IMG/VR virus record: IMGVR_UViG_3300022752_004384 | Location: 1 to 44,784 of that record | Source: a virus | DNA length: 44,784 bases | Direction: 5' to 3' (one strand) | In this document: in pieces, positions 1 to 44,784 of the stretch | Numbering within the stretch: the first letter of the stretch is position 1 | Layout: each line of letters begins with the position of its first letter | Made by a program: the position numbers and the translations under genes | Notes under the pieces: generated by a model | What the model was told of the DNA's origin: nothing | What the model saw: only the letters and a program-made list of their open reading frames with translations | Database searches by the model: none

Positions 1-90
1 AGGAAATCTGGGCTTAAATGTAATACTTTTGTGTTGTGGTCTTTGCGGTGTCCTACCCTTGCGTCCAGGACACTTTTCTCTCGGCTTCAT
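1..90 (-). CDS. Partial small ORF running off the window start
   Basis: An ATG at 90-88 opens a basic, Pro/Arg/Lys-rich frame (begins MKPREKCPGRKG) that stays open for 30 codons to base 1, so its C terminus lies outside the window. It starts 12 bases after the stop of the upstream 28-codon ORF. No convincing Shine-Dalgarno is visible and the product is not recognised. Confidence 0.3.
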   Translation of the reverse strand, partial: MKPREKCPGRKGRTPQRPQHKSITFKPRFP

Positions 91-101
91 ACAACAATTC
101 T

Positions 102-188
102 TTATTTTCTGCCCAAGTAATCTATTACAGTACCAAAAATACAAATACCTGTAATTAGGGTAAAATAAAACCCTATAGCTTCAATCAT
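102..188 (-). CDS. Tiny membrane peptide (28 aa)
   Basis: A 28-residue ORF whose ATG overlaps the stop of the upstream 59-residue gene as ATGA, with GGA just upstream as ribosome site. About 17 residues (FYFTLITGICIFGTVI) form one hydrophobic segment, followed by a short charged tail (DYLGRK), so a single-pass inner-membrane peptide is likely. Function unknown. The stop-start overlap is the main support that it is translated. Confidence 0.4.
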   Translation of the reverse strand: MIEAIGFYFTLITGICIFGTVIDYLGRK

Positions 189-364
189 GATCCTTCCTTT
201 TTAATTAAATTATAGTGCCTACGTATAATAGGTCCTGCTGGGAGATTTACTTCCCACGCACTCTCTGCTATCTCAGCACATTCTTCTGCTAATAATTCAG
301 CAAAAAATTCTATTTCTTCAGTTAATTCTATACCTGCTCGATCAGCAACTTTACGTATATTCAT
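185..364 (-). CDS. Small conserved-type phage protein (59 aa)
   Basis: A 59-residue acidic, helical protein. The segment FFAELLAEECAEIAESAW, followed by a basic tail, resembles a widespread group of very small T4-like marine phage proteins with an ECAEIAE-like helix; that is recognition by pattern only. Its stop overlaps the next start (ATGA), which suggests an operon of tiny genes. No function can be assigned. Confidence 0.5.
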   Translation of the reverse strand: MNIRKVADRAGIELTEEIEFFAELLAEECAEIAESAWEVNLPAGPIIRRHYNLIKKEGS

Positions 365-378
365 AATGCACTTTTATT

Positions 379-516
379 TCATTTGTAGAGTAGAGCGTTT
401 TGTATTCTACTATTTGTACTACTTCGCAGAGCTTGTTTGAAGATGCTTCTGTACTCAGCCGAAGGAATTATATTCCCCCCTTTTGCTACAAATTTATTTA
501 ATCTTCTTAAATACAT
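379..516 (-). CDS. Possible small basic protein (45 aa)
   Basis: An uninterrupted 45-codon frame starts at an ATG three bases from the divergent HemD-like start and ends 14 bases before the 59-residue ORF. The product is basic (MYLRRLNKFVAKGGN...). No clear ribosome site or promoter fits in the gap, so translation is uncertain. Confidence 0.3.
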   Translation of the reverse strand: MYLRRLNKFVAKGGNIIPSAEYRSIFKQALRSSTNSRIQNALLYK

Positions 517-519
517 AAC

Positions 520-1089
520 ATGGTCATACAGATTTTTACACAGATTAATGAACCTAAACTACCAAATGAATACTCTATTTGGATTCCCTGTTTGACAGTA
601 AACAGCATATTAAGTGTTTGTCCTATACAAACTGATAGCGTATTTATTACACACTCCAATGCTGTCTACTACTATGAGGGAACCCTACGCAACAAACACA
701 TATATTGTATAGGGCCTATCACAGAAAGTCAACTACGAATGGATGGATATACTGTAACACGTTTGGCCGATCGTGCTCGTGATGTAGTTCTGCCTGATGA
801 GCCCATAACTTGGCTACACGGTGATACTTATAAAAGAGACTTTAGCCTAGAACCCAATGTCCAAGCACAACAAACCTATGAGACTACGGTAGATTATACT
901 GCTGTACATCGTGCTATTCATTTACAGGCCAAATTTGTCTATATCTACAGTCCCAAAGTACTCAAGGCTTTTGAAGAAAGGATATCTGGCACATATTTAC
1001 ATTTGAATTGTACAGATAGTTGTAGCCCAAACAGCGAACTATGGCGAAGTATTACCAGGTTCTATCCAATAGACAATAAATACGAATAA
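520..1089 (+). CDS. Uroporphyrinogen-III synthase (HemD)-like protein
   Basis: A 189-residue protein whose motif order matches the two-lobed HemD fold. A strand and S-x-A-V element (SVFITHSNAV) lies at about 41-50. A GP-x-T-x-x-x-L-x-x-x-G element (IGPITESQLRMDG) follows at about 65-77. Then come a loop with HGD, a Y-x-x-x-V-x-Y linker near 120, and a second lobe strand with a Ser-Pro turn (VYIYSPKVLKAF) near 140-151. HemD cyclises hydroxymethylbilane to uroporphyrinogen III, the precursor of heme and sirohaem. The family is weakly conserved and usually near 240-260 residues, so this is a short version and the match is by eye. It converges on the heme oxygenase/bilin reductase block, which supports a tetrapyrrole role. 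Start chosen as the first in-frame ATG; no strong ribosome site. Confidence 0.45.
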   Translation: MVIQIFTQINEPKLPNEYSIWIPCLTVNSILSVCPIQTDSVFITHSNAVYYYEGTLRNKHIYCIGPITESQLRMDGYTVTRLADRARDVVLPDEPITWLHGDTYKRDFSLEPNVQAQQTYETTVDYTAVHRAIHLQAKFVYIYSPKVLKAFEERISGTYLHLNCTDSCSPNSELWRSITRFYPIDNKYE

Positions 1090-1093
1090 CATG

Positions 1094-1132
1094 CCCTAGG
1101 ACCGTTAGGGTTATGTGGCTCACCCCCGAGCC
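1094..1132 (+). other. Two short hairpins between two genes
   Basis: CCCTA (1094-1098) pairs with TAGGG (1106-1110), and GGCTC (1117-1121) pairs with GAGCC (1128-1132). They lie between the HemD-like gene and the next plus-strand gene. Neither has a T-run, so they look like leader or mRNA-processing structures rather than classical terminators. Confidence 0.35.
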
Positions 1133-1185
1133 TCAGCAAGGGACTCGCTACCCCTTTGTTGTAAATGGGGGCCTTAGGAGTCAAT

Positions 1186-1494
1186 ATGAAATTACTACTA
1201 GCGGGCCTCTTCTTACTACCCACTGTAGTATTGGCTCAACAAAACATTCCCCTTAATACCACTAACAAGCCTATAAGTTGTGGTGATGCCAAGGCCATAT
1301 TTGCCGAACTACAACGTGTAGGTGAAAATCCTGTATGGTATGGTAATGTGGAAGATCCAAAAAGTTTATTAAGTCTTTGGATCAGCAAAGAAAATAATAC
1401 TTGGACTGTGTTACAGAGTGGACAAACCAAAGCCTGTGTTATTGATGTGGGTGTAGGTAATGTATTTTCTGCTGATCTAGTGCAGGGCAAGTAG
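1186..1494 (+). CDS. Small secreted protein with signal peptide
   Basis: Begins MKLLLAGLFLLPTVVLAQQ, a typical Sec signal peptide with a cleavage site after VLA, leaving a mature domain of about 83 residues with two cysteines (SCGDAK and KACVID) that could form one disulphide. An in-frame ATG lies 21 bases upstream, but AGGAG sits 5 bases before the ATG at 1186, which decides this start. It probably acts in the host periplasm or envelope. Function unknown. It ends one base before the stop of the convergent 46-residue ORF. Confidence 0.65.
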   Translation: MKLLLAGLFLLPTVVLAQQNIPLNTTNKPISCGDAKAIFAELQRVGENPVWYGNVEDPKSLLSLWISKENNTWTVLQSGQTKACVIDVGVGNVFSADLVQGK

Positions 1495-1635
1495 TTATTT
1501 TTTACACATGGGTTTGATACCATTCATGGTAATACCCATCTTTTGCCAAGAGTCTATATCACCCATAAGGAAATAGGGTAAGTACCAAAATAGTAGAAAA
1601 TATTTGACTTGTACATCTAATAAGTTATTGATCAT
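1495..1635 (-). CDS. Small hydrophobic protein (46 aa) coupled to the 453-aa gene
   Basis: A 46-residue ORF whose ATG overlaps the stop of the upstream 453-residue gene (ATGA), so it is probably translated by coupling. The N-terminal half (VKYFLLFWYLPYFLMG) is aromatic and hydrophobic and could be a membrane segment; the C terminus is basic. It is the last gene of the heat-shock/bilin block. Function unknown. Confidence 0.5.
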   Translation of the reverse strand: MINNLLDVQVKYFLLFWYLPYFLMGDIDSWQKMGITMNGIKPMCKK

Positions 1636-2993
1636 TTTTTGTATCCAAAAGCAAGTTTGCCAATAACTTTAGTAGAAAAATAGTTTTTACCAGCCTCTAG
1701 CTTAAGGTTACCAGTGAATTGAGGAGGCCATATGGTTTGAAACCTTTTAACCTCCACTCCGTTATTTGTAGCTTGTGTGTAAAGATGTATCTGTAATAAA
1801 GGACTGCTATTTAAAAACGTTAAACAGGCTTTACTGAAGTTTGGTATTTCAGTATTCACATGGTTACATACCATTTTGGCCAATCCCGCTAGTGCGTGAT
1901 TTCCTATATTATATCCTGAAAGAAAATCAGTAACAGTCATGTTATTCATTAATTTTTGGATATTAGCGTACTGTTTACCTTTGGGCACTTGTGTTATGCC
2001 ATTTTTAATAGCTGTTAGTATGAATCTCGTATCATCTTCAGATAAGAACCCAAATTCCTGCCCTAATACAATAGGACCCATGATCATACTCTGTTGTCCT
2101 ATTACTTCCATTATATGAACTGTTTCAGGGAATTGTTCTAAAACAGCCTCTTGCCCAGTTCTACGTAATAGTTCAATACCATCTAATATATTTTTAGAAC
2201 TGGCTTTAGCTCCGTCATTGCCCTTACTGCTAATACCTATTCTAGCACCTTCAGCAGGTACCATATAACTATCCACAAGACCAGCATTTTTACCTATACT
2301 AAAGGCTATTCTACAACTATTCCAGGGTGCATCTTGTAGTAAAAATGCTCTTGCTTTTTCTGCATCCCCACCAATTAATCCCTGCCATAAGGCTATAGGT
2401 GCTATTATTTCACCTAAGTCATCTCTGATCGCAGGCTCCATTGCTTTATCTACAGCAAATACTGGTAATTTACCTTCCAACAACATGTTCATACCATTCA
2501 CCAGTGAAGGATCTGTTAATTTTAAACTGCCTATAAGTTGCTCTGGACTTTCAAATGGTTGAGATAAGTCTAATAGGTCTGATGGTTTTAGGCCTGATCT
2601 AGCCTTTTGACTGGATTTTATTGCTAGTTGATAGCCTGGAAGTTCATTCTTCCATTTACCTCCCATGTTATGAAGAATTTCTTTGAAATACTTGCCAAAA
2701 TAAACTTCTTCATTTGTTTCTGGATCTCGCATGGTCACTACAGCAAATGCTAGTACTCCTTTGGTGGGAGTATTGATCCATTGTATATTAGGATATGTTT
2801 GATTGACTTGATCTACGTTTTTTTGAAAAATAATGGGATTCGGATATTGTCCTTTAGGAGTAGGAAATGTTTCAGCCTTGACAAATTCTAATTTTTTATT
2901 AGGGTCTTGTGTGCTGTGAAAGGGATCTCCAGGATTCCTAAATAGTATACCTCTCGAGGACTCTGGAATCGTTCTAAACTCTCTAAATCGCAT
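1632..2993 (-). CDS. Conserved T4-like phage protein of unknown function (453 aa)
   Basis: A 453-residue soluble protein with the MRFREF start common in marine T4-like phage proteins. It has no signal peptide or membrane segment. A stretch near 245-265 (ARIGISSKGNDGAKASSKN) and an acidic EIIAPIALWQG near 195-205 recall nuclease-like folds, but no complete PD-(D/E)XK motif is visible and I assign no activity. It follows the bilin reductase by 10 bases, so it may be co-transcribed with the bilin genes. A late-promoter-like motif lies directly before the ATG. Confidence 0.55.
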   Translation of the reverse strand: MRFREFRTIPESSRGILFRNPGDPFHSTQDPNKKLEFVKAETFPTPKGQYPNPIIFQKNVDQVNQTYPNIQWINTPTKGVLAFAVVTMRDPETNEEVYFGKYFKEILHNMGGKWKNELPGYQLAIKSSQKARSGLKPSDLLDLSQPFESPEQLIGSLKLTDPSLVNGMNMLLEGKLPVFAVDKAMEPAIRDDLGEIIAPIALWQGLIGGDAEKARAFLLQDAPWNSCRIAFSIGKNAGLVDSYMVPAEGARIGISSKGNDGAKASSKNILDGIELLRRTGQEAVLEQFPETVHIMEVIGQQSMIMGPIVLGQEFGFLSEDDTRFILTAIKNGITQVPKGKQYANIQKLMNNMTVTDFLSGYNIGNHALAGLAKMVCNHVNTEIPNFSKACLTFLNSSPLLQIHLYTQATNNGVEVKRFQTIWPPQFTGNLKLEAGKNYFSTKVIGKLAFGYKK

Positions 2994-2994
2994 A

Positions 2995-3013
2995 GTTAAG
3001 TATTTACCTTAAC
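2995..3013 (-). promoter_or_regulatory. Late-promoter-like GTAAATAC inside an inverted repeat
   Basis: GTTAAG and CTTAAC flank GTAAATA on the minus strand, directly before the 453-residue gene. The motif resembles the phage late -10 box (ATAAATA). It ends only seven bases before the ATG, so a transcript starting here would be nearly leaderless. Confidence 0.35.
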
Positions 3014-3684
3014 TCTGGGAACAAACACTCCTGGATGAAAACCCTTACATCTTCCTCGTTTAGCCCCAAACTGGTCATCACCTTAGGCGTGTGAGGATTC
3101 ATTTTTTGGTTGTGTGCGTAGAAATTCTGTGCCTCTCTACTATCGCCCTGTCCATTAGTTTCACCCACATTAGCCAGATAGTGCTCTACTCCACTACGAG
3201 CCATAGCAAAAATTTGATCTAGTTCGTGTTCGTCCTGTACATTTCCAGCAGCCACCATACTCTTACTGAATATACGCTGTGCCCAATCTGGGAGTGCTCT
3301 TTCCTTGCGCCACTCCATCTTATTAACTTCGTGCTCAAACCACTCTAACATAGGATGATCTCGTCTAGTAGTTGGGCTGAAGTCATAAAAACAGCCGGTG
3401 ATTTTATTCTTACCGGCTATTACATCAAAACCAAATATGGGGGCTGGGTTATGTGTATGTGGGAATACGCAACAATGCATCATCCACAAACCTTTTTTCT
3501 CTCTGGCATCTACTACATCTACGTGAGCACGACGATAGTTTTTGCTAGTCCAAACACGGTTGACCCAACCTGGTTGGTTAAATCTATCCATGCCTTCTTC
3601 AAATACTTCTGTGCCAGTACGAGTGAAATTATCTTCTAATAAATGCTGTACATTGATTAGACTATCCCAAACCTTACTCTCCAT
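3004..3684 (-). CDS. Ferredoxin-dependent bilin reductase (PebS/PcyX/PcyA family)
   Basis: A 226-residue protein of the usual family size (about 230). Core signatures are RRAHVDVVDAR (51-61), LWMMHCCVFP (66-75), PIFGFDVIAG (82-91) and CFYDFSPT (98-105), then a C-terminal LFPEL. His70 and Asp87 occupy the positions of PcyA His88 and Asp105, with the same 17-residue spacing. The family reduces biliverdin IXalpha to phytobilins (phycoerythrobilin, phycocyanobilin) with electrons from ferredoxin. The usual NDKT motif near the C terminus reads NPHT (196-199), so the second catalytic Asp of PebS (Asp206) seems to be absent. The gene overlaps the heme oxygenase gene by 11 bases, so enzyme and substrate supplier are co-translated. 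The exact bilin product cannot be read from the sequence. Confidence 0.88.
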   Translation of the reverse strand: MESKVWDSLINVQHLLEDNFTRTGTEVFEEGMDRFNQPGWVNRVWTSKNYRRAHVDVVDAREKKGLWMMHCCVFPHTHNPAPIFGFDVIAGKNKITGCFYDFSPTTRRDHPMLEWFEHEVNKMEWRKERALPDWAQRIFSKSMVAAGNVQDEHELDQIFAMARSGVEHYLANVGETNGQGDSREAQNFYAHNQKMNPHTPKVMTSLGLNEEDVRVFIQECLFPELR

Positions 3685-4219
3685 TGTATAAATCCCTCAT
3701 CATCTTAATGGCCCATTCGAAGGCCACACGAGCCTCATCACCTAGGTCGTCTGTTAGTGTGATGCGAATAGCTGTCTTCATAGCATCAGCGTTCTCGAAA
3801 TCATAGAACTTGCCTTGGCTGATATGTGCCACTTGTTTTTTAATGATCTGGCCTCCGAAAAGATCGCCCATATGGCGACAATATAGATGTGCCTTGATAA
3901 GGTGCTTGCGGAATTCATCATTGCCCAATTTATTTAGGTATGCCTGATACTCCAAAGTCGCTGGAGTTAGATAACAATAACTACCATCATCTAGTTCTTG
4001 GAAGTCAGCATAGATTGCCTTGAGGCGTGGTAGATTTGGCATGCTCACAAGGAAACCTTGGCGTTGGCAATACCATTCTATGGGATCATAGATCGCCAGT
4101 AGATTATACAGATAGTTTCTGTAGTCTTCTTTCTTGATTTTGCCACTTAGTAACATTTTGGCAAATTTAGTTGTTTCTGCCTCATGGTGTAGGTCTTTGG
4201 TTATTTCTCTTAAACTCAT
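3674..4219 (-). CDS. ho1: Heme oxygenase
   Basis: A 181-residue all-helical enzyme. The proximal helix has the family pattern LHHEAE (10-15) with His11 as probable heme ligand, and the distal helix has GDLFGGQ (118-124), equivalent to GDLSGGQ of HO-1 with the catalytic Asp (119). It cleaves heme to biliverdin IXalpha, CO and ferrous iron in the cytoplasm, using ferredoxin or another reductant. Its length is that of compact phage and bacterial forms, without a membrane anchor. The start overlaps the clpS stop (ATGA) and the stop overlaps the bilin reductase start, giving one coupled unit. Confidence 0.92.
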   Translation of the reverse strand: MSLREITKDLHHEAETTKFAKMLLSGKIKKEDYRNYLYNLLAIYDPIEWYCQRQGFLVSMPNLPRLKAIYADFQELDDGSYCYLTPATLEYQAYLNKLGNDEFRKHLIKAHLYCRHMGDLFGGQIIKKQVAHISQGKFYDFENADAMKTAIRITLTDDLGDEARVAFEWAIKMMRDLYNGE

Positions 4220-4545
4220 TCTTCCTCCAGTTTGATTTGTAACGGAAATCCATTAGCCCTTGCCAAATTAGTAGTTTCTACTGCCTTAATTTCCGCGATC
4301 TCAAAACTATATGTACCTGCGATACCACTTCCAGACTCATGAATTTGGAGTGTAATATGTTGTGCAGTTTCTGGAGTATGTTTAAAGATTTCAATTAGGA
4401 TACTGATCACAAATTCCATTGGAGTATGATCATCATTTAAAAAAATTACATGCCATTTTTTTGGTTCTTTTACCTCAATTTTAACTTTTTCATTGAGTTG
4501 TATATCAGTAGTGACTTCTGTTGTAGACACTGTATCGACAATCAT
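4216..4545 (-). CDS. clpS: ClpS-type N-degron adaptor for ClpAP
   Basis: About 109 residues: a flexible N-terminal tail of about 30 residues, then the ClpS core with WHVIFLNDDHTPMEFV (the NDD..P substrate pocket), HESGSGIAG and YSFEIAEIKA, and a C-terminal PLQIKLEEE. ClpS docks on the ClpA N-domain and delivers proteins with bulky hydrophobic N termini for degradation. No ClpA or ClpP is seen here, so it would act on host protease. An ATG four codons upstream exists, but GGAG lies 6 bases before the ATG at 4545, favouring this start. It sits between hsp20 and the heme oxygenase gene. Confidence 0.88.
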   Translation of the reverse strand: MIVDTVSTTEVTTDIQLNEKVKIEVKEPKKWHVIFLNDDHTPMEFVISILIEIFKHTPETAQHITLQIHESGSGIAGTYSFEIAEIKAVETTNLARANGFPLQIKLEEE

Positions 4546-4564
4546 ATTAAACTCCATTATAAGT

Positions 4565-4582
4565 GGGGGAGTTACCTCCCCC
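4565..4582 (-). terminator. GC-rich hairpin between hsp20 and clpS
   Basis: A perfect 7-bp stem, GGGGGAG with CTCCCCC, around a 4-base loop. It lies just after the hsp20 stop and before clpS. The downstream T-run on the minus strand is weak (ACTTATAA), so it may be an attenuator or mRNA-end stabiliser that lets some transcription through to clpS. Confidence 0.55.
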
Positions 4583-4588
4583 TGTTAG

Positions 4589-5026
4589 TTAGGCTTGGTT
4601 AATTTGAATCTTCCTTGGCAGCAGGGCCTCAGGAACAATTCGTTCAATCACTACAGTAAGCAAACCATTTTTGAGATCAGCATTTTTTACTTCCATATGT
4701 TCTGAAAGAGCAAATGTTCTCTCAAAACTACGATATGCTAATCCTCTGTGAAGATATTCTATTTCCTCACTGGTTTCTACAGCTTTCTTTTCACCAGTAA
4801 TAATCAACTGATCCTGATCTATACTTACATCAATTTCATCTCTACTAAAACCTGCAACTGCCAGCGTAATAGTATAGATATCACCCTTGCGTTCTAGGTT
4901 ATAGGGAGGATAGTTATTATTGGCCATACTGTTCCCCCAACTACGTTCCATAGTGTTAAAAATACGATCAAAACCAATCAATGCTCTGTTTAGAGCCGCT
5001 GTATCCATTCTAGCTAATTGTGTCAT
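4589..5026 (-). CDS. hsp20: Small heat-shock protein (Hsp20/IbpA type)
   Basis: 145 residues with the alpha-crystallin domain: YNLERKGDIYTITLAVAGF (42-60), the acidic EIDVSIDQDQLIITGEK strand pair, LHRGLAYRSFERTFAL, and the conserved NGLLTVVIER, followed by a short C-terminal PRKIQ (I-x-I-like) tail. It holds unfolding proteins for refolding by DnaK, encoded directly upstream. AAGGAG lies 7 bases before the ATG. The 97-base leader holds overlapping early and late promoter motifs and a hairpin. Confidence 0.9.
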   Translation of the reverse strand: MTQLARMDTAALNRALIGFDRIFNTMERSWGNSMANNNYPPYNLERKGDIYTITLAVAGFSRDEIDVSIDQDQLIITGEKKAVETSEEIEYLHRGLAYRSFERTFALSEHMEVKNADLKNGLLTVVIERIVPEALLPRKIQINQA

Positions 5027-5056
5027 TTTATTTCTCCTTGTTAAGCAAGATTAAAA

Positions 5057-5081
5057 TAGTGGCCTCACCTGAGCACCACTA
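5057..5081 (-). other. 5'-leader hairpin of hsp20
   Basis: TAGTGG pairs with CCACTA across a 13-base loop, 3 bases downstream of the late -10 motif. The dnaK leader has an equivalent hairpin with AATGGT/ACCATT, and both leaders share CTTGCTTAA before the ribosome site. Confidence 0.45.
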
Positions 5082-5083
5082 GG

Positions 5084-5118
5084 TTATTTATGTTAGCACT
5101 TAAACATTTAAGTGTCAA
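5084..5118 (-). promoter_or_regulatory. Overlapping early and late promoters with palindromic operator, hsp20
   Basis: Minus strand: TTGACA (5118-5113), a 17-base spacer and TAACAT (5095-5090) form a sigma70-type promoter. It is followed at once by a late box, CATAAATAA (5092-5084). The spacer carries a perfect inverted repeat, CACTTAAA-TG-TTTAAGTG (5114-5097), running into the -35 box, where a repressor could bind. Confidence 0.5.
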
Positions 5119-5122
5119 CATA

Positions 5123-7000
5123 TTAGGCTGCATCCTTTACCTCTTTAAAATCAACATCAGTAATATCTTTGTCCTTTTGTTGACTTTGTGCTTCCTTAGC
5201 CTTATAGATAGGTTGAATAGCAGCCATCAAGTCACTCAACTTTTGAGTGATTGATTCTTTTGTGCCTGTGGCAGTTTCTGTTATAACAGATTCAATACTT
5301 TTTTCTATCATTTCTTTTTCACTGGCACTTAACTTATCTTCAACTTCTTTTAGATCCTTACGCACATTGTGAATTTGACTATCTACAGTGTTACGCATAT
5401 CTACAATTTCACGTTGCTTACGATCTTCCTCAGCATTGGCCTCAGCTTCACGAATCATCTTTTCAATTTGATCCTTACTTAGTCCTCCATCTGATTTAAT
5501 AGTAATTTTATTCTCTTTGCCTGTGGTCTTATCTTTGGCACTGATTTTCATAATGCCATTAGCATCCACATCAAAAGTTACTTCAATTTGTGGCATACCT
5601 CTGGGCTGTGGCATAATACCTTCTAGGTTAAATTCCCCTAGTAGTTTATTATCCTTTACAAACTCACGTTCACCTTGAAATACCTTAATAGTAACAGCAG
5701 GTTGATTATCCTCTGCTGTACTAAATGTTTGACTAGCCTTGGTTGGGATAGTAGTATTCTTTTGGATGATTTTGGTCATTACACCGCCCAATGTTTCAAT
5801 ACCCAAACTTAATGGTGTTACGTCTAATAGTAATACATCATTACGCTCACCACTGAGAACAGCACCTTGTATAGCTGCACCAACTGCCACTGCTTCATCT
5901 GGATTTACATCCTTACGTGGAGCTTTACCAAATAATTTCTCAACTGCTTCCTGTACTTTAGGCATACGTGTCATACCACCAACTAGGATGATTTCATCAA
6001 TGTCAGCTGGAGTAACTCCTGCATCTTTCATTGCAGTGCGACACGGATCAATACTACGCTGAATTAGATCTTCTACTAGACTTTCTAATTTGGCCTTTGT
6101 AATCTTTATGTTTAAATGTTTAGGTCCTGATGTATCGGCTGTTATATATGGTAAATTTACATCAGTCTGTTGACTACTACTCAACTCAATTTTAGCCTTT
6201 TCAGCAGCCTCTTTTAGTCTTTGTAGAGCTAATACATCTTTGGTAAGATCCAATCCTTGATCTAGTTTAAACTGATCTACAAGATAATCCATAATACGTT
6301 GATCAAAGTCTTCACCGCCTAGGAACGTATCACCATTAGTGCTTAGTACTTCAATTTGCTTGTCGTTGCCTACATTGGCAATTTCAATAATACTGATATC
6401 AAAAGTACCACCACCTAGGTCATATACTGCTACCTTACGATCCTGCTTATCTGTTTTATCGACGCCGTAAGCCAACGCGGCAGCAGTAGGTTCATTAATG
6501 ATACGAAGAACTTCAAGGCCAGCAATACGACCAGCATCTTTAGTAGCTTGACGCTGACTATCATTAAAATAGGCCGGAACAGTAATAACAGCTTGAGTAA
6601 CTTCATAGCCTAAATAATCTTCAGCAGTCTTTTTCATTTTACGCAGTACTTCTGCACTGATCTGAGGAGGTGCTAGTTCCTTACCCTGTGCCCTCACCCA
6701 AGCATCACCACTTGAATTTTCAATGATATCATAGGGCATTAGGTCTAAGTCTTTTTGTACAGCCTCTTCTTTATACTTACGCCCAATTAGACGTTTGGCT
6801 GCATAGATTGTATTTTTTGGGTTTGTAACAGCTTGACGTTTGGCACTGGCACCTACAAGAATTTCTTCATTAGTGTAGGCTACAATACTAGGAGTAGTAC
6901 GTGCTCCTTCGCTGTTTTCTATTACACGGGAATTGCCGCTTTCAATTATAGCGACACAACTGTTAGTAGTACCGAGATCGATACCGATTACCTTACTCAT
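5123..7000 (-). CDS. dnaK: Chaperone DnaK (Hsp70)
   Basis: A complete 625-residue Hsp70 (typical 610-640). Visible are the N-terminal phosphate loop [13 protein letters not shown], the second phosphate motif [11 protein letters not shown] near 194-204, the adenosine motif [10 protein letters not shown] near 338-347, the linker [14 protein letters not shown], the substrate-binding domain with [13 protein letters not shown], a helical lid and a C-terminal [11 protein letters not shown] tail. No DnaJ or GrpE gene is visible nearby, so it presumably uses host co-chaperones. AAGGAG precedes the ATG. The intact length and motifs argue for selection for function in the phage; folding virion proteins or the tetrapyrrole enzymes are inferred uses. 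Confidence 0.97.
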
Positions 7001-7030
7001 ATTGTTATCTCCTTAAATTAAGCAAGAATT

Positions 7031-7053
7031 AATGGTCTTGGTTAAGCACCATT
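7031..7053 (-). other. 5'-leader hairpin of dnaK
   Basis: AATGGT pairs with ACCATT across 11 bases, starting 2 bases after the late -10 box. The position matches the hsp20 leader hairpin, which suggests a shared mRNA-stabilising or regulatory leader. Confidence 0.4.
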
Positions 7054-7054
7054 C

Positions 7055-7063
7055 TTATTTATA
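7055..7063 (-). promoter_or_regulatory. T4-type late promoter, dnaK
   Basis: TATAAATAA on the minus strand exactly contains the T4 late consensus TATAAATA (recognised through gp55-type sigma). It lies 55 bases before the dnaK ATG and just after the exonuclease stop. Confidence 0.6.
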
Positions 7064-7065
7064 CA

Positions 7066-7596
7066 TCAATCAAATTTTCTACCCAATTTCCTAAACATAT
7101 TTTGTACACCTATGGCCTGTCTACGGGCATCTTCAAGAGCATGATGTTTATTAGCCTGAGGCATTTCAGGGTCCATTCCCAAGTCAAATAATGTACGGGT
7201 ATCTCTAACTTCCCAAAATTTCCATGGATACGGTTTTCCAATTTGTCTATAGTAGTGTTCTAAAATAATAATATCAAAAGTGCTACCATGACTCCAAAAC
7301 TTACTGGATCCCATACAGAACTTATAAAAATCGTCCATTACTGTACGTATGTCGATTCTATTATTAGGATCAAATGCTTCTTCTTGAGCTTTTGGATCTT
7401 GTTTGCTCCACCATTCAATAGTTCCATCATCAATATAACTGTCCAGCCCATCCAAGCTTTCCAGTTCTACTTTATAATAAAGTTCATCATATATTTGATC
7501 ACTATTAGGATTAAAGGTTACTGCACCGAGGCTTAATATTGCTGCGTTGGGTGTAGTGGCTAAGGTTTCTAAATCTACCATTAAATGTTTTGTCAT
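7066..7596 (-). CDS. DEDDh 3'-5' exonuclease (DexA / Rv2179c-like)
   Basis: 176 residues with the three DEDDh blocks: MVDLET (Asp8, Glu10), a central HGSTFD (about 104-109) with the second Asp, and HHALEDAR (about 151-158) with the catalytic His and last Asp. It is shorter than T4 DexA (227) and closer to the compact Rv2179c-like group. A role in host DNA or RNA degradation or nucleotide salvage fits the family. TATAAT (7609-7604) lies 7 bases before the ATG, so the mRNA might be nearly leaderless; the -35 match is weak. Confidence 0.82.
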   Translation of the reverse strand: MTKHLMVDLETLATTPNAAILSLGAVTFNPNSDQIYDELYYKVELESLDGLDSYIDDGTIEWWSKQDPKAQEEAFDPNNRIDIRTVMDDFYKFCMGSSKFWSHGSTFDIIILEHYYRQIGKPYPWKFWEVRDTRTLFDLGMDPEMPQANKHHALEDARRQAIGVQNMFRKLGRKFD

Positions 7597-7624
7597 AATA
7601 GTGATTATACTATATCTTTAGGAA

Positions 7625-7852
7625 TTAGTAAAGCTTAGTTGGTAGTCTTTCTTTTTCTAATTTTTTCTTATATCTATTGACTGCGGCACCATGTTTACGC
7701 TTGCGTTCTGTTGTGGGCTTTTCAAAAAATTCTTTTTTACGTAGGTCATCTAAAATACCACTGTCATCTACTTTCTTTTTGAATTTGCGTAGTGCTCTAT
7801 TAACATCTTCATCTTCTCTTAATACTACTTTGCGACCGTTAAAATTATTCAT
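7625..7852 (-). CDS. rpsU: Ribosomal protein bS21
   Basis: About 75 residues with the bS21 pattern: KVVLREDEDVNRALRKFKKK, then GILDDLRKKEFFEKPTTERKRK and a basic C-terminal helix. The open frame extends 19 codons upstream, but the ATG at 7852 has AAGGTG just before it and overlaps the preceding gene's end by 8 bases, so it is preferred. bS21 sits on the 30S platform near the mRNA exit. Phage copies are thought to replace the host protein and bias initiation toward phage mRNA; that role is known for the group, not shown here. Confidence 0.88.
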   Translation of the reverse strand: MNNFNGRKVVLREDEDVNRALRKFKKKVDDSGILDDLRKKEFFEKPTTERKRKHGAAVNRYKKKLEKERLPTKLY

Positions 7853-8252
7853 CTTCACCTTCTTCTGGGTTTTGTACTTGTTTGAAAAATGGAATACTAT
7901 CCAAATCATAAATTCTATTTTTACTTATCAAACCATAAGGAGTTATTTCATCCTTTGTTATATAGTAAGTATCTGTTTGAGCTATCATAAAAGTGACAAA
8001 GCTTCGTGTAATTACATCACAATTGTCAACATCAATAATACAAACATCAGCATAATTATGTACGCTTAATAACCAATCTAAATCCATTTCGTTTTCGTCA
8101 TATACAAATACATTGAGTTCTTCAATGATTTGACATATATATTTTTGAAAGGCTTCCTTAACTTCATTTGTTGGTTTAACCAACAAAATACTAGGATTTT
8201 GGTTAAACAATTTATCTGGTGGAGTAATTACATTAATCTTGCCTAGATTCAT
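7845..8252 (-). CDS. Unknown phage protein (135 aa)
   Basis: A soluble, acidic 135-residue protein with no membrane segment. Alternating hydrophobic strands (SILLVKP, LNVFVYDE, DVCIIDVDNCDVITRSFV, DTYYIT) suggest an alpha/beta fold. The C terminus is NPEEGEDE and overlaps the bS21 start, so bS21 is translationally coupled to it. Its own start overlaps the preceding small ORF by 20 bases. Family not recognised. Confidence 0.6.
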   Translation of the reverse strand: MNLGKINVITPPDKLFNQNPSILLVKPTNEVKEAFQKYICQIIEELNVFVYDENEMDLDWLLSVHNYADVCIIDVDNCDVITRSFVTFMIAQTDTYYITKDEITPYGLISKNRIYDLDSIPFFKQVQNPEEGEDE

Positions 8253-8379
8253 TTTCTTGTACTCTTATACGTTCTAATTCATCTACTTGCCATGGTAAAC
8301 GATCAATCAATCCCATCTTCTTTAACTTTAATTGTTGCTTGATCGTATCATTTGGGTTACTATCTTTCCAAGATTTCAT
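8233..8379 (-). CDS. Small charged protein, possibly the C-terminal part of a frameshift product
   Basis: From the ATG at 8379 (GGA 4 bases upstream) this gives 48 residues rich in Lys, Glu and Gln. The same frame is open without any ATG back to the A10 tract at 8470-8479, adding about 29 residues (VATDEDDRVILIEDEKT...). That extension is the -1 frame of the upstream membrane-protein gene, so the natural product may be a fusion. Function unknown. Confidence 0.5.
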   Translation of the reverse strand: MKSWKDSNPNDTIKQQLKLKKMGLIDRLPWQVDELERIRVQENESRQD

Positions 8380-8465
8380 ACGTTCCTTTTCTAATAACTT
8401 TAATTGATTTATATATCTAGTTTTTTCATCTTCAATTAAAATTACACGATCATCCTCATCAGTTG

Positions 8466-8480
8466 CTACTTTTTTTTTTC
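8466..8480 (-). other. Candidate -1 frameshift site A AAA AAG + TAG
   Basis: The membrane-protein gene ends GAA AAA AAA AAG TAG. The last lysine codons form the heptamer A AAA AAG used by E. coli dnaX, and the stop follows immediately. A -1 shift would add about 77 residues. GAGGA lies about 15 bases upstream, where dnaX has a stimulating SD-like element. No strong downstream stem is visible. Confidence 0.5.
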
Positions 8481-9665
8481 GAGTTCTAAATTATCCTCTT
8501 CAGGTTTTTCAACCTTAACAGCTACTGGCTCAGGGCTTAGTACTACAAGTGGCTTTTCTACTACAGATTCTTGCTTGACTTCTTCAACAATTATAGGAAT
8601 TGGTATTGTAGGTGCTGGCTCTGGAACTTGGTAAGGTGCTGATACGATCTCTGGTTTTGGCTCTTCCTTTACGGGCTCCACTTCCATAGGTTTCCATTTG
8701 AAATAATTGCCAGGAGTTTCAAGATGTGTTTGTTTAACTATTGGCTCAACAGGCTTTGGAGCCGTTTCCTGTATTTGTTCAATTTGCTTGTCTGTTAACG
8801 GTCCATCATCAGGTTCGTATTTGGGTTCTTCCTTTGGTGTTTCTTCAGGACCTTTAGGACGCATTTCTTCTTTTATTTTAGCAAATAAACTAGTGTCACC
8901 CTTACGTTCGGCAAAGGCCCATTGGAAACTCATTTGGCTGGCCAATAATAACAACACTGCCAATGGATCAAATACAAACACAATGGTTAGAATTACCCAA
9001 ACAACAGCCTTCTCTAATAGATTGGCATCTGGATTATCACCGTAGATTAGAGCAGCGATATATTTGATAGGACCAACTTCAGCTTCTACTTTACGTACTT
9101 CGGCACGTATAGGAGCAGTTTCTTCATTGAGCTTTTGAATTATGTTCTGTTCTTTTTCTATTTCACCTAATAATCTCTTGCGATCATTAGCTTGACTACG
9201 ACGGATTTGATCTGATCTGGCAGCACCTTGTTCTGATGTACTACGACTCATGACCTGATCCACAGCCGCATCTAATTGTTTTAATTGTGTACGAGCACTA
9301 TCTATGTTACCTCTGGCAATTTTGATTTTTTCGTCAATAAGGCTCAACTTGGCTTGTACGTCACCGCTGACAAGGCTTTGATCACTGTGTGCTTTACTGA
9401 GATATCCAAAGATACCCATACTGGTAATAAGCATGAGTGTAATAACTGCTATAGTGAGATACCCTTTTAGAGTCCAAGGCGTTCGATACCAATTAGCCTT
9501 AAGCCACCATGCTGTGACCAGTTTACTAATTTCTAATACAGTGCCCATTATAATGACACTGAGAGCGGCCGCACTGAATATACTAGCTAGGCCGAGAACC
9601 GAATAATAGATAGCAATTGTTGAAATTGCTATCCCTGTAAAAAATGTTAAAAATGCTAGAACCAT
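8466..9665 (-). CDS. Membrane protein with coiled coil and proline-rich tail
   Basis: About 399 residues. There are three N-terminal hydrophobic segments (MVLAFLTFFTGIAIS..., the SIFSAAALSVIIMGTV region, GYLTIAVITLMLITSMGIF), then a helical coiled-coil domain rich in Lys, Glu, Gln and Arg, a further hydrophobic segment (AVVWVILTIVFVFDPLAVLLLLAS), and a cytoplasmic tail of repeated Pro/Glu/Lys motifs. An upstream in-frame ATG would add 14 residues but overlaps the previous gene and lacks a ribosome site. Similar proteins occur in marine T4-like phages without known function. The gene ends on a slippery A10 tract. Confidence 0.65.
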   Translation of the reverse strand: MVLAFLTFFTGIAISTIAIYYSVLGLASIFSAAALSVIIMGTVLEISKLVTAWWLKANWYRTPWTLKGYLTIAVITLMLITSMGIFGYLSKAHSDQSLVSGDVQAKLSLIDEKIKIARGNIDSARTQLKQLDAAVDQVMSRSTSEQGAARSDQIRRSQANDRKRLLGEIEKEQNIIQKLNEETAPIRAEVRKVEAEVGPIKYIAALIYGDNPDANLLEKAVVWVILTIVFVFDPLAVLLLLASQMSFQWAFAERKGDTSLFAKIKEEMRPKGPEETPKEEPKYEPDDGPLTDKQIEQIQETAPKPVEPIVKQTHLETPGNYFKWKPMEVEPVKEEPKPEIVSAPYQVPEPAPTIPIPIIVEEVKQESVVEKPLVVLSPEPVAVKVEKPEEDNLELEKKK

Positions 9666-9669
9666 ATAG

Positions 9670-9677
9670 TATTTATT
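9670..9677 (-). promoter_or_regulatory. Late-promoter-like AATAAATA before the membrane-protein gene
   Basis: AATAAATA on the minus strand ends four bases before the ATG at 9665. It overlaps the stop of the upstream gene. A transcript from it would begin at or near the ATG. Confidence 0.35.
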
Positions 9678-10077
9678 TGAAGAACTCCCACATGTTTGTA
9701 CTTTCATCTAGACAAGCCCAATGTTCATCAGCTTTACGACTACGTTCGGTGCGTACTTCACTGTATACTCTACGGCATAACTTCCCACTTAATCTACTGG
9801 TCATAACAATTTCAACAATACCGTGATTATAACTGTCGTCACTATACCAACGTATGACCTCACCATTGTCCAAGTTACCAAGAGCAGTATACATTGCCTG
9901 TTGATGCTTTCTACGATCGTGTTCATTTAGTCCGTCAAGCATTCTAACAAGACTGTTTTTAATACTCCATATACTTTCTGGGACACGAATACTTACTTGT
10001 GCATTGACCTGTGTACTAACGATTAATGCCGCGGCCGTCAATAATTTCCCAAGTACCATCACGTTTTTGGCAAGCAT
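9673..10077 (-). CDS. Secreted protein resembling 17-kDa surface-antigen family
   Basis: 134 residues with an N-terminal signal peptide ending VSTQVNA. The mature part has IRWYSDDSYNHGIVEIV, CRRVYSEV and HWACLDESTNMWEFF. This CR...AC...W pattern is like the rickettsial-type 17-kDa antigen C-terminal domain. AAGGA precedes the ATG. It overlaps the upstream lipoprotein gene by 62 bases. An outer-membrane or periplasmic location is expected. Its role in infection is unknown; superinfection control or envelope disruption are possibilities only. Confidence 0.6.
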   Translation of the reverse strand: MLAKNVMVLGKLLTAAALIVSTQVNAQVSIRVPESIWSIKNSLVRMLDGLNEHDRRKHQQAMYTALGNLDNGEVIRWYSDDSYNHGIVEIVMTSRLSGKLCRRVYSEVRTERSRKADEHWACLDESTNMWEFFK

Positions 10078-10351
10078 AGTTTATTCCTTCGATAATACGC
10101 CCATTGGGCAATTGTTGTCTATATGGATGTTCGAAACATTTAGGACTTACTCCCATTTTTTTAATAGGAATAGTCTCAATTGGATCATCGTTACAACGGA
10201 CTTGAGTTTGACTATCAACTTTTTCTCCGTTTTTAACAGTGATATCCTGACTTGTATAACAGTATTGCCTAGCAGTCTTTGGAGGAGAACTAGCACACCC
10301 TGCCAATACTACTAGGCCCAATACTGCTAGGCCTAGTTTGTAGCTTTTCAT
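10016..10351 (-). CDS. Lipoprotein (111 aa)
   Basis: Signal peptide with a clear lipobox (VLAGC, Cys19), so it is lipidated and membrane anchored. The mature domain has four further cysteines (QYCYTSQ, VRCNDD, PKCFEH, YACQKRDGTW) and ends with an ACQ..DGTWEI element similar to the C-terminal motif of the next gene's product. The two may be related by duplication. Its start overlaps the stop of the LPP20-like gene by 4 bases. Confidence 0.65.
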   Translation of the reverse strand: MKSYKLGLAVLGLVVLAGCASSPPKTARQYCYTSQDITVKNGEKVDSQTQVRCNDDPIETIPIKKMGVSPKCFEHPYRQQLPNGRIIEGINYACQKRDGTWEIIDGRGINR

Positions 10352-10815
10352 CGGTCTCTATTTTCTTGAATAAGCCTATCAAATACTTCTTTACGCATTT
10401 TTAAGCGTACGAAAGTATAATGCTTGCCTCCCATAGTAAATCTGCCTTGTTCTGCCTGAACATGATCTACTACAGTAGTTTCACTAACCTTATAACCAAT
10501 ATTGGTTCGAGTAGTACGCTTCTTATCAGTCATTTCAATGCTGGTTTCGCTGTTAACACGGCCATTAATACGTTTGGCAAAGTTGTTAAGAGCAATAGCA
10601 TACATCTGTTCTTCTGCGGCCTGAGCAAAAATGCTCTCACCAGCACCACAGGCATATACATAATCCTTGGCCATCCAAAACCAACCTTCACGACCTTCTT
10701 GAACGCATTTACCATACCAATCTGGCTGTGCATATGAACTACGTTCAGGAACTTTCTCCATACCTGAACAAGCAGTTAAAACAGCAAATGCCGGGATTAA
10801 CAATAACTTTTTCAT
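10348..10815 (-). CDS. LPP20-like lipoprotein
   Basis: 155 residues, signal peptide and lipobox LTAC (Cys16). The mature domain has PDWYGKC, YACGAGES, an Ala-rich helix (AQAAEEQMYAIALNNFAKRI) and a C-terminal strand HYTFVRLKMRKEVFDRL. The order WY...GxGxS..A...A...AR/KRI matches the LPP20 lipoprotein family. Translational coupling (ATGA) with the 42-residue peptide upstream. Probably directed to the host outer membrane. Confidence 0.62.
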   Translation of the reverse strand: MKKLLLIPAFAVLTACSGMEKVPERSSYAQPDWYGKCVQEGREGWFWMAKDYVYACGAGESIFAQAAEEQMYAIALNNFAKRINGRVNSETSIEMTDKKRTTRTNIGYKVSETTVVDHVQAEQGRFTMGGKHYTFVRLKMRKEVFDRLIQENRDR

Positions 10816-10940
10816 TTGGCGGCCTCACGTGAAACTTCCTTAATCTTATCCACGCCCTTGTCACCAATACTGGCTACACCGCTGAAACCAATTGTGGCTA
10901 CTACAATGCCTAAAATAAAACCTGCTACAAACTTGACCAT
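10812..10940 (-). CDS. Small membrane protein (42 aa)
   Basis: 42 residues: one transmembrane helix (FVAGFILGIVVATIGFSGVA) and a charged tail (DKGVDKIKEVSREAAK). GAGAGGA lies 5 bases before the ATG. It is the first gene after a sigma70-type promoter and overlaps the LPP20-like gene as ATGA, so it starts an envelope operon of four genes (to 9673). Confidence 0.6.
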   Translation of the reverse strand: MVKFVAGFILGIVVATIGFSGVASIGDKGVDKIKEVSREAAK

Positions 10941-10985
10941 TTTATCCTCTCTGTGTGAGTTATGAAAAAATTTACTACAGTTCTT

Positions 10986-11014
10986 ATTGTACTACCATTC
11001 TTAAATGTTGTCAT
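10986..11014 (-). promoter_or_regulatory. Sigma70-type promoter for the lipoprotein operon
   Basis: Minus strand ATGACA, a 17-base spacer, TACAAT. It lies about 50 bases before the ATG of the 42-residue membrane protein, in the only gap of this stretch. Confidence 0.5.
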
Positions 11015-11023
11015 TGATTTTGG

Positions 11024-11341
11024 TTATTTAAAAATGATCAATCCCATAAGTGTTGCTTGAACAAAGAAACCAAACCCAATAGTAATGATATTGAGCAAGT
11101 CCCTAGCAATAACACTGCGTAGAAAGAACATTAATAACCCCAACCAAACCAAACCAACTAAATCCACTGGTGGCATCTTTTCTGTTAGTCCAGTTAGCAC
11201 CGCAATTAGTGTAGGCACGGTAGCCATATGTATTAATACCACAGCAATCCATGCCAATGTTTCAGCACTCAAATGACCGATATTTTCAACTAAATTATCA
11301 AATAGTTCTTTGATATTGATAAGTGGTTTAAGTTTTTCCAT
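11024..11341 (-). CDS. Membrane protein with three predicted segments (105 aa)
   Basis: A 105-residue protein, soluble for about 28 residues and then with three hydrophobic stretches: WIAVVLIHMATVPTLIAVL, DLVGLVWLGLLMFFLRSVIA and IITIGFGFFVQATLMGLIIF. It lies just after the wall hydrolase gene in the same direction. That placement and the topology are compatible with a lysis accessory such as a holin, but no specific family is recognised. Confidence 0.55.
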   Translation of the reverse strand: MEKLKPLINIKELFDNLVENIGHLSAETLAWIAVVLIHMATVPTLIAVLTGLTEKMPPVDLVGLVWLGLLMFFLRSVIARDLLNIITIGFGFFVQATLMGLIIFK

Positions 11342-11349
11342 TTATGTTC

Positions 11350-11889
11350 CTATTTGTAAAAAATGTGTTGCCCAATTACTGCTACTTTTTCACGCTTCCA
11401 TCCTGGATTTACATATTTGGCATGAAAGTACATGGCTTCGGTCAAACTGGGTAATTTAAAACCTTCCAATAGAACCATTCTAGCCACTTTTTCGCTTTCT
11501 ATATAGGCTTCTGCATGGATTGGTTTATTTCTAACAGGTTTGGTACAATACCAACTAAATTGACAAAGCATTTTCTCATAGACTAAGTTTTTTTGGTAAA
11601 CTACTTTACATAGGTCTGATGGAAATATGCCACTATTGGCTCTATTCAATGTGACCTGTGCTACCGCCACTTTGCCTTCAAATGGCTCACTACCTGCTTC
11701 ATGGTAAACATTACGAGCAAGACACTCAAGTTGTCTAGTCATACTTTCAACTGGAGTGTGTTTCAAAGAACTCATTTTGATATTGATCTCTTTGTTTTCA
11801 TCCAGTTTAAACATTACTACTTTATAACCTACCCATCCTAAACCTATCAAGGCAATTAGAACTAGTAGCATTTTAACAATGCGTATCAT
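11350..11889 (-). CDS. SleB-type cell-wall hydrolase
   Basis: 179 residues. An N-terminal membrane or signal segment (MLLVLIALIGLGWVGYKVV) is followed by the Hydrolase_2 domain: LARNVYHEAGSEPFEGKVAV (about 57-76) with the catalytic Glu of YHEA, VAQVTLNR, CQFSWYC, and a C-terminal AMYFHAKYVNPGW. The family cleaves peptidoglycan glycan strands. The N-terminal segment suggests export by Sec or signal-anchor release, so this is a candidate endolysin or spanin-independent lysis enzyme. AGGAG precedes the ATG. Confidence 0.8.
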   Translation of the reverse strand: MIRIVKMLLVLIALIGLGWVGYKVVMFKLDENKEINIKMSSLKHTPVESMTRQLECLARNVYHEAGSEPFEGKVAVAQVTLNRANSGIFPSDLCKVVYQKNLVYEKMLCQFSWYCTKPVRNKPIHAEAYIESEKVARMVLLEGFKLPSLTEAMYFHAKYVNPGWKREKVAVIGQHIFYK

Positions 11890-11920
11890 TTTTTTCTCCT
11901 TTACGCTGGATAATTAAAGG

Positions 11921-12316
11921 CTATCTACGCATATGAGCAATATCTCGTGCTTCATCATCGCTGAAGATTGGCACAGCATTACTCTTATGCATGGTCCCTA
12001 TTCCTTTAATCTTAGTGCCGGTATAAACCTTAGCCTCTGCCTTAGTGGCACTGGCACTGTCTACACCGTTATTGAGGCTGGGGATACGTGGGGCATCCAT
12101 TCCACGATATGTCAGTTTGGGTGGCTGATATGTGGGCGTTTTCATAGCACGAGTTTGCTTACGCTGTTCCTGTTCTATGCCCCACTTCTTTTGGAGGGCT
12201 TTCCAATCCTCTTCAAGTTCCCTTGCCTTACGTGCCTCATCAGCGTTACGAAATTTTTGTTTACCCTTACGCTTGCCTGTAGTACTGAGCCACGGTCCTT
12301 CAAGATGCATACTCAT
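11921..12316 (-). CDS. Unknown phage protein (131 aa), basic and helical
   Basis: Begins MSMHLEGPWLSTTGKRKGKQ, then a Lys/Glu/Arg-rich helix (about 22-60) and a Pro- and Gly-rich C-terminal half. No membrane segment. The ATG overlaps the upstream 49-residue ORF stop (ATGA), which supports the start. Similar N termini occur in T4-like marine phages, without a known role. Confidence 0.6.
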   Translation of the reverse strand: MSMHLEGPWLSTTGKRKGKQKFRNADEARKARELEEDWKALQKKWGIEQEQRKQTRAMKTPTYQPPKLTYRGMDAPRIPSLNNGVDSASATKAEAKVYTGTKIKGIGTMHKSNAVPIFSDDEARDIAHMRR

Positions 12317-12462
12317 TGGTCTTCCCTTGTATAGTTCAATACATTGCCCACACCATATTGTGCTTCACCCAGCATTTTGGCAGCATAGTCATTTTCCGCA
12401 TAGACTATGGTATGTGCTGTTTGATATTCATTAATACGAATCCAAAGTTTGTACTTGTACAT
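12313..12462 (-). CDS. Small conserved-type phage protein (49 aa)
   Basis: A 49-residue protein (MYKYKLWIRINEYQ...) with strand-helix character and the motif QYGVGNVLNY near the C terminus. A strong AGGAGG lies 5 bases before the ATG. It is coupled by ATGA to the 131-residue gene. The pattern of aromatic strand, Ala-rich helix and YG..NV resembles tiny proteins common in marine T4-like phages. Function unknown. Confidence 0.6.
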   Translation of the reverse strand: MYKYKLWIRINEYQTAHTIVYAENDYAAKMLGEAQYGVGNVLNYTREDQ

Positions 12463-12481
12463 GGTACCTCCTATAGTATTT

Positions 12482-12515
12482 TATTTATTGTAGTAGAACT
12501 GTAAAGAAATGTCAA
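12482..12515 (-). promoter_or_regulatory. Overlapping sigma70 and late promoter motifs
   Basis: Minus strand TTGACA (12515-12510), 17-base spacer, TACAAT (12492-12487), overlapped by AATAAATA (12489-12482). It lies in the 63-base gap before the 49-residue gene. The arrangement is the same as before hsp20, suggesting expression both early and late. Confidence 0.55.
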
Positions 12516-12525
12516 CTAAAAGCGG

Positions 12526-12861
12526 TTATAACGCTGGCATTTGTTTACTTACCACATCTAAGATGTCTTTGAGATCAAAATCTGCTAGCTTTTCCCCTAA
12601 TTCTACTGGAGCATCGGGTAAATTCTCCCAATCTTTGATACAAAGTAACTCAAAAATCTCTCTGCGTGTTATGGGCTCTTCTCGCATATATGATACCCAT
12701 AATATGGTAAGAAAACTTAGAGTAAATACAGTTTCATTATTGATTATATTGTTGGCTTCGCAGTAGTTTATGGTTTGATTGAGATAGTAGTCCATATCTT
12801 CAATACGATTTTCCACATGAGCTAGCCAAATTTTAGTGTCTAATCTCGTCCAAGGTTTCAT
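12526..12861 (-). CDS. Unknown phage protein (111 aa)
   Basis: A mostly helical, acidic 111-residue protein (MKPWTRLDTKIWLAHVENRIED...). A middle hydrophobic stretch (TVFTLSFLTILWVSYM) is probably a buried helix rather than a clear membrane span. Its start overlaps the stop of the 59-residue membrane ORF (ATGA). No family recognised. Confidence 0.55.
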   Translation of the reverse strand: MKPWTRLDTKIWLAHVENRIEDMDYYLNQTINYCEANNIINNETVFTLSFLTILWVSYMREEPITRREIFELLCIKDWENLPDAPVELGEKLADFDLKDILDVVSKQMPAL

Positions 12862-13037
12862 TTATCTTTATTATTAATATTTTGATATACATTGCCTGCA
12901 ATATAAGCACCTATAGCAGCACAGGCTACTACACTATATACTCCAGCATCTATTTTACCAAACCAAGATAATAATTGATTACCTACAATGGCTATCAATG
13001 TGATTATGAATTTTCTTTGACCAATTATTCTATCCAT
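12858..13037 (-). CDS. Small two-helix membrane protein (59 aa), possible holin
   Basis: 59 residues with two hydrophobic stretches, FIITLIAIVGNQLLSWFG and VYSVVACAAIGAYIAGNVY, and short charged ends (MDRIIGQRK and NINNKDK). Size and topology fit a class II-like holin, and a SleB wall hydrolase is encoded 1 kb downstream, but there is no direct evidence. It overlaps the IscA stop by one base and the next gene by ATGA. Confidence 0.55.
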   Translation of the reverse strand: MDRIIGQRKFIITLIAIVGNQLLSWFGKIDAGVYSVVACAAIGAYIAGNVYQNINNKDK

Positions 13038-13363
13038 TATATGTTAAAACTTTCTCCGCATCCACAACGATTTTTTTCGTTAGGATTGCGAAATTCAAAG
13101 CCTTCATTGAGCCCTTGCTTGACCCAATCCATTTCTAACCCATCAACATACACAAGGCTTTTACCGTCTACATAAACTTTGACACCGTAACTATCATAGA
13201 CAAACTGATCTCTAGTCAATGTTGGGTTATCCACATATTCTAGCACATAGGCCAGTCCACTACATCCTGTAGTTTTTACTCCTACACGTATGCCCAAGCC
13301 CTTACCACGTTTAGCCAAGTTGGCTTTGACACGTTCTGCGGCAGTTTCTGTTAGTGTGATCAT
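13037..13363 (-). CDS. iscA: A-type Fe-S cluster carrier (IscA/ErpA/SufA family)
   Basis: 108 residues starting [13 protein letters not shown]. The three cluster-binding cysteines are in the usual places: Cys34 in KTTGCSG, and C-G-C near the C terminus in RCGCGESF. The domain also has [10 protein letters not shown] and the [13 protein letters not shown] segment. It delivers [2Fe-2S] or [4Fe-4S] clusters to apoproteins. The frame stays open upstream through a terminator, so the first ATG of the frame is not credible. An IscU-type scaffold is encoded 0.5 kb away, giving a phage-borne scaffold and carrier pair. Confidence 0.9.
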
Positions 13364-13368
13364 AATAT

Positions 13369-13376
13369 TATTTATC
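13369..13376 (-). promoter_or_regulatory. Late-promoter-like GATAAATA before iscA
   Basis: GATAAATA on the minus strand ends five bases before the iscA ATG and directly follows a terminator hairpin, so it is the only visible start signal for iscA. No Shine-Dalgarno is present. A leaderless transcript is possible. Confidence 0.45.
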
Positions 13377-13379
13377 AGT

Positions 13380-13399
13380 AAAAAAGGACCCGAAGGTCC
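13380..13399 (-). terminator. Rho-independent terminator with UUCG tetraloop
   Basis: Minus strand GGACC-TTCG-GGTCC (13399-13386) followed by six T's. This is a textbook C(UUCG)G hairpin with a U-run. It ends the transcript of the frame at 13404-13616 before iscA. Confidence 0.88.
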
Positions 13400-13403
13400 T
13401 TTG

Positions 13404-13616
13404 TTATGCGTAAACTTCATCGAACTTACGCAGTGCCCGTTGTCTTGCCAACCACAATTTTAATCTTATAACCAGTGATAATTCGACTTCATCTTCAGTG
13501 ACTATGCGTAGACGTTGTAAATTACGTGCTATGCTGTCATCAAAAACTATGTATTTGACATCCTCTAAATCACGATTAACTGTGGTGGGGGCAAAACGTC
13601 GGACTAATATTACTTC
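13404..13616 (-). CDS. ORF without a normal start codon (about 70 codons)
   Basis: An open frame ending TAA at 13404 encodes a protein-like sequence ([20 protein letters not shown]..., [20 protein letters not shown]) but contains no Met, and no GTG or TTG near its front. It is the -1 frame of the upstream Ala/Lys-rich gene, which holds an A7 tract (13640-13646) read as AAA AAA. It may be expressed by frameshifting, by a rare start such as ATA or ATT near 13610, or the upstream sequence may contain an indel error. The terminator just downstream supports a real gene end. Confidence 0.5.
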
Positions 13617-13810
13617 TTTGCTTCTGCTTTCTTTTCCTCTTTTTTTGCTTCAGGCTTAGCGGCAGGAGCAGCGGCAGGAGCAGCGGCAGGAGCAGCGGCA
13701 GGAGCAGCGGCAGCAGGCTTAGTATCAGCCTTCTTTTCTTCTTTCTTAGCATCAGTAGCGAAAGCGGTTACTGCAAAAGCAGCAGTGATAAGTGCGATCA
13801 ATGTTTTCAT
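13610..13810 (-). CDS. Small secreted Ala/Pro/Lys-rich protein
   Basis: 66 residues: signal peptide (MKTLIALITAAFAVTAFA), then a KKEEKK block, a repetitive PAAA region and a second KKEEKK block. The repeat is a 12-base unit present four times (13661-13708). Low complexity and export suggest a periplasmic or surface spacer; no enzyme domain. The downstream -1 frame is open, as noted for 13404-13616. Strong G+C and repeat content differ from its neighbours. Confidence 0.55.
   Translation of the reverse strand: MKTLIALITAAFAVTAFATDAKKEEKKADTKPAAAAPAAAPAAAPAAAPAAKPEAKKEEKKAEAKK
13661..13708 (-). repeat. Four 12-bp tandem repeats (PAAA coding)
   Basis: The unit GGCAGGAGCAGC (plus strand) occurs four times without mismatch. 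The length is a multiple of three, so copy-number change would keep the reading frame and vary the Ala/Pro spacer length. Confidence 0.8.
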
Positions 13811-13831
13811 TCAAATTTCCTCTTTAAAATA

Positions 13832-13850
13832 GTAGCATATTTACTGCTAC
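13832..13850 (-). promoter_or_regulatory. Late-promoter-like GTAAATA in a hairpin
   Basis: GTAGCA and TGCTAC form a 6-bp stem whose loop is GTAAATA, 20-40 bases before the Ala-rich gene. GAGGAAA lies between it and the ATG. The same motif-in-inverted-repeat layout occurs at 2995-3013 and 17216-17229. Confidence 0.4.
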
Positions 13851-13877
13851 ATTAATATTAACGCCTTAATCCTAGTT

Positions 13878-14270
13878 TTAGTTGACAGGATTATGCTTTA
13901 ATTGATAATCTTTTATTGCGGCTTTAATAGCATCCTCTGCTAGGATCGAACAGTGGATCTTGACTGGCGGGAGAGCCAATTCTTCAGCTATATGGGTATT
14001 ACGTATCGTGGATGCTTGGTCAATAGTTTTTCCTTTGACCCATTCTGTAACCAACGAACTGCTTGCAATCGCCGAACCACACCCGTACGTCTTGAATTTC
14101 GCATCTGTGATAATTCCTGTTTCATTATCTACCTTTATACTTAATTTTAAAACATCTCCGCACGATGGTGCTCCCACTAATCCAACTCCAACATTTTCTT
14201 CATCTTTATTGAATGAGCCTACATTACGGGGATTTTCATAATGATCTAACACTTTTTCACTGTAAGCCAT
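13878..14270 (-). CDS. iscU: IscU-type Fe-S cluster scaffold
   Basis: 130 residues, full family length. The three cluster ligands are present: Cys37 with Asp39 in PSCGDV, Cys63 in YGCGSAIASSS, and Cys106 in KIHCS. The chaperone-recognition motif LPPVK is intact just before the third Cys. The product assembles [2Fe-2S] clusters from cysteine-desulphurase sulphur and iron for transfer by IscA-type carriers. The gene start has its own AGGAG inside the end of the HNH gene. Its first 12 codons are also found, partly recoded, at 14892-14927, showing the HNH gene was inserted at this gene's 5' end. Confidence 0.93.
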   Translation of the reverse strand: MAYSEKVLDHYENPRNVGSFNKDEENVGVGLVGAPSCGDVLKLSIKVDNETGIITDAKFKTYGCGSAIASSSLVTEWVKGKTIDQASTIRNTHIAEELALPPVKIHCSILAEDAIKAAIKDYQLKHNPVN

Positions 14271-14271
14271 A

Positions 14272-14856
14272 TTATTCTCCTATTATACTTTTAACTACTT
14301 CTTCTGATTGAAAATTATCCCATTTTTTCCTATTTTCTTCTCCTAGGACCCATCTTAAATTTTTCCTACTTCCTAATATTTTTGGATCTATTCCTAACTC
14401 AAAACCTTGTTTAAAAGGAATAATATGATCTAATTGATACTGATCTTTCCTTTTACCTGTATTATTAGGTATCAAACCTTCTTGCTTCATAGCATACCAG
14501 GAACGATAGGTTACTTTTCTACACTCTCTTTTATAAGATGTGAATTCATCATCTATATAATTTTTAGGACGTATATTATTTAAACGCCCGTCTTTATTAG
14601 GGTTATTTTCTTTCCATTTTATACTTTGTGCTTCGTTAGGAACACCTTTGTTCCAACCCCACCCTTTTTTTAATCCTTCTCTATTTTGTTTTGCCTTTTG
14701 TTCTTCAGTCAATATTTTCCCTTTATTCCATGGATCATATTCACCTCTGTTTAAAGGATTTTTACATTTTTGAGAACAATATTCTAAAAATCTAGGCCTA
14801 GTTTCAAAAGTAGATGAACAAAATAAACAATTTCTTATAATACCATATTTTTTCAT
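14272..14856 (-). CDS. HNH homing endonuclease with zinc ribbon and NUMOD3 motifs
   Basis: 194 residues. An N-terminal Cys4 ribbon (CLFC at about 11-14 and CSQKC at about 28-32) is followed by DNA-contact motifs of the NUMOD3 type (PWNKGK and GWNKGVPN) and a C-terminal HNH core, QLDHIIPFKQG with SRKNLRW. This domain set is typical of free-standing phage homing endonucleases, which cut an allele lacking the insertion. The ATG overlaps the stop of the truncated iscU leader (ATGA) and the stop is one base before the intact iscU, so both flanks are coupled. Confidence 0.85.
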   Translation of the reverse strand: MKKYGIIRNCLFCSSTFETRPRFLEYCSQKCKNPLNRGEYDPWNKGKILTEEQKAKQNREGLKKGWGWNKGVPNEAQSIKWKENNPNKDGRLNNIRPKNYIDDEFTSYKRECRKVTYRSWYAMKQEGLIPNNTGKRKDQYQLDHIIPFKQGFELGIDPKILGSRKNLRWVLGEENRKKWDNFQSEEVVKSIIGE

Positions 14857-14927
14857 ACAGTATTTATTATCTTGGCGCTCCAGTGTGTAAGTTCATAATG
14901 ATCTAACACTTTTTCAGAATAAGCCAT
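14853..14927 (-). pseudogene. Truncated duplicate of the iscU 5' end (24 codons)
   Basis: The frame reads MAYSEKVLDHYE, identical to the first 12 residues of iscU, then diverges (LTHWSAKIINTV) and stops inside the HNH start. Over 36 bases, 33 match the real iscU start; the three differences are synonymous. It keeps the original GAGGAG ribosome site and now acts as a leader coupled to the HNH gene. Confidence 0.8.
14861..14868 (-). promoter_or_regulatory. Late-promoter-like AATAAATA before the HNH gene
   Basis: AATAAATA on the minus strand ends four bases before the HNH ATG, within the truncated iscU leader. This could give an HNH transcript independent of the leader; homing endonucleases of T4 often have their own late promoter. 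Confidence 0.4.
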
Positions 14928-15084
14928 AGTCGTAAATCTCCTCTTCTATGTTTGTTGTTTGTTTTTGTATGGGTGGAAATTTTAGATTTTCAAACTTTTG
15001 GAGGAAAAGGCTCCAGGCCTCATCCTCTTCTGGTGTTACTATATCTGTTGGTATAGACTTACTTGCACCCGTAGATTGTACCAT
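14914..15084 (-). CDS. Small acidic protein (56 aa)
   Basis: 56 residues from the ATG at 15084, rich in Glu, with DEAWSLFLQKFENLKFPP in the middle. It overlaps the end of the exported-protein gene by 26 bases, and its stop (TGA) lies inside the duplicated iscU start. The overlap explains why the duplicate keeps TCT for its serine codon: that codon carries part of this gene's stop. Function unknown. Confidence 0.55.
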   Translation of the reverse strand: MVQSTGASKSIPTDIVTPEEDEAWSLFLQKFENLKFPPIQKQTTNIEEEIYDYGLF

Positions 15085-15409
15085 AAATTGCCCTTCCCAT
15101 TTGATCCTTATACCAACCCCTTTCTTCGGTAAGTTGCGTACCTGCTGGACATACTAGATTCGGCACACTGTCAATATTGTATATCACAGTAGGGGCTGGT
15201 TGATTCTGCATGATTATAGTAGGTTGTGCTTCCGCTCGATTACTGGCTATAGCAGCACCAACTACACCACCAATGATCAAAGGTGCTACCCAATAATGGG
15301 CAGGGGGACTCTGCCAATACCTGTTATGATACCTATATCCATGATGATATGGACCTGCTAGTGCTACTGAACCAAATGCTAATGTTACTGCGGCTATTAA
15401 TGTTTTCAT
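15059..15409 (-). CDS. Exported protein with glycine-zipper segment (116 aa)
   Basis: Signal peptide MKTLIAAVTLAFGSVALA, a His/Tyr-rich stretch (GPYHHGYRYHNRYW), then a Gly-zipper-like hydrophobic segment (APLIIGGVVGAAIAS) and a C-terminal domain with two cysteines (NLVCPAGTQL and TIYGCK). Likely inserted in or attached to the host envelope. Signal-peptide wording is close to that of the Ala-rich protein at 13610. No family assigned. Confidence 0.6.
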   Translation of the reverse strand: MKTLIAAVTLAFGSVALAGPYHHGYRYHNRYWQSPPAHYWVAPLIIGGVVGAAIASNRAEAQPTIIMQNQPAPTVIYNIDSVPNLVCPAGTQLTEERGWYKDQMGRAIYGTIYGCK

Positions 15410-15435
15410 AACTTACTCCTTGTAAGTATATAAAC

Positions 15436-15443
15436 GTATTTAC
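15436..15443 (-). promoter_or_regulatory. Late-promoter-like GTAAATAC
   Basis: GTAAATAC on the minus strand, 27 bases before the exported-protein ATG. AAGGAG is positioned between it and the start, so a normal short leader would result. Confidence 0.4.
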
Positions 15444-15653
15444 CTAGGATTTCGTTGACTTATCCGCCTCTTTTCTAGCATTTTTTACTGCGGTGACATC
15501 ATTACGTACTTCTTTACATAATTTTGCCAATTCCTGTAAATGCTTACGTACTCTAGTACCTGCGGCACCATTGCCTTTTACATAGAATTTATCAAAATCA
15601 CCCTGCATACCATCTACTAGTTTTTTGAAATCGTCAAATCTGTTTTGATCCAT
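15444..15653 (-). CDS. Histone H1-like (Hc1 family) DNA-binding protein
   Basis: 69 residues: FDDFKKLVDGMQGDFDKFYV followed by KGNGAAGTRVRKHLQELAKL and a Lys/Arg-rich C-terminal helix. The KGN-x-AAGTR-x-R element is the hallmark of the chlamydial Hc1-like family, whose members bind and compact DNA. In a phage it could act on host or phage nucleoid. AAGGAG is placed 7 bases before the ATG. Confidence 0.75.
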   Translation of the reverse strand: MDQNRFDDFKKLVDGMQGDFDKFYVKGNGAAGTRVRKHLQELAKLCKEVRNDVTAVKNARKEADKSTKS

Positions 15654-15671
15654 ATAATTCTCCTTACTATT

Positions 15672-15700
15672 AATTTAGCAGTATCCTATACTTTCGTCAA
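15672..15700 (-). promoter_or_regulatory. Possible sigma70 promoter for the Hc1-like gene
   Basis: Minus strand TTGACG, 17-base spacer, TAAATT, in the 56-base gap before the Hc1-like gene. The -10 box is a partial match (4 of 6). Confidence 0.4.
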
Positions 15701-15709
15701 TGAAAACGA

Positions 15710-17197
15710 TTACTCAGCGTCGAAAAAGAACATATGCCATAATCTACAGTTATCAATATTATATCCAAAATACTCTTTGGCAGCATGAATCAACCCACCA
15801 TCGTAGATTACCAATCTATTATACACATTACCCACTACGTCCACATCCTCATATAGTGTACCATCTAAGAAAGTGATTTGATTAAAACAGTCCATAATAC
15901 GTGGATCACTACAATGACGCACACGATTTTGTTTGTATGCTGCCATTCTTGTTCCTGCACTGAAGGGAGCATTTGGTGTAAGATAAATTAGGCCCGCGAA
16001 TCTTTGAAAATCAGTATGCCAGGTTATAGCTTCACCACTTACATTATGTTGGAAACGACCATTCATTCCGTGACCTTCCCAGTTTGTGATACGCATACCC
16101 ATAATTTGTTCAAACTTTTCTTTCATTCCAGGAAAGAAAAACTGCTCTCTGGTGCGTTTTCCAATAAACCCAGGATCATCATAGAATTTTTGGTTCATAG
16201 CAAATTCACGTACACTATCTGGATCATCATAAAAATCCTCTACAATCCATAACCTAGGTTTCTTTTTGGCTCCCATGGTAATAGCACCCATCTGTCCATA
16301 GCTAAAAACAAGAGGCTGTGGAACACCCGGTAATTCTGGTAAAAAGAAGTTTTTAAACTTTGGAGTTTCGTTTATTATAGCAGGAAGTTTAGCGGGATCG
16401 TAGGGAAGTAGATGATGTCCACGTACAGCTACAGGATCCTGTTGATTATCAGCAGGGACCCAATTTTCTATATGTTGTTTACGTAGCTCATGGCCTAGTG
16501 TGCTATGTTCACTGTAAAAGTGGCTATCTTTGTATATCTTCCACTTATCTTCACGTGATCCCATCCATTGGAATTTCCACCCTGCATCCTGTATTTGATT
16601 ATTATCTTGTAAGTACATTCCAGGGAAATCTACCCAAGTCCATTTACCATCTCTAGTTTTTTCTCTACGAAAGTCGCTCAAACTATATATTGTAAAATGT
16701 TCACTACGGCAAACATAGCCCTGTCTATTCTGTACCATTTCTCCACTTTCTGCTTGTAGTTGCCAATGACTATGTCCGCTTAAGTGTGCTAAGGGTAATC
16801 TGATATTATGTAAAGGGCTATTAACTGCTATGCTTCTATAGTAATCAACAAAACCATAGTTGGGAATTTCATCTTCGTAATTTACGAACACAATGCTTTT
16901 TTGTGGTATATGTTTACGCATACAATCAAATAAGCCGTCATGTCGTTCTTCCATAGTTTGACCAAATTTTGGTAAGTCATACTTACTTATTTGTACGATT
17001 TGTATTTTATCTGTTGGTAGTCCTAGCTCGGCTATGTCATTTTCTAATGTGAATTCTTTGGACTCACCGGATAAGGTATAATCTGCTTCAGCAATAATAA
17101 ACAGATCAAATCTGTCGTATAAGTAGCGTATTCTTAATTCAAGTAGCTCTTTGACACCAGTATAAACTGAACAATTTACAGCGGGTTTGTCGTACAT
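15710..17197 (-). CDS. Fusion of GT17-like glycosyltransferase and 2OG-Fe(II) oxygenase-like domain
   Basis: 495 residues in two parts. Residues about 1-240 resemble family 17 glycosyltransferases: ELRIRYLYDRFDLFIIAEAD, SGESKEFTLEN, and an acidic YEDEIPNYG loop where a DEIP-type motif is expected. Residues about 290-495 resemble the DUF6445-type oxygenase fold: a His-x-Asp pair in TWHTDFQRFAGLIYL, GTRMAAYKQ, and a distal NRLVIYDGGLIHAA with the second His and RLWHMFFFD. The fusion suggests sugar transfer and hydroxylation on one substrate, perhaps surface glycan or virion protein. Activity is not proven. Confidence 0.6.
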   Translation of the reverse strand: MYDKPAVNCSVYTGVKELLELRIRYLYDRFDLFIIAEADYTLSGESKEFTLENDIAELGLPTDKIQIVQISKYDLPKFGQTMEERHDGLFDCMRKHIPQKSIVFVNYEDEIPNYGFVDYYRSIAVNSPLHNIRLPLAHLSGHSHWQLQAESGEMVQNRQGYVCRSEHFTIYSLSDFRREKTRDGKWTWVDFPGMYLQDNNQIQDAGWKFQWMGSREDKWKIYKDSHFYSEHSTLGHELRKQHIENWVPADNQQDPVAVRGHHLLPYDPAKLPAIINETPKFKNFFLPELPGVPQPLVFSYGQMGAITMGAKKKPRLWIVEDFYDDPDSVREFAMNQKFYDDPGFIGKRTREQFFFPGMKEKFEQIMGMRITNWEGHGMNGRFQHNVSGEAITWHTDFQRFAGLIYLTPNAPFSAGTRMAAYKQNRVRHCSDPRIMDCFNQITFLDGTLYEDVDVVGNVYNRLVIYDGGLIHAAKEYFGYNIDNCRLWHMFFFDAE

Positions 17198-17215
17198 ATG
17201 TTTCCTCTAATATTT

Positions 17216-17229
17216 TGTGTATTTACACA
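17216..17229 (-). promoter_or_regulatory. Palindrome TGTGTA-AA-TACACA containing GTAAATAC
   Basis: A 6-bp inverted repeat around a two-base centre, 19 bases before the GT17-fusion ATG, with GAGGAAA in between. It contains the late-type GTAAATAC. It could be a late promoter with a symmetrical operator. Confidence 0.4.
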
Positions 17230-17252
17230 TCATACAGAATTTCGCTAAAATT

Positions 17253-20200
17253 TTACATACGACCTATTACAACTTCAATCATGCCCTCTTCGCCATCAAA
17301 ATCTTCCAGTGCTTTACCTATGACCATACCCATTCTTGGATCATCATGTGCTTTAGCATAACCATCGCCTGCACTGACTAACATATCACCCTTGGAGATC
17401 TTACCTTTTACCTTAACTGGTACTCGACCCTGTAGTGCTATAGTAGCAGTATGTTCAGCTTCTAATTCAGCGTTCATCAAATGAGCTGGATTCTTACTTA
17501 TTACGCCTATGACCTTTCTTGTTTCTTCAATGGCCAATGTAACTTCATACACGCCACCTAACATTAGTACAGTGCCTTCAGCATAGTCAGCATCAGCTAC
17601 ATAGTTTTCTGCCAAGTCAGCATAACGTGCTGATGTGGCAGTACAAGTTGCTAATCCTGCAGAATTTACTTGAAATCGAAATACATTTGCTCCATCCGAC
17701 CAGCCACCAATTTTAAACACATTGTCGGTATCTAAGCCCATATTGACTGCATATGCACCAGCACGATGGAAACTTAGTTGCGCTGCGTTTGTAGTAGATC
17801 CCATAACCTGTGGACCGCCTACACCGCCATAACCAACACCAACACTGGCAGTAGAATAACCTAAGATACCAGCAGTACCAGTCACATTGGTTGCATTGGT
17901 TGCATTGGTAGAAGAACCTGCACTGTCTGCGTATCCTACGTGTACATCTGCATGGCCAGCATTATTTGCATCATAACCATATAATCTCCAATATGTTCCA
18001 GTCCAATATGTTTGAACACTATAACCACTGTCGTCATCACGTCTATATAATCTAGTGGTTCCTGGTCTGGCATCGCTGACCCTAATATTTGGCGTGTTGG
18101 CTGTATTGAGCATACGATACCAACCTGTGAATGCACCTGAACCCCACACACCTCTTATCCAGCACGAACTAGGATCACCTGCACCTACAGCCATTTGATA
18201 ACCATAACGAGTGGTTCCATCTGTAAAGTGTAGTGCCTGATGACCTTGCCAATGGGTTGTACCTGGGGGTTGATTTGCAGGGCCACTCCAAGTATCAAAA
18301 AATCCTGATCCCCAGTTAAATACGGTATTAAGATCTTCTTGCCCCCAACCCATGGAGCCTACCCAATAACCCGAATTTGAAGTGATGGCAGGTCTAGAAG
18401 TTCCATATTTGGCCGTCAATCCCAAATGAGCCTTAGCTGTATTAATAGAACTATATCTAAGATATCCATCATAGCTCATGTAAATACGATCTGGGAAAGT
18501 ATTACCTAAATCACCAGATGTAGTATTGATCCAACCTGCTTGAATATAACCATTACTGTCAGTCCTTACTATTTTATCAGCCTCGTTATTACGACCTCCA
18601 TGAACTGCCAAACCACCTGCTGTAGTGGCATTGGTTACTGATTGACTACCAATATTCGCCGAAGTAATAAATTCAACCCAACCACCAAATGTACCAGCAG
18701 AAATATTACGTTTCCACATACGGTTTGCATTATCTTCCCAACCGTGTGCATATTGTGTGCCCCAATAGTTAGATCCATTACTATGACGCATTGTTTCTAA
18801 GAAATGCCAACCCGCATTGGGAGCATTTGTGCTACCATTACATTCAATCCAACTGGTTCTATGAGCTGGAGTATCCGTAAACTGTGTATTTGCGTTACTT
18901 GCTGTGCCTGATGGCGATTGATACAATGCATTGGTAGCAGTACCATTTATGTTCATTGATTGACCACTGATAAATGCAGCCACTTTAGCAGCCGTTGCAG
19001 ATCGATAATAGTTATCACCGAACTTGGCCATTATATAAGTTATAGTGCCAGTGCTTACATCATCACTACTATTAAAATAGTTAGAGTTAATATAACGGCC
19101 ATAGAAATCACCATTAGCATCACGAGCAACAATGGCATTGGCAGTATTTGCACTGGTAGCATTTGTGCCTAAAGTTATTGTAGCATTAGTTCCTTGATTG
19201 GTAGTAAATGATCCACTACCAGTTAAACCACCGCCTGTGGCAATATTGATAGTTGCATTACCTACATAATTAGTATAATTATTACTATGTAATATTTTTG
19301 ACCATGCAGTAGTTCCACTTCCTGCTGTTGATCTATAGAAAAGATCCTGACTATAAAAATCAGCAGCCAACTGCATAGCAAAATAGTTAGCATCATTACT
19401 ATGTGTAGTACTCATTAGATGACACCAACTATTCGTGTTTATAGGCCAACCTTCAGCTGTAGTTGCTGAACTGGACTCCCAAAATCCTGAAGTTACTCTA
19501 GTTGTTAAATTATCCTGATTTTCACTATCATTGCTAAAACTAGCCCCAGTAGCATAGCCTACTAAATTAGCTGTAATAATTCTCGCACTGAAGTCGCCAT
19601 TGCCATCTCTGAAAACAGTGGTGCTAGCAGTATTAGCACTGGTAGCATTACTGGCAACAGTAAATGTGGCTGCTGTAGAGCTATTGGCTGTAAATGTAGT
19701 ACTACCACTAATACCGTTGCCAGAGGTGTTCATAGTTAATGTAGCATTACCAACATTAGCTGTGCCTACACTAGCACCGGTTACGTGTCCAAAGTCATCG
19801 AAGTTAAGACTTATATCTTGTATAAATGTAGTACCACTATTATCACTGGCTAAATTGCTTACACTGCTAGTATCAGCATGTGCTATGAATACAGCATTGC
19901 TTTCTCCTGGACTTATATTAGTAAAAGTTAATCCAGAATTTACAGTGCCGCTTAATGTAGCACTACCAGGAGTTCCAGCACTAATTGTAGCAATATAATT
20001 ACCAGTTGTATCTGTTCCTAGTGCTACACTATTTGCTGATACTGTTAATGCTACGTTGCTAACGTTGGCACTGCCATCTATAGTAAAGTTACCTGTTATA
20101 TCTCCGCCAGCAAAAGTTACAGTTCTAGCTGTGCTCCATTTATCAGCACTGGTTGCATTTCCTGATACGCTTCCTGTTATATTGCCTTCAAAAGTTCCTG

Positions 20201-23200
20201 CAATAACAGTAGATCCTGCACCAAATGTCCATTTATCTACACTCTCATCCCATAGTAAACTTACATTAGTACTAGTACCTCTTTCAACTTCAATACCTGA
20301 ATTTTGACTTGGTGTTCCTGTTTCATCAGCATTTAATACTATTATATTATCACCAATATTAACTGTATTACTATTGACTGTTGTAGTTGAGCCATTTACT
20401 GTGAGGTTACCTGTGATTATAGTATTACCACCTACACTTAACGCTCCCCCAATATTAACATTTTCACTAATACCTGCACCACCTGTCACTACCAATGTTC
20501 CAGTTGTAGTATTAGTGCTGGTAATATTAGCAGGCATTTCAATACGACCTGTTCCTAAGACTTTAAGTCTATCAGTACTGGTCAGTAAAGTTGGACCACC
20601 ATAGCTAATTGTTACGTAGCTACCTGTATCTGTTACATCAACAAACTTTTCAATACGCCAATGACTTCTAGCTAATGTATCCTTAACAAATGCAGTACCA
20701 TTCCAGTTTAAATTGGTCATCCAACTATAGGTATGCAGTGCTGGACTGGTTATTCTACTCTTGAATGAGGTAGTTAATGCACTTTGTATTGTGACACTGG
20801 TCAATGCTCCAGTTCCAGCATAGGTCAAATTTAACGTAGGATCATCTATTACAGGGCTAGCCTTATATATGACCTGTCCACCAGTTGTAAAGTTTATGGT
20901 ACTACCATCAGTAGCTTGGAATGTCATTGTATTGCTAGCAGTTAATGTTTTAGTATTGGCTAATGTAAATGTACCGGTGCTATTTGTAATAGTCATTCCA
21001 TTTACAGTTTTGTTGGTCAATGCTTCTGTACCAGCCAATGTAGCCAATGTTCCTGTTGTTGGGAAGGTAACCGTAGTTGCAGCAGTCATAGTAAATGTAC
21101 TAGCAAAGGCTCCGCTGGTTGTTAGATTACCACCTAATGTTATAGTTTTGGTACCGTTATTAACACCAGTACCACCGTATGTTGGACTAATAATAGTTGC
21201 TTGCCATGTACCAGTTGCGATAGTTCCTACCTTGGTTAAGCTACTATTGACTACCCCCGATCCTAATGTTGTGCTGCTCAATACATCAACACCATTAATT
21301 TTATAAGTTTTTCCAGTGACGAGATCCATATTCTCGCTACTGGTCCAACTACTAGTTGTCTGTTTCCAACTAAATGACTTGTCAGTAGTACCTTTTACTG
21401 TGATACCGCCACCATTAGCAGTTGCATTAGTAGCTCCACCTGTGCTAAACACTACAGCAGTACCGTTTGGTGATATTTGATCAGGTGGAGTATCTGCTGT
21501 AAATGTAAATAGATTTGGACCGTCAATACTGACCACTCTAGGATTAGATCCTAGCTGTCCTCCTGATACTCTGCTTAAGGTCATACCAGGAATCATACCA
21601 CCAGTGTTGGCAGTTATAGTTGAGGTCAGTGATCCAACAGCAGTGAAGTTAATATTACCTGAACGATTACTTATTGGTTCTACAGAACCTAATTCAATAT
21701 TATTATCGTCCATCTTAATATCATAGGCATTTAACGTACTGGCAGCACCTGTAATATCAACATTACCTAATACTGTTAATCCATCAATGATTAAACTATT
21801 ACTCCATTGTGGAGCAGAGCCAGTACTAGTTAAAACTCTATTGGCAGTTCCTATAGGAAGTTTTTGTAAGTTTGTTGCACCGTTAGCATAGAGCATGTCA
21901 CCCACTGTATATGCGCTATAATTAGTACCCCCTCTACTAACTGGGACTGGTTGTGATAGATTTACTGGGTTTAGGTAGTATGTACTATCATATCCATCTA
22001 ATGTTCCTGCATCTACTACCCCACTTTTAATTGTTACTGTACCCTGTGCTGGTCCTGATCCAACATCAAATTGACTTTTATTAAACTTGGATACACCTAT
22101 ATTTGTGTATCCTGGTGTAGATGTACTTTCCTGTGCGCCACTTACTATGTCAATACCAATGGTTACTTCGTTGTAATATTCATTGAGACCACCAGATCCT
22201 GGGTCATAATAGGAACCTGTGATACTAATAGCACTATCTGTATTTTGTCGTTTGATCTTTTGTACAGCCTTGGCCCATTGATTGTCACCTCTGAGGAATG
22301 TGTTGGAATTGGCTAGTCCTATAGCCAATCTACTGGTACTCATTATGCCGCTTACAATATTATTAGTATCAATATTGTTGGCACTTAGACTACTCCAGTT
22401 TTCTGGTAGTATTGAAGCATTATCTACTACACCTATAATTCTAATACTTTGTTTTCTAAAACTGGCAGTGCCTGTACCTGTGTTGGTAAAGTTAAACGCA
22501 CCAATAGTAAGTCCTAGAGTACTGGCCACTGAATCAGCTCTATTTTCGTGTATAGTAAATGTGTTTTGTGTGATTGATCCTACGAAGAAAATACTCTGTG
22601 TCAATATACCATAAGGTGGATCTGCTGCTATAATCTTCACAGCATCCCCTGTGGCAAATCCATGATCTGGAATATAAACTGTATCCTTAGTGATATTGAT
22701 TACTTGCAGAGTAAATGTTTGACTGCCAGCTCCTGAGTTCTGTATGGTTAGTTTGCTGCTTAGACTGTAGTTAGTATATAGTTCAATAGTATCAGCATCG
22801 ACTCGTTTGATGTAATATACAGAATTATTAATAATACCACCTAATGGTGTTCCAAATCCTGCATTATATACCACAGGATCGCCATCATCAAATGGATGCC
22901 CTATAATAGTGATACGACTCAATGCTGTATTCACTGCACCACCTGAACCAGTACTAGCTGCATTGAATGAAGCCACTACAGAAGAATCCATAGCACCTGT
23001 AGTCTGTGTAACTACTACAGAGTCTTCTGTGAATTCTGGAGCTATTAGACTAGCATTAAACTTCAATGCACCAACAACATCTACGAATAATCTATTTTGT
23101 ATTTGACTAACTTTTACGCTAAATGCTGAACCACCTGTGCGTCCTCCTAGGCTCGCATTACTGGCACTGAGGCGATCTGTGGTAGTATATCCACTACCAC

Positions 23201-26200
23201 CTGCTGTAAGTGCTACATTAACTACTACTCCACCACTAAGGAAAATATCAGCTCTAGCACCTGTGCCTGATCCACCTGTAAGTGGAACATCAGGATATAT
23301 CCCAGATACAGGTTGTGTATATCCACCTCCGCCTGCTAGTCCATTAGTAGGATCATTTGAATTATCAACAGCATTAATTACACCTAATACTAGAGATTCT
23401 ATATTACCCTGTGCTTTACTGTTACTGCCGGTTACACTGGTAACTCCTGTAAAGTTGTAGGTTTGTGTAGTATCAAGTAATAGGATTTGTTTAGCATCTA
23501 ATTCACTTAAAATATAATTTGTATTCTGATCAGGAATCACACCACCTACTACTGTGGGTGTTCTGCCTGTTGCGGATCCATTTTTACTTAATAATCCTGT
23601 AGTATTGAAGTTAGCATTGAATGTTTTAGTTAAGCTACCAACGATCAATGTAGTGCCGTTAGTCGCTCCTACTACCCTACCTGTGGCGCCTGATCCTGCT
23701 TGTAGGATTAGATCACCATCAGCAGCCACAATGGTTCCATTAAGAGTAAGCTGTACGCTACTATATGTTTCAATGGCTAAATCACCGTTTAAAATACTAG
23801 TAGGTGGTATAGTATTAACAAGATTCAATCTACTGCGATAACCACTACTTCTATATACAAGGAAGTTTCTTAATGGTGGTATCTGATCAGCATTTAGTTT
23901 GCCCAAGGCGTTAAGCTGTGGAATACCTCCTGGTACTGTGGTTGTAGTCAGTGCTTTGTCAATAAAGTCACCCAATCTATTCTCTAAGAATCCACGAACA
24001 GCAGCCTGTGTACTTAATCTTTTATGGCTTGGACCGCCTACTTCATTATCACCTAGGTCAATGTCAGCACTGAATTCTTCAATAGTAATGTTACCTACGG
24101 CCAATTTCAAAGCATCCAATGCAGCAATACTCACTGTATTAGTAAATTGTACATTACCAGTTTTGTTTTCTGCCTTAATAAAGTCACCAACTTTAAAGTC
24201 ACCTAATTCATTGGTTCCTGAACTATATACACGCCCTGGTAATTCACTGACCTGTTCATATTCTACTCTAGTTCTACCACCGTTTTGTGGTAGTGCGTTA
24301 TAATCTATACCACTACCTGCATATTCCCAAGTATGACTACTGCTATTACAAATACTGGGTCTATGTAACCATATTTGTTTTTCTGGTAAGGTTTCTAAGT
24401 TGATAAGTTCATTACCGCTGGTTGTGGCCAATATTTTAAATGTAGCTGTGTATAGATTATCTACGTTATTAACATCAGTTACATCAATGTTTAATATAGG
24501 GGTAGCACTGTGATCATATTGAATAACAGAATTCAATGTAAAGTTATTTCTAATAAAAGAAATACCTATAAGAACTTTTTCAACGCTGACTACTAGATTA
24601 CGTGTGGTTGGATCCCAACTATATACATAAGCTCTATTTGGTTGCGATCCATCTGTGGTACCTTCTATGACTCTTCCAGGAACAAATGTATATTCCTTGC
24701 CAACAGGAGGAGGCTGTATCTGTAGTTTTTGATAGACTACGTGTGATTCAGTGAGATCATCAATAAAGAATTCTTTAATGTTCTTGAGGAATAAATGATC
24801 ACCTGCGGGTAGTGGGGCCGAGAACTTGACCTTGATTTCAAAACTGTCATCCAAATATAATTCAAACTGGTTTAGATTCACCGTCTTAACCACATAAGTT
24901 TGTTCATCATATAAACCTGTGATTACACTGTTGCCATTTCTACTATAGACTATACGATTGGTATTTTGGAAACCATGATTAGGTATTGTTATAAGCCCTG
25001 TAACTGTATTGATTACAGGTTCTGTCTGTGCAGGTGAGGTCAAGGGAATAATTACATTATTTGCAGGTGTAAATGTCACACTATCATTGGCCTGTTTATA
25101 ACTGTTGGTCACGTCACCTATATTACTGTAGTCAATGATTTCAGGAACATTGATAATACTAGTAGTAATATCTATAATAATATCAAATAAATCACCTACA
25201 CGGCCCTGTGCATCTGGATGTACTAATAGTATAGTCTGTGCCTTAAGTCTTTCAAATGCTGCTATGTTCTGCGTTTTCTGTGCTATCACTGCTGCCGAAG
25301 TAGCTGTAGCATAGGCTAAACCTGCCTCCACACTCTTACTGTTACCACCAGTGAGCACATCGTAGGCCACTGCTTCAAGAATTAATATTGTGTCTCGTTT
25401 ACAGGTATCATCATTATAGGTAAACCCTGTATAATATGGTTGTGTATTGTTGGCTATTTGATCATCAATCCATATGATCAAAGCGTCTCTTAATTCTTCT
25501 TTGTTGTTTAATATTGTTGTATAAGTGTTTCTATAAACAGGATTTCTAAATCTTATTACATAGTGCTGTACAGGTAAATCACCAAAACCAATAGCGGTAA
25601 GAGTTTGTTGTGCTCCAGCGGTACCTGTGCCAACTACTATACCTTTATTAAAATCAAAAGCATTTGGACTATATCCATTAGCCCTCAATGCAAACTGTCC
25701 AAAGTTAGTAGCACTATTGGTAATACTTAAATATCCACCACTTTGTACATAACTACCATTTAAACAAAAGATTTGGAAACAACTTACAATCTGTGCATAA
25801 GCATCATTGATCACACGATAGCCTGTACCACCAAAGCTCAACATGGTAAATGCATTACCCACCATTGACTTACCTTGTTGTGGAGCAGGACCTTCTACTG
25901 GATTCTCTGCTTCAATCTGATTAGCTGGTATGTTAGGTGTGCGTACCTTACTACCATCTACTAATACGCCATTACCGCCTAAGAAACTGATAATAGAGCA
26001 GTTTTGTACATAAGGGCTTATACTGATTACAGGCTTGTTGTTAGGTAATCTACCATAACCAACACGACTACATTCAGGATCAGCAGGATCATCAAAGGCC
26101 ACGGCATAGTCAAATGTAAAGCTAGGAACCTTATTGCTATCTAAAGCGTCTCTAAAAGTTATCTCTGTGAAATAACAACCATTACGCACACGCAGCATGT

Positions 26201-29200
26201 CCTTGCCAGCGTTCCTTGGTCTGATATTACAGGCACGTAGTCCAGCACCTACTACACTGACATTGTCTGGTATGATAATAGGATTATCTTCATAGTAATC
26301 ACCGCTGGCTACTGCTATAACTAGTCGTTTTTCATTAGGAATATAGTCTGCTACAAAAGCCACTGTCTCAGTTTGGATCAGAGCTTTTTGTGCCAATAGG
26401 TTACTGCGAGCATCACTCTTTATTGGGGATATTCTTGTTGCATTAGGCAATACTATTGCAGGTGCTTGACCTGGGCCTTGATCCACAATGGTTACTAAAG
26501 ATGTTAATAGTTGATCTACCGTAGTTTTAGCTGTGCTACTGGCCGTTAGTCCTGCTCCATAGACGAATGAGGTATTGTCCAATACCTCAGGTATGATAAC
26601 TGTTTTTAAATGTTCATATGTTATAGCACTGGCTGCTCTATCATTGAAGATAGGTAAGCCTGCTCCATAGGCAAAATATTTTTTAGCAGCATCTACAGTT
26701 TGACTGTTACCACCGTACATGAGATCATAGGCAACACTATATATTATGTATTCAACATCACGAGAGCACTTAGCCGTATCGTAGGTAAAGTTACTAAACT
26801 CTAAACTTATGAAATCACTAACTGCTGTGATTATAGCTGATTTACTTTCTGTCACTAACTCTACATTTAACTGTGTAGTTGGATCTGCCACACTAACATC
26901 TGGTAGTTGTAGATTATTTAATGACGCAGTACTTTCAGTTGTGATCACATTGATGATTATATCAACTAAGTTTTTACATTCTGTGGCAGTGGCTGTATTG
27001 GTTGCAGGATATGTTGCAGTATCCTGTGTTAGAGTATTAGTACTAGTCTTAACTATGGGAACAGCACGTACAATATTATCTATAATATTTTTTAGTCTAG
27101 TATATGCTGCCAGTGTTTGTGTTTTTTCACCCACACCCAGCTGTAGCACACTACCTAATAAGTAGGAGTCAGCAGCTCTATATGTGGCTGTGTTTCCGCC
27201 ATAGAGTATATCATAAGTAACAGCATCAACTATAAACTCAACATCACGAGCACAGGTGATAAAGTCAGTTGTAAAAGCAGGATATGTAAATTTGATCCAC
27301 TCTATGATTTCTAATTTGATAAAGTTCTTATTTTGTTGTAGTTGATTTTTGGCACTTAACTGATCGGCTGCTATGCCTGTGGGATTTGTAAATACCACAG
27401 GATCTGGTGTTGCTCCGTTGAGAAGATCTATTATATCCTGTATTTTATTTTTATAGCTTAGGAAGAAGGAGCTACTGCTAGTATATTGTTCTGTTTCTCT
27501 ATACAACTTTACTAGAGATGCTTTAGTTTGTTCTAACTGGTCTGCGTACTGTGCATTTGTAGCCTGCTGTCTAATATAAGCAAACTGATTTTGTCTAGTA
27601 TTTAAATTAGTGCCTAATGCTATATCATAAATAGCACCATCTATGATCAATCCTAAGTCACGTTCGCATTTGGCTTCTGTGGCTGCATCATAATTGAACC
27701 CAACAAAAGTATTATTTGTAAAGTTAATGACCTGTGTAGCAATATATGAAATATTGTTGATCAATAAGTCTTTAGCATCAACAAATCCAGATGACAACCC
27801 AGCAGGAGTTGGCATGGTAACTGCGGGCACTGGAGCAGTACCGATCCTTAATATGTTACCAGCTGTAGTATTGGCAAATATGTTTGTAACTGTTTGTATG
27901 CTGGCAGTAACATCAAGAGCTTCTTGACCGCTTTGTGTAGCAATGACCTTAAGGGCTAGATAGTTTAAGGCTCGTAGTGTTATTTCTTTTTGTGATATCA
28001 ATACAGCACTGGCTGTAGCATTGCTATATGTAAAGCCAGCCTTTACGCTTTGCCAGTTACTACCATAGATAAGATCATATCCAATAGCATCTATGATTAA
28101 GCCAACATCCCTAAAACAGGTTTGATCATTGAATTCATTACGTTGCTTATAGACCAAACCACTGGCTATTTGTAGAGCACGTTTAATAGTTTTAACTGGT
28201 TTGTTGATGCCATCAAAATTATCGTTACCATAATCTGCACTGACACTGACCTGACCACCACCAAATAGATCAGGACTGGAAAACTCTAGTTTATCACCTT
28301 TACGGTTCAATGTGAGAATAGACCCATCTACGCCTAATGATCTTGGGAATGTCAGTGTGTAACTATTAACGAAGTTATCTGGATTAGTTCCAGTAGGTGC
28401 TCTCAGTCCTACATAGTTAGTACCATTGGCTGTGAGTTCTTTCAGTCTCAGTTCGCCATAGTTATTAACATTGATACCATCTGTATTAATCAGTGTGGAT
28501 TTAATAGTGCTAGGAAAGCTTTCACCAATCTTTGTATTATCAATATTACCACTGTTTATATCTACACTATCTAAAGTAGTCAATCCATCTACAGTGAGAT
28601 TTTCTTTGATCAAGACATCGTTATTAACAACAATGTTATTAACAGTGATATCGTCTAGTAACAAACTGCCTAATGTGGCCTGACCATCTACGTTTAGGTC
28701 ACCATCAATATCTACATCACTGGTTGTATGTAGTGTCGTAACTGTAACGTCATCTGCTGTAACATCACCAGCAGTAACATCTCCTGTGAATAAGCTTGTA
28801 CCTGTTACGCTTAGGTTGCCCCCTACATTGAGGTTTTCACCAATGCCTACACCACCCTCAACTACTACTGCTCCTGTACTAGCACTAGTAGAACTAGTAT
28901 TAACTGAACTATCATTAGGATCAATTACTCTTATTAGATTATTAAAATCTGCTGGTCCTGTGACATTTAAATCTACAATATCAGCTGTATCATTAACTGT
29001 TAAAAAATCTGTAATTATATTTTCCGCAGTAACATCACCTGTTAGATTACCAGTTACATTGCCTGTAACTTGACCTGTATATACTGCATTAGTACCATCA
29101 GTGCCTCTATCCAATATTACAGTTTCAATAATTTGAGAAGGATTGGCAGGATTAGGCCTATACAATATAACATCTGCATATATCTTTGCATCGTTACCAT

Positions 29201-30404
29201 CAGTGCCATTTTCTAATATTTTTACACCATTGGCTGCGAAGATATCACCAGTACTGGGACCAATAGTAATACCTTCAAATTCACCTATGAATCTTTCAGT
29301 AGCTTCAATTATAGTACCTGTAATGGTTCTTGGTTGAGTAGCCCCTATAACGGTTGCGTCAATATTACCACCGTTTATATCAACTTGATCTAATATACTA
29401 AGACCATCGCTGTCAATGTTACCTGTGACATTACCTATAAATTCTGGCTTTCTATAAGTAGGTGCTGTTGAGCTTCCGCCGGTTCCATTTTCTAGTATCT
29501 TAGTTACACCATCTTCTGCATAGATATCACCTGCAAATCTACCTCTTACAGTGCCTTCTACATCCCCATAAAATATAGCTGGTTTATATGTTGGAACATT
29601 AGTTGGTCCACCTGTACCTTTGTCTAATATTTTTGTAGTGCCGTTAGCAGCAAAAAGATTAACAACACCAGTTCCCTCTAGCTTGCCTACAAATTTGTTT
29701 GACGCTGTAATAATGGTACCACCAATTGTACTAGGATTAACATCGCCAATTATAGTGTTATTAATTTTACCACCAGTAACCACCACATTGCTCATTTCAC
29801 TGGTGCCAGATGTTTGGTACACGGTTCCAATTAGTTTGCCTTTAAATTCAGCACTTAGTCCATCTAAACTATTTTCAACTATTTTTACATTACCATTATT
29901 ACTATAAACATCACCATACAAGTCACCAAAAACATTACCTGTTACATTACCCTGTAAATTTGCTATTATATCTTCTTCTACATCTATGCTGTCTGCTTTG
30001 ATAGTTCCAGTAATATTAACGTTACCGGTGACACCTAATCCACCTACTATTATCACTGTGCCTGTTTGTGGATCAGTACTAGGTATATTTTTATTAAAAA
30101 GAGTTTTTACTGATACTGTAACTAACTCAGGATCAACCACAACAGTTTCTATATTATCGTTATTGAATACAATAGAATTAAGTCTACCTTGAGGCCCTAT
30201 TACCAGAAAGGTATTATCTGAAAGCTCACTATTAAGTTTGCCTAAAGCTACTGTGTAAGTAAGCTCGTTCCAACGCTTGATGCCATCCCCTATTTTAAAA
30301 TTAGTAGAATCTAAATCTATACCAATTTCACCTTGGGCCAAAACTGGATTTATAGCTTGCCAGTTTGCTCGTAAATCTCGTCTTAATTGAATCCTTTTCG
30401 CCAT
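17253..30404 (-). CDS. Giant long tail fibre / adhesin (4,383 aa)
   Basis: The gene takes up 29% of the window. The N terminus (MAKRIQLRRDLRANW..NPVLAQGEIGIDL...KIGDG) is the Mtd/fibre N-terminal attachment domain. Residues about 55-700 hold short repeats of the NVTGNVFGDLYGD and ILENGTGG type. Between about 760 and 1690 a cysteine motif, C-x-RD...IID/VDA..YD...GGN, recurs five times. A pectin-lyase-like segment (PDNVSVVGAGLRACNIRPRN) lies near 1360-1420. SRGGTNYSAY and GTWQATIISPTYGGTGVN fibre repeats follow from about 2820. The C-terminal 130 residues (ARYADLAENYVADADYAEGT... to IEVVIGRM) resemble the intramolecular chaperone/auto-cleavage domains of phage fibres. It determines host binding. 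It is much longer than T4 gp37 (1,026). AGAAAATA-type weak ribosome site. Confidence 0.9.
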   Translation of the reverse strand: MAKRIQLRRDLRANWQAINPVLAQGEIGIDLDSTNFKIGDGIKRWNELTYTVALGKLNSELSDNTFLVIGPQGRLNSIVFNNDNIETVVVDPELVTVSVKTLFNKNIPSTDPQTGTVIIVGGLGVTGNVNITGTIKADSIDVEEDIIANLQGNVTGNVFGDLYGDVYSNNGNVKIVENSLDGLSAEFKGKLIGTVYQTSGTSEMSNVVVTGGKINNTIIGDVNPSTIGGTIITASNKFVGKLEGTGVVNLFAANGTTKILDKGTGGPTNVPTYKPAIFYGDVEGTVRGRFAGDIYAEDGVTKILENGTGGSSTAPTYRKPEFIGNVTGNIDSDGLSILDQVDINGGNIDATVIGATQPRTITGTIIEATERFIGEFEGITIGPSTGDIFAANGVKILENGTDGNDAKIYADVILYRPNPANPSQIIETVILDRGTDGTNAVYTGQVTGNVTGNLTGDVTAENIITDFLTVNDTADIVDLNVTGPADFNNLIRVIDPNDSSVNTSSTSASTGAVVVEGGVGIGENLNVGGNLSVTGTSLFTGDVTAGDVTADDVTVTTLHTTSDVDIDGDLNVDGQATLGSLLLDDITVNNIVVNNDVLIKENLTVDGLTTLDSVDINSGNIDNTKIGESFPSTIKSTLINTDGINVNNYGELRLKELTANGTNYVGLRAPTGTNPDNFVNSYTLTFPRSLGVDGSILTLNRKGDKLEFSSPDLFGGGQVSVSADYGNDNFDGINKPVKTIKRALQIASGLVYKQRNEFNDQTCFRDVGLIIDAIGYDLIYGSNWQSVKAGFTYSNATASAVLISQKEITLRALNYLALKVIATQSGQEALDVTASIQTVTNIFANTTAGNILRIGTAPVPAVTMPTPAGLSSGFVDAKDLLINNISYIATQVINFTNNTFVGFNYDAATEAKCERDLGLIIDGAIYDIALGTNLNTRQNQFAYIRQQATNAQYADQLEQTKASLVKLYRETEQYTSSSSFFLSYKNKIQDIIDLLNGATPDPVVFTNPTGIAADQLSAKNQLQQNKNFIKLEIIEWIKFTYPAFTTDFITCARDVEFIVDAVTYDILYGGNTATYRAADSYLLGSVLQLGVGEKTQTLAAYTRLKNIIDNIVRAVPIVKTSTNTLTQDTATYPATNTATATECKNLVDIIINVITTESTASLNNLQLPDVSVADPTTQLNVELVTESKSAIITAVSDFISLEFSNFTYDTAKCSRDVEYIIYSVAYDLMYGGNSQTVDAAKKYFAYGAGLPIFNDRAASAITYEHLKTVIIPEVLDNTSFVYGAGLTASSTAKTTVDQLLTSLVTIVDQGPGQAPAIVLPNATRISPIKSDARSNLLAQKALIQTETVAFVADYIPNEKRLVIAVASGDYYEDNPIIIPDNVSVVGAGLRACNIRPRNAGKDMLRVRNGCYFTEITFRDALDSNKVPSFTFDYAVAFDDPADPECSRVGYGRLPNNKPVISISPYVQNCSIISFLGGNGVLVDGSKVRTPNIPANQIEAENPVEGPAPQQGKSMVGNAFTMLSFGGTGYRVINDAYAQIVSCFQIFCLNGSYVQSGGYLSITNSATNFGQFALRANGYSPNAFDFNKGIVVGTGTAGAQQTLTAIGFGDLPVQHYVIRFRNPVYRNTYTTILNNKEELRDALIIWIDDQIANNTQPYYTGFTYNDDTCKRDTILILEAVAYDVLTGGNSKSVEAGLAYATATSAAVIAQKTQNIAAFERLKAQTILLVHPDAQGRVGDLFDIIIDITTSIINVPEIIDYSNIGDVTNSYKQANDSVTFTPANNVIIPLTSPAQTEPVINTVTGLITIPNHGFQNTNRIVYSRNGNSVITGLYDEQTYVVKTVNLNQFELYLDDSFEIKVKFSAPLPAGDHLFLKNIKEFFIDDLTESHVVYQKLQIQPPPVGKEYTFVPGRVIEGTTDGSQPNRAYVYSWDPTTRNLVVSVEKVLIGISFIRNNFTLNSVIQYDHSATPILNIDVTDVNNVDNLYTATFKILATTSGNELINLETLPEKQIWLHRPSICNSSSHTWEYAGSGIDYNALPQNGGRTRVEYEQVSELPGRVYSSGTNELGDFKVGDFIKAENKTGNVQFTNTVSIAALDALKLAVGNITIEEFSADIDLGDNEVGGPSHKRLSTQAAVRGFLENRLGDFIDKALTTTTVPGGIPQLNALGKLNADQIPPLRNFLVYRSSGYRSRLNLVNTIPPTSILNGDLAIETYSSVQLTLNGTIVAADGDLILQAGSGATGRVVGATNGTTLIVGSLTKTFNANFNTTGLLSKNGSATGRTPTVVGGVIPDQNTNYILSELDAKQILLLDTTQTYNFTGVTSVTGSNSKAQGNIESLVLGVINAVDNSNDPTNGLAGGGGYTQPVSGIYPDVPLTGGSGTGARADIFLSGGVVVNVALTAGGSGYTTTDRLSASNASLGGRTGGSAFSVKVSQIQNRLFVDVVGALKFNASLIAPEFTEDSVVVTQTTGAMDSSVVASFNAASTGSGGAVNTALSRITIIGHPFDDGDPVVYNAGFGTPLGGIINNSVYYIKRVDADTIELYTNYSLSSKLTIQNSGAGSQTFTLQVINITKDTVYIPDHGFATGDAVKIIAADPPYGILTQSIFFVGSITQNTFTIHENRADSVASTLGLTIGAFNFTNTGTGTASFRKQSIRIIGVVDNASILPENWSSLSANNIDTNNIVSGIMSTSRLAIGLANSNTFLRGDNQWAKAVQKIKRQNTDSAISITGSYYDPGSGGLNEYYNEVTIGIDIVSGAQESTSTPGYTNIGVSKFNKSQFDVGSGPAQGTVTIKSGVVDAGTLDGYDSTYYLNPVNLSQPVPVSRGGTNYSAYTVGDMLYANGATNLQKLPIGTANRVLTSTGSAPQWSNSLIIDGLTVLGNVDITGAASTLNAYDIKMDDNNIELGSVEPISNRSGNINFTAVGSLTSTITANTGGMIPGMTLSRVSGGQLGSNPRVVSIDGPNLFTFTADTPPDQISPNGTAVVFSTGGATNATANGGGITVKGTTDKSFSWKQTTSSWTSSENMDLVTGKTYKINGVDVLSSTTLGSGVVNSSLTKVGTIATGTWQATIISPTYGGTGVNNGTKTITLGGNLTTSGAFASTFTMTAATTVTFPTTGTLATLAGTEALTNKTVNGMTITNSTGTFTLANTKTLTASNTMTFQATDGSTINFTTGGQVIYKASPVIDDPTLNLTYAGTGALTSVTIQSALTTSFKSRITSPALHTYSWMTNLNWNGTAFVKDTLARSHWRIEKFVDVTDTGSYVTISYGGPTLLTSTDRLKVLGTGRIEMPANITSTNTTTGTLVVTGGAGISENVNIGGALSVGGNTIITGNLTVNGSTTTVNSNTVNIGDNIIVLNADETGTPSQNSGIEVERGTSTNVSLLWDESVDKWTFGAGSTVIAGTFEGNITGSVSGNATSADKWSTARTVTFAGGDITGNFTIDGSANVSNVALTVSANSVALGTDTTGNYIATISAGTPGSATLSGTVNSGLTFTNISPGESNAVFIAHADTSSVSNLASDNSGTTFIQDISLNFDDFGHVTGASVGTANVGNATLTMNTSGNGISGSTTFTANSSTAATFTVASNATSANTASTTVFRDGNGDFSARIITANLVGYATGASFSNDSENQDNLTTRVTSGFWESSSATTAEGWPINTNSWCHLMSTTHSNDANYFAMQLAADFYSQDLFYRSTAGSGTTAWSKILHSNNYTNYVGNATINIATGGGLTGSGSFTTNQGTNATITLGTNATSANTANAIVARDANGDFYGRYINSNYFNSSDDVSTGTITYIMAKFGDNYYRSATAAKVAAFISGQSMNINGTATNALYQSPSGTASNANTQFTDTPAHRTSWIECNGSTNAPNAGWHFLETMRHSNGSNYWGTQYAHGWEDNANRMWKRNISAGTFGGWVEFITSANIGSQSVTNATTAGGLAVHGGRNNEADKIVRTDSNGYIQAGWINTTSGDLGNTFPDRIYMSYDGYLRYSSINTAKAHLGLTAKYGTSRPAITSNSGYWVGSMGWGQEDLNTVFNWGSGFFDTWSGPANQPPGTTHWQGHQALHFTDGTTRYGYQMAVGAGDPSSCWIRGVWGSGAFTGWYRMLNTANTPNIRVSDARPGTTRLYRRDDDSGYSVQTYWTGTYWRLYGYDANNAGHADVHVGYADSAGSSTNATNATNVTGTAGILGYSTASVGVGYGGVGGPQVMGSTTNAAQLSFHRAGAYAVNMGLDTDNVFKIGGWSDGANVFRFQVNSAGLATCTATSARYADLAENYVADADYAEGTVLMLGGVYEVTLAIEETRKVIGVISKNPAHLMNAELEAEHTATIALQGRVPVKVKGKISKGDMLVSAGDGYAKAHDDPRMGMVIGKALEDFDGEEGMIEVVIGRM

Positions 30405-30421
30405 TATTTTCTCCAGCGATA

Positions 30422-30444
30422 GGTCTGAAGGTTCGCTTCAAACC
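30422..30444 (-). other. Strong 5'-leader hairpin of the tail-fibre gene
   Basis: A 9-bp stem (GGTTTGAAG with CTTCAGACC, one G-U pair) and a 5-base loop, 10 bases downstream of the late box and 17 bases before the ATG. It may protect the 13-kb mRNA 5' end or control translation. Confidence 0.55.
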
Positions 30445-30454
30445 GCTCTATTTG

Positions 30455-30462
30455 TATTTATT
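30455..30462 (-). promoter_or_regulatory. Late promoter AATAAATA, tail fibre
   Basis: AATAAATA on the minus strand, 50 bases before the tail-fibre ATG in a 158-base intergenic gap (30405-30562). The remaining part of that gap holds no ORF that I can support. Confidence 0.5.
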
Positions 30463-30562
30463 TAGAACAGTTTGGATAGATTAGTAACAGGCAGCTATTA
30501 CTACCCTCTTATATGACTCAAAGATGTATCTGTTTTTTCTAGTTTATTTCTGTACAGTCAAT

Positions 30563-30829
30563 TTAATTGACAAAGGTATCGCTACTACCAATAGCCCTAT
30601 GTCCGCAGGTAGCTACGTCACCTCTTCTACATGTTTTTTTATTATTGGTAAAGACATTTGGACTACCTGAAGCCATTCTAGGTCCACCATGGGTACCAGG
30701 TCCATGTGGTTGTACTTTATCAAATAATCTTACTACGGGTCTATTATTGGCAAAAACATTGGGAGAACCTTGTATATTTCTCCCCCCGGTCATATCCTTA
30801 CCTGTATCTCTAGTTATTCCTCTGGCCAT
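30563..30829 (-). CDS. PAAR-domain spike tip protein
   Basis: 88 residues. The two glycine/proline-rich halves each contain a SPNVF(A/T)NN element, and the typical PAAR residues are seen: PHGPGTHGG, CRRGD, and CGHRAIG with His and Cys positions suited to a metal at the tip. PAAR proteins cap the VgrG/gp5-like spike that pierces the outer membrane. The gene sits next to the tail-fibre gene, as expected for a baseplate cluster. Its ATG overlaps the upstream gene's stop. Confidence 0.85.
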   Translation of the reverse strand: MARGITRDTGKDMTGGRNIQGSPNVFANNRPVVRLFDKVQPHGPGTHGGPRMASGSPNVFTNNKKTCRRGDVATCGHRAIGSSDTFVN

Positions 30830-31449
30830 TATGGTGAATCGTTAGTTGTTATCAATGCGTTTCTATGCTTAAGAGCTTCTTCTACTTTGGTTTTAATTTT
30901 AGATAAATTAGGAATAATCTTATTAAGGGCATCATCAAAGTTAAAATTTTCATTTTGATAAAATAGTAATGTTGAATAGATATTCAAATATTCCCAAGGA
31001 TTTTTAAAATGTATACCATCATTCTCGCCCATTTCTTTTAACCTGTTAAGCCATTGTTCCATTAAAGTTTGTTTGTCAGCAATTATGGTTTGTTTGGCAG
31101 CAATTGTGTCTATATCAACACGTATTTCTTCAATGTCGTTTTTTATATCATTGGCAATTCTTGTTCGGATTACTTGTGCAGCAGAATTTATAGTTTGTGC
31201 CCATACTAGTGCTACACTATCATAATCTATACCATTACCTGCGCCTCCGCCAGCGACACCAAATGAATAATTAGAGGTGCCACCACCAAAGAATTCTTGT
31301 CCTGGGATATTTGCATTTGCAACAGTAATTTCATTGGAGAGGTCGGTCAAAGCAGTAGCTAGAGCAGACAACCCTGCCTCTGTTGCTTCTACTGCTAGGG
31401 TGCTAGCTTGTATTGCTAATATTGCTTTTGTCGCTACAAACGTTGCCAT
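30829..31449 (-). CDS. Probable virion-associated protein (206 aa)
   Basis: The N-terminal half is Ala/Thr-rich and helical (ILAIQASTLAVEATEAGLSALATAL), followed by a Gly-rich loop (FFGGGTSNYSFGVAGGGAG) and a long C-terminal coiled coil rich in Ile, Lys and Glu. No signal peptide or enzyme motif. Position next to PAAR suggests a baseplate or tail component. Function inferred from context only. Confidence 0.5.
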   Translation of the reverse strand: MATFVATKAILAIQASTLAVEATEAGLSALATALTDLSNEITVANANIPGQEFFGGGTSNYSFGVAGGGAGNGIDYDSVALVWAQTINSAAQVIRTRIANDIKNDIEEIRVDIDTIAAKQTIIADKQTLMEQWLNRLKEMGENDGIHFKNPWEYLNIYSTLLFYQNENFNFDDALNKIIPNLSKIKTKVEEALKHRNALITTNDSP

Positions 31450-31459
31450 AGTTTTACCC

Positions 31460-31774
31460 TTAGGTTATGATATTTCCGGCACTCACAGGCTGTATCCCTG
31501 TAGTTTGAAATATGAATTGATCAGCTATTTCTTTTACTGTATTACCTTTGAGTATAATCGCAGATTTAGAAATATTAAATTCATTGTCTAATTCTACTGT
31601 GATCATCATAGGAGTCATTGCCGGTCCTTTTTGAGTCATAGCAAGCATAATTGGGTTCTTAATTACAATATCTGCAATGTCCTCACTGATATATTTACCA
31701 ATAATTTCTTCGCCACTAATCAGCTTCAAACTGATAATATCACCTTCCTTAGACTTTGCTTTTTCTAATAACAT
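31460..31774 (-). CDS. Small Sm-fold-like phage protein (104 aa)
   Basis: Strand-rich 104 residues: DIISLKLISGEEIIGKYISE and DIVIKNPIMLAM look like the Sm1/Sm2 strands of LSm/Hfq-fold proteins, followed by ITVELDN and a C-terminal helix. Similar short proteins occur in T4-like marine phages. RNA binding is possible but not shown. Its ATG overlaps the stop of a duplicated glutaredoxin tail (TAATG). Confidence 0.5.
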   Translation of the reverse strand: MLLEKAKSKEGDIISLKLISGEEIIGKYISEDIADIVIKNPIMLAMTQKGPAMTPMMITVELDNEFNISKSAIILKGNTVKEIADQFIFQTTGIQPVSAGNIIT

Positions 31775-31818
31775 TATGCTGCCCCTTTTAAATATTTGGT
31801 AAGTTCATTATACCCACC
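31772..31818 (-). repeat. 47-bp direct repeat, copy B (glutaredoxin 3' end)
   Basis: Matches 32556-32602 at 44 of 47 positions. In this copy the frame still reads GGYNELTKYLKGAA and stop, the end of glutaredoxin, detached from the rest of the gene. It marks the right edge of the inserted FkbM segment. Confidence 0.85.
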
Positions 31819-31886
31819 TCTTCTGCGAATTCTTTGGTTTTATGATTTCTATTTCTAGTTGGAACGATTACGAGTACTTTTTTCAT
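31788..31886 (-). pseudogene. Remnant of a glycosyltransferase gene start
   Basis: The 32-codon frame opens with MKKVLVIVPTRNRNHKTKEF, very like the N terminus of family 2 glycosyltransferases (strand, then PTRNR). After about 24 codons it runs out of frame into the duplicated glutaredoxin tail and stops. It looks like the 5' end of a gene whose body was deleted. Confidence 0.6.
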
Positions 31887-31889
31887 AAA

Positions 31890-32558
31890 TTAAAATCCTC
31901 TGATATACCAGTCATCCCATTTAGAAATTTTTGGTAATATTCTAATATATTGATTCTCTTCTAAAAGATTTTTAAGTCTTTCACGGTTGTCCTTAATAAA
32001 GTTATGTTCAATAGTTATTAATTTAATTTGATATTTCGAATTAAAATTAAAATTTTTTAGAATATCGAATTCACTTCCTTCAGTATCAACTGATAGATAA
32101 TCTATTACTTCTGGACTATTGTTCTGTTCTAATAAATCAAATAGAGAAACAGTTGTTACTTGATAAGTTATTCCTTTTTTTCTAACCTTTGAGTGTTTAT
32201 CTCTAGCAAAAAAAGATTCTATTCCTGATAAACTGGGTTCAATAACTTCTTTAAAATTTAAAAGTTGATGGCTAGTGCCAAAAACTGCACGTTTATCTAT
32301 TATAGAAGATCTATTTTTTTCTAATAAGATATTATATGATACACAAGGTTCGGCAAGTATTCCATTCCATTGATACTTTTTTTCTAATAAAAGAGTATTA
32401 CTAAGTTTTATTCCATCACAAGCACCAAATTCTACAAAAAATCCATTCTTTTTATATTTATATAGTACAAGGGCTAAAACATCTTGTTTAAGTTGCGAGT
32501 AGTATTCTTCATTATAATTTAATACTTCATCTTTAATTTTTTCTAAATCTAAAATCAT
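31890..32558 (-). CDS. FkbM-family methyltransferase
   Basis: 222 residues with the class I SAM-binding motif FFVEFGACDGIKLSNT (about 40-55), WNGILAEPCVSYN, and the family motif DYLSVDTEGSEFDIL (about 153-167). FkbM enzymes O-methylate sugars or polyketides, often in surface-glycan clusters, so the substrate may be a glycan. The ATG overlaps the glutaredoxin stop (ATGA). The gene lies between the two direct repeats, and A+T content and codon usage look higher in A/T than in the adjoining nrd genes, consistent with acquisition. Confidence 0.85.
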   Translation of the reverse strand: MILDLEKIKDEVLNYNEEYYSQLKQDVLALVLYKYKKNGFFVEFGACDGIKLSNTLLLEKKYQWNGILAEPCVSYNILLEKNRSSIIDKRAVFGTSHQLLNFKEVIEPSLSGIESFFARDKHSKVRKKGITYQVTTVSLFDLLEQNNSPEVIDYLSVDTEGSEFDILKNFNFNSKYQIKLITIEHNFIKDNRERLKNLLEENQYIRILPKISKWDDWYIRGF

Positions 32559-32788
32559 AATGCTACCTCTTTTAAATATTTGGTAAGTTCATTATACCCA
32601 CCAATGAGTTCATCATTGATAAAGATTTGAGGGACTGTACGTGCTGTTGGCACTGATTCTAATAGTTCTTCCTTGGTGTAGCCGTCACCTATTTTACGCT
32701 CTTCAAAAGCTATGCCCTTTTGTTCTAGTAAAGCCTTGGCCATATCACAATATGGACAATGGTACTTACTCCATACGATTGCTTTCAT
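32555..32788 (-). CDS. Glutaredoxin
   Basis: 77 residues, a typical phage/bacterial size. The active site is CPYC (about 10-13), followed by TVPQIFIND with the cis-Pro and the C-terminal GGYNELTKYL motif. It reduces ribonucleotide reductase after each turnover. The frame is open 15 codons upstream, but the ATG at 32788 has GAGG 6 bases before it and fits the family start. It overlaps nothing of nrdB's end except the upstream frame and forms the nrdA-nrdB-grx unit. Confidence 0.9.
   Translation of the reverse strand: MKAIVWSKYHCPYCDMAKALLEQKGIAFEERKIGDGYTKEELLESVPTARTVPQIFINDELIGGYNELTKYLKEVAL
32556..32602 (-). repeat. 47-bp direct repeat, copy A (glutaredoxin 3' end)
   Basis: The intact copy, in frame with the glutaredoxin gene. 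Together with copy B at 31772-31818 it flanks the 737 bases carrying the FkbM gene and the glycosyltransferase remnant. Confidence 0.85.
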
Positions 32789-32795
32789 GTTTTCC

Positions 32796-33893
32796 TCACA
32801 TTGTTGGTAGTTCATCATAGTTAATAGCGTCACTCATAACGCCTATAACATAGTTAGTTGATTCGTTTTCCTGTAGTGCTGTTTGTTTCTTACTGGTATC
32901 ACTATGTTTGTTGAACCATGGGATTGGATTGGTTTTTATATTAGTAACGTATTTTAACCCTATATCCTTAAGAGCAGAACTGGCTGTATAGTCTACAAAA
33001 TCTTTTAATATATTGGCATTGAGACCTATCACAGGGCCTTTCTTAAACAAATAGTCTGCCCAGGCTTTTTCCTCACGGATAACATCCATATATAAGGCAT
33101 ATACTTCTTGCTCACACTCTTGTTTAGCCTTGGCGAACCTTGGATCTTCCTTGACCACTTGATTAATAAGCCAAGCCGTCCATCCTTTGTGTAATAGTTC
33201 ATCCTGTAGGATTAGGCTGATAATATTGCCATTACCAATAAAGATTTTATTCTCTACCATGGCTAGGCTTGTGGCAAAGCTTACCATAAAGCGGAATGCT
33301 TCTAATGCGTAACTGGCATTGAGCGCTAACCAAATATGCTTGATATGATGACTTTCAGCCACATCGGTACCTATTTCTTTGAAGCAATTTAGTTGGTGTA
33401 GAGCCTCGTAATACTTACCTACACTTGATGCCATATCTACTATCTCTGAGGTATCGTGTATGGTATTGAATACATCTTTGGGTACATTGTAGATGTTACG
33501 AATAATATGACTATAACTGCGACTATGAATATTAGTCTCGAAGAATGTCCAATTATAGACTAATGCTTCTAGTTCTGGTAATGATACTATTGGTGTAAAG
33601 ATTTGACTAGGACCACGTCCTTGTAGGCTATCCAATGCTGTTTGACGCAGTAGGTTACTGGTGAATATGTGCTTTACTGCTTCACTAGCATCTTTAAAGT
33701 CTTGAGCGTCTTTGACTAGACTAATCTCTTCTGGTACCCAAAAGAAACCACGTGCTGTTTTTTCATAGTCGGCTATTTTATTGTATTTGACTTCCTCAAA
33801 TCTCTGTATGGTTACTGGTCCTTGTGGATCAAGGAACATCTTACGATGTAGGTAGTCTGTACGTGTCTGTAGGTTGTATTGTTGTTTGCTCAT
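32796..33893 (-). CDS. nrdB: Ribonucleotide reductase class Ia, beta subunit
   Basis: About 365 residues. The metal and radical region is clear: FFWVPEEI, FFETNIHSRSYSHIIRN with the radical Tyr of HSRSY, then EAFRFMVSF and DELLHKGWTAWL with further Glu and His ligands. The first Glu and His are four apart (ETNIH) where E. coli has three (ETIH); related phages probably share this. It holds the di-iron tyrosyl radical. A TTG start 18 bases upstream is possible, but the ATG overlaps the nrdA stop (ATGA) and is preferred. Confidence 0.95.
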   Translation of the reverse strand: MSKQQYNLQTRTDYLHRKMFLDPQGPVTIQRFEEVKYNKIADYEKTARGFFWVPEEISLVKDAQDFKDASEAVKHIFTSNLLRQTALDSLQGRGPSQIFTPIVSLPELEALVYNWTFFETNIHSRSYSHIIRNIYNVPKDVFNTIHDTSEIVDMASSVGKYYEALHQLNCFKEIGTDVAESHHIKHIWLALNASYALEAFRFMVSFATSLAMVENKIFIGNGNIISLILQDELLHKGWTAWLINQVVKEDPRFAKAKQECEQEVYALYMDVIREEKAWADYLFKKGPVIGLNANILKDFVDYTASSALKDIGLKYVTNIKTNPIPWFNKHSDTSKKQTALQENESTNYVIGVMSDAINYDELPTM

Positions 33894-36226
33894 AATATAC
33901 AGGAATCGCAATCCTCTTCAAAATTTATTTCTGTTAGTTCTAACTTGGGCTCAATGTGATGTCCATTAGTCTGTACGGGATCCATCCTTGAACCCTGCTT
34001 ATTGATTAGGCTATAGTAGAATGTTTTAATACCCCACTTGTGAGCCTGCATCAAATTCTTTGCTATCAATGTTGTGGGTACACGACGATCTGCATAATGT
34101 GCTGGATTATAAAATGTATTTGTGCTTATACTTTGATCTACATAGGCAGCAAGTACAGCAGCAGTTTTGATATAACCCACGCAGTCTGTTTGTTCCCACA
34201 TCAATTGATATTTGTTCTTAAGTTTATGATACTCTGGAACCACTTGTGTGAAACTACCTGCTTTACTTTCTTTAGTACTGATCAAACTCATAGGTAGTTC
34301 AATACCATTAGTACTATTGATAACCACACTGCTACTTTCCACAGGAGCAATAGCCATCAATGTAGCATTACGCACACCATATTGTTTGGCCTGTTCTCTT
34401 AATACTTCCCAGTCAAGTTCAGAAGTAAAGTCTGCTAATTCATTCACACCCTTGGCTCTACGTTCCCAAGGGAATATGCCCTGACCATAATAGGTCTTAT
34501 CACTGTCCTTACACTTACCACGCTCTTTGGCCAGTCCAATAGTTGCTTCTGTCAAGTAGTATGCTTGATGTTCCATCCAACTCTTAACTTCCTGTAATGC
34601 ATCTTTCTCGCCGTACTTAAGACTACGTTTTGCATGCCAGTAGGCTAGGTTAGTGACACCAATACCTAATGGCTGTATTTCTGTGTTGCTTAACTTACTC
34701 TGTATGCTTAGATAATCTTGATAATCAAGTATGTTACACAGACTACGCTGAAGTATACGGCAAGCACGACGCAGATCCTCAGGATGCTTGAACATTCCCC
34801 AGTTGATTGACCCCAAGGTGCATAGAGCAATGCGACCTTTTTCGTCGTCCAATCTCTTAAATGATTTCGTAGGGAGGAGGATCTCACAGCATAGATTACT
34901 TTGATATATGGTATGGTAGTCTGGATCAAACGGTCCTTGGTTCATTACATTATCTATAAACACAAGATATATGCGACCAGTATCCGTACGCTCTTTTAGA
35001 ATACCTCCCTTGAATACTTCCTCAGCACTGATTGTCTTTTTCCTCAGTCCTAATGTGTTTTCATATTTTACATATAATTCTTCAAACAGAGCTGTGTCTT
35101 TATAAAATGCTTCATAAAGATCAGGCAGTTCGTTAGGATCAAAGAATGTTATGTTTCCTTGTTCTCTGAATCTTCTCCAGAAGAAACTACTAAGGACAAC
35201 CCCATAATCGAGATGACGGACGCGGGTTTCTTCGGTTCCTTGATTGTTTTTAAGTACAATAAGATCATCAAACTGATAATGCCATATAGGATAAAACACT
35301 GTAGCGCTAGCATTACGTATGCCTCCTTGACTGCAACTACGCAGATCACCAAACCATTTCTTGAGGAAGGGCAGCATACCTGTATGCATGATCTCACCAC
35401 CTCTAATAGGACTGCCTAAAGGCCTTACTCGTCCTACTTCTAATCCTATGCCTGCTCGTTTGCTGGCATATTTAGCCATCATTTCGCCACTAGCAAAAAT
35501 GCTGTCAAGATCATCATCGCTGCGTATGAGTACACAACTACTGAACTGCTTAGTGGGAGTACCAAGCCCAGCAAGAACAGGAGTAGCGAGAGTGAATAAG
35601 CCGTCTGAAGCCGCATTGTAATATTCCTTTATATAACGCATACGAGCATTATTTGGTTCCTCTTTGTGAAAGATAGTGGCAGCGGCCACTATATATCGAA
35701 CCTGAGGTGTTTCGTAGGTTTCTTTGGTACTACGATTTTTAACTAGGTATTTTTCAATAAGTTGTTCAATAGCAGCATAGCTATAGTGGAAATCCTTTTC
35801 ATGATCAACTATGTCATTCATACGATTCCAATCAGCTTCACTATACCATTCTAATAGTTCTTTGGTGTAAAGTCCTACCGCTACATTACGTTTGACTATG
35901 TCATATAGGTGAGGTATTTTACTGCTACCATATACATCTTTACGCAGCATATGATAACGCTGGCGACCTGCTACATATTGATAGTTAGTATTGCCAATAT
36001 CTGGGTTTGATTCTACATCAATAAGATCCACAATGGCACGGAGAGTTATCTCATCAATTTCTCGAGTGCTGATACCATCATAGAAGTGAGGATTACTACG
36101 TATTTCTATCATGCTTTGGCTAACATCAGCAATGCCGTTACATATACGATAAACCTGGGCCTGCCACTTGGCCAGGTCTAAGGATTCTCGTTCACCATTT
36201 CTTTTTACAACTGTGATTTGTTCCAT
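33890..36226 (-). CDS. nrdA: Ribonucleotide reductase class Ia, alpha subunit
   Basis: A 778-residue enzyme, near the E. coli length (761). An N-terminal ATP cone (VVKRNGERESLDLAKW...) is kept, so it should have the activity site for allosteric control. Active-site elements are FSSCVL near 225, NLCCEILLPT, and CTLGSINWG, with MSLISTKESK and the radical-transfer Tyr pair farther on. It ends EDCDSCIL with the two Cys that pass electrons from glutaredoxin. It converts NDPs to dNDPs for phage DNA synthesis. A TATAAT box (36253-36248) lies upstream, with no good -35. Confidence 0.97.
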   Translation of the reverse strand: MEQITVVKRNGERESLDLAKWQAQVYRICNGIADVSQSMIEIRSNPHFYDGISTREIDEITLRAIVDLIDVESNPDIGNTNYQYVAGRQRYHMLRKDVYGSSKIPHLYDIVKRNVAVGLYTKELLEWYSEADWNRMNDIVDHEKDFHYSYAAIEQLIEKYLVKNRSTKETYETPQVRYIVAAATIFHKEEPNNARMRYIKEYYNAASDGLFTLATPVLAGLGTPTKQFSSCVLIRSDDDLDSIFASGEMMAKYASKRAGIGLEVGRVRPLGSPIRGGEIMHTGMLPFLKKWFGDLRSCSQGGIRNASATVFYPIWHYQFDDLIVLKNNQGTEETRVRHLDYGVVLSSFFWRRFREQGNITFFDPNELPDLYEAFYKDTALFEELYVKYENTLGLRKKTISAEEVFKGGILKERTDTGRIYLVFIDNVMNQGPFDPDYHTIYQSNLCCEILLPTKSFKRLDDEKGRIALCTLGSINWGMFKHPEDLRRACRILQRSLCNILDYQDYLSIQSKLSNTEIQPLGIGVTNLAYWHAKRSLKYGEKDALQEVKSWMEHQAYYLTEATIGLAKERGKCKDSDKTYYGQGIFPWERRAKGVNELADFTSELDWEVLREQAKQYGVRNATLMAIAPVESSSVVINSTNGIELPMSLISTKESKAGSFTQVVPEYHKLKNKYQLMWEQTDCVGYIKTAAVLAAYVDQSISTNTFYNPAHYADRRVPTTLIAKNLMQAHKWGIKTFYYSLINKQGSRMDPVQTNGHHIEPKLELTEINFEEDCDSCIL

Positions 36227-36260
36227 AGTTTGACTGCTTCTTTTTTTATTATACAGAATA

Positions 36261-38015
36261 TTAGGTCAAAACTCTATAGGTATAGGTAAATTTACCAGTT
36301 TCATATGGACGTCTGTTGAAGTCTATCTGTGAGTGTTGATATGTTAATATGATTTGACGTTGGTTCTGTATTGAATTTATCACATTTTTAACTCTGAAGA
36401 TTAAATTTATATCCTCATTAGTAACTGTTGCAGGAGAAGTTATACCATAACCAATATAATCATAATCATCAACTAGATTAATAAAAGGAATATTTGCAGT
36501 ATTAGTTCTAAAATCAACTAGCACTGTAATTGTGCCTTTTCTAATTCTTCTTGATTGATTAAACAGTGCTGGATTATTGGCATTAGGATCAAAAGTTCTA
36601 CTTTGATATAGATAGTCAATTTCAATACTCATTGACTCAGGTCCTATACCAGGAGTAACACTTATAGGTAAGGGAAAACGAATAAAATCTACTGGGTTTT
36701 CGCTATAATCAATGGTTTTTACATAAGCTGTACTACTAACATTGTAGCCATAACCAGTAAACTCACTGACATATGGTCTGGTATTTAGACTGTTAGGGCC
36801 GAAAAAACTTAAATCATTATGTCTATAACTGATATAGTCTAAATTAATATTTCCTGGAGTATCAAATTCAACTTGACCAAATGTACTGTTAGGAGCTCCA
36901 CCAAAATTATTACCTACATTTAAGAACTGATTACCACTGCATATATTACCTGTACCTCTTTCCACTTTTACTGCATGTTTTTGAATATCATCAAATGTAC
37001 ATGACCTTATAATGTTATCATTAGGTCCTAAACTCTGAGAATTAACTCCTAGATGAATACCTTCGACCAAACCATATAAACTACAGTTAACAATAGTATT
37101 TTTGTTCATTGGTCTATCACTATAAAGACCATATTGAAAGTCTCTAATAGTAATGTTGTCAAAAATATTTGTATTACTATAAGTAAAATTACCTAACAGT
37201 TTAGGAACTTGATTTAGCCCTACCGTTTTAAATCTTAATTTATCAACACTAATAGCCTTACTGGCTATGCTATCAACTAATATACTGCCTCTGAGTAAAG
37301 GACCTTTAATTTCAATATTACGGAATTCACAGTTCCTTGCTCCATATAAACTTAGAGCAATTGATTCATTTTGAGTATAAACTGTAGTCACAGGATTGGG
37401 TCTAGGAATCTCTATTGTTAGATCTTCAATTTTAACATATCTGCATTGATTGGTAATTTCTATATTACTGCTATTTGGATCTTCTATAAATTCAAATACA
37501 GTACCTGATCCTAGAAACTTTATTACAGTGTTACCTTTACCAGCACCACGTATTTTTGTATAACTTGGTATTTGAATAGTTTCGTTAAAAACATATATTC
37601 CTGGACCAAACTCTAGTACACTTTTTGCATCTAGGCTAGTGTTAAGAAAAAGTTTTTGTATTGCACTAGTGATTAATGTATTATTTCTGCTGGTGTTATC
37701 AGCTATATCACCTTCAAGTAAGCCAAAATCATTTACACTGACACGATCTTCTAATCTTTTAACAAAGCTTCTATATACACCATTAGACTTGTATTGATAT
37801 CTGCCTAGGCTAAAAATATCACTATATTGTGTTAATATTTCTACGTTTTCTAATTGGCCAGGAGCACCAACAATAGCAGATCCTATATATAATTGCTTGG
37901 TATCTCTACACCATGCGAATTCACCATCACTTAGCTTAATTGGTAAACTACTATCTGCACTTGCATCCTTAACATCGCGACGTATTTGGATTTTACTGAT
38001 TTGAACTACTGCCAT
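36261..38015 (-). CDS. Tail spike / pectate-lyase-like fibre (584 aa)
   Basis: The N terminus (VVQISKIQIRRDVKDASADS..LSDGEFAWCRDTKQLYIG) is a fibre-attachment domain similar to that of the giant fibre. Residues about 90-400 form a right-handed beta-helix of the pectate_lyase_3 type: VSVNDFG entry motif, LEFGPGIYVFNETIQIP, KIRGAGKGNTVI, then repeated NCEFRNIEIKG-type turns. A C-terminal strand-rich domain follows. It may cleave or bind surface polysaccharide. Downstream of a late promoter. Confidence 0.8.
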   Translation of the reverse strand: MAVVQISKIQIRRDVKDASADSSLPIKLSDGEFAWCRDTKQLYIGSAIVGAPGQLENVEILTQYSDIFSLGRYQYKSNGVYRSFVKRLEDRVSVNDFGLLEGDIADNTSRNNTLITSAIQKLFLNTSLDAKSVLEFGPGIYVFNETIQIPSYTKIRGAGKGNTVIKFLGSGTVFEFIEDPNSSNIEITNQCRYVKIEDLTIEIPRPNPVTTVYTQNESIALSLYGARNCEFRNIEIKGPLLRGSILVDSIASKAISVDKLRFKTVGLNQVPKLLGNFTYSNTNIFDNITIRDFQYGLYSDRPMNKNTIVNCSLYGLVEGIHLGVNSQSLGPNDNIIRSCTFDDIQKHAVKVERGTGNICSGNQFLNVGNNFGGAPNSTFGQVEFDTPGNINLDYISYRHNDLSFFGPNSLNTRPYVSEFTGYGYNVSSTAYVKTIDYSENPVDFIRFPLPISVTPGIGPESMSIEIDYLYQSRTFDPNANNPALFNQSRRIRKGTITVLVDFRTNTANIPFINLVDDYDYIGYGITSPATVTNEDINLIFRVKNVINSIQNQRQIILTYQHSQIDFNRRPYETGKFTYTYRVLT

Positions 38016-38035
38016 GGCCTTTTCCCCTTATCGGG

Positions 38036-38043
38036 TATTTATC
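38036..38043 (-). promoter_or_regulatory. Late promoter GATAAATA, tail spike
   Basis: GATAAATA on the minus strand ends 20 bases before the tail-spike ATG, overlapping the nuclease stop. CCCGATAAGGGG immediately after it could form a 3-bp hairpin. Confidence 0.45.
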
Positions 38044-38758
38044 ATAGGATCTCGTAGTATTGTTCTACCCTATCAAACCAACGATGACTCCAATGGTCAA
38101 AATCCTTACTTTCTAGTACAAATTGTTGATATACAGGCTCTCCCCACTGTCCAGGGCTGGTTTCTGGGGGTCTAACACACATCATAATCACTCCTTTGCG
38201 TATATTTGTACCATATACAGCGTTATGCGCTAGGGCATAGGCAGTGATCTGTAGGTAGTAATCCTCAATCCATTCTAATTTTTTAGGCTTATTGGTCTGT
38301 TTAAAGTCTAAGATACTAGGTTCGCCATCGTGCATACCTACACAGTCTGTAGTACCGGCATAAAGTTCTGGATAGTATAATGGAACTTCGTTACCCCAGA
38401 TCTCATCAATACCACCAAAGCCTTCATCAATGACCTTTTTGGCCATTAACAAACTTTGTTGGGCATATGGATTGCTTACACTATCTTTGATGCCTTCCCC
38501 TTTAATATATCGTTCGAGGAAAGTGTGCATCCTAGTACCACGGGCAGCGGCTTCTGTAGTGATAGCCTGTGCTTGTGCGTGACCCACACGATTACGCCAT
38601 TCCTTTAAGGCCTGTTTAGCCTCTTCTGGTTTAGTCTTATCTAGTATGGTTGTAACACTGGGTACTCTACTACCATCTGGACAAGCATACAACCTTTTGC
38701 CTGATGATTCTTCTCTAGTTAGATTCTTGTATTGGTATTTTTGTATTAGTAATGTCAT
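38042..38758 (-). CDS. PD-(D/E)XK nuclease (Cas4/RecB-like)
   Basis: 238 residues. The N-terminal PSVTTILDKTKPEEAKQAL helix and ARGTRMHTFLERYI are typical of the phage-type PDDEXK_1 group. The catalytic core is LYAGTTDCVGMHDGEPSILDFKQT, giving the Asp and the D-x-K (Asp, Lys in LDFKQT), followed by YYLQITAYALAHN with the Gln-x-x-x-Tyr helix. It probably acts in DNA recombination or end processing. A sigma70 promoter precedes it, indicating early expression between late structural genes. Confidence 0.8.
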   Translation of the reverse strand: MTLLIQKYQYKNLTREESSGKRLYACPDGSRVPSVTTILDKTKPEEAKQALKEWRNRVGHAQAQAITTEAAARGTRMHTFLERYIKGEGIKDSVSNPYAQQSLLMAKKVIDEGFGGIDEIWGNEVPLYYPELYAGTTDCVGMHDGEPSILDFKQTNKPKKLEWIEDYYLQITAYALAHNAVYGTNIRKGVIMMCVRPPETSPGQWGEPVYQQFVLESKDFDHWSHRWFDRVEQYYEIL

Positions 38759-38764
38759 CTAAGC

Positions 38765-38792
38765 ATTATACTATTTTTAATTATTTTGTCAA
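38765..38792 (-). promoter_or_regulatory. Sigma70 promoter, nuclease gene
   Basis: Minus strand TTGACA, 16-base spacer, TATAAT: perfect -35 and -10 boxes in the 30-base gap. The -10 is 6 bases before the ATG at 38758, so the mRNA would have almost no leader; the A/T-rich spacer resembles that of the two plus-strand promoters near 43.1 and 43.7 kb. Confidence 0.6.
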
Positions 38793-39076
38793 CGTCTTCG
38801 GTTGAGTGCGCTCTTTGCCATACTTTTTGTAAGGTTGCCTTTATTAGGATCACCACCTGATTGTTGTGGATTTTCACTGGCTCTTGTCTTAAGTTTTACA
38901 CCTTGCGGATCAAAGCTACATATTTGATCAAAAGCTGGGTTTGCTTCAAAGCGTGGACCAAACTTGCTAGGGCTGTCTATACGTTGCCCTAGCATATTCT
39001 GTGTTATATTTCCTAATGCCTGCCAATTGATAACTTCTGGATTGCCTGCACTATCAGCAGCATTACGTTTGGCCAC
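38789..39076 (-). CDS. Unknown phage protein (95 aa or more), likely reached by -1 frameshift
   Basis: From a GTG at 39076 this gives 95 residues (VAKRNAADSAGNPEVINWQALGNITQNM...) ending KSALNRRR. The GTG has no ribosome site. The frame is open back to the A9 tract at 39113-39121, adding VTETEDKLFNLL, and that is the -1 frame of the upstream gene. The protein is hydrophilic and probably structural, by position. Frameshift fusion or a GTG start are both possible. Confidence 0.55.
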   Translation of the reverse strand: MAKRNAADSAGNPEVINWQALGNITQNMLGQRIDSPSKFGPRFEANPAFDQICSFDPQGVKLKTRASENPQQSGGDPNKGNLTKSMAKSALNRRR

Positions 39077-39108
39077 TAATAGATTGAATAGTTTATCTTC
39101 TGTTTCGG

Positions 39109-39121
39109 TTACTTTTTTTTT
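39109..39121 (-). other. Candidate -1 frameshift site A AAA AAG + TAA
   Basis: The upstream gene ends ACA AAA AAA AAG TAA. The heptamer A AAA AAG is in the zero frame with the stop next to it. A -1 slip continues GTA ACC GAA into the downstream gene. This repeats the layout at 8466-8480. No strong downstream hairpin is seen. Confidence 0.55.
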
Positions 39122-40041
39122 GTAAGTATAGCAGCAAGTCTACGGCTATATTCAGCAGTTTCTCTCATATCTCTACCTGCTGCACCACCTTCAGCTCCGC
39201 CACCTAATTCTGCTTCCATACTATCAGCTCCACCCATTTCTGGAGGTCCCATACCACCCATTACTCCACCTATTGCTCCTGGAGCACTTGTGCCTGTTAG
39301 TACGCTGACTGCCTGTGCTAATAGTTGACGATTCTTTTCTAGTGATAGGTAAATCTCATCCAATGCTGGACGAACTGTTTGTTCAAAACTAGTACTGACA
39401 TCTGTGCCCATTTCATCTCTTATAGAGTCTAATAAATCTAACATAGCTTCTGACTTCATTGAAGCTATATCTTCTAGCCAGCCTGTGATACGATCAACCA
39501 TGTCCTTAGCAGCCATGATCAATTCTGCCTTTTCTTCTTCGCCTTCTGTAAGTAATAAGTCTCTTAATACACCTTTAGCTGAGGTTTCATCTAGATCATA
39601 ACGAATAATTAATTCACTCATGATCTCTTCACCTGCGTCACGCTCTAACATTAGACGTTGGCGTGCATTATCTGCCCATTGTTGAGGAAAGTTATGACTA
39701 CGTAGTCTGCGTAGAGCACTGAAGAACTCTCTAATATTCTTAGTCTTTTTCTTCTTGTCCTTTTTATTATCCTCTTGCTCTTCCTTCATTTCACGCTCGG
39801 CTATTTCTTGATTAATTACATCAAGGAACATTTTGTTCTTTTGATACTTATGATCTTCTAATACACTATCATAACTATTGCTACTTTCAAATTGGCTTTG
39901 AGCTGTGCGTAGTTTGTTACGAGCATCCATTAGCTGCTCCATAGTAAACTTTTCCAAGTTTAATTTGTAGCCAAAGTTTTTAGCCAAACTTTCGTTTAAT
40001 TTACGGCTAGTAATAGGTTTTGCTAGATCCTTAATGTTCAT
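39109..40041 (-). CDS. Probable structural or scaffold protein (310 aa)
   Basis: 310 residues, almost all helical and charged: EDHKYQKNKMFLDVIN, a Lys/Glu block (EEQEDNKKDKKKKTK), a helical RRLRSHNFPQQWADNARQR region, then coiled-coil segments and a Gly/Met-rich tail (GGVMGGMGPPEMGGADSM). The composition resembles T4-like prohead core or scaffold proteins, which fits the neighbours, but no family is firm. Starts MNIKDLAKPITSRKLNE, a form common in marine T4-like phages. Ends on the slippery A9 tract. Confidence 0.55.
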   Translation of the reverse strand: MNIKDLAKPITSRKLNESLAKNFGYKLNLEKFTMEQLMDARNKLRTAQSQFESSNSYDSVLEDHKYQKNKMFLDVINQEIAEREMKEEQEDNKKDKKKKTKNIREFFSALRRLRSHNFPQQWADNARQRLMLERDAGEEIMSELIIRYDLDETSAKGVLRDLLLTEGEEEKAELIMAAKDMVDRITGWLEDIASMKSEAMLDLLDSIRDEMGTDVSTSFEQTVRPALDEIYLSLEKNRQLLAQAVSVLTGTSAPGAIGGVMGGMGPPEMGGADSMEAELGGGAEGGAAGRDMRETAEYSRRLAAILTKKK

Positions 40042-40064
40042 ACCGAGTTCCTAAATCTATATTG

Positions 40065-40072
40065 TATTTATT
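40065..40072 (-). promoter_or_regulatory. Late promoter AATAAATA, structural gene
   Basis: AATAAATA on the minus strand, 23 bases before the 310-residue gene's ATG, overlapping the preceding gene's end. TTTAGGAA lies between as a ribosome site. Confidence 0.5.
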
Positions 40073-40508
40073 TAAATGATTGTATAAACTGCTGACTGAT
40101 TTGTTGTTTATAATTATCTGCACGTAGTTTGCATACTTCGTAACGCCATAAGTATGTATCTTTTTTAGCCTTATCATCAGTTTGATTATATAATTTGTCA
40201 AAAATTATAGTATCGGAATAATTGTTCCAATACCTTAAATCTAAATCCTTGGTTTTGGCCATACCCATAATGTTATTATTTTTGTGTAATTTAGCTGATA
40301 TCAAAGCACAGGTTTTTTGATAAAATGTATCTATAGTGGATCTATGACGCTTACTGTATTGTATAAGGTCCCATTTACCAAATTTGTTCTTCTTTACGAT
40401 ATAATTGGCATAGCCAATGCTGCCATCCTTTAACACTGCTAATGGCATAATATCTGTAATGTGATTCAATAATTTATCGAATTTATCTACTGCTTTATCT
40501 ATCGACAT
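40068..40508 (-). CDS. Unknown phage protein (146 aa)
   Basis: A basic 146-residue protein without membrane segments. The order of predicted elements is helix (AVDKFDKLLNHITDI), strands around YANYIVKKNKFGKWDLIQY, then helices with CALISAKLHKN and YLWRYEVCKLRADNYKQQ. It overlaps the upstream gene by 14 bases. Not recognised; position among structural genes suggests a virion or assembly role. Confidence 0.55.
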   Translation of the reverse strand: MSIDKAVDKFDKLLNHITDIMPLAVLKDGSIGYANYIVKKNKFGKWDLIQYSKRHRSTIDTFYQKTCALISAKLHKNNNIMGMAKTKDLDLRYWNNYSDTIIFDKLYNQTDDKAKKDTYLWRYEVCKLRADNYKQQISQQFIQSFK

Positions 40509-40698
40509 TGGCCACTACCTTTGGATTCTTATCACCTATCTTGATCAGTAGACTTTTTCTAATTAAATTTTCAGCCACTACTTTATCACGTTCGGCTAAT
40601 GTACTTAGCAAAGTGGGTCTAAGTAATCTACTTAATAAGGCACGTTCCTCATTGGTAGTCCATATTTCAAAACTACGAACTAATTCGTTTATCTTCAT
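40495..40698 (-). CDS. Small unknown protein (67 aa)
   Basis: 67 residues, helical (ERALLSRLLRPTLLSTLAERDKVVAENLIRKSLL) with a short C-terminal strand. Its ATG overlaps the upstream stop (4 bases) and its stop overlaps the downstream gene, so all three are translationally linked. Function unknown. Confidence 0.55.
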   Translation of the reverse strand: MKINELVRSFEIWTTNEERALLSRLLRPTLLSTLAERDKVVAENLIRKSLLIKIGDKNPKVVANVDR

Positions 40699-41273
40699 AG
40701 ACCTGCTAATTTTTTAATATCTATAATGTCAGCACCTTGTTTATTATTATTCTTTACCTGTACATTACTGACTAATCTAGCTAATTTTATAATTTTATCC
40801 TGTTCTTCAAAATAAGTTTGTTTTTGAACAACTTGCTGAAAGGCCTTACGCATCATTGCCTTTTCTCTTTGATCATCATTATAGCCTGTTGGGTAATAGC
40901 TATCGTCAACTGGAGCTTGCATTTCTTCTACATCGTTTAGATCTTCTGCTGCTGATTGTTCTTGACCTTGATTCTGTTGTGGGTTAGGTGTTAGAGGACT
41001 ACCTGGCTGACTGGGAGCATCTACTCCACCTACTACATCTACTTCGTCACCTGTTTGTAGTTGTGGTGTCGGTGGCGGTTGATTTGGATTAGCTGCTGTG
41101 TTTATGGTAACACCACCTTGTCCTTGTTGTATGCCAGCAGGTCCTAATTTTGTAGGATCTATAGTAGTCTGTGCTTGATTTTGTGGATTTTGTAGCACTA
41201 CTTTATTAGGAGCAGCCTGAACCACTTTCATTTTTTGTGGTTGCCCTAGTCCTGTAACTTCATATATCTTCAT
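40695..41273 (-). CDS. Gln/Pro-rich probable structural protein (192 aa)
   Basis: Starts MKIYEVTGLGQPQKMK. The middle (about 40-130) is low complexity, rich in Gln, Pro, Asn and Gly, and the C-terminal 60 residues form a charged helix with KAFQQVVQKQTYFEEQDKIIKLARLV. The unstructured middle and helical end suit a scaffold or neck component. TGGAG lies 9 bases before the ATG. Confidence 0.5.
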   Translation of the reverse strand: MKIYEVTGLGQPQKMKVVQAAPNKVVLQNPQNQAQTTIDPTKLGPAGIQQGQGGVTINTAANPNQPPPTPQLQTGDEVDVVGGVDAPSQPGSPLTPNPQQNQGQEQSAAEDLNDVEEMQAPVDDSYYPTGYNDDQREKAMMRKAFQQVVQKQTYFEEQDKIIKLARLVSNVQVKNNNKQGADIIDIKKLAGL

Positions 41274-41339
41274 GATTTATCTCCAGGCCGATTCCTTTAG
41301 CCTACTATATTACTTATGTGATTTATTAGTCTTTTTATA

Positions 41340-41735
41340 TTAGCTGATCATTTCAAAACTAATATTTACATTGGGTACCCACATATTTGGTTTGCAATCT
41401 ATAGTTTCTGTAAGATTAGATATATATGGTACAAGTACAAAGTCCTTCTTTAATAGAGCACACGGATCTCCATTTTGAGAAAAGGTATAATCCATTTCCA
41501 CACGCCAATCAAATATCCATATATTTTGTGGAGTCTTACCGGATAGGCCAAAGTTCTGTGGTAGATCTTTTATTAGTCTAGGTGATTCATCATACTGAAC
41601 ATTACCTCTCATGCCTATGGTATTGATCAAGGTGTCAAAGTTTTGTTGCTGTCCTCGAGCCTGTTCTTTGCCAGGTTCATTGCGATATTGTTTACTTTGA
41701 GTGATATCTACTAGGGTGTGGAGTCTATATTGCAT
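41340..41735 (-). CDS. Conserved T4-like phage protein (131 aa)
   Basis: Starts MQYRLHTLVDITQSKQYRNE, then a Gln/Asn region, NFDTLINTIGMRGNV and a strand-rich C-terminal half (IWIFDWRVEMDYTF, MWVPNVNISFEMI). Proteins opening with YRLHTLVDITQT are widespread in marine T4-like phages, so the gene is probably real and conserved; function unknown. Confidence 0.6.
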   Translation of the reverse strand: MQYRLHTLVDITQSKQYRNEPGKEQARGQQQNFDTLINTIGMRGNVQYDESPRLIKDLPQNFGLSGKTPQNIWIFDWRVEMDYTFSQNGDPCALLKKDFVLVPYISNLTETIDCKPNMWVPNVNISFEMIS

Positions 41736-41754
41736 CCACTATTTACTACGTAGA

Positions 41755-42114
41755 TTATTTTAGCATCGTAATAACGGCATCACCATGTGCTGCTACCCAA
41801 CCTATGGCAATGGCCACACCGGATATTATATAGACCCACTTCATTTTAAAGTCTTGTAGATCGTTAATCTTTTTCTTAAGTTCGCTCTGAGCCTTATCCT
41901 GTTCTTCTTTACGACGATCTAATTTGTCATAGAAGATGTCACGATTTTGCTCGTACTTTAGTTCCATATCATCTAACTTCTTCATCATAGCTAGATGATT
42001 GCTGGCAATACTCTGTTTGGTTTCTTTGACATCTTCTTTGATATCATCTACTTTTTCATTTAGGTGTGCTACCTTTGTTTCAACTACACCTAATCTTTCC
42101 TCTGTTGTAGGCAT
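41755..42114 (-). CDS. Coiled-coil protein with C-terminal membrane anchor (119 aa)
   Basis: From the ATG at 42114 (GGAG 7 bases upstream): a long coiled coil (ERLGVVETKVAHLNEKVDDI... to QSELKKKINDL) and one C-terminal membrane helix (WVYIISGVAIAIGWVAAH). This is the layout of XhlA-like haemolysin/holin partners and some lysis accessories. An upstream frame exists through the terminator but has no ribosome site. Confidence 0.6.
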   Translation of the reverse strand: MPTTEERLGVVETKVAHLNEKVDDIKEDVKETKQSIASNHLAMMKKLDDMELKYEQNRDIFYDKLDRRKEEQDKAQSELKKKINDLQDFKMKWVYIISGVAIAIGWVAAHGDAVITMLK

Positions 42115-42183
42115 GGCTCGGCTCCATTGTCTTAAAATATTTATTAAGTGATGGTCAAAAGTTATATATGTGTAAAAGTCAAT

Positions 42184-42204
42184 AAAAAGGGCTCCGAAGA
42201 GCCC
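42184..42204 (-). terminator. Rho-independent terminator with UUCG tetraloop
   Basis: Minus strand GGGCTC-TTCG-GAGCCC followed by TTTTTATT. A perfect 6-bp stem with a U-run, 30 bases after the 155-residue gene's stop. It is the same design as the terminator at 13380. Confidence 0.88.
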
Positions 42205-42234
42205 TAGTTTTCCCATCCCGATTGAGAAATTATA

Positions 42235-42702
42235 TTAGGTTGATACTAGACCAAATAATCCTTCTGTCATAGCAATTGAACTTACTTCAACTAGTGCTGT
42301 AGTTGCTGGAGCTGCTAGGGAGCCTGCCACTGCACTACCACTACCACTGCTATAACCATCATTTACGTAGTTTACTAACTCACCTGTGCCTCCTAGAGCA
42401 CGATCAGCACGACGAGCAACTACATTAGCATCTAATGCATGGCTATCACCAATGAAGATCATTGTGTCTGCATCAAACTCAATCAATGCACCTGTTGTAC
42501 CAAATTCTTGTGCAAGTTTTTCAGCTTGTCCACCAATACCTGTGGTAAATGCACCACCTGCTGGTTTTTCAATTCTCCATGCACGAATTTGTAAATGGTC
42601 GTATAGTTTATCTAAGACATGACCAATACCATTTTGTCTACCTGTTACTAGGCCGGGTGTTCCTGGAAATCCTGACTCGGCCCACATTTTCATTTCTGGC
42701 AT
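42235..42702 (-). CDS. Probable abundant virion protein (155 aa)
   Basis: 155 residues, Ala/Gly-rich, no signal peptide: MWAESGFPGTPGLVTGRQNG, a central strand-rich domain, EFDADTMIFIGDSHALDANVV, and an Ala/Ser/Thr tail. Own late promoter, leader hairpin, GAGGAG ribosome site 7 bases before the ATG and a strong terminator directly after: a single-gene transcript, as expected for a product made in large amounts. Identity unknown. Confidence 0.55.
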   Translation of the reverse strand: MPEMKMWAESGFPGTPGLVTGRQNGIGHVLDKLYDHLQIRAWRIEKPAGGAFTTGIGGQAEKLAQEFGTTGALIEFDADTMIFIGDSHALDANVVARRADRALGGTGELVNYVNDGYSSGSGSAVAGSLAAPATTALVEVSSIAMTEGLFGLVST

Positions 42703-42724
42703 AATATTCTCCTCGTTGCCTTTG

Positions 42725-42741
42725 CCCGTCTACTCCACGGG
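42725..42741 (-). other. 5'-leader hairpin
   Basis: CCCGT pairs with ACGGG over a 7-base loop between the late box (42753-42760) and the ribosome site. Third example of a hairpin in this position. Confidence 0.4.
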
Positions 42742-42752
42742 ACTTGTATGAT

Positions 42753-42760
42753 TATTTATC
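42753..42760 (-). promoter_or_regulatory. Late promoter GATAAATA
   Basis: GATAAATA on the minus strand, 50 bases before the 155-residue gene, in a 100-base gap that has no ORF. Confidence 0.5.
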
Positions 42761-42802
42761 GGTTTTGGAGAATTCTAAACAGTTAGGGTAAATTTTGGTT
42801 GA

Positions 42803-43063
42803 TTAAGTTCTAGGTCTACGACTTTCGTGTACTTTAGTCATACCACGTTTGAACTTGTCGCTATCTCCGCTGCGTATAGCGTTGATAAACCTACGCTCTA
42901 ATTCAGTAGCAGTTTCAATATCATAGTTTTCTTTGATTAGTTTGAGAAGGTTGATAGTACTGGCTATTAGATTAATACCCTTGCTTTCTATGAGATGATC
43001 CTTATTTCTTATAAGACTAATCTCATTAAGTTCTTCTAATATACTTCTAGTACTTTTCTTCAT
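42803..43063 (-). CDS. Small helical phage protein (86 aa)
   Basis: 86 residues, basic at both ends: KSTRSILEELNEISLIRNKD, a hydrophobic helix (GINLIASTINLLKLI), and ELERRFINAIRSGDSDKFKRGM. GAGAGGAAGG lies directly before the ATG. Similar short RRFINAIRS-type proteins occur in T4-like marine phages; function unknown. Confidence 0.6.
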   Translation of the reverse strand: MKKSTRSILEELNEISLIRNKDHLIESKGINLIASTINLLKLIKENYDIETATELERRFINAIRSGDSDKFKRGMTKVHESRRPRT

Positions 43064-43080
43064 ACCTTCCTCTCACCATT

Positions 43081-43088
43081 TATTTATA
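43081..43088 (-). promoter_or_regulatory. T4-type late promoter TATAAATA
   Basis: An exact TATAAATA on the minus strand, 17 bases before the 86-residue gene. It lies back to back with the plus-strand sigma70 promoter at 43095, so this gap separates a late minus block from an early plus block. Confidence 0.6.
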
Positions 43089-43094
43089 GTGAGC

Positions 43095-43122
43095 TTGACA
43101 TATTAAATAATAAGTATATAAT
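43095..43122 (+). promoter_or_regulatory. Strong sigma70 promoter, right-hand small-gene cluster
   Basis: TTGACA, 16 A/T-rich bases, TATAAT, 60 bases before the ATG at 43182. A second motif, CATAAATA (43144-43151), lies between and could serve late. Confidence 0.75.
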
Positions 43123-43181
43123 ACAATTTATGCTGCTCTGCCGCATAAATAGTTACACACATATACTGAGAGGACCTATAT

Positions 43182-43361
43182 ATGACACTATCAACTATGA
43201 TGCTCAATATCCTTGAGCGATTAGCAGAGATGTTTCCAAATGACTCTTACCAAGATCGTTTGGAGAAATATCTTAAAACCAAAAGCATTACCGATGCTGC
43301 TACTCTTGAACACTATATCAAAGAGTTTAATTATAATTCTCACAAGGAACATTTAAAATGA
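43182..43361 (+). CDS. Small phage protein (59 aa)
   Basis: 59 residues, helical: STMMLNILERLAEMFPNDSY then LEKYLKTKSITDAATLEHYI. GAGAGGA is 9 bases upstream. First gene of the plus-strand cluster, coupled to the next by ATGA. Early small proteins of this kind often modify host functions; no specific role is visible. Confidence 0.6.
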   Translation: MTLSTMMLNILERLAEMFPNDSYQDRLEKYLKTKSITDAATLEHYIKEFNYNSHKEHLK

Positions 43362-43462
43362 TTAAATCTATTATAATGGCTATTTTTCTTGCCCTCGAAA
43401 AGAGTGGTCAGGCACGTGCCCGTAGATATTTGAGTAACCACAGTAAAGGAGCGTGGCAATGA
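43358..43462 (+). CDS. Tiny protein (34 aa)
   Basis: 34 residues: a hydrophobic helix (MIKSIIMAIFLALEK) and a basic tail (ARARRYLSNHSKGAW). ATGA overlaps at both ends support translation. The layout, and that of the next ORF, recalls DUF1127-like small proteins with an Arg-rich C-terminal half, but similarity is weak. Confidence 0.5.
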   Translation: MIKSIIMAIFLALEKSGQARARRYLSNHSKGAWQ

Positions 43463-43566
43463 AATTCATTACAATGATGCGTGAAGTATTATGCCAAGCC
43501 TTATTGGCCAGTCATCTCACTCGTAGAGGTCGTTGGCAAAATGCTGCTAAACTAATGGGGAAATAA
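43459..43566 (+). CDS. Tiny protein (35 aa)
   Basis: 35 residues, MKFITMMREVLCQALLASHL then TRRGRWQNAAKLMGK. Same helix-plus-basic-tail plan as the preceding ORF, so the two may be paralogues. AAAGGAG lies 6 bases before the ATG. Confidence 0.5.
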   Translation: MKFITMMREVLCQALLASHLTRRGRWQNAAKLMGK

Positions 43567-43567
43567 T

Positions 43568-43711
43568 ATGATCTTATCCTTTTTAATTATGACTCTAGCA
43601 ACATTAATAGTTTATTTGGACAAAAGATTAATAAAAGACGATCCTGTTTTGGGCGAGGAATGGGATTTTACTCGCCCTAATTATAAAAAAACTATTGACA
43701 TTATTAAATAA
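43568..43711 (+). CDS. Small membrane protein (47 aa)
   Basis: 47 residues with one N-terminal membrane helix (LSFLIMTLATLIVYL), then a soluble tail (LGEEWDFTRPNYKK). It begins one base after the previous stop. Its end overlaps the second strong promoter. Confidence 0.5.
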   Translation: MILSFLIMTLATLIVYLDKRLIKDDPVLGEEWDFTRPNYKKTIDIIK

Positions 43712-43722
43712 ACATATATAAT
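43695..43722 (+). promoter_or_regulatory. Strong sigma70 promoter, second of the cluster
   Basis: TTGACA, 16 bases, TATAAT. The sequence TTGACA..ATTAAATAA...TATATAATACA closely matches the promoter at 43095-43122, including the spacer, suggesting duplication or a phage-specific early consensus. Confidence 0.75.
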
Positions 43723-43745
43723 ACACATACACAGGGAGGAGATCT

Positions 43746-44042
43746 ATGTTCAATCAACCAGAATTATTCATTGACACTGTACAGAATGCCAAAAAGCAGT
43801 GGGTTGAAAAATGTGTTCGTAATGACGATATAAAAAATAACTGTCATATCTATATTGACGCACAATCAAAATTTTTAAAAACAGCATTGACCGTAGCCGG
43901 AGGTATTGCTACCGTTGTAGGCCACGAAATGCTGAACACAAAGATTGAAAAAATGTATAATCCTTTTGGGATAGACTTTTTCAAAGCAGGCTGGGATGCC
44001 TGGGCAGAGGCTAACAGAGAAGCCTACGCTAAAAAATCCTAA
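43746..44042 (+). CDS. Small phage protein (98 aa), phasin-like in appearance
   Basis: 98 residues: FNQPELFIDTVQNAKKQW, a central hydrophobic helix (ALTVAGGIATVVG) and a C-terminal FKAGWDAWAEANREAYAKK helix. The amphipathic, Ala/Trp-rich ends are superficially phasin-like. GGGAGGAG gives a very strong ribosome site. Abundant expression expected; function unknown. Confidence 0.6.
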   Translation: MFNQPELFIDTVQNAKKQWVEKCVRNDDIKNNCHIYIDAQSKFLKTALTVAGGIATVVGHEMLNTKIEKMYNPFGIDFFKAGWDAWAEANREAYAKKS

Positions 44043-44069
44043 ATAGACATACACACAGAGGAGAATATA

Positions 44070-44354
44070 ATGTCTGATTTTAACGGTTTAACACAAAAAG
44101 TAACAATGCCTGAAGTCAAGTTTAATAAGAACGGATACGAAATCCGTACAGAAATACTAGGTATGGCCAAACAAATGGCCGAATTTGAATACAGTGCCAA
44201 GTTTCAAGGATGGGAAATGAGCACTGCTCGCGATGAGAAAACTGGCCAGTTCGTCACTACGGTAGGGATGCCGCAGGTTCCAGGTTTGGAGCAGATTCTA
44301 CAGACTGCACAAAAGATGTATGACTTTGTAAATCAAGGTACAAATAAACGATAA
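44070..44354 (+). CDS. Small conserved-type phage protein (94 aa)
   Basis: 94 residues: PEVKFNKNGYEIRTEILGMA, KFQGWEMSTARDEKTGQFVT, and LEQILQTAQKMYDFVNQG. Similar proteins with the FNKNGYEIRT motif are found in T4-like marine phages. AGAGGAGA precedes the ATG. Last gene of the plus-strand cluster; a terminator follows. Function unknown. Confidence 0.62.
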   Translation: MSDFNGLTQKVTMPEVKFNKNGYEIRTEILGMAKQMAEFEYSAKFQGWEMSTARDEKTGQFVTTVGMPQVPGLEQILQTAQKMYDFVNQGTNKR

Positions 44355-44382
44355 CACCGCATAGCGGACACAATAATAATAC

Positions 44383-44403
44383 GGGGCCCTTGTGCCCCTT
44401 TTT
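44383..44403 (+). terminator. Rho-independent terminator, end of plus cluster
   Basis: GGGGC-CCTTGT-GCCCC then TTTTT. It lies between the plus-strand cluster and the convergent glycosyltransferase gene, and may serve both directions. Confidence 0.85.
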
Positions 44404-44784
44404 ATTTGGCCTCGACTAGGTTTTCTTTAAATATGTTCCAGGCTTCTTCCCAAGTCCAACGTAGGCTACCTTTATATACACTATGTCTATCCAAGGCCAA
44501 AGCACGGGTAATGGCTTGATTGAGATCTATATGCATACATCCTGTGACACCCTCATCTATTACATCTAATGGACCACTTACAGGATATGCTGCCACAGGA
44601 GTAGCACAGGCCATGGCTTCTATCATAACTAGGCCAAATGTTTCCCAACGTGAAGGGAATACAAACACATCAGCATTGGCAAAATATTCTGCTAGAGCAA
44701 CTCCAGTCTTGAATCCTACAAACTCCACATCCTTATACTCTGCTTGGTAACGTACTCGCATGGGTCCATCACCTACCATGATCT
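44402..44784 (-). CDS. Family 4 glycosyltransferase, C-terminal part (runs off the window)
   Basis: About 127 visible residues of the C-terminal GT-B domain. MVGDGPMR opens a strand, then FVGFKTGVALAEYFANADVFVFPS, and the E-x7-E motif ETFGLVMIE with MACATPVAAYPVSGP, the donor-binding region of MgtA/GT4 enzymes. The frame is open through 44784, so the N terminus lies outside. A retaining sugar transferase acting on surface or virion glycans is likely. Confidence 0.85.
   Translation of the reverse strand, partial: IMVGDGPMRVRYQAEYKDVEFVGFKTGVALAEYFANADVFVFPSRWETFGLVMIEAMACATPVAAYPVSGPLDVIDEGVTGCMHIDLNQAITRALALDRHSVYKGSLRWTWEEAWNIFKENLVEAK

Follow-up and report, generated by a model that had tools for sequence, protein, structure and literature searches.

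The window, by which we mean the whole stretch of 44,784 nucleotides that was analysed (IMG/VR record IMGVR_UViG_3300022752_004384), carries at positions 520 to 1089 of its plus strand an open reading frame (ORF) with an ATG start, encoding a HemD-like protein of 189 amino acids, a putative minimal homologue of uroporphyrinogen-III synthase. Its orientation is opposite to the leftward run of nearby genes. An earlier note on this DNA had placed the ORF beside heme/bilin genes, and this proved correct: the gene for a ferredoxin-dependent bilin reductase of the PcyA/PcyX type (3004 to 3684, minus strand; PF05996, E value of 1.9e-16; PHROG 7278) is only 1.9 kb away, with that for a heme oxygenase (3674 to 4219, minus strand; PF01126, E value of 6.4e-23) adjoining. 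The bilin reductase scored under the cut-off of the NCBIfam PcyA model. Between the HemD-like and bilin reductase genes lies a variable gene (1632 to 2993, minus strand), whose place in sister phages is taken by unrelated or barely related proteins. On the other side, at 4216 to 7000 of the minus strand, genes for ClpS, Hsp20, and DnaK adjoin the heme genes, DnaK having been assigned partly by reading. ClpS-dependent proteolysis of an enzyme forming 5-aminolevulinate is known in other systems, and by analogy the ClpS gene may be linked to the heme genes via such proteolysis. Further along, one ORF of 4383 amino acids (17253 to 30404, minus strand) is kept in two sister phage contigs, G003 and G005, described below.

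Immediately downstream of the HemD-like gene, covariation revealed a conserved structured RNA element consisting of three hairpins and a pseudoknot (1089 to 1171, plus strand), which forms the leader of the next gene. Eight of its 25 pairs are changed on both sides and 96.6% of the cells are paired (0/500 shuffles); in the pseudoknot, a loop pairs with bases ahead of the start codon. The next gene (1186 to 1494, plus strand), starting at 1186 after AGGAG, encodes a small protein with a signal-peptide-like N terminus, predicted to be exported, and in most relatives it likewise accompanies the HemD-like gene on its downstream side. The element is also present in contigs L002, L010, L011, L013 (11551 to 11640, minus strand), and L370 (3856 to 3946, plus strand), and matches no Rfam family. 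In L013 the HemD-like gene follows it directly; in L370 it is upstream of an amidotransferase-like gene, while elsewhere it precedes the gene for the small, putatively exported protein. These differing downstream genes indicate that the element, a candidate new cis-regulatory RNA, is not heme specific. The L370 phage contig also encodes a putative isocitrate-lyase-like protein (7398 to 8672, plus strand).

Full-length homologues of ORF 520-1089, alike in their start and stop regions, were found in five other IMG/VR contigs, with identities to the window ORF of 48 to 98% overall (L001, 98%; L002, 93%; L010, 61%; L011, 60%; and L013, 49%). In the closer pairs, namely, those with measurable dS, dN/dS was about 0.09 to 0.13; dN and dS were 0.037 and 0.279 between the window and L002, and 0.126 and 0.981 between L010 and L011. 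A dN of about one-tenth of dS, together with homologues in five contigs, shows that this is a gene under purifying selection and no chance ORF; ORF 520-1089 is a real gene. A further candidate homologue, L199 (32% match; E value of 3e-4), lies on another kind of phage contig and was set aside as a chance match. Near the HemD-like gene, L001 (3656 to 4531, minus strand) and L002 (1721 to 2596, minus strand) encode a porin-like protein with a predicted signal peptide.

The protein had been proposed to be a HemD on the basis of the order of its motifs, and all of them were found in the sequence in the stated order: FITHSNAV (first strand and helix of lobe 2), YCIGPITESQLRMDGY (the GP.T...L...G motif), WLHGD, QTYETTVDY (which holds the linker tyrosine), and YIYSPKVLKAF (the second SP strand). 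HEM4 (PF02602) was the sole Pfam family matched by all six members of the phage family, with a best E value of 2.1e-4, under the cut-off, and all six matched an NCBIfam uroporphyrinogen-III synthase model. The window protein scored 17.5 bits against HEM4 and did not reach the curated cut-off of 27.5 bits, which is an annotation threshold and no biological definition; of 14 control genomes in which HEM4 found a match, 2 likewise fell under it.

For the reverse search, the phage family profile was run against about 800 bacterial genomes, 399 of the Limnohabitans order (in six frames) and 398 of the phylum. In the 399 genomes, one locus (L190) came far ahead, with an E value of 1.7e-6. This is an ORF of 223 amino acids scoring 102 bits against HEM4, flanked by the genes for porphobilinogen deaminase on one side and uroporphyrinogen decarboxylase on the other, that is, in the standard hemC-hemD-hemE order. 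Among cellular proteins, the L190 HemD, itself rather short, comes nearest to the phage profile, but it is only 21% identical to the phage protein and has the usual C-terminal unit. The 398 phylum genomes gave seven matches passing an E value of 0.05, of which those ranked 1, 2, and 5 were HemDs by Pfam.

The profile-profile comparison suggested in the earlier note gave a concordant result. With hhalign, the phage family aligned to an unbiased set of 45 HemDs, gathered independently of it, with a score of 38.9 (probability of 78%; P of 1.7e-5) over 121 collinear columns spanning both lobes. Adding the four HemDs that the phage profile had retrieved raised the score to 59.2 (probability of 95.8%; P of 6.5e-9), the latter P value being due in part to the fact that these four had been picked by similarity. 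None of 100 column shuffles scored above 21.3, and reversal of the alignment gave 18.0; as these are far below both values, the order of the motifs goes beyond chance. Family profiles, reverse search, profile-profile alignment, and the structural comparison of lobe 2 given below thus agree with the proposed homology, supporting the view that the 189-amino-acid protein belongs with uroporphyrinogen-III synthase as a divergent and shortened homologue; its common ancestry with HEM4 proteins is detectable by profile methods with controls. E. coli HemD as a query had no match in IMG/VR, the INPHARED phages contained no HemD-like match, and the PDB held no match beyond chance to either the window sequence or the phage profile. 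A Niemann-Pick C1-like PDB match covered only a short TDSC.PN stretch and was dismissed.

From an alignment with PDB 1jr2, assuming a construct offset of 21 residues, Thr68 (codon 721 to 723, plus strand) and Tyr120 (codon 877 to 879, plus strand) were assigned as the equivalents of Thr103 and Tyr168 of human UROS. Neither assignment depends on the full human UROS sequence included in our joint alignment. In this joint alignment, Tyr120, the interlobe tyrosine of the family, and Ser144, in the S-P strand of lobe 1, are both invariant in the six phage members and are conserved as tyrosine and serine, respectively, in 49 of 49 HemDs. Gly65 and Pro23 were matched in 48 of the 49 and Asn47 in 40, while Thr68, in the G..T motif of lobe 2, corresponds to threonine in 36 and to serine in 12. 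Mutagenesis of HemD has implicated a conserved tyrosine, and the enzyme has no known essential residue (PMC7242693). The phage proteins hence share with HemD/UROS (PF02602) the order of motifs in both lobes, the family Tyr, Thr, Gly, and Ser, and the predicted fold of lobe 2. In contrast, they are phage encoded, fall under the Pfam cut-off, have their gene away from hemC, and measure only 179 to 189 amino acids, against about 223 to 266 for known HemDs, making them shorter than every HemD compared (by about 35 to 75 residues for the bacterial ones). The last unit of lobe 1 (the IGPTTA region of the human enzyme) is reduced in the phage protein or replaced by TDSC.PN..W.SITRFYP.

Supplied with six homologues, AlphaFold modeled the window protein at a pLDDT of 37.5, and this model was discarded. 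For the L013 homologue, residues 31 to 90 reached block-mean pLDDT values of 67 to 88, and lobe 1 stayed below 50. When residues 21 to 101 of the L013 model were compared to 1000 PDB chains, the top five were all HemDs, from Thermus, Helicobacter, and two pseudomonads (76 to 80 residues aligned at 3.3 to 4.2 Å), with Z values of 5.0 to 4.4, the next unrelated chain having 3.4; these Z values are middling, and the Foldseek E values for the model were not significant. The model thus predicts a HemD-like fold for lobe 2. The check on predicted structure proposed earlier held for this lobe, for which HemDs ranked first.

Almost from end to end, the window aligns collinearly with positions 337,076 to 379,875 of G003 (IMGVR_UViG_3300036770_003657), a phage contig of 399,796 bp, and also with the 58-kb contig G005. 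G003 encodes AlaS, HemB, HemC, the HemD-like protein, HemE, HemF, HemH, HemO, and a bilin reductase (loci on this contig are labelled L248, L249, L261, L262, and L267). Its AlaS gene, at 382,604 to 383,782, lies just beyond the end of the window-equivalent region, hemC and hemE are adjacent, and HemB, HemC, HemE, HemF, and HemH each scored above their own curated NCBIfam equivalog cut-off. No protein of this contig other than the HemD-like one matched HEM4. Genes common to other phage records flank hemC-hemE on both sides, making it unlikely that G003 is a chimeric contig. For protoporphyrinogen oxidase, the only step of the pathway with no gene detected in G003, the search covered the HemJ and amino-oxidase types and found neither. 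HemE is absent from the window itself, and G005 has genes for AlaS and HemF besides the HemD-like one. A scan of IMG/VR for G003-like hemC returned only G003. The INPHARED matches listed for the G003 heme enzymes looked like bacterial sequence filed as phage, and none among them was near G003. The phage DnaK is nearest to those of Burkholderiales, including the freshwater genera Limnohabitans and Polynucleobacter, and the host is probably a member of the Burkholderiales.

Heme oxygenase and bilin reductase genes were present in nine of nine long records, whereas the HemD-like gene was confined to the phage of the window, G003, and G005. Heme oxygenase and bilin reductase genes are harbored by six further phage records, of 215 to 364 kb, and none of them has hemB, hemC, hemE, hemF, hemH, or the HemD-like gene; alaS was found in five of the six long records lacking the latter. 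In this sample of two long records with the HemD-like gene and six without, the five middle-pathway genes lying together on one contig, the HemD-like gene was present or absent together with these genes, indicating that it travels with the middle of the pathway. The earlier note proposed that the phage may act on tetrapyrrole metabolism at both ends, an idea strengthened by AlaS, HemB, HemC, HemE, HemF, and HemH in the collinear G003.

Given its homology to HemD and the middle-pathway genes that track it, the 189-amino-acid protein most likely carries out the HemD step in a heme pathway encoded by the phage. We assign a probability of roughly 0.78 to this reading, in which the ORF encodes a minimal, fast-diverged HemD that would be catalytically active. 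The cleft between the two lobes of such a protein would bind hydroxymethylbilane and cyclize it, with inversion of ring D, to uroporphyrinogen III.

The main rival, which we regard as unlikely, is that the protein kept the HemD fold without catalysis and binds linear tetrapyrroles (hydroxymethylbilane, biliverdin, or reduced bilin), for example, taking over bilin from the bilin reductase to pass it along, or blocking a host enzyme. Because hydroxymethylbilane, too, is a linear tetrapyrrole, bilins might fit the cleft, and both the shortened lobe 1 and the position of the gene next to those for heme oxygenase and bilin reductase would fit such a role. However, the gene tracks the middle-pathway genes and not the bilin genes, which every one of the nine long records carries; the protein retains the family Tyr, Thr, and Ser; and G003 has no other HEM4 protein to supply the HemD step. 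A chance resemblance of an unrelated Rossmann-like phage protein to HemD would be in line with the weak single-sequence scores and with an AlphaFold model that is poor over most of the chain, but it is largely refuted already, and we hold it to be very improbable: blind reverse searches put HemDs on top while shuffled and reversed controls scored much lower, the family-invariant residues coincide, HemDs lead the structural list, and heme genes are associated with the gene in the genomes. Least probable of all is a working HemD that feeds the host's siroheme or cobalamin synthesis instead of heme, for although these three routes part at uroporphyrinogen III (PMC7242693) and the window alone lacks HemE, the sister phage has HemE, HemF, and HemH, which are heme-specific steps.

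With the protein acting as HemD, AlaS would form 5-aminolevulinate, HemB and HemC would convert it to hydroxymethylbilane, and the 189-amino-acid protein would produce uroporphyrinogen III. HemE, HemF, a protoporphyrinogen oxidase of the host (or an undetected one), and HemH would then lead to heme, from which heme oxygenase and bilin reductase, encoded nearby, would release reduced bilin and iron. A sister phage with almost the whole pathway suggests that such phages probably make their own heme before breaking it down to bilin. We infer that the phage of the window carries the remaining heme genes past the contig ends and that there is flux through the heme pathway during infection.

Phage AlaS with heme oxygenase and PcyA/X, functional for a freshwater phage, has been described by Wegner et al. 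(2024; PMC11480375), who called the co-occurrence of synthesis and catabolism enigmatic. In that study, the closest to the present case, the phage tetrapyrrole genes belong to the start (5-aminolevulinate synthase) and the end (heme oxygenase and bilin reductases) of the pathway, and its main text mentions neither hemD nor hemC. The phages described here share AlaS, heme oxygenase, and bilin reductase with that cassette but add the HemD-like protein and HemB, HemC, HemE, HemF, and HemH, giving a nearly complete pathway. In the open-access papers searched, we found no phage HemD and no near-complete phage heme pathway. We consider it reasonably probable that jumbo phages of freshwater Burkholderiales encode a near-complete heme pathway from glycine and succinyl-CoA to heme plus the heme-to-bilin enzymes, that these are the first phage HemD and the first such phage pathway, and that the phage largely runs the flux of tetrapyrroles in infected cells. 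A HemD of 180 residues would define a minimal version of an enzyme without a known essential catalytic residue. If the phage encodes the middle of the pathway too, then the virus would build the heme that it subsequently opens, and experiments could ask what it gains by this: bilin, iron, heme for its host's respiration, or freedom from a host that has been shut down.

Follow-up and report, generated by a model that had tools for sequence, protein, structure and literature searches.

Why phages of non-photosynthetic bacteria carry enzymes converting heme into bilins is a standing question, and the co-occurrence of these enzymes with a 5-ALA synthase (AlaS) has been termed "still enigmatic" (PMC11480375). 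The same question is raised by a linear IMG/VR record of 44,784 bases (the window, i.e., the whole record), for which a sequence-only reading had proposed a phage heme oxygenase (HO) and a bilin reductase located in a chaperone/ClpS operon. The Pfam families, coordinates, and strand all agree with this proposal (Table 1): in the ORF list of the window both genes are found on the minus strand, at the positions assigned to them earlier, and their overlap of 11 nt (3674–3684) is confirmed. The HO gene in turn overlaps clpS by 4 nt, ATGA (4216–4219). IscU, IscA, and ribosomal protein bS21, also recognized in that reading, are confirmed by profile matches, and the window encodes in addition a class Ia ribonucleotide reductase (NrdA/NrdB).

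Table 1. Features of the heme oxygenase–bilin reductase locus and its upstream neighbours in the window
Feature	Position	Strand	Characteristics
PcyX-type ferredoxin-dependent bilin reductase (FDBR)	3004..3684	-	226 aa; PF05996 E=1.9e-16; catalytic D56, H70, D87
Heme oxygenase (HO)	3674..4219	-	181 aa; PF01126 E=6.4e-23; proximal His11, GDLFGG distal motif
ClpS adaptor	4216..4557	-	PF02617 6e-28; matches ClpS structures
HSP20, IbpA-like	4589..5026	-	PF00011 3.8e-17
hsp20 leader RNA	5024..5090	-	Covarying hairpin and hairpin holding UUGCU and Shine-Dalgarno (ROSE-like)
DnaK	5123..7000	-	Pfam 3e-257; TIGR02350 3e-275
dnaK leader RNA, same element as hsp20 leader	6999..7063	-	R1 covariance model match
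TATAAATA box, T4-late-promoter-like	7056..7063	-	56 nt upstream of dnaK
Rv2179c-like exonuclease	7066..7596	-	PF16473 6e-41; conserved upstream neighbour
Ribosomal protein bS21	7625..7909	-	PF01165 4.7e-17

The reductase, judged by its sequence and predicted fold, is a member of the PcyX type. Sequence comparison with solved structures ranks PcyX_EBK42635 (5owg; E=5e-69) first and PcyA next (5e-13), and 5owg is also the top PDB match of its AlphaFold model (mean pLDDT 85.8). In the alignment with 5owg, D56 corresponds to Asp55 of PcyX (the HLD aspartate, residue 63 of the 5owg chain, taken as the published Asp55 after subtracting 8) and D87 to Asp86, while H70 is also present. The three residues are invariant in 42 phage FDBRs, and the first of them is replaced by Glu in all six PcyA sequences. 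Asp55 is specific to PcyX and absent from the PCB-forming enzyme CB_2 (PMC11480375), and PcyX lacks Glu76 of PcyA (PMC10151467). In a maximum-likelihood tree the window FDBR forms one clade (100/99) with its freshwater relatives, the enzyme of Pelagibacter phage Mosig, and 5owg, apart from PebS and from PcyA (cyanobacterial, without the alphaproteobacterial AX clade); the branches leading to the references are long. The assignment to PcyX is based on the structure match, the presence of Asp55, the tree position, and the match of the modelled fold, and it bears out the comparison with marine phage PcyX drawn earlier. Owing to Asp55 and this assignment, phycoerythrobilin is the likely product. 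A 2Fe-2S ferredoxin (PF00111, Fer2) that could serve as a phage electron donor was not found in 24 phage records.

HO is recognized by PDB heme oxygenases at the sequence level, and heme oxygenases are the top PDB matches of its AlphaFold model (mean pLDDT 88.3). H11, G118, D119, G122, and G123 are invariant in the alignment of phage HOs, with G118-D119-L120-x-G122-G123 constituting the GDLxGG distal helix. The two proteins very likely have the activities of HO and PcyX. By family biochemistry, HO is predicted to convert host heme into biliverdin IXa, Fe2+, and CO, and PcyX to carry out a four-electron reduction of biliverdin, phycoerythrobilin being the most likely product and a host ferredoxin the donor.

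A comparison of related loci shows that a block conserved in jumbo phages, dnaK–hsp20–clpS–ho–pcyX, ends with the HO and PcyX-type reductase genes as its two final cistrons. Relatives are encoded by 329 stretches in IMG/VR, of which 80 were taken for analysis, and this gene order occurs in 37 of 42 FDBR clusters (clustering at 90% identity), so that the observation is beyond chance. The exceptions are Mosig, L011 and L063 (dnaK not nearby), L013, and L051. The order is retained with FDBRs of identity as low as 66%, and the stop of clpS and the start of ho coincide exactly as ATGA in 53 of 76 loci; upstream of the block, bS21 and the exonuclease are each found in 67 of 81 loci. The arrangement had been regarded as unusual, which holds true among phages at large but not within this lineage, where it is the rule. 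No plasmid copies of the cassette were found, and the only bacterial copy is a 3.3-kb MAG contig with ho–pcyX (L083, 59%), probably a phage contig itself. A megablast search with positions 1–25000 of the window gave no near-identical isolate phage.

The two enzymes of the pair do not share the same history of divergence. Relative to the window copies, HO is 39–91% identical in the other freshwater relatives while FDBR is 70–86% identical, and the two values do not run in parallel (HO 91% and FDBR 72% in L042, HO 41% and FDBR 78% in L012). It therefore seems that ho was swapped in place between clpS and pcyX while the arrangement stayed, which would imply selection for the arrangement. Divergent HO types fill the same slot in L009–L081. 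Some loci carry additional genes in the block: one coding for 86–88 aa is situated between clpS and ho in L012 (5180–5437), L029, L050, L062, L066, and L075, the L012 copy having no Pfam match, and a gene for a tryptophan-halogenase-like FAD enzyme (PF04820 7e-84) lies between ho and pcyX in L032 (4503–6047). A class II aldolase gene is another occasional insert at the latter site.

The carriers are T4-like jumbo freshwater phages with contigs of up to 400 kb. The window is largely colinear, end to end, with a part of the 399,796-base contig G001, and a T4-type major capsid protein is encoded in 6 of 7 records exceeding 200 kb. In the window, positions 17253–30404(-) comprise one ORF of 4383 aa, partly matched by G001. 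The DnaK proteins of 21 phages are monophyletic (100/100) and sister to those of Burkholderiales (99/97) in a tree with a limited reference set, which suggests a non-photosynthetic betaproteobacterial host and agrees with the earlier view that the host is probably non-photosynthetic. A flavobacterial host, as in moraphages, is disfavoured by the same tree.

The chaperone genes are preceded by RNA elements of their own, which, like the link to AlaS, the sequence-only reading had overlooked. The window contains two copies of the motif CTTGCTT-N3..12-AAGGAG against an expectation of 0.01, one immediately ahead of hsp20 and the other of dnaK, and most relatives have it in the same places; in the leaders AAGGAG is preceded by UUGCU, or by UUACU in one subgroup. 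The first hairpin, common to 32 hsp20 leaders, displays 65 double-change cells versus 19±4.4 in shuffled alignments (0 of 500 as high) and at most 10 in the slid control, while the second, terminal hairpin around the Shine-Dalgarno sequence is almost invariant in these leaders and hence outside the reach of covariation. A covariance model, R1, built from hsp20 leaders only, recovers the dnaK leader of the window with E=4.5e-9 and its hsp20 leader with E=9e-15, the latter being one of the training sequences. Of 58 R1 matches in 614 kb, 56 are hsp20 or dnaK leaders, and there is none in Mosig or in the loci without chaperones. In 15 phage records (2.84 Mb) R1 finds two sites per record, or one where the block has no dnaK; extra sites are confined to G010, in which the block is present twice and one further marginal match occurs. 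A conserved two-hairpin leader RNA element thus stands on both hsp20 and dnaK. As to a possible host source of the element, R1 found nothing credible at 15 bacterial loci, all of them dnaK regions.

This element resembles ROSE-like thermometers, whose two to four hairpins include a U(U/C)GCU stretch pairing with the Shine-Dalgarno sequence and a bulged G (PMC11182007), and we put forward the hypothesis that the leaders act as temperature sensors of the ROSE type. They exceed the threshold of no Rfam family: the gathering score of ROSE_2 is 65 bits, and the leaders reach 19 and 23.9 bits (19 for the dnaK leader). On folding, the accessibility of the Shine-Dalgarno sequence rises mildly with temperature, depending on the stretch folded and similarly to other window genes. 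The hsp20 leader of the window folds in a shifted register, and the dnaK leader with added coding sequence prefers another helix. RNAalifold yields no structure for the mixed alignment of dnaK leaders and a weak covarying hairpin for the 17 most similar ones.

As regards transcription, 10 of 36 representatives carry the TATAAATA box at no more than 150 nt from dnaK, where 0.008 would be expected in each, and its position before dnaK suggests late transcription. The dnaK–hsp20 gap of the window also contains a sigma70-like promoter, TTGACA-17-TAACAT (ca. 5078–5115, minus strand), with a perfect palindrome, CACTTAAA-TG-TTTAAGTG, between its boxes; an altered yet still palindromic version is present in L008, and most relatives do not have it.

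Genes for the synthesis of tetrapyrroles accompany the block. AlaS is encoded in 14 of 24 records, including 6 of 7 of those above 200 kb. There is no alaS among the analysed ORFs of the window, and by synteny it is expected just beyond the window end: in G001, the closest 400-kb relative, which also has a ferrochelatase, it is located ca. 3 kb past the point matching that end, beside a ferritin-like gene. Ferritin scores above the cut-off in only 4 of 24 records. A 189-aa ORF of the window (520–1089, plus strand) and five homologues match uroporphyrinogen-III synthase HemD, all below threshold (2e-4 at best in the set, the window copy over only 32 residues, with the PDB profile search being unsupportive), so it is possibly a further tetrapyrrole gene.

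What the block does is tentatively best explained as a stress or late operon co-expressing phage chaperones with heme-to-bilin turnover, and heme turnover and stress may be its main purpose. The locking of the pair to dnaK, hsp20, and clpS in diverse jumbo phages points to stress and proteostasis of the infected cell rather than to photoreception. DnaK and HSP20 (1e-36 against the NCBIfam IbpA model, under that model's own cut-off) would maintain the folding of phage and host proteins, with the leaders predicted to occlude the ribosome binding sites of their genes. ClpS, in which the N-degron-pocket residues N41, D42, M47, and H73 are the same as in E. coli ClpS, would direct N-degron proteins to ClpAP; a ClpP-family protein is encoded in 10 of 13 records. 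HO and PcyX would turn over heme, freeing iron for IscU/IscA and the ribonucleotide reductase, and would also remove reactive biliverdin. Phage AlaS, present in most large relatives, would feed the pathway, bypassing the regulated glutamyl-tRNA reductase (GluTR) of the host, so that the phage would act at both the entry and the exit of the tetrapyrrole flux. Several points speak against this explanation: AlaS brings no net iron if iron release is the aim, ho–pcyX occurs without a detected chaperone block in Mosig and in the short contigs L013 and L051, so the association is not obligatory, and co-inheritance within one phage lineage could alone preserve the gene order.

The joint presence of AlaS, which increases heme, and HO, which decreases it, speaks against pure iron salvage and in favour of either flux control or a wanted bilin. 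The latter case, in which AlaS, the host heme enzymes, HO, and PcyX would make a bilin de novo for its own sake (as an antioxidant, redox sink, signal, or pigment), is possible, if rather unlikely. Simultaneous making and degrading of heme makes most sense when something further down the pathway is the goal, and besides the frequency of AlaS the ferrochelatases of G001 and, near ho–pcyX, of Mosig fit such a pathway; however, a search for the PHY domain revealed no bilin-binding partner in the 24 records.

A bolder version of the operon explanation, which we consider doubtful, is a heat-shock-like regulon. The paired ROSE-like thermometers on dnaK and hsp20 would gate the operon, while its clpS–ho–pcyX tail, together with phage AlaS, would seize host tetrapyrrole metabolism: ClpS would speed up the degradation of host GluTR, AlaS would replace that enzyme, and HO–PcyX would convert the pathway product into bilin. 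ClpS is a binding partner of GluTR in plants, where Clp breaks the enzyme down; in bacteria, Clp and Lon are responsible for GluTR turnover (PMC6597238). If true, phages would possess a temperature-sensing operon linking proteostasis to heme-to-bilin conversion.

Iron salvage as such, with HO freeing hemoprotein iron for Fe-S assembly and the di-iron ribonucleotide reductase and PcyX merely disposing of biliverdin, appears unlikely. IscU, IscA, and NrdA/NrdB in the window and ferritin-like proteins in some records are in keeping with it, but AlaS works against it and so does the scarcity of ferritin.

The supply of a chromophore for a host bacteriophytochrome, a role suggested in the sequence-only reading, is improbable since the 24 phage records contain no PHY domain, i.e., no phage phytochrome, and the predicted product cannot photoisomerise at C15. 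Phycoerythrobilin has no photoisomerisable 15,16 double bond, and the chromophore of bacteriophytochromes is biliverdin itself, which alone would suffice. In favour of this role, the phycocyanobilin made by CB_2, an FDBR from a freshwater phage, assembles into a functional phytochrome (PMC11480375), but that enzyme differs from the window FDBR precisely in Asp55, on which the prediction of phycoerythrobilin is based. Passive hitch-hiking of a block that was acquired once, has since been inherited vertically, and serves no joint function is hardly credible: the block-bearing loci all appear to be one lineage with a monophyletic DnaK, but the order has outlasted the divergence of the FDBRs and the replacement of HO in situ, the translational coupling of clpS and ho is exact, and the active sites are intact throughout.

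The HO–PcyX pair itself has known counterparts. Cyanophages likewise carry members of the FDBR family, PcyA and PebS; their PcyA, however, has Glu in place of Asp55, shares 21–28% identity with the window FDBR, belongs to a separate clade, and comes from phages of cyanobacterial hosts. On account of this identity and the separate clade, a cyanophage origin of the FDBR is rejected. The marine ho1–pcyX cassette (PcyX_EBK42635/5owg and Pelagibacter phage Mosig EXVC030M) is closer, as the ho and pcyX genes likewise overlap and the catalytic residues are the same. Mosig is also a T4-like myophage of a non-cyanobacterial host, but its FDBR is ca. 49% identical, the pair has 2OG-Fe(II) oxygenase genes on one side and neck genes on the other, and there is no dnaK, hsp20, or clpS beside it. 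In the Mosig record (L001, MT647606.1) a ferrochelatase and four 2OG-Fe(II) oxygenases are annotated beside ho–pcyX. The aquatic phages with hemO, pcyA/X, and valaS (PMC11480375) are likewise of freshwater and have hemO and an FDBR together, with 5-ALA synthase elsewhere on the genome; unlike the PcyX of the window, CB_2, the freshwater FDBR characterised from them, is a genuine PcyA, an identity that Asp55 makes unlikely for the window enzyme. The main text of that paper mentions neither ClpS nor DnaK, nor a chaperone/ClpS operon. Moraphages and other jumbo phages (PMC12619734) are also large freshwater phages with host-derived DnaK/HSP20, but the moraphage DnaK groups mostly with Flavobacteriaceae, in contrast to the Burkholderiales affinity found here, and no heme, bilin, or ClpS genes are mentioned for them.

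Phage ho–pcyX cassettes have thus already been published, from marine and freshwater (2024) phages and together with 5-ALA synthase (PMC11480375), and therefore the pair is not new. In the open-access literature no report was found of a chaperone–ClpS–HO–PcyX operon or of ROSE-like leaders in phages, and as far as found, the apparent novelty lies in the operon setting and the leader RNAs. Like ROSE_2 (RF01832), the leaders lie 5' of a small heat-shock gene and have two hairpins, the terminal one of which could pair UUGCU with the Shine-Dalgarno sequence and leave a purine bulged; they differ in their phage origin, in their presence on dnaK as well as hsp20, and in scoring below the Rfam threshold. 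A response to temperature would make them, to our knowledge, the first ROSE-like thermometers of phages and also the first on dnaK.

Follow-up and report, generated by a model that had tools for sequence, protein, structure and literature searches.

Single AT-rich foreign genes that lie between core genes, are absent from relatives and leave their neighbours intact are known in phages as morons or cargo genes, gained through illegitimate recombination where two genes meet. In phage T4, homing is accompanied by one-sided events with illegitimate repair at microhomologies (PMC2988022). Gene 60 of the same phage has a take-off codon, GGA, next to a stop, a stem-loop at the take-off site, a landing codon that matches and a homing endonuclease close by (PMC5009743). 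According to a 2016 review, short natural counterparts of the gene 60 bypass have long been presumed to exist, and a natural in-frame stop-hop was not known (PMC5009743). Here we describe a viral stretch of 44,784 nucleotides (IMG/VR record IMGVR_UViG_3300022752_004384, hereafter the window), in which an FkbM gene lies between a glutaredoxin gene (grx) and an Sm-like gene. Like a moron, this is a single AT-rich, foreign-looking gene that relatives lack and that leaves both neighbours intact. It departs from morons in that 47 bp copied from the end of the upstream gene precede the downstream gene. Promoter-like sites in the insert number 9 versus 8.5 expected, and the sole terminator-like site lies outside the insert, on the opposite strand, so that a promoter or terminator of its own does not stand out from chance. 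The free-standing seg and mob homing endonucleases of T4 find their likeness at another site of the window, in iscU, where the junctions appear one-sided and illegitimate and gene ends are rebuilt, whereas neither an endonuclease gene nor a tract of co-conversion is seen at grx.

On the minus strand, the gene order is nrdB, grx, FkbM, a 68-nt stub, the second copy of the grx tail and the Sm-like gene (Table 1). Elsewhere in the window, positions 17253-30404 hold one ORF of 4383 aa, whose size and many degenerate internal repeats make it look tail-fibre-like.

Table 1. Coordinates of the features at the grx and iscU sites of the window.
Feature	Positions	Strand	Evidence or remark
Sm-like gene (104 aa), resident downstream neighbour	31460..31774	-	PHROG 527, E 7e-9
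Copy 2, detached glutaredoxin tail	31772..31818	-	keeps ancestral grx/Sm junction and ribosome-binding site (AAAGGGGCAGCATAATG)
Truncated ORF	31788..31886	-	sequence; starts with ATG at 31886, enters copy 2 out of frame
Insert between the tail copies (737 bp)	31819..32555	-	absent from empty-site relatives
FkbM-family methyltransferase (222 aa), cargo	31890..32558	-	PF05050, E 9.7e-15
grx (glutaredoxin, 77 aa), intact; 3' end is copy 1	32555..32788	-	PF00462, E 1.6e-15
Copy 1, working glutaredoxin tail	32556..32602	-	44/47 to copy 2
iscU (130 aa)	13878..14270	-	codons ~1-59 donor-replaced; no stop insert; site recoded to GAPSCGDVLKLSIKV
Probable HNH homing endonuclease (194 aa), inserted at iscU start	14272..14856	-	PHROG HNH, structure rows
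Stub of resident iscU start	14892..14928	-	stub region: 149 bp match the unbroken iscU start in L009's contig at 99.3%

The two 47-bp repeats are located where the original prediction had placed them and agree at the 44 positions that it had counted, with the first 34 positions identical in minus-strand order. The next-best match to the 47-mer inside the window reaches 26/47, and in ten Markov-shuffled windows the top match was only 26-28/47. One copy had been taken for the genuine end of grx and the other for a detached tail abutting the Sm-like gene, and both assignments hold. In copy 1, grx ends in ...KEVAL*, its stop overlapping the FkbM start codon as TTATGA, and the copy also supplies FkbM with its ATG and with a Shine-Dalgarno-like AAAGAGG. 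Copy 2 adjoins the Sm-like gene as TAATG, its final bases being the Sm-like ATG. The relatives have AAAGAGGCAGCATAATG immediately 5' of the Sm-like ATG, a junction common to diverged phages, from which copy 2 differs by one base and copy 1 by two; the private changes of copy 1 are GTAGCATT, where relatives read GCAGCATA. As for the name of the downstream gene, the Sm-like label is supported in Pfam only by a weak match (E 0.026), while the gene is a clear member of PHROG 527, whose function is unknown. Judged from the sequence, the duplication leaves glutaredoxin complete, provides the Sm-like gene anew with its stop-start junction and ribosome-binding site, and places such a site ahead of FkbM as well.

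The cargo between the repeats is, as predicted, an FkbM gene by its Pfam match, and, going by its family, presumably O-methylates a sugar or another small acceptor. Its base composition is unlike that of the genome (GC 25.3%, GC3 12.6%, versus a window GC of 37.6%), which gives it a foreign look; its nearest match, at 36%, is in a 595-kb uncultured phage. The stub, which comprises the 68 nt of the insert before copy 2, had been called a glycosyltransferase remnant. This is possibly the start of such a gene, judging from its VPTRNR-like beginning alone; the firmer label found no database support, with no match in Pfam or among phages (E<10) and with a DNA-pattern search of viral contigs returning only the twin contig described next. 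The insert itself was found in the window and in one other contig, IMGVR_UViG_3300014819_000725, which is 99.99% identical to the window over 12,666 bp and has the same arrangement. That twin was also the only result of a search for an FkbM donor in viral and bacterial collections, and a DNA search of the whole region against phages gave no match. No integrase, transposase or terminal inverted repeats were detected in the grx insert, and no endonuclease either, FkbM and the short stub being all that it holds.

Relatives were collected through grx, giving 80 viral contigs, some of them near-identical. The empty site is abundant among them: in 67/80 the Sm-like gene follows grx directly, often as TAATG, 12/80 have other cargo in between, and the remaining one is the window's twin. 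Other cargo between such repeats, the search for which had been proposed as a check, was found at none of the 80 loci. No second duplicated tail was detected among them, the best candidate (29/48) being within the chance range, and the 12 loci with other cargo all lack repeats. What they hold is varied: a Methyltransf_24 gene in L032, L045, L058 and L066, an S-adenosylhomocysteine hydrolase in L042 and L052, and structural-type ORFs in further clade members; no endonuclease was seen in the grx/Sm gap of relatives. Since the same gap holds varied cargo without duplicated tails, cargo gain at tight gene boundaries is common here and the tail duplication a one-off by-product. The Sm-like genes of the window and of two relatives, L009 and L010, are just 40-44% identical despite grx at 93-95%, and these three different genes are joined at the same stop-start sequence. 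By all appearances, then, the grx/Sm boundary recombines often.

The grx event is a genuine insertion of cargo, of a kind already known, in which the target end was duplicated unusually cleanly. Because copy 2 keeps the ancestral grx/Sm junction, the event can be described as 737 bp inserted with the tail duplicated. Both neighbours were intact after cargo entry, as had been claimed: since the tail holds the Shine-Dalgarno-like sequence of the next gene, grx is complete and the Sm-like gene is translatable. A tandem duplication of the whole grx gene, which had been named as the finding that would speak against an insertion, is absent. Both copies are of the resident type, since they agree where L009 or L010 has private bases, and since both carry the window lineage's bases at these sites no foreign grx tract was imported. 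Starting from what is directly observed, namely the empty site, the insert edges, the duplication, the intact neighbours, the polarity and the odd composition, we hold with moderate confidence that a foreign AT-rich FkbM gene and a short downstream fragment came to lie at the grx/Sm boundary through recombination that was illegitimate or used short homology; its simplest form would be a template switch. Such a switch would be set in phage recombination-dependent replication. Copying would pass through the glutaredoxin tail, jump to a foreign template near the Sm start codon and return to the original template 47 bp upstream of the point of departure, so that the tail would be copied twice. The end-sparing product would be the one seen because of selection among random joinings, since survivors would look so; we infer both this selection and the template switching itself. 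Microhomology at the foreign side of the junctions is invisible because no FkbM or stub donor was found. Against the template switch stands that the insertion event is seen in one lineage only. Loss of the cargo by recombination between the repeats, also part of the original prediction, is plausible and unseen: both insert-bearing contigs keep the insert, and the closest relatives with an empty site belong to lineages of their own.

The insertion had been likened to a second site in the window, at the start of iscU. In the contig of L009, the iscU site is empty and the endonuclease gene absent. Over codons 61-130, the window iscU is identical to that of L009's contig at 209/210 bases, versus only 87/120 over codons 21-60. 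The gene inserted at iscU is probably an HNH homing endonuclease, judging from its family and its structural model: PHROG HNH matches were obtained for 8/27 family members (best E 7.6e-5) and weak Pfam HNH matches for 15/27, and structural comparison of the model gave HNH nucleases as top rows (VIA Z up to 4.9, for an HNH nickase), while Foldseek of the model returned no significant match (E>1). The iscU site thus bears the marks of homing with co-conversion, in which one junction was homologous and the other illegitimate, as is described for T4 (PMC2988022). The likeness drawn between the two sites is only partial. At iscU, the stub is what is left of the resident start, and the working 5' end was supplied by the donor together with the probable HNH gene, whereas both tail copies at grx are of the resident type and neither a donor tract nor an endonuclease was seen.

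The chief rival to a template switch, which we consider unlikely, is a one-sided homologous event as at iscU, in which a related donor would already have had grx, FkbM and the glycosyltransferase in a row, with a homologous left crossover in grx and an illegitimate right join just upstream of the recipient's grx tail. The iscU site of the same genome has exactly such a geometry, with its probable endonuclease; T4 homing offers a precedent in illegitimate repair at microhomologies (PMC2988022); and an illegitimate right end would be expected to cut an ORF short, as is the case in the stub. A closely related donor tail is possible because the copies differ at 3/47 positions, about as L009 and L010 differ from them. 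However, grx lacks a donor-like tract, the insert lacks an endonuclease, and no relative has grx followed by FkbM. We find it very improbable that a site-specific integration or a transposition brought the cargo to the 3' end of glutaredoxin, in which case the 47-bp repeats would be attachment sites or a target duplication. The flanking repeats do rebuild the gene end, like attachment sites in gene 3' ends, but the insert is without integrase, transposase or terminal inverted repeats and repeated tails occur in none of the other grx loci. A length of 47 bp is also far above that usual for transposon target duplications, which counts against transposition. An assembly chimera or cross-mapping at the repeat is more improbable still, for while this is a metagenomic contig and assemblers can be misled by direct repeats, a second contig record is 99.99% identical through insert and flanks, and the two gene ends keep their frame and look functional. 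The grx case is one in which a phage takes cargo into a tight operon and neither neighbour is harmed, because the duplicated tail ends the protein upstream and provides a ribosome-binding site downstream.

Relatives of the endonuclease directly precede iscU wherever the contig is long enough, and about 69 related phage iscU genes have 6-9 nt inserted right after Cys37-Gly38. The insert reads GGN, stop, 0-3 nt, GGN, then Asp39, in three frame classes. This GGN-stop-(0-3 nt)-GGN arrangement is present in 34/35 of the distinct insert-bearing iscU genes found through the endonuclease. In the wider set (n=68) the stops are TGA (36), TAG (17) and TAA (15); the pattern was searched as TRR, and TGG never occurred among the 68. 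The first two bases of take-off and landing codons always match, and the exact triplet does in 29/68. None of 81 endonuclease-free iscU genes carried the insert in a first sample, which favoured intact genes. Pattern scans at the DNA level, which were independent of the endonuclease and covered the 7- and 8-nt classes, yielded 92 contigs (64 distinct) from 83 metagenomes, and both IscU halves are encoded at all of these loci. Among the 62 insert-bearing loci with enough upstream sequence, an endonuclease or its remnant was present in 49 and none was recognised in 13. A scan of bacterial and archaeal genomes, 257 billion bases in all, gave no true match to the 7-nt pattern; the lone match in a bacterial genome was a chance TGG match outside iscU. 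Examples of insert-bearing genes are L089, L091, L094, L096, L099-L103, L105-L107, L110 and the iscU loci among L264-L350. The stop insert and the hairpin described below are kept, with no recognisable upstream endonuclease, in L269, L270, L273, L277, L282, L296, L304, L312, L320, L323, L325, L332 and L340; the insert persists there as a resistance allele would.

Several other features mark iscU in these phages. Endonuclease-bearing iscU genes without the stop insert are often recoded at GAPSCGDVLxLSIKV, as in the window (13878-14270) and in L136-L140, and in the latter a stub and an endonuclease are again found together, with the site recoded alike (GLVGAPSCGDVLxLSIKV). The recoded motif suggests a second route of escape from cleavage. 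An intein-like Hint insertion of roughly 300 aa is located at IscU Cys63 in L114 (5560-7050), L118 and L136-L140. In L114 and L118 it lies in the second half of iscU, alongside the stop insert, and in L114 it is in frame (Hint E 1.3e-4, below Pfam's cut-off). As L114 has the Hint insertion and the stop insert in one gene, both catalytic-cysteine regions of phage IscU seem to be targets of mobile elements. L009's contig, the closest relative, has a different AT-rich ORF upstream of iscU (L169 1315-1995, minus strand), which the window does not have; it is possibly a methyltransferase (Pfam E 0.014 only), and its start codon overlaps the stop of the preceding gene.

The interrupted iscU genes are not dead, since purifying selection acts on both halves (median dN/dS 0.19 for the N-terminal and 0.14 for the C-terminal half). 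Simple readthrough or a fixed frameshift is ruled out because inserts of 6, 7, 8 and 9 nt occur at one position. A split IscU made through reinitiation is disfavoured as well. Met41, where reinitiation might be sought, is encoded by ATG in 80/81 endonuclease-free, insert-free iscU genes, but 4/35 insert-bearing genes have CTT there, and in L132 and L134 there is no start codon within the next 30 codons.

The 45 nt that end at the first GGN fold strongly in 69/69 insert-bearing sequences, with a median of -24.8 kcal/mol versus -10.8 in sequences without the insert. Each of these hairpins has its end at the first GGN, and the first G of that take-off codon closes the stem. Across 33 distinct sequences, 330/330 cells of the outer 10-bp stem are paired, with compensatory changes at 3 pairs; the covariation score of 0.231 compares with 0.118 in shuffles (0/500 as high) and at most 0.085 in slid windows. 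Genes of insert-free iscU do not have this hairpin, and pairing at their equivalent columns is 66%. The residue encoded by the 5' arm is Gln or His in 69/69 insert-bearing genes and in 0/85 insert-free ones, so that the RNA seems to dictate the protein. A role as endonuclease binding site only is disfavoured, as the 13 iscU genes without a recognisable endonuclease gene keep the hairpin.

These relatives, and not the window itself, resemble T4 gene 60 in having Gly take-off and landing codons, a stop after the take-off codon, a hairpin that ends at the take-off codon and, in most, an endonuclease gene just upstream. They differ in a gap of 3-6 nt versus 50, in their three frame classes, in a third base that often differs between take-off and landing codons, and in the host gene and the endonuclease. 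We propose that iscU is translated by hopping because T4 gene 60 shares the codons, the stop, the stem-loop and the nearby homing endonuclease. On this sequence evidence we think it likely that the window's iscU site is one form of an iscU-specific homing-endonuclease cassette, and that the 6-9 nt stop insert of its relatives, at the catalytic Cys37-Gly38 codons, would protect iscU while ribosomes would hop from GGN to GGN by way of the hairpin. The iscU family matters more than the grx insertion and deserves follow-up. Its dozens of candidates from those 92 contigs and 83 metagenomes differ naturally in how long the gap is, in frame and stop, and in how well the codons match, so the bypass question can be tested directly. 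If the proposal is true, T4 gene 60 bypassing would have a short natural counterpart that is widespread.
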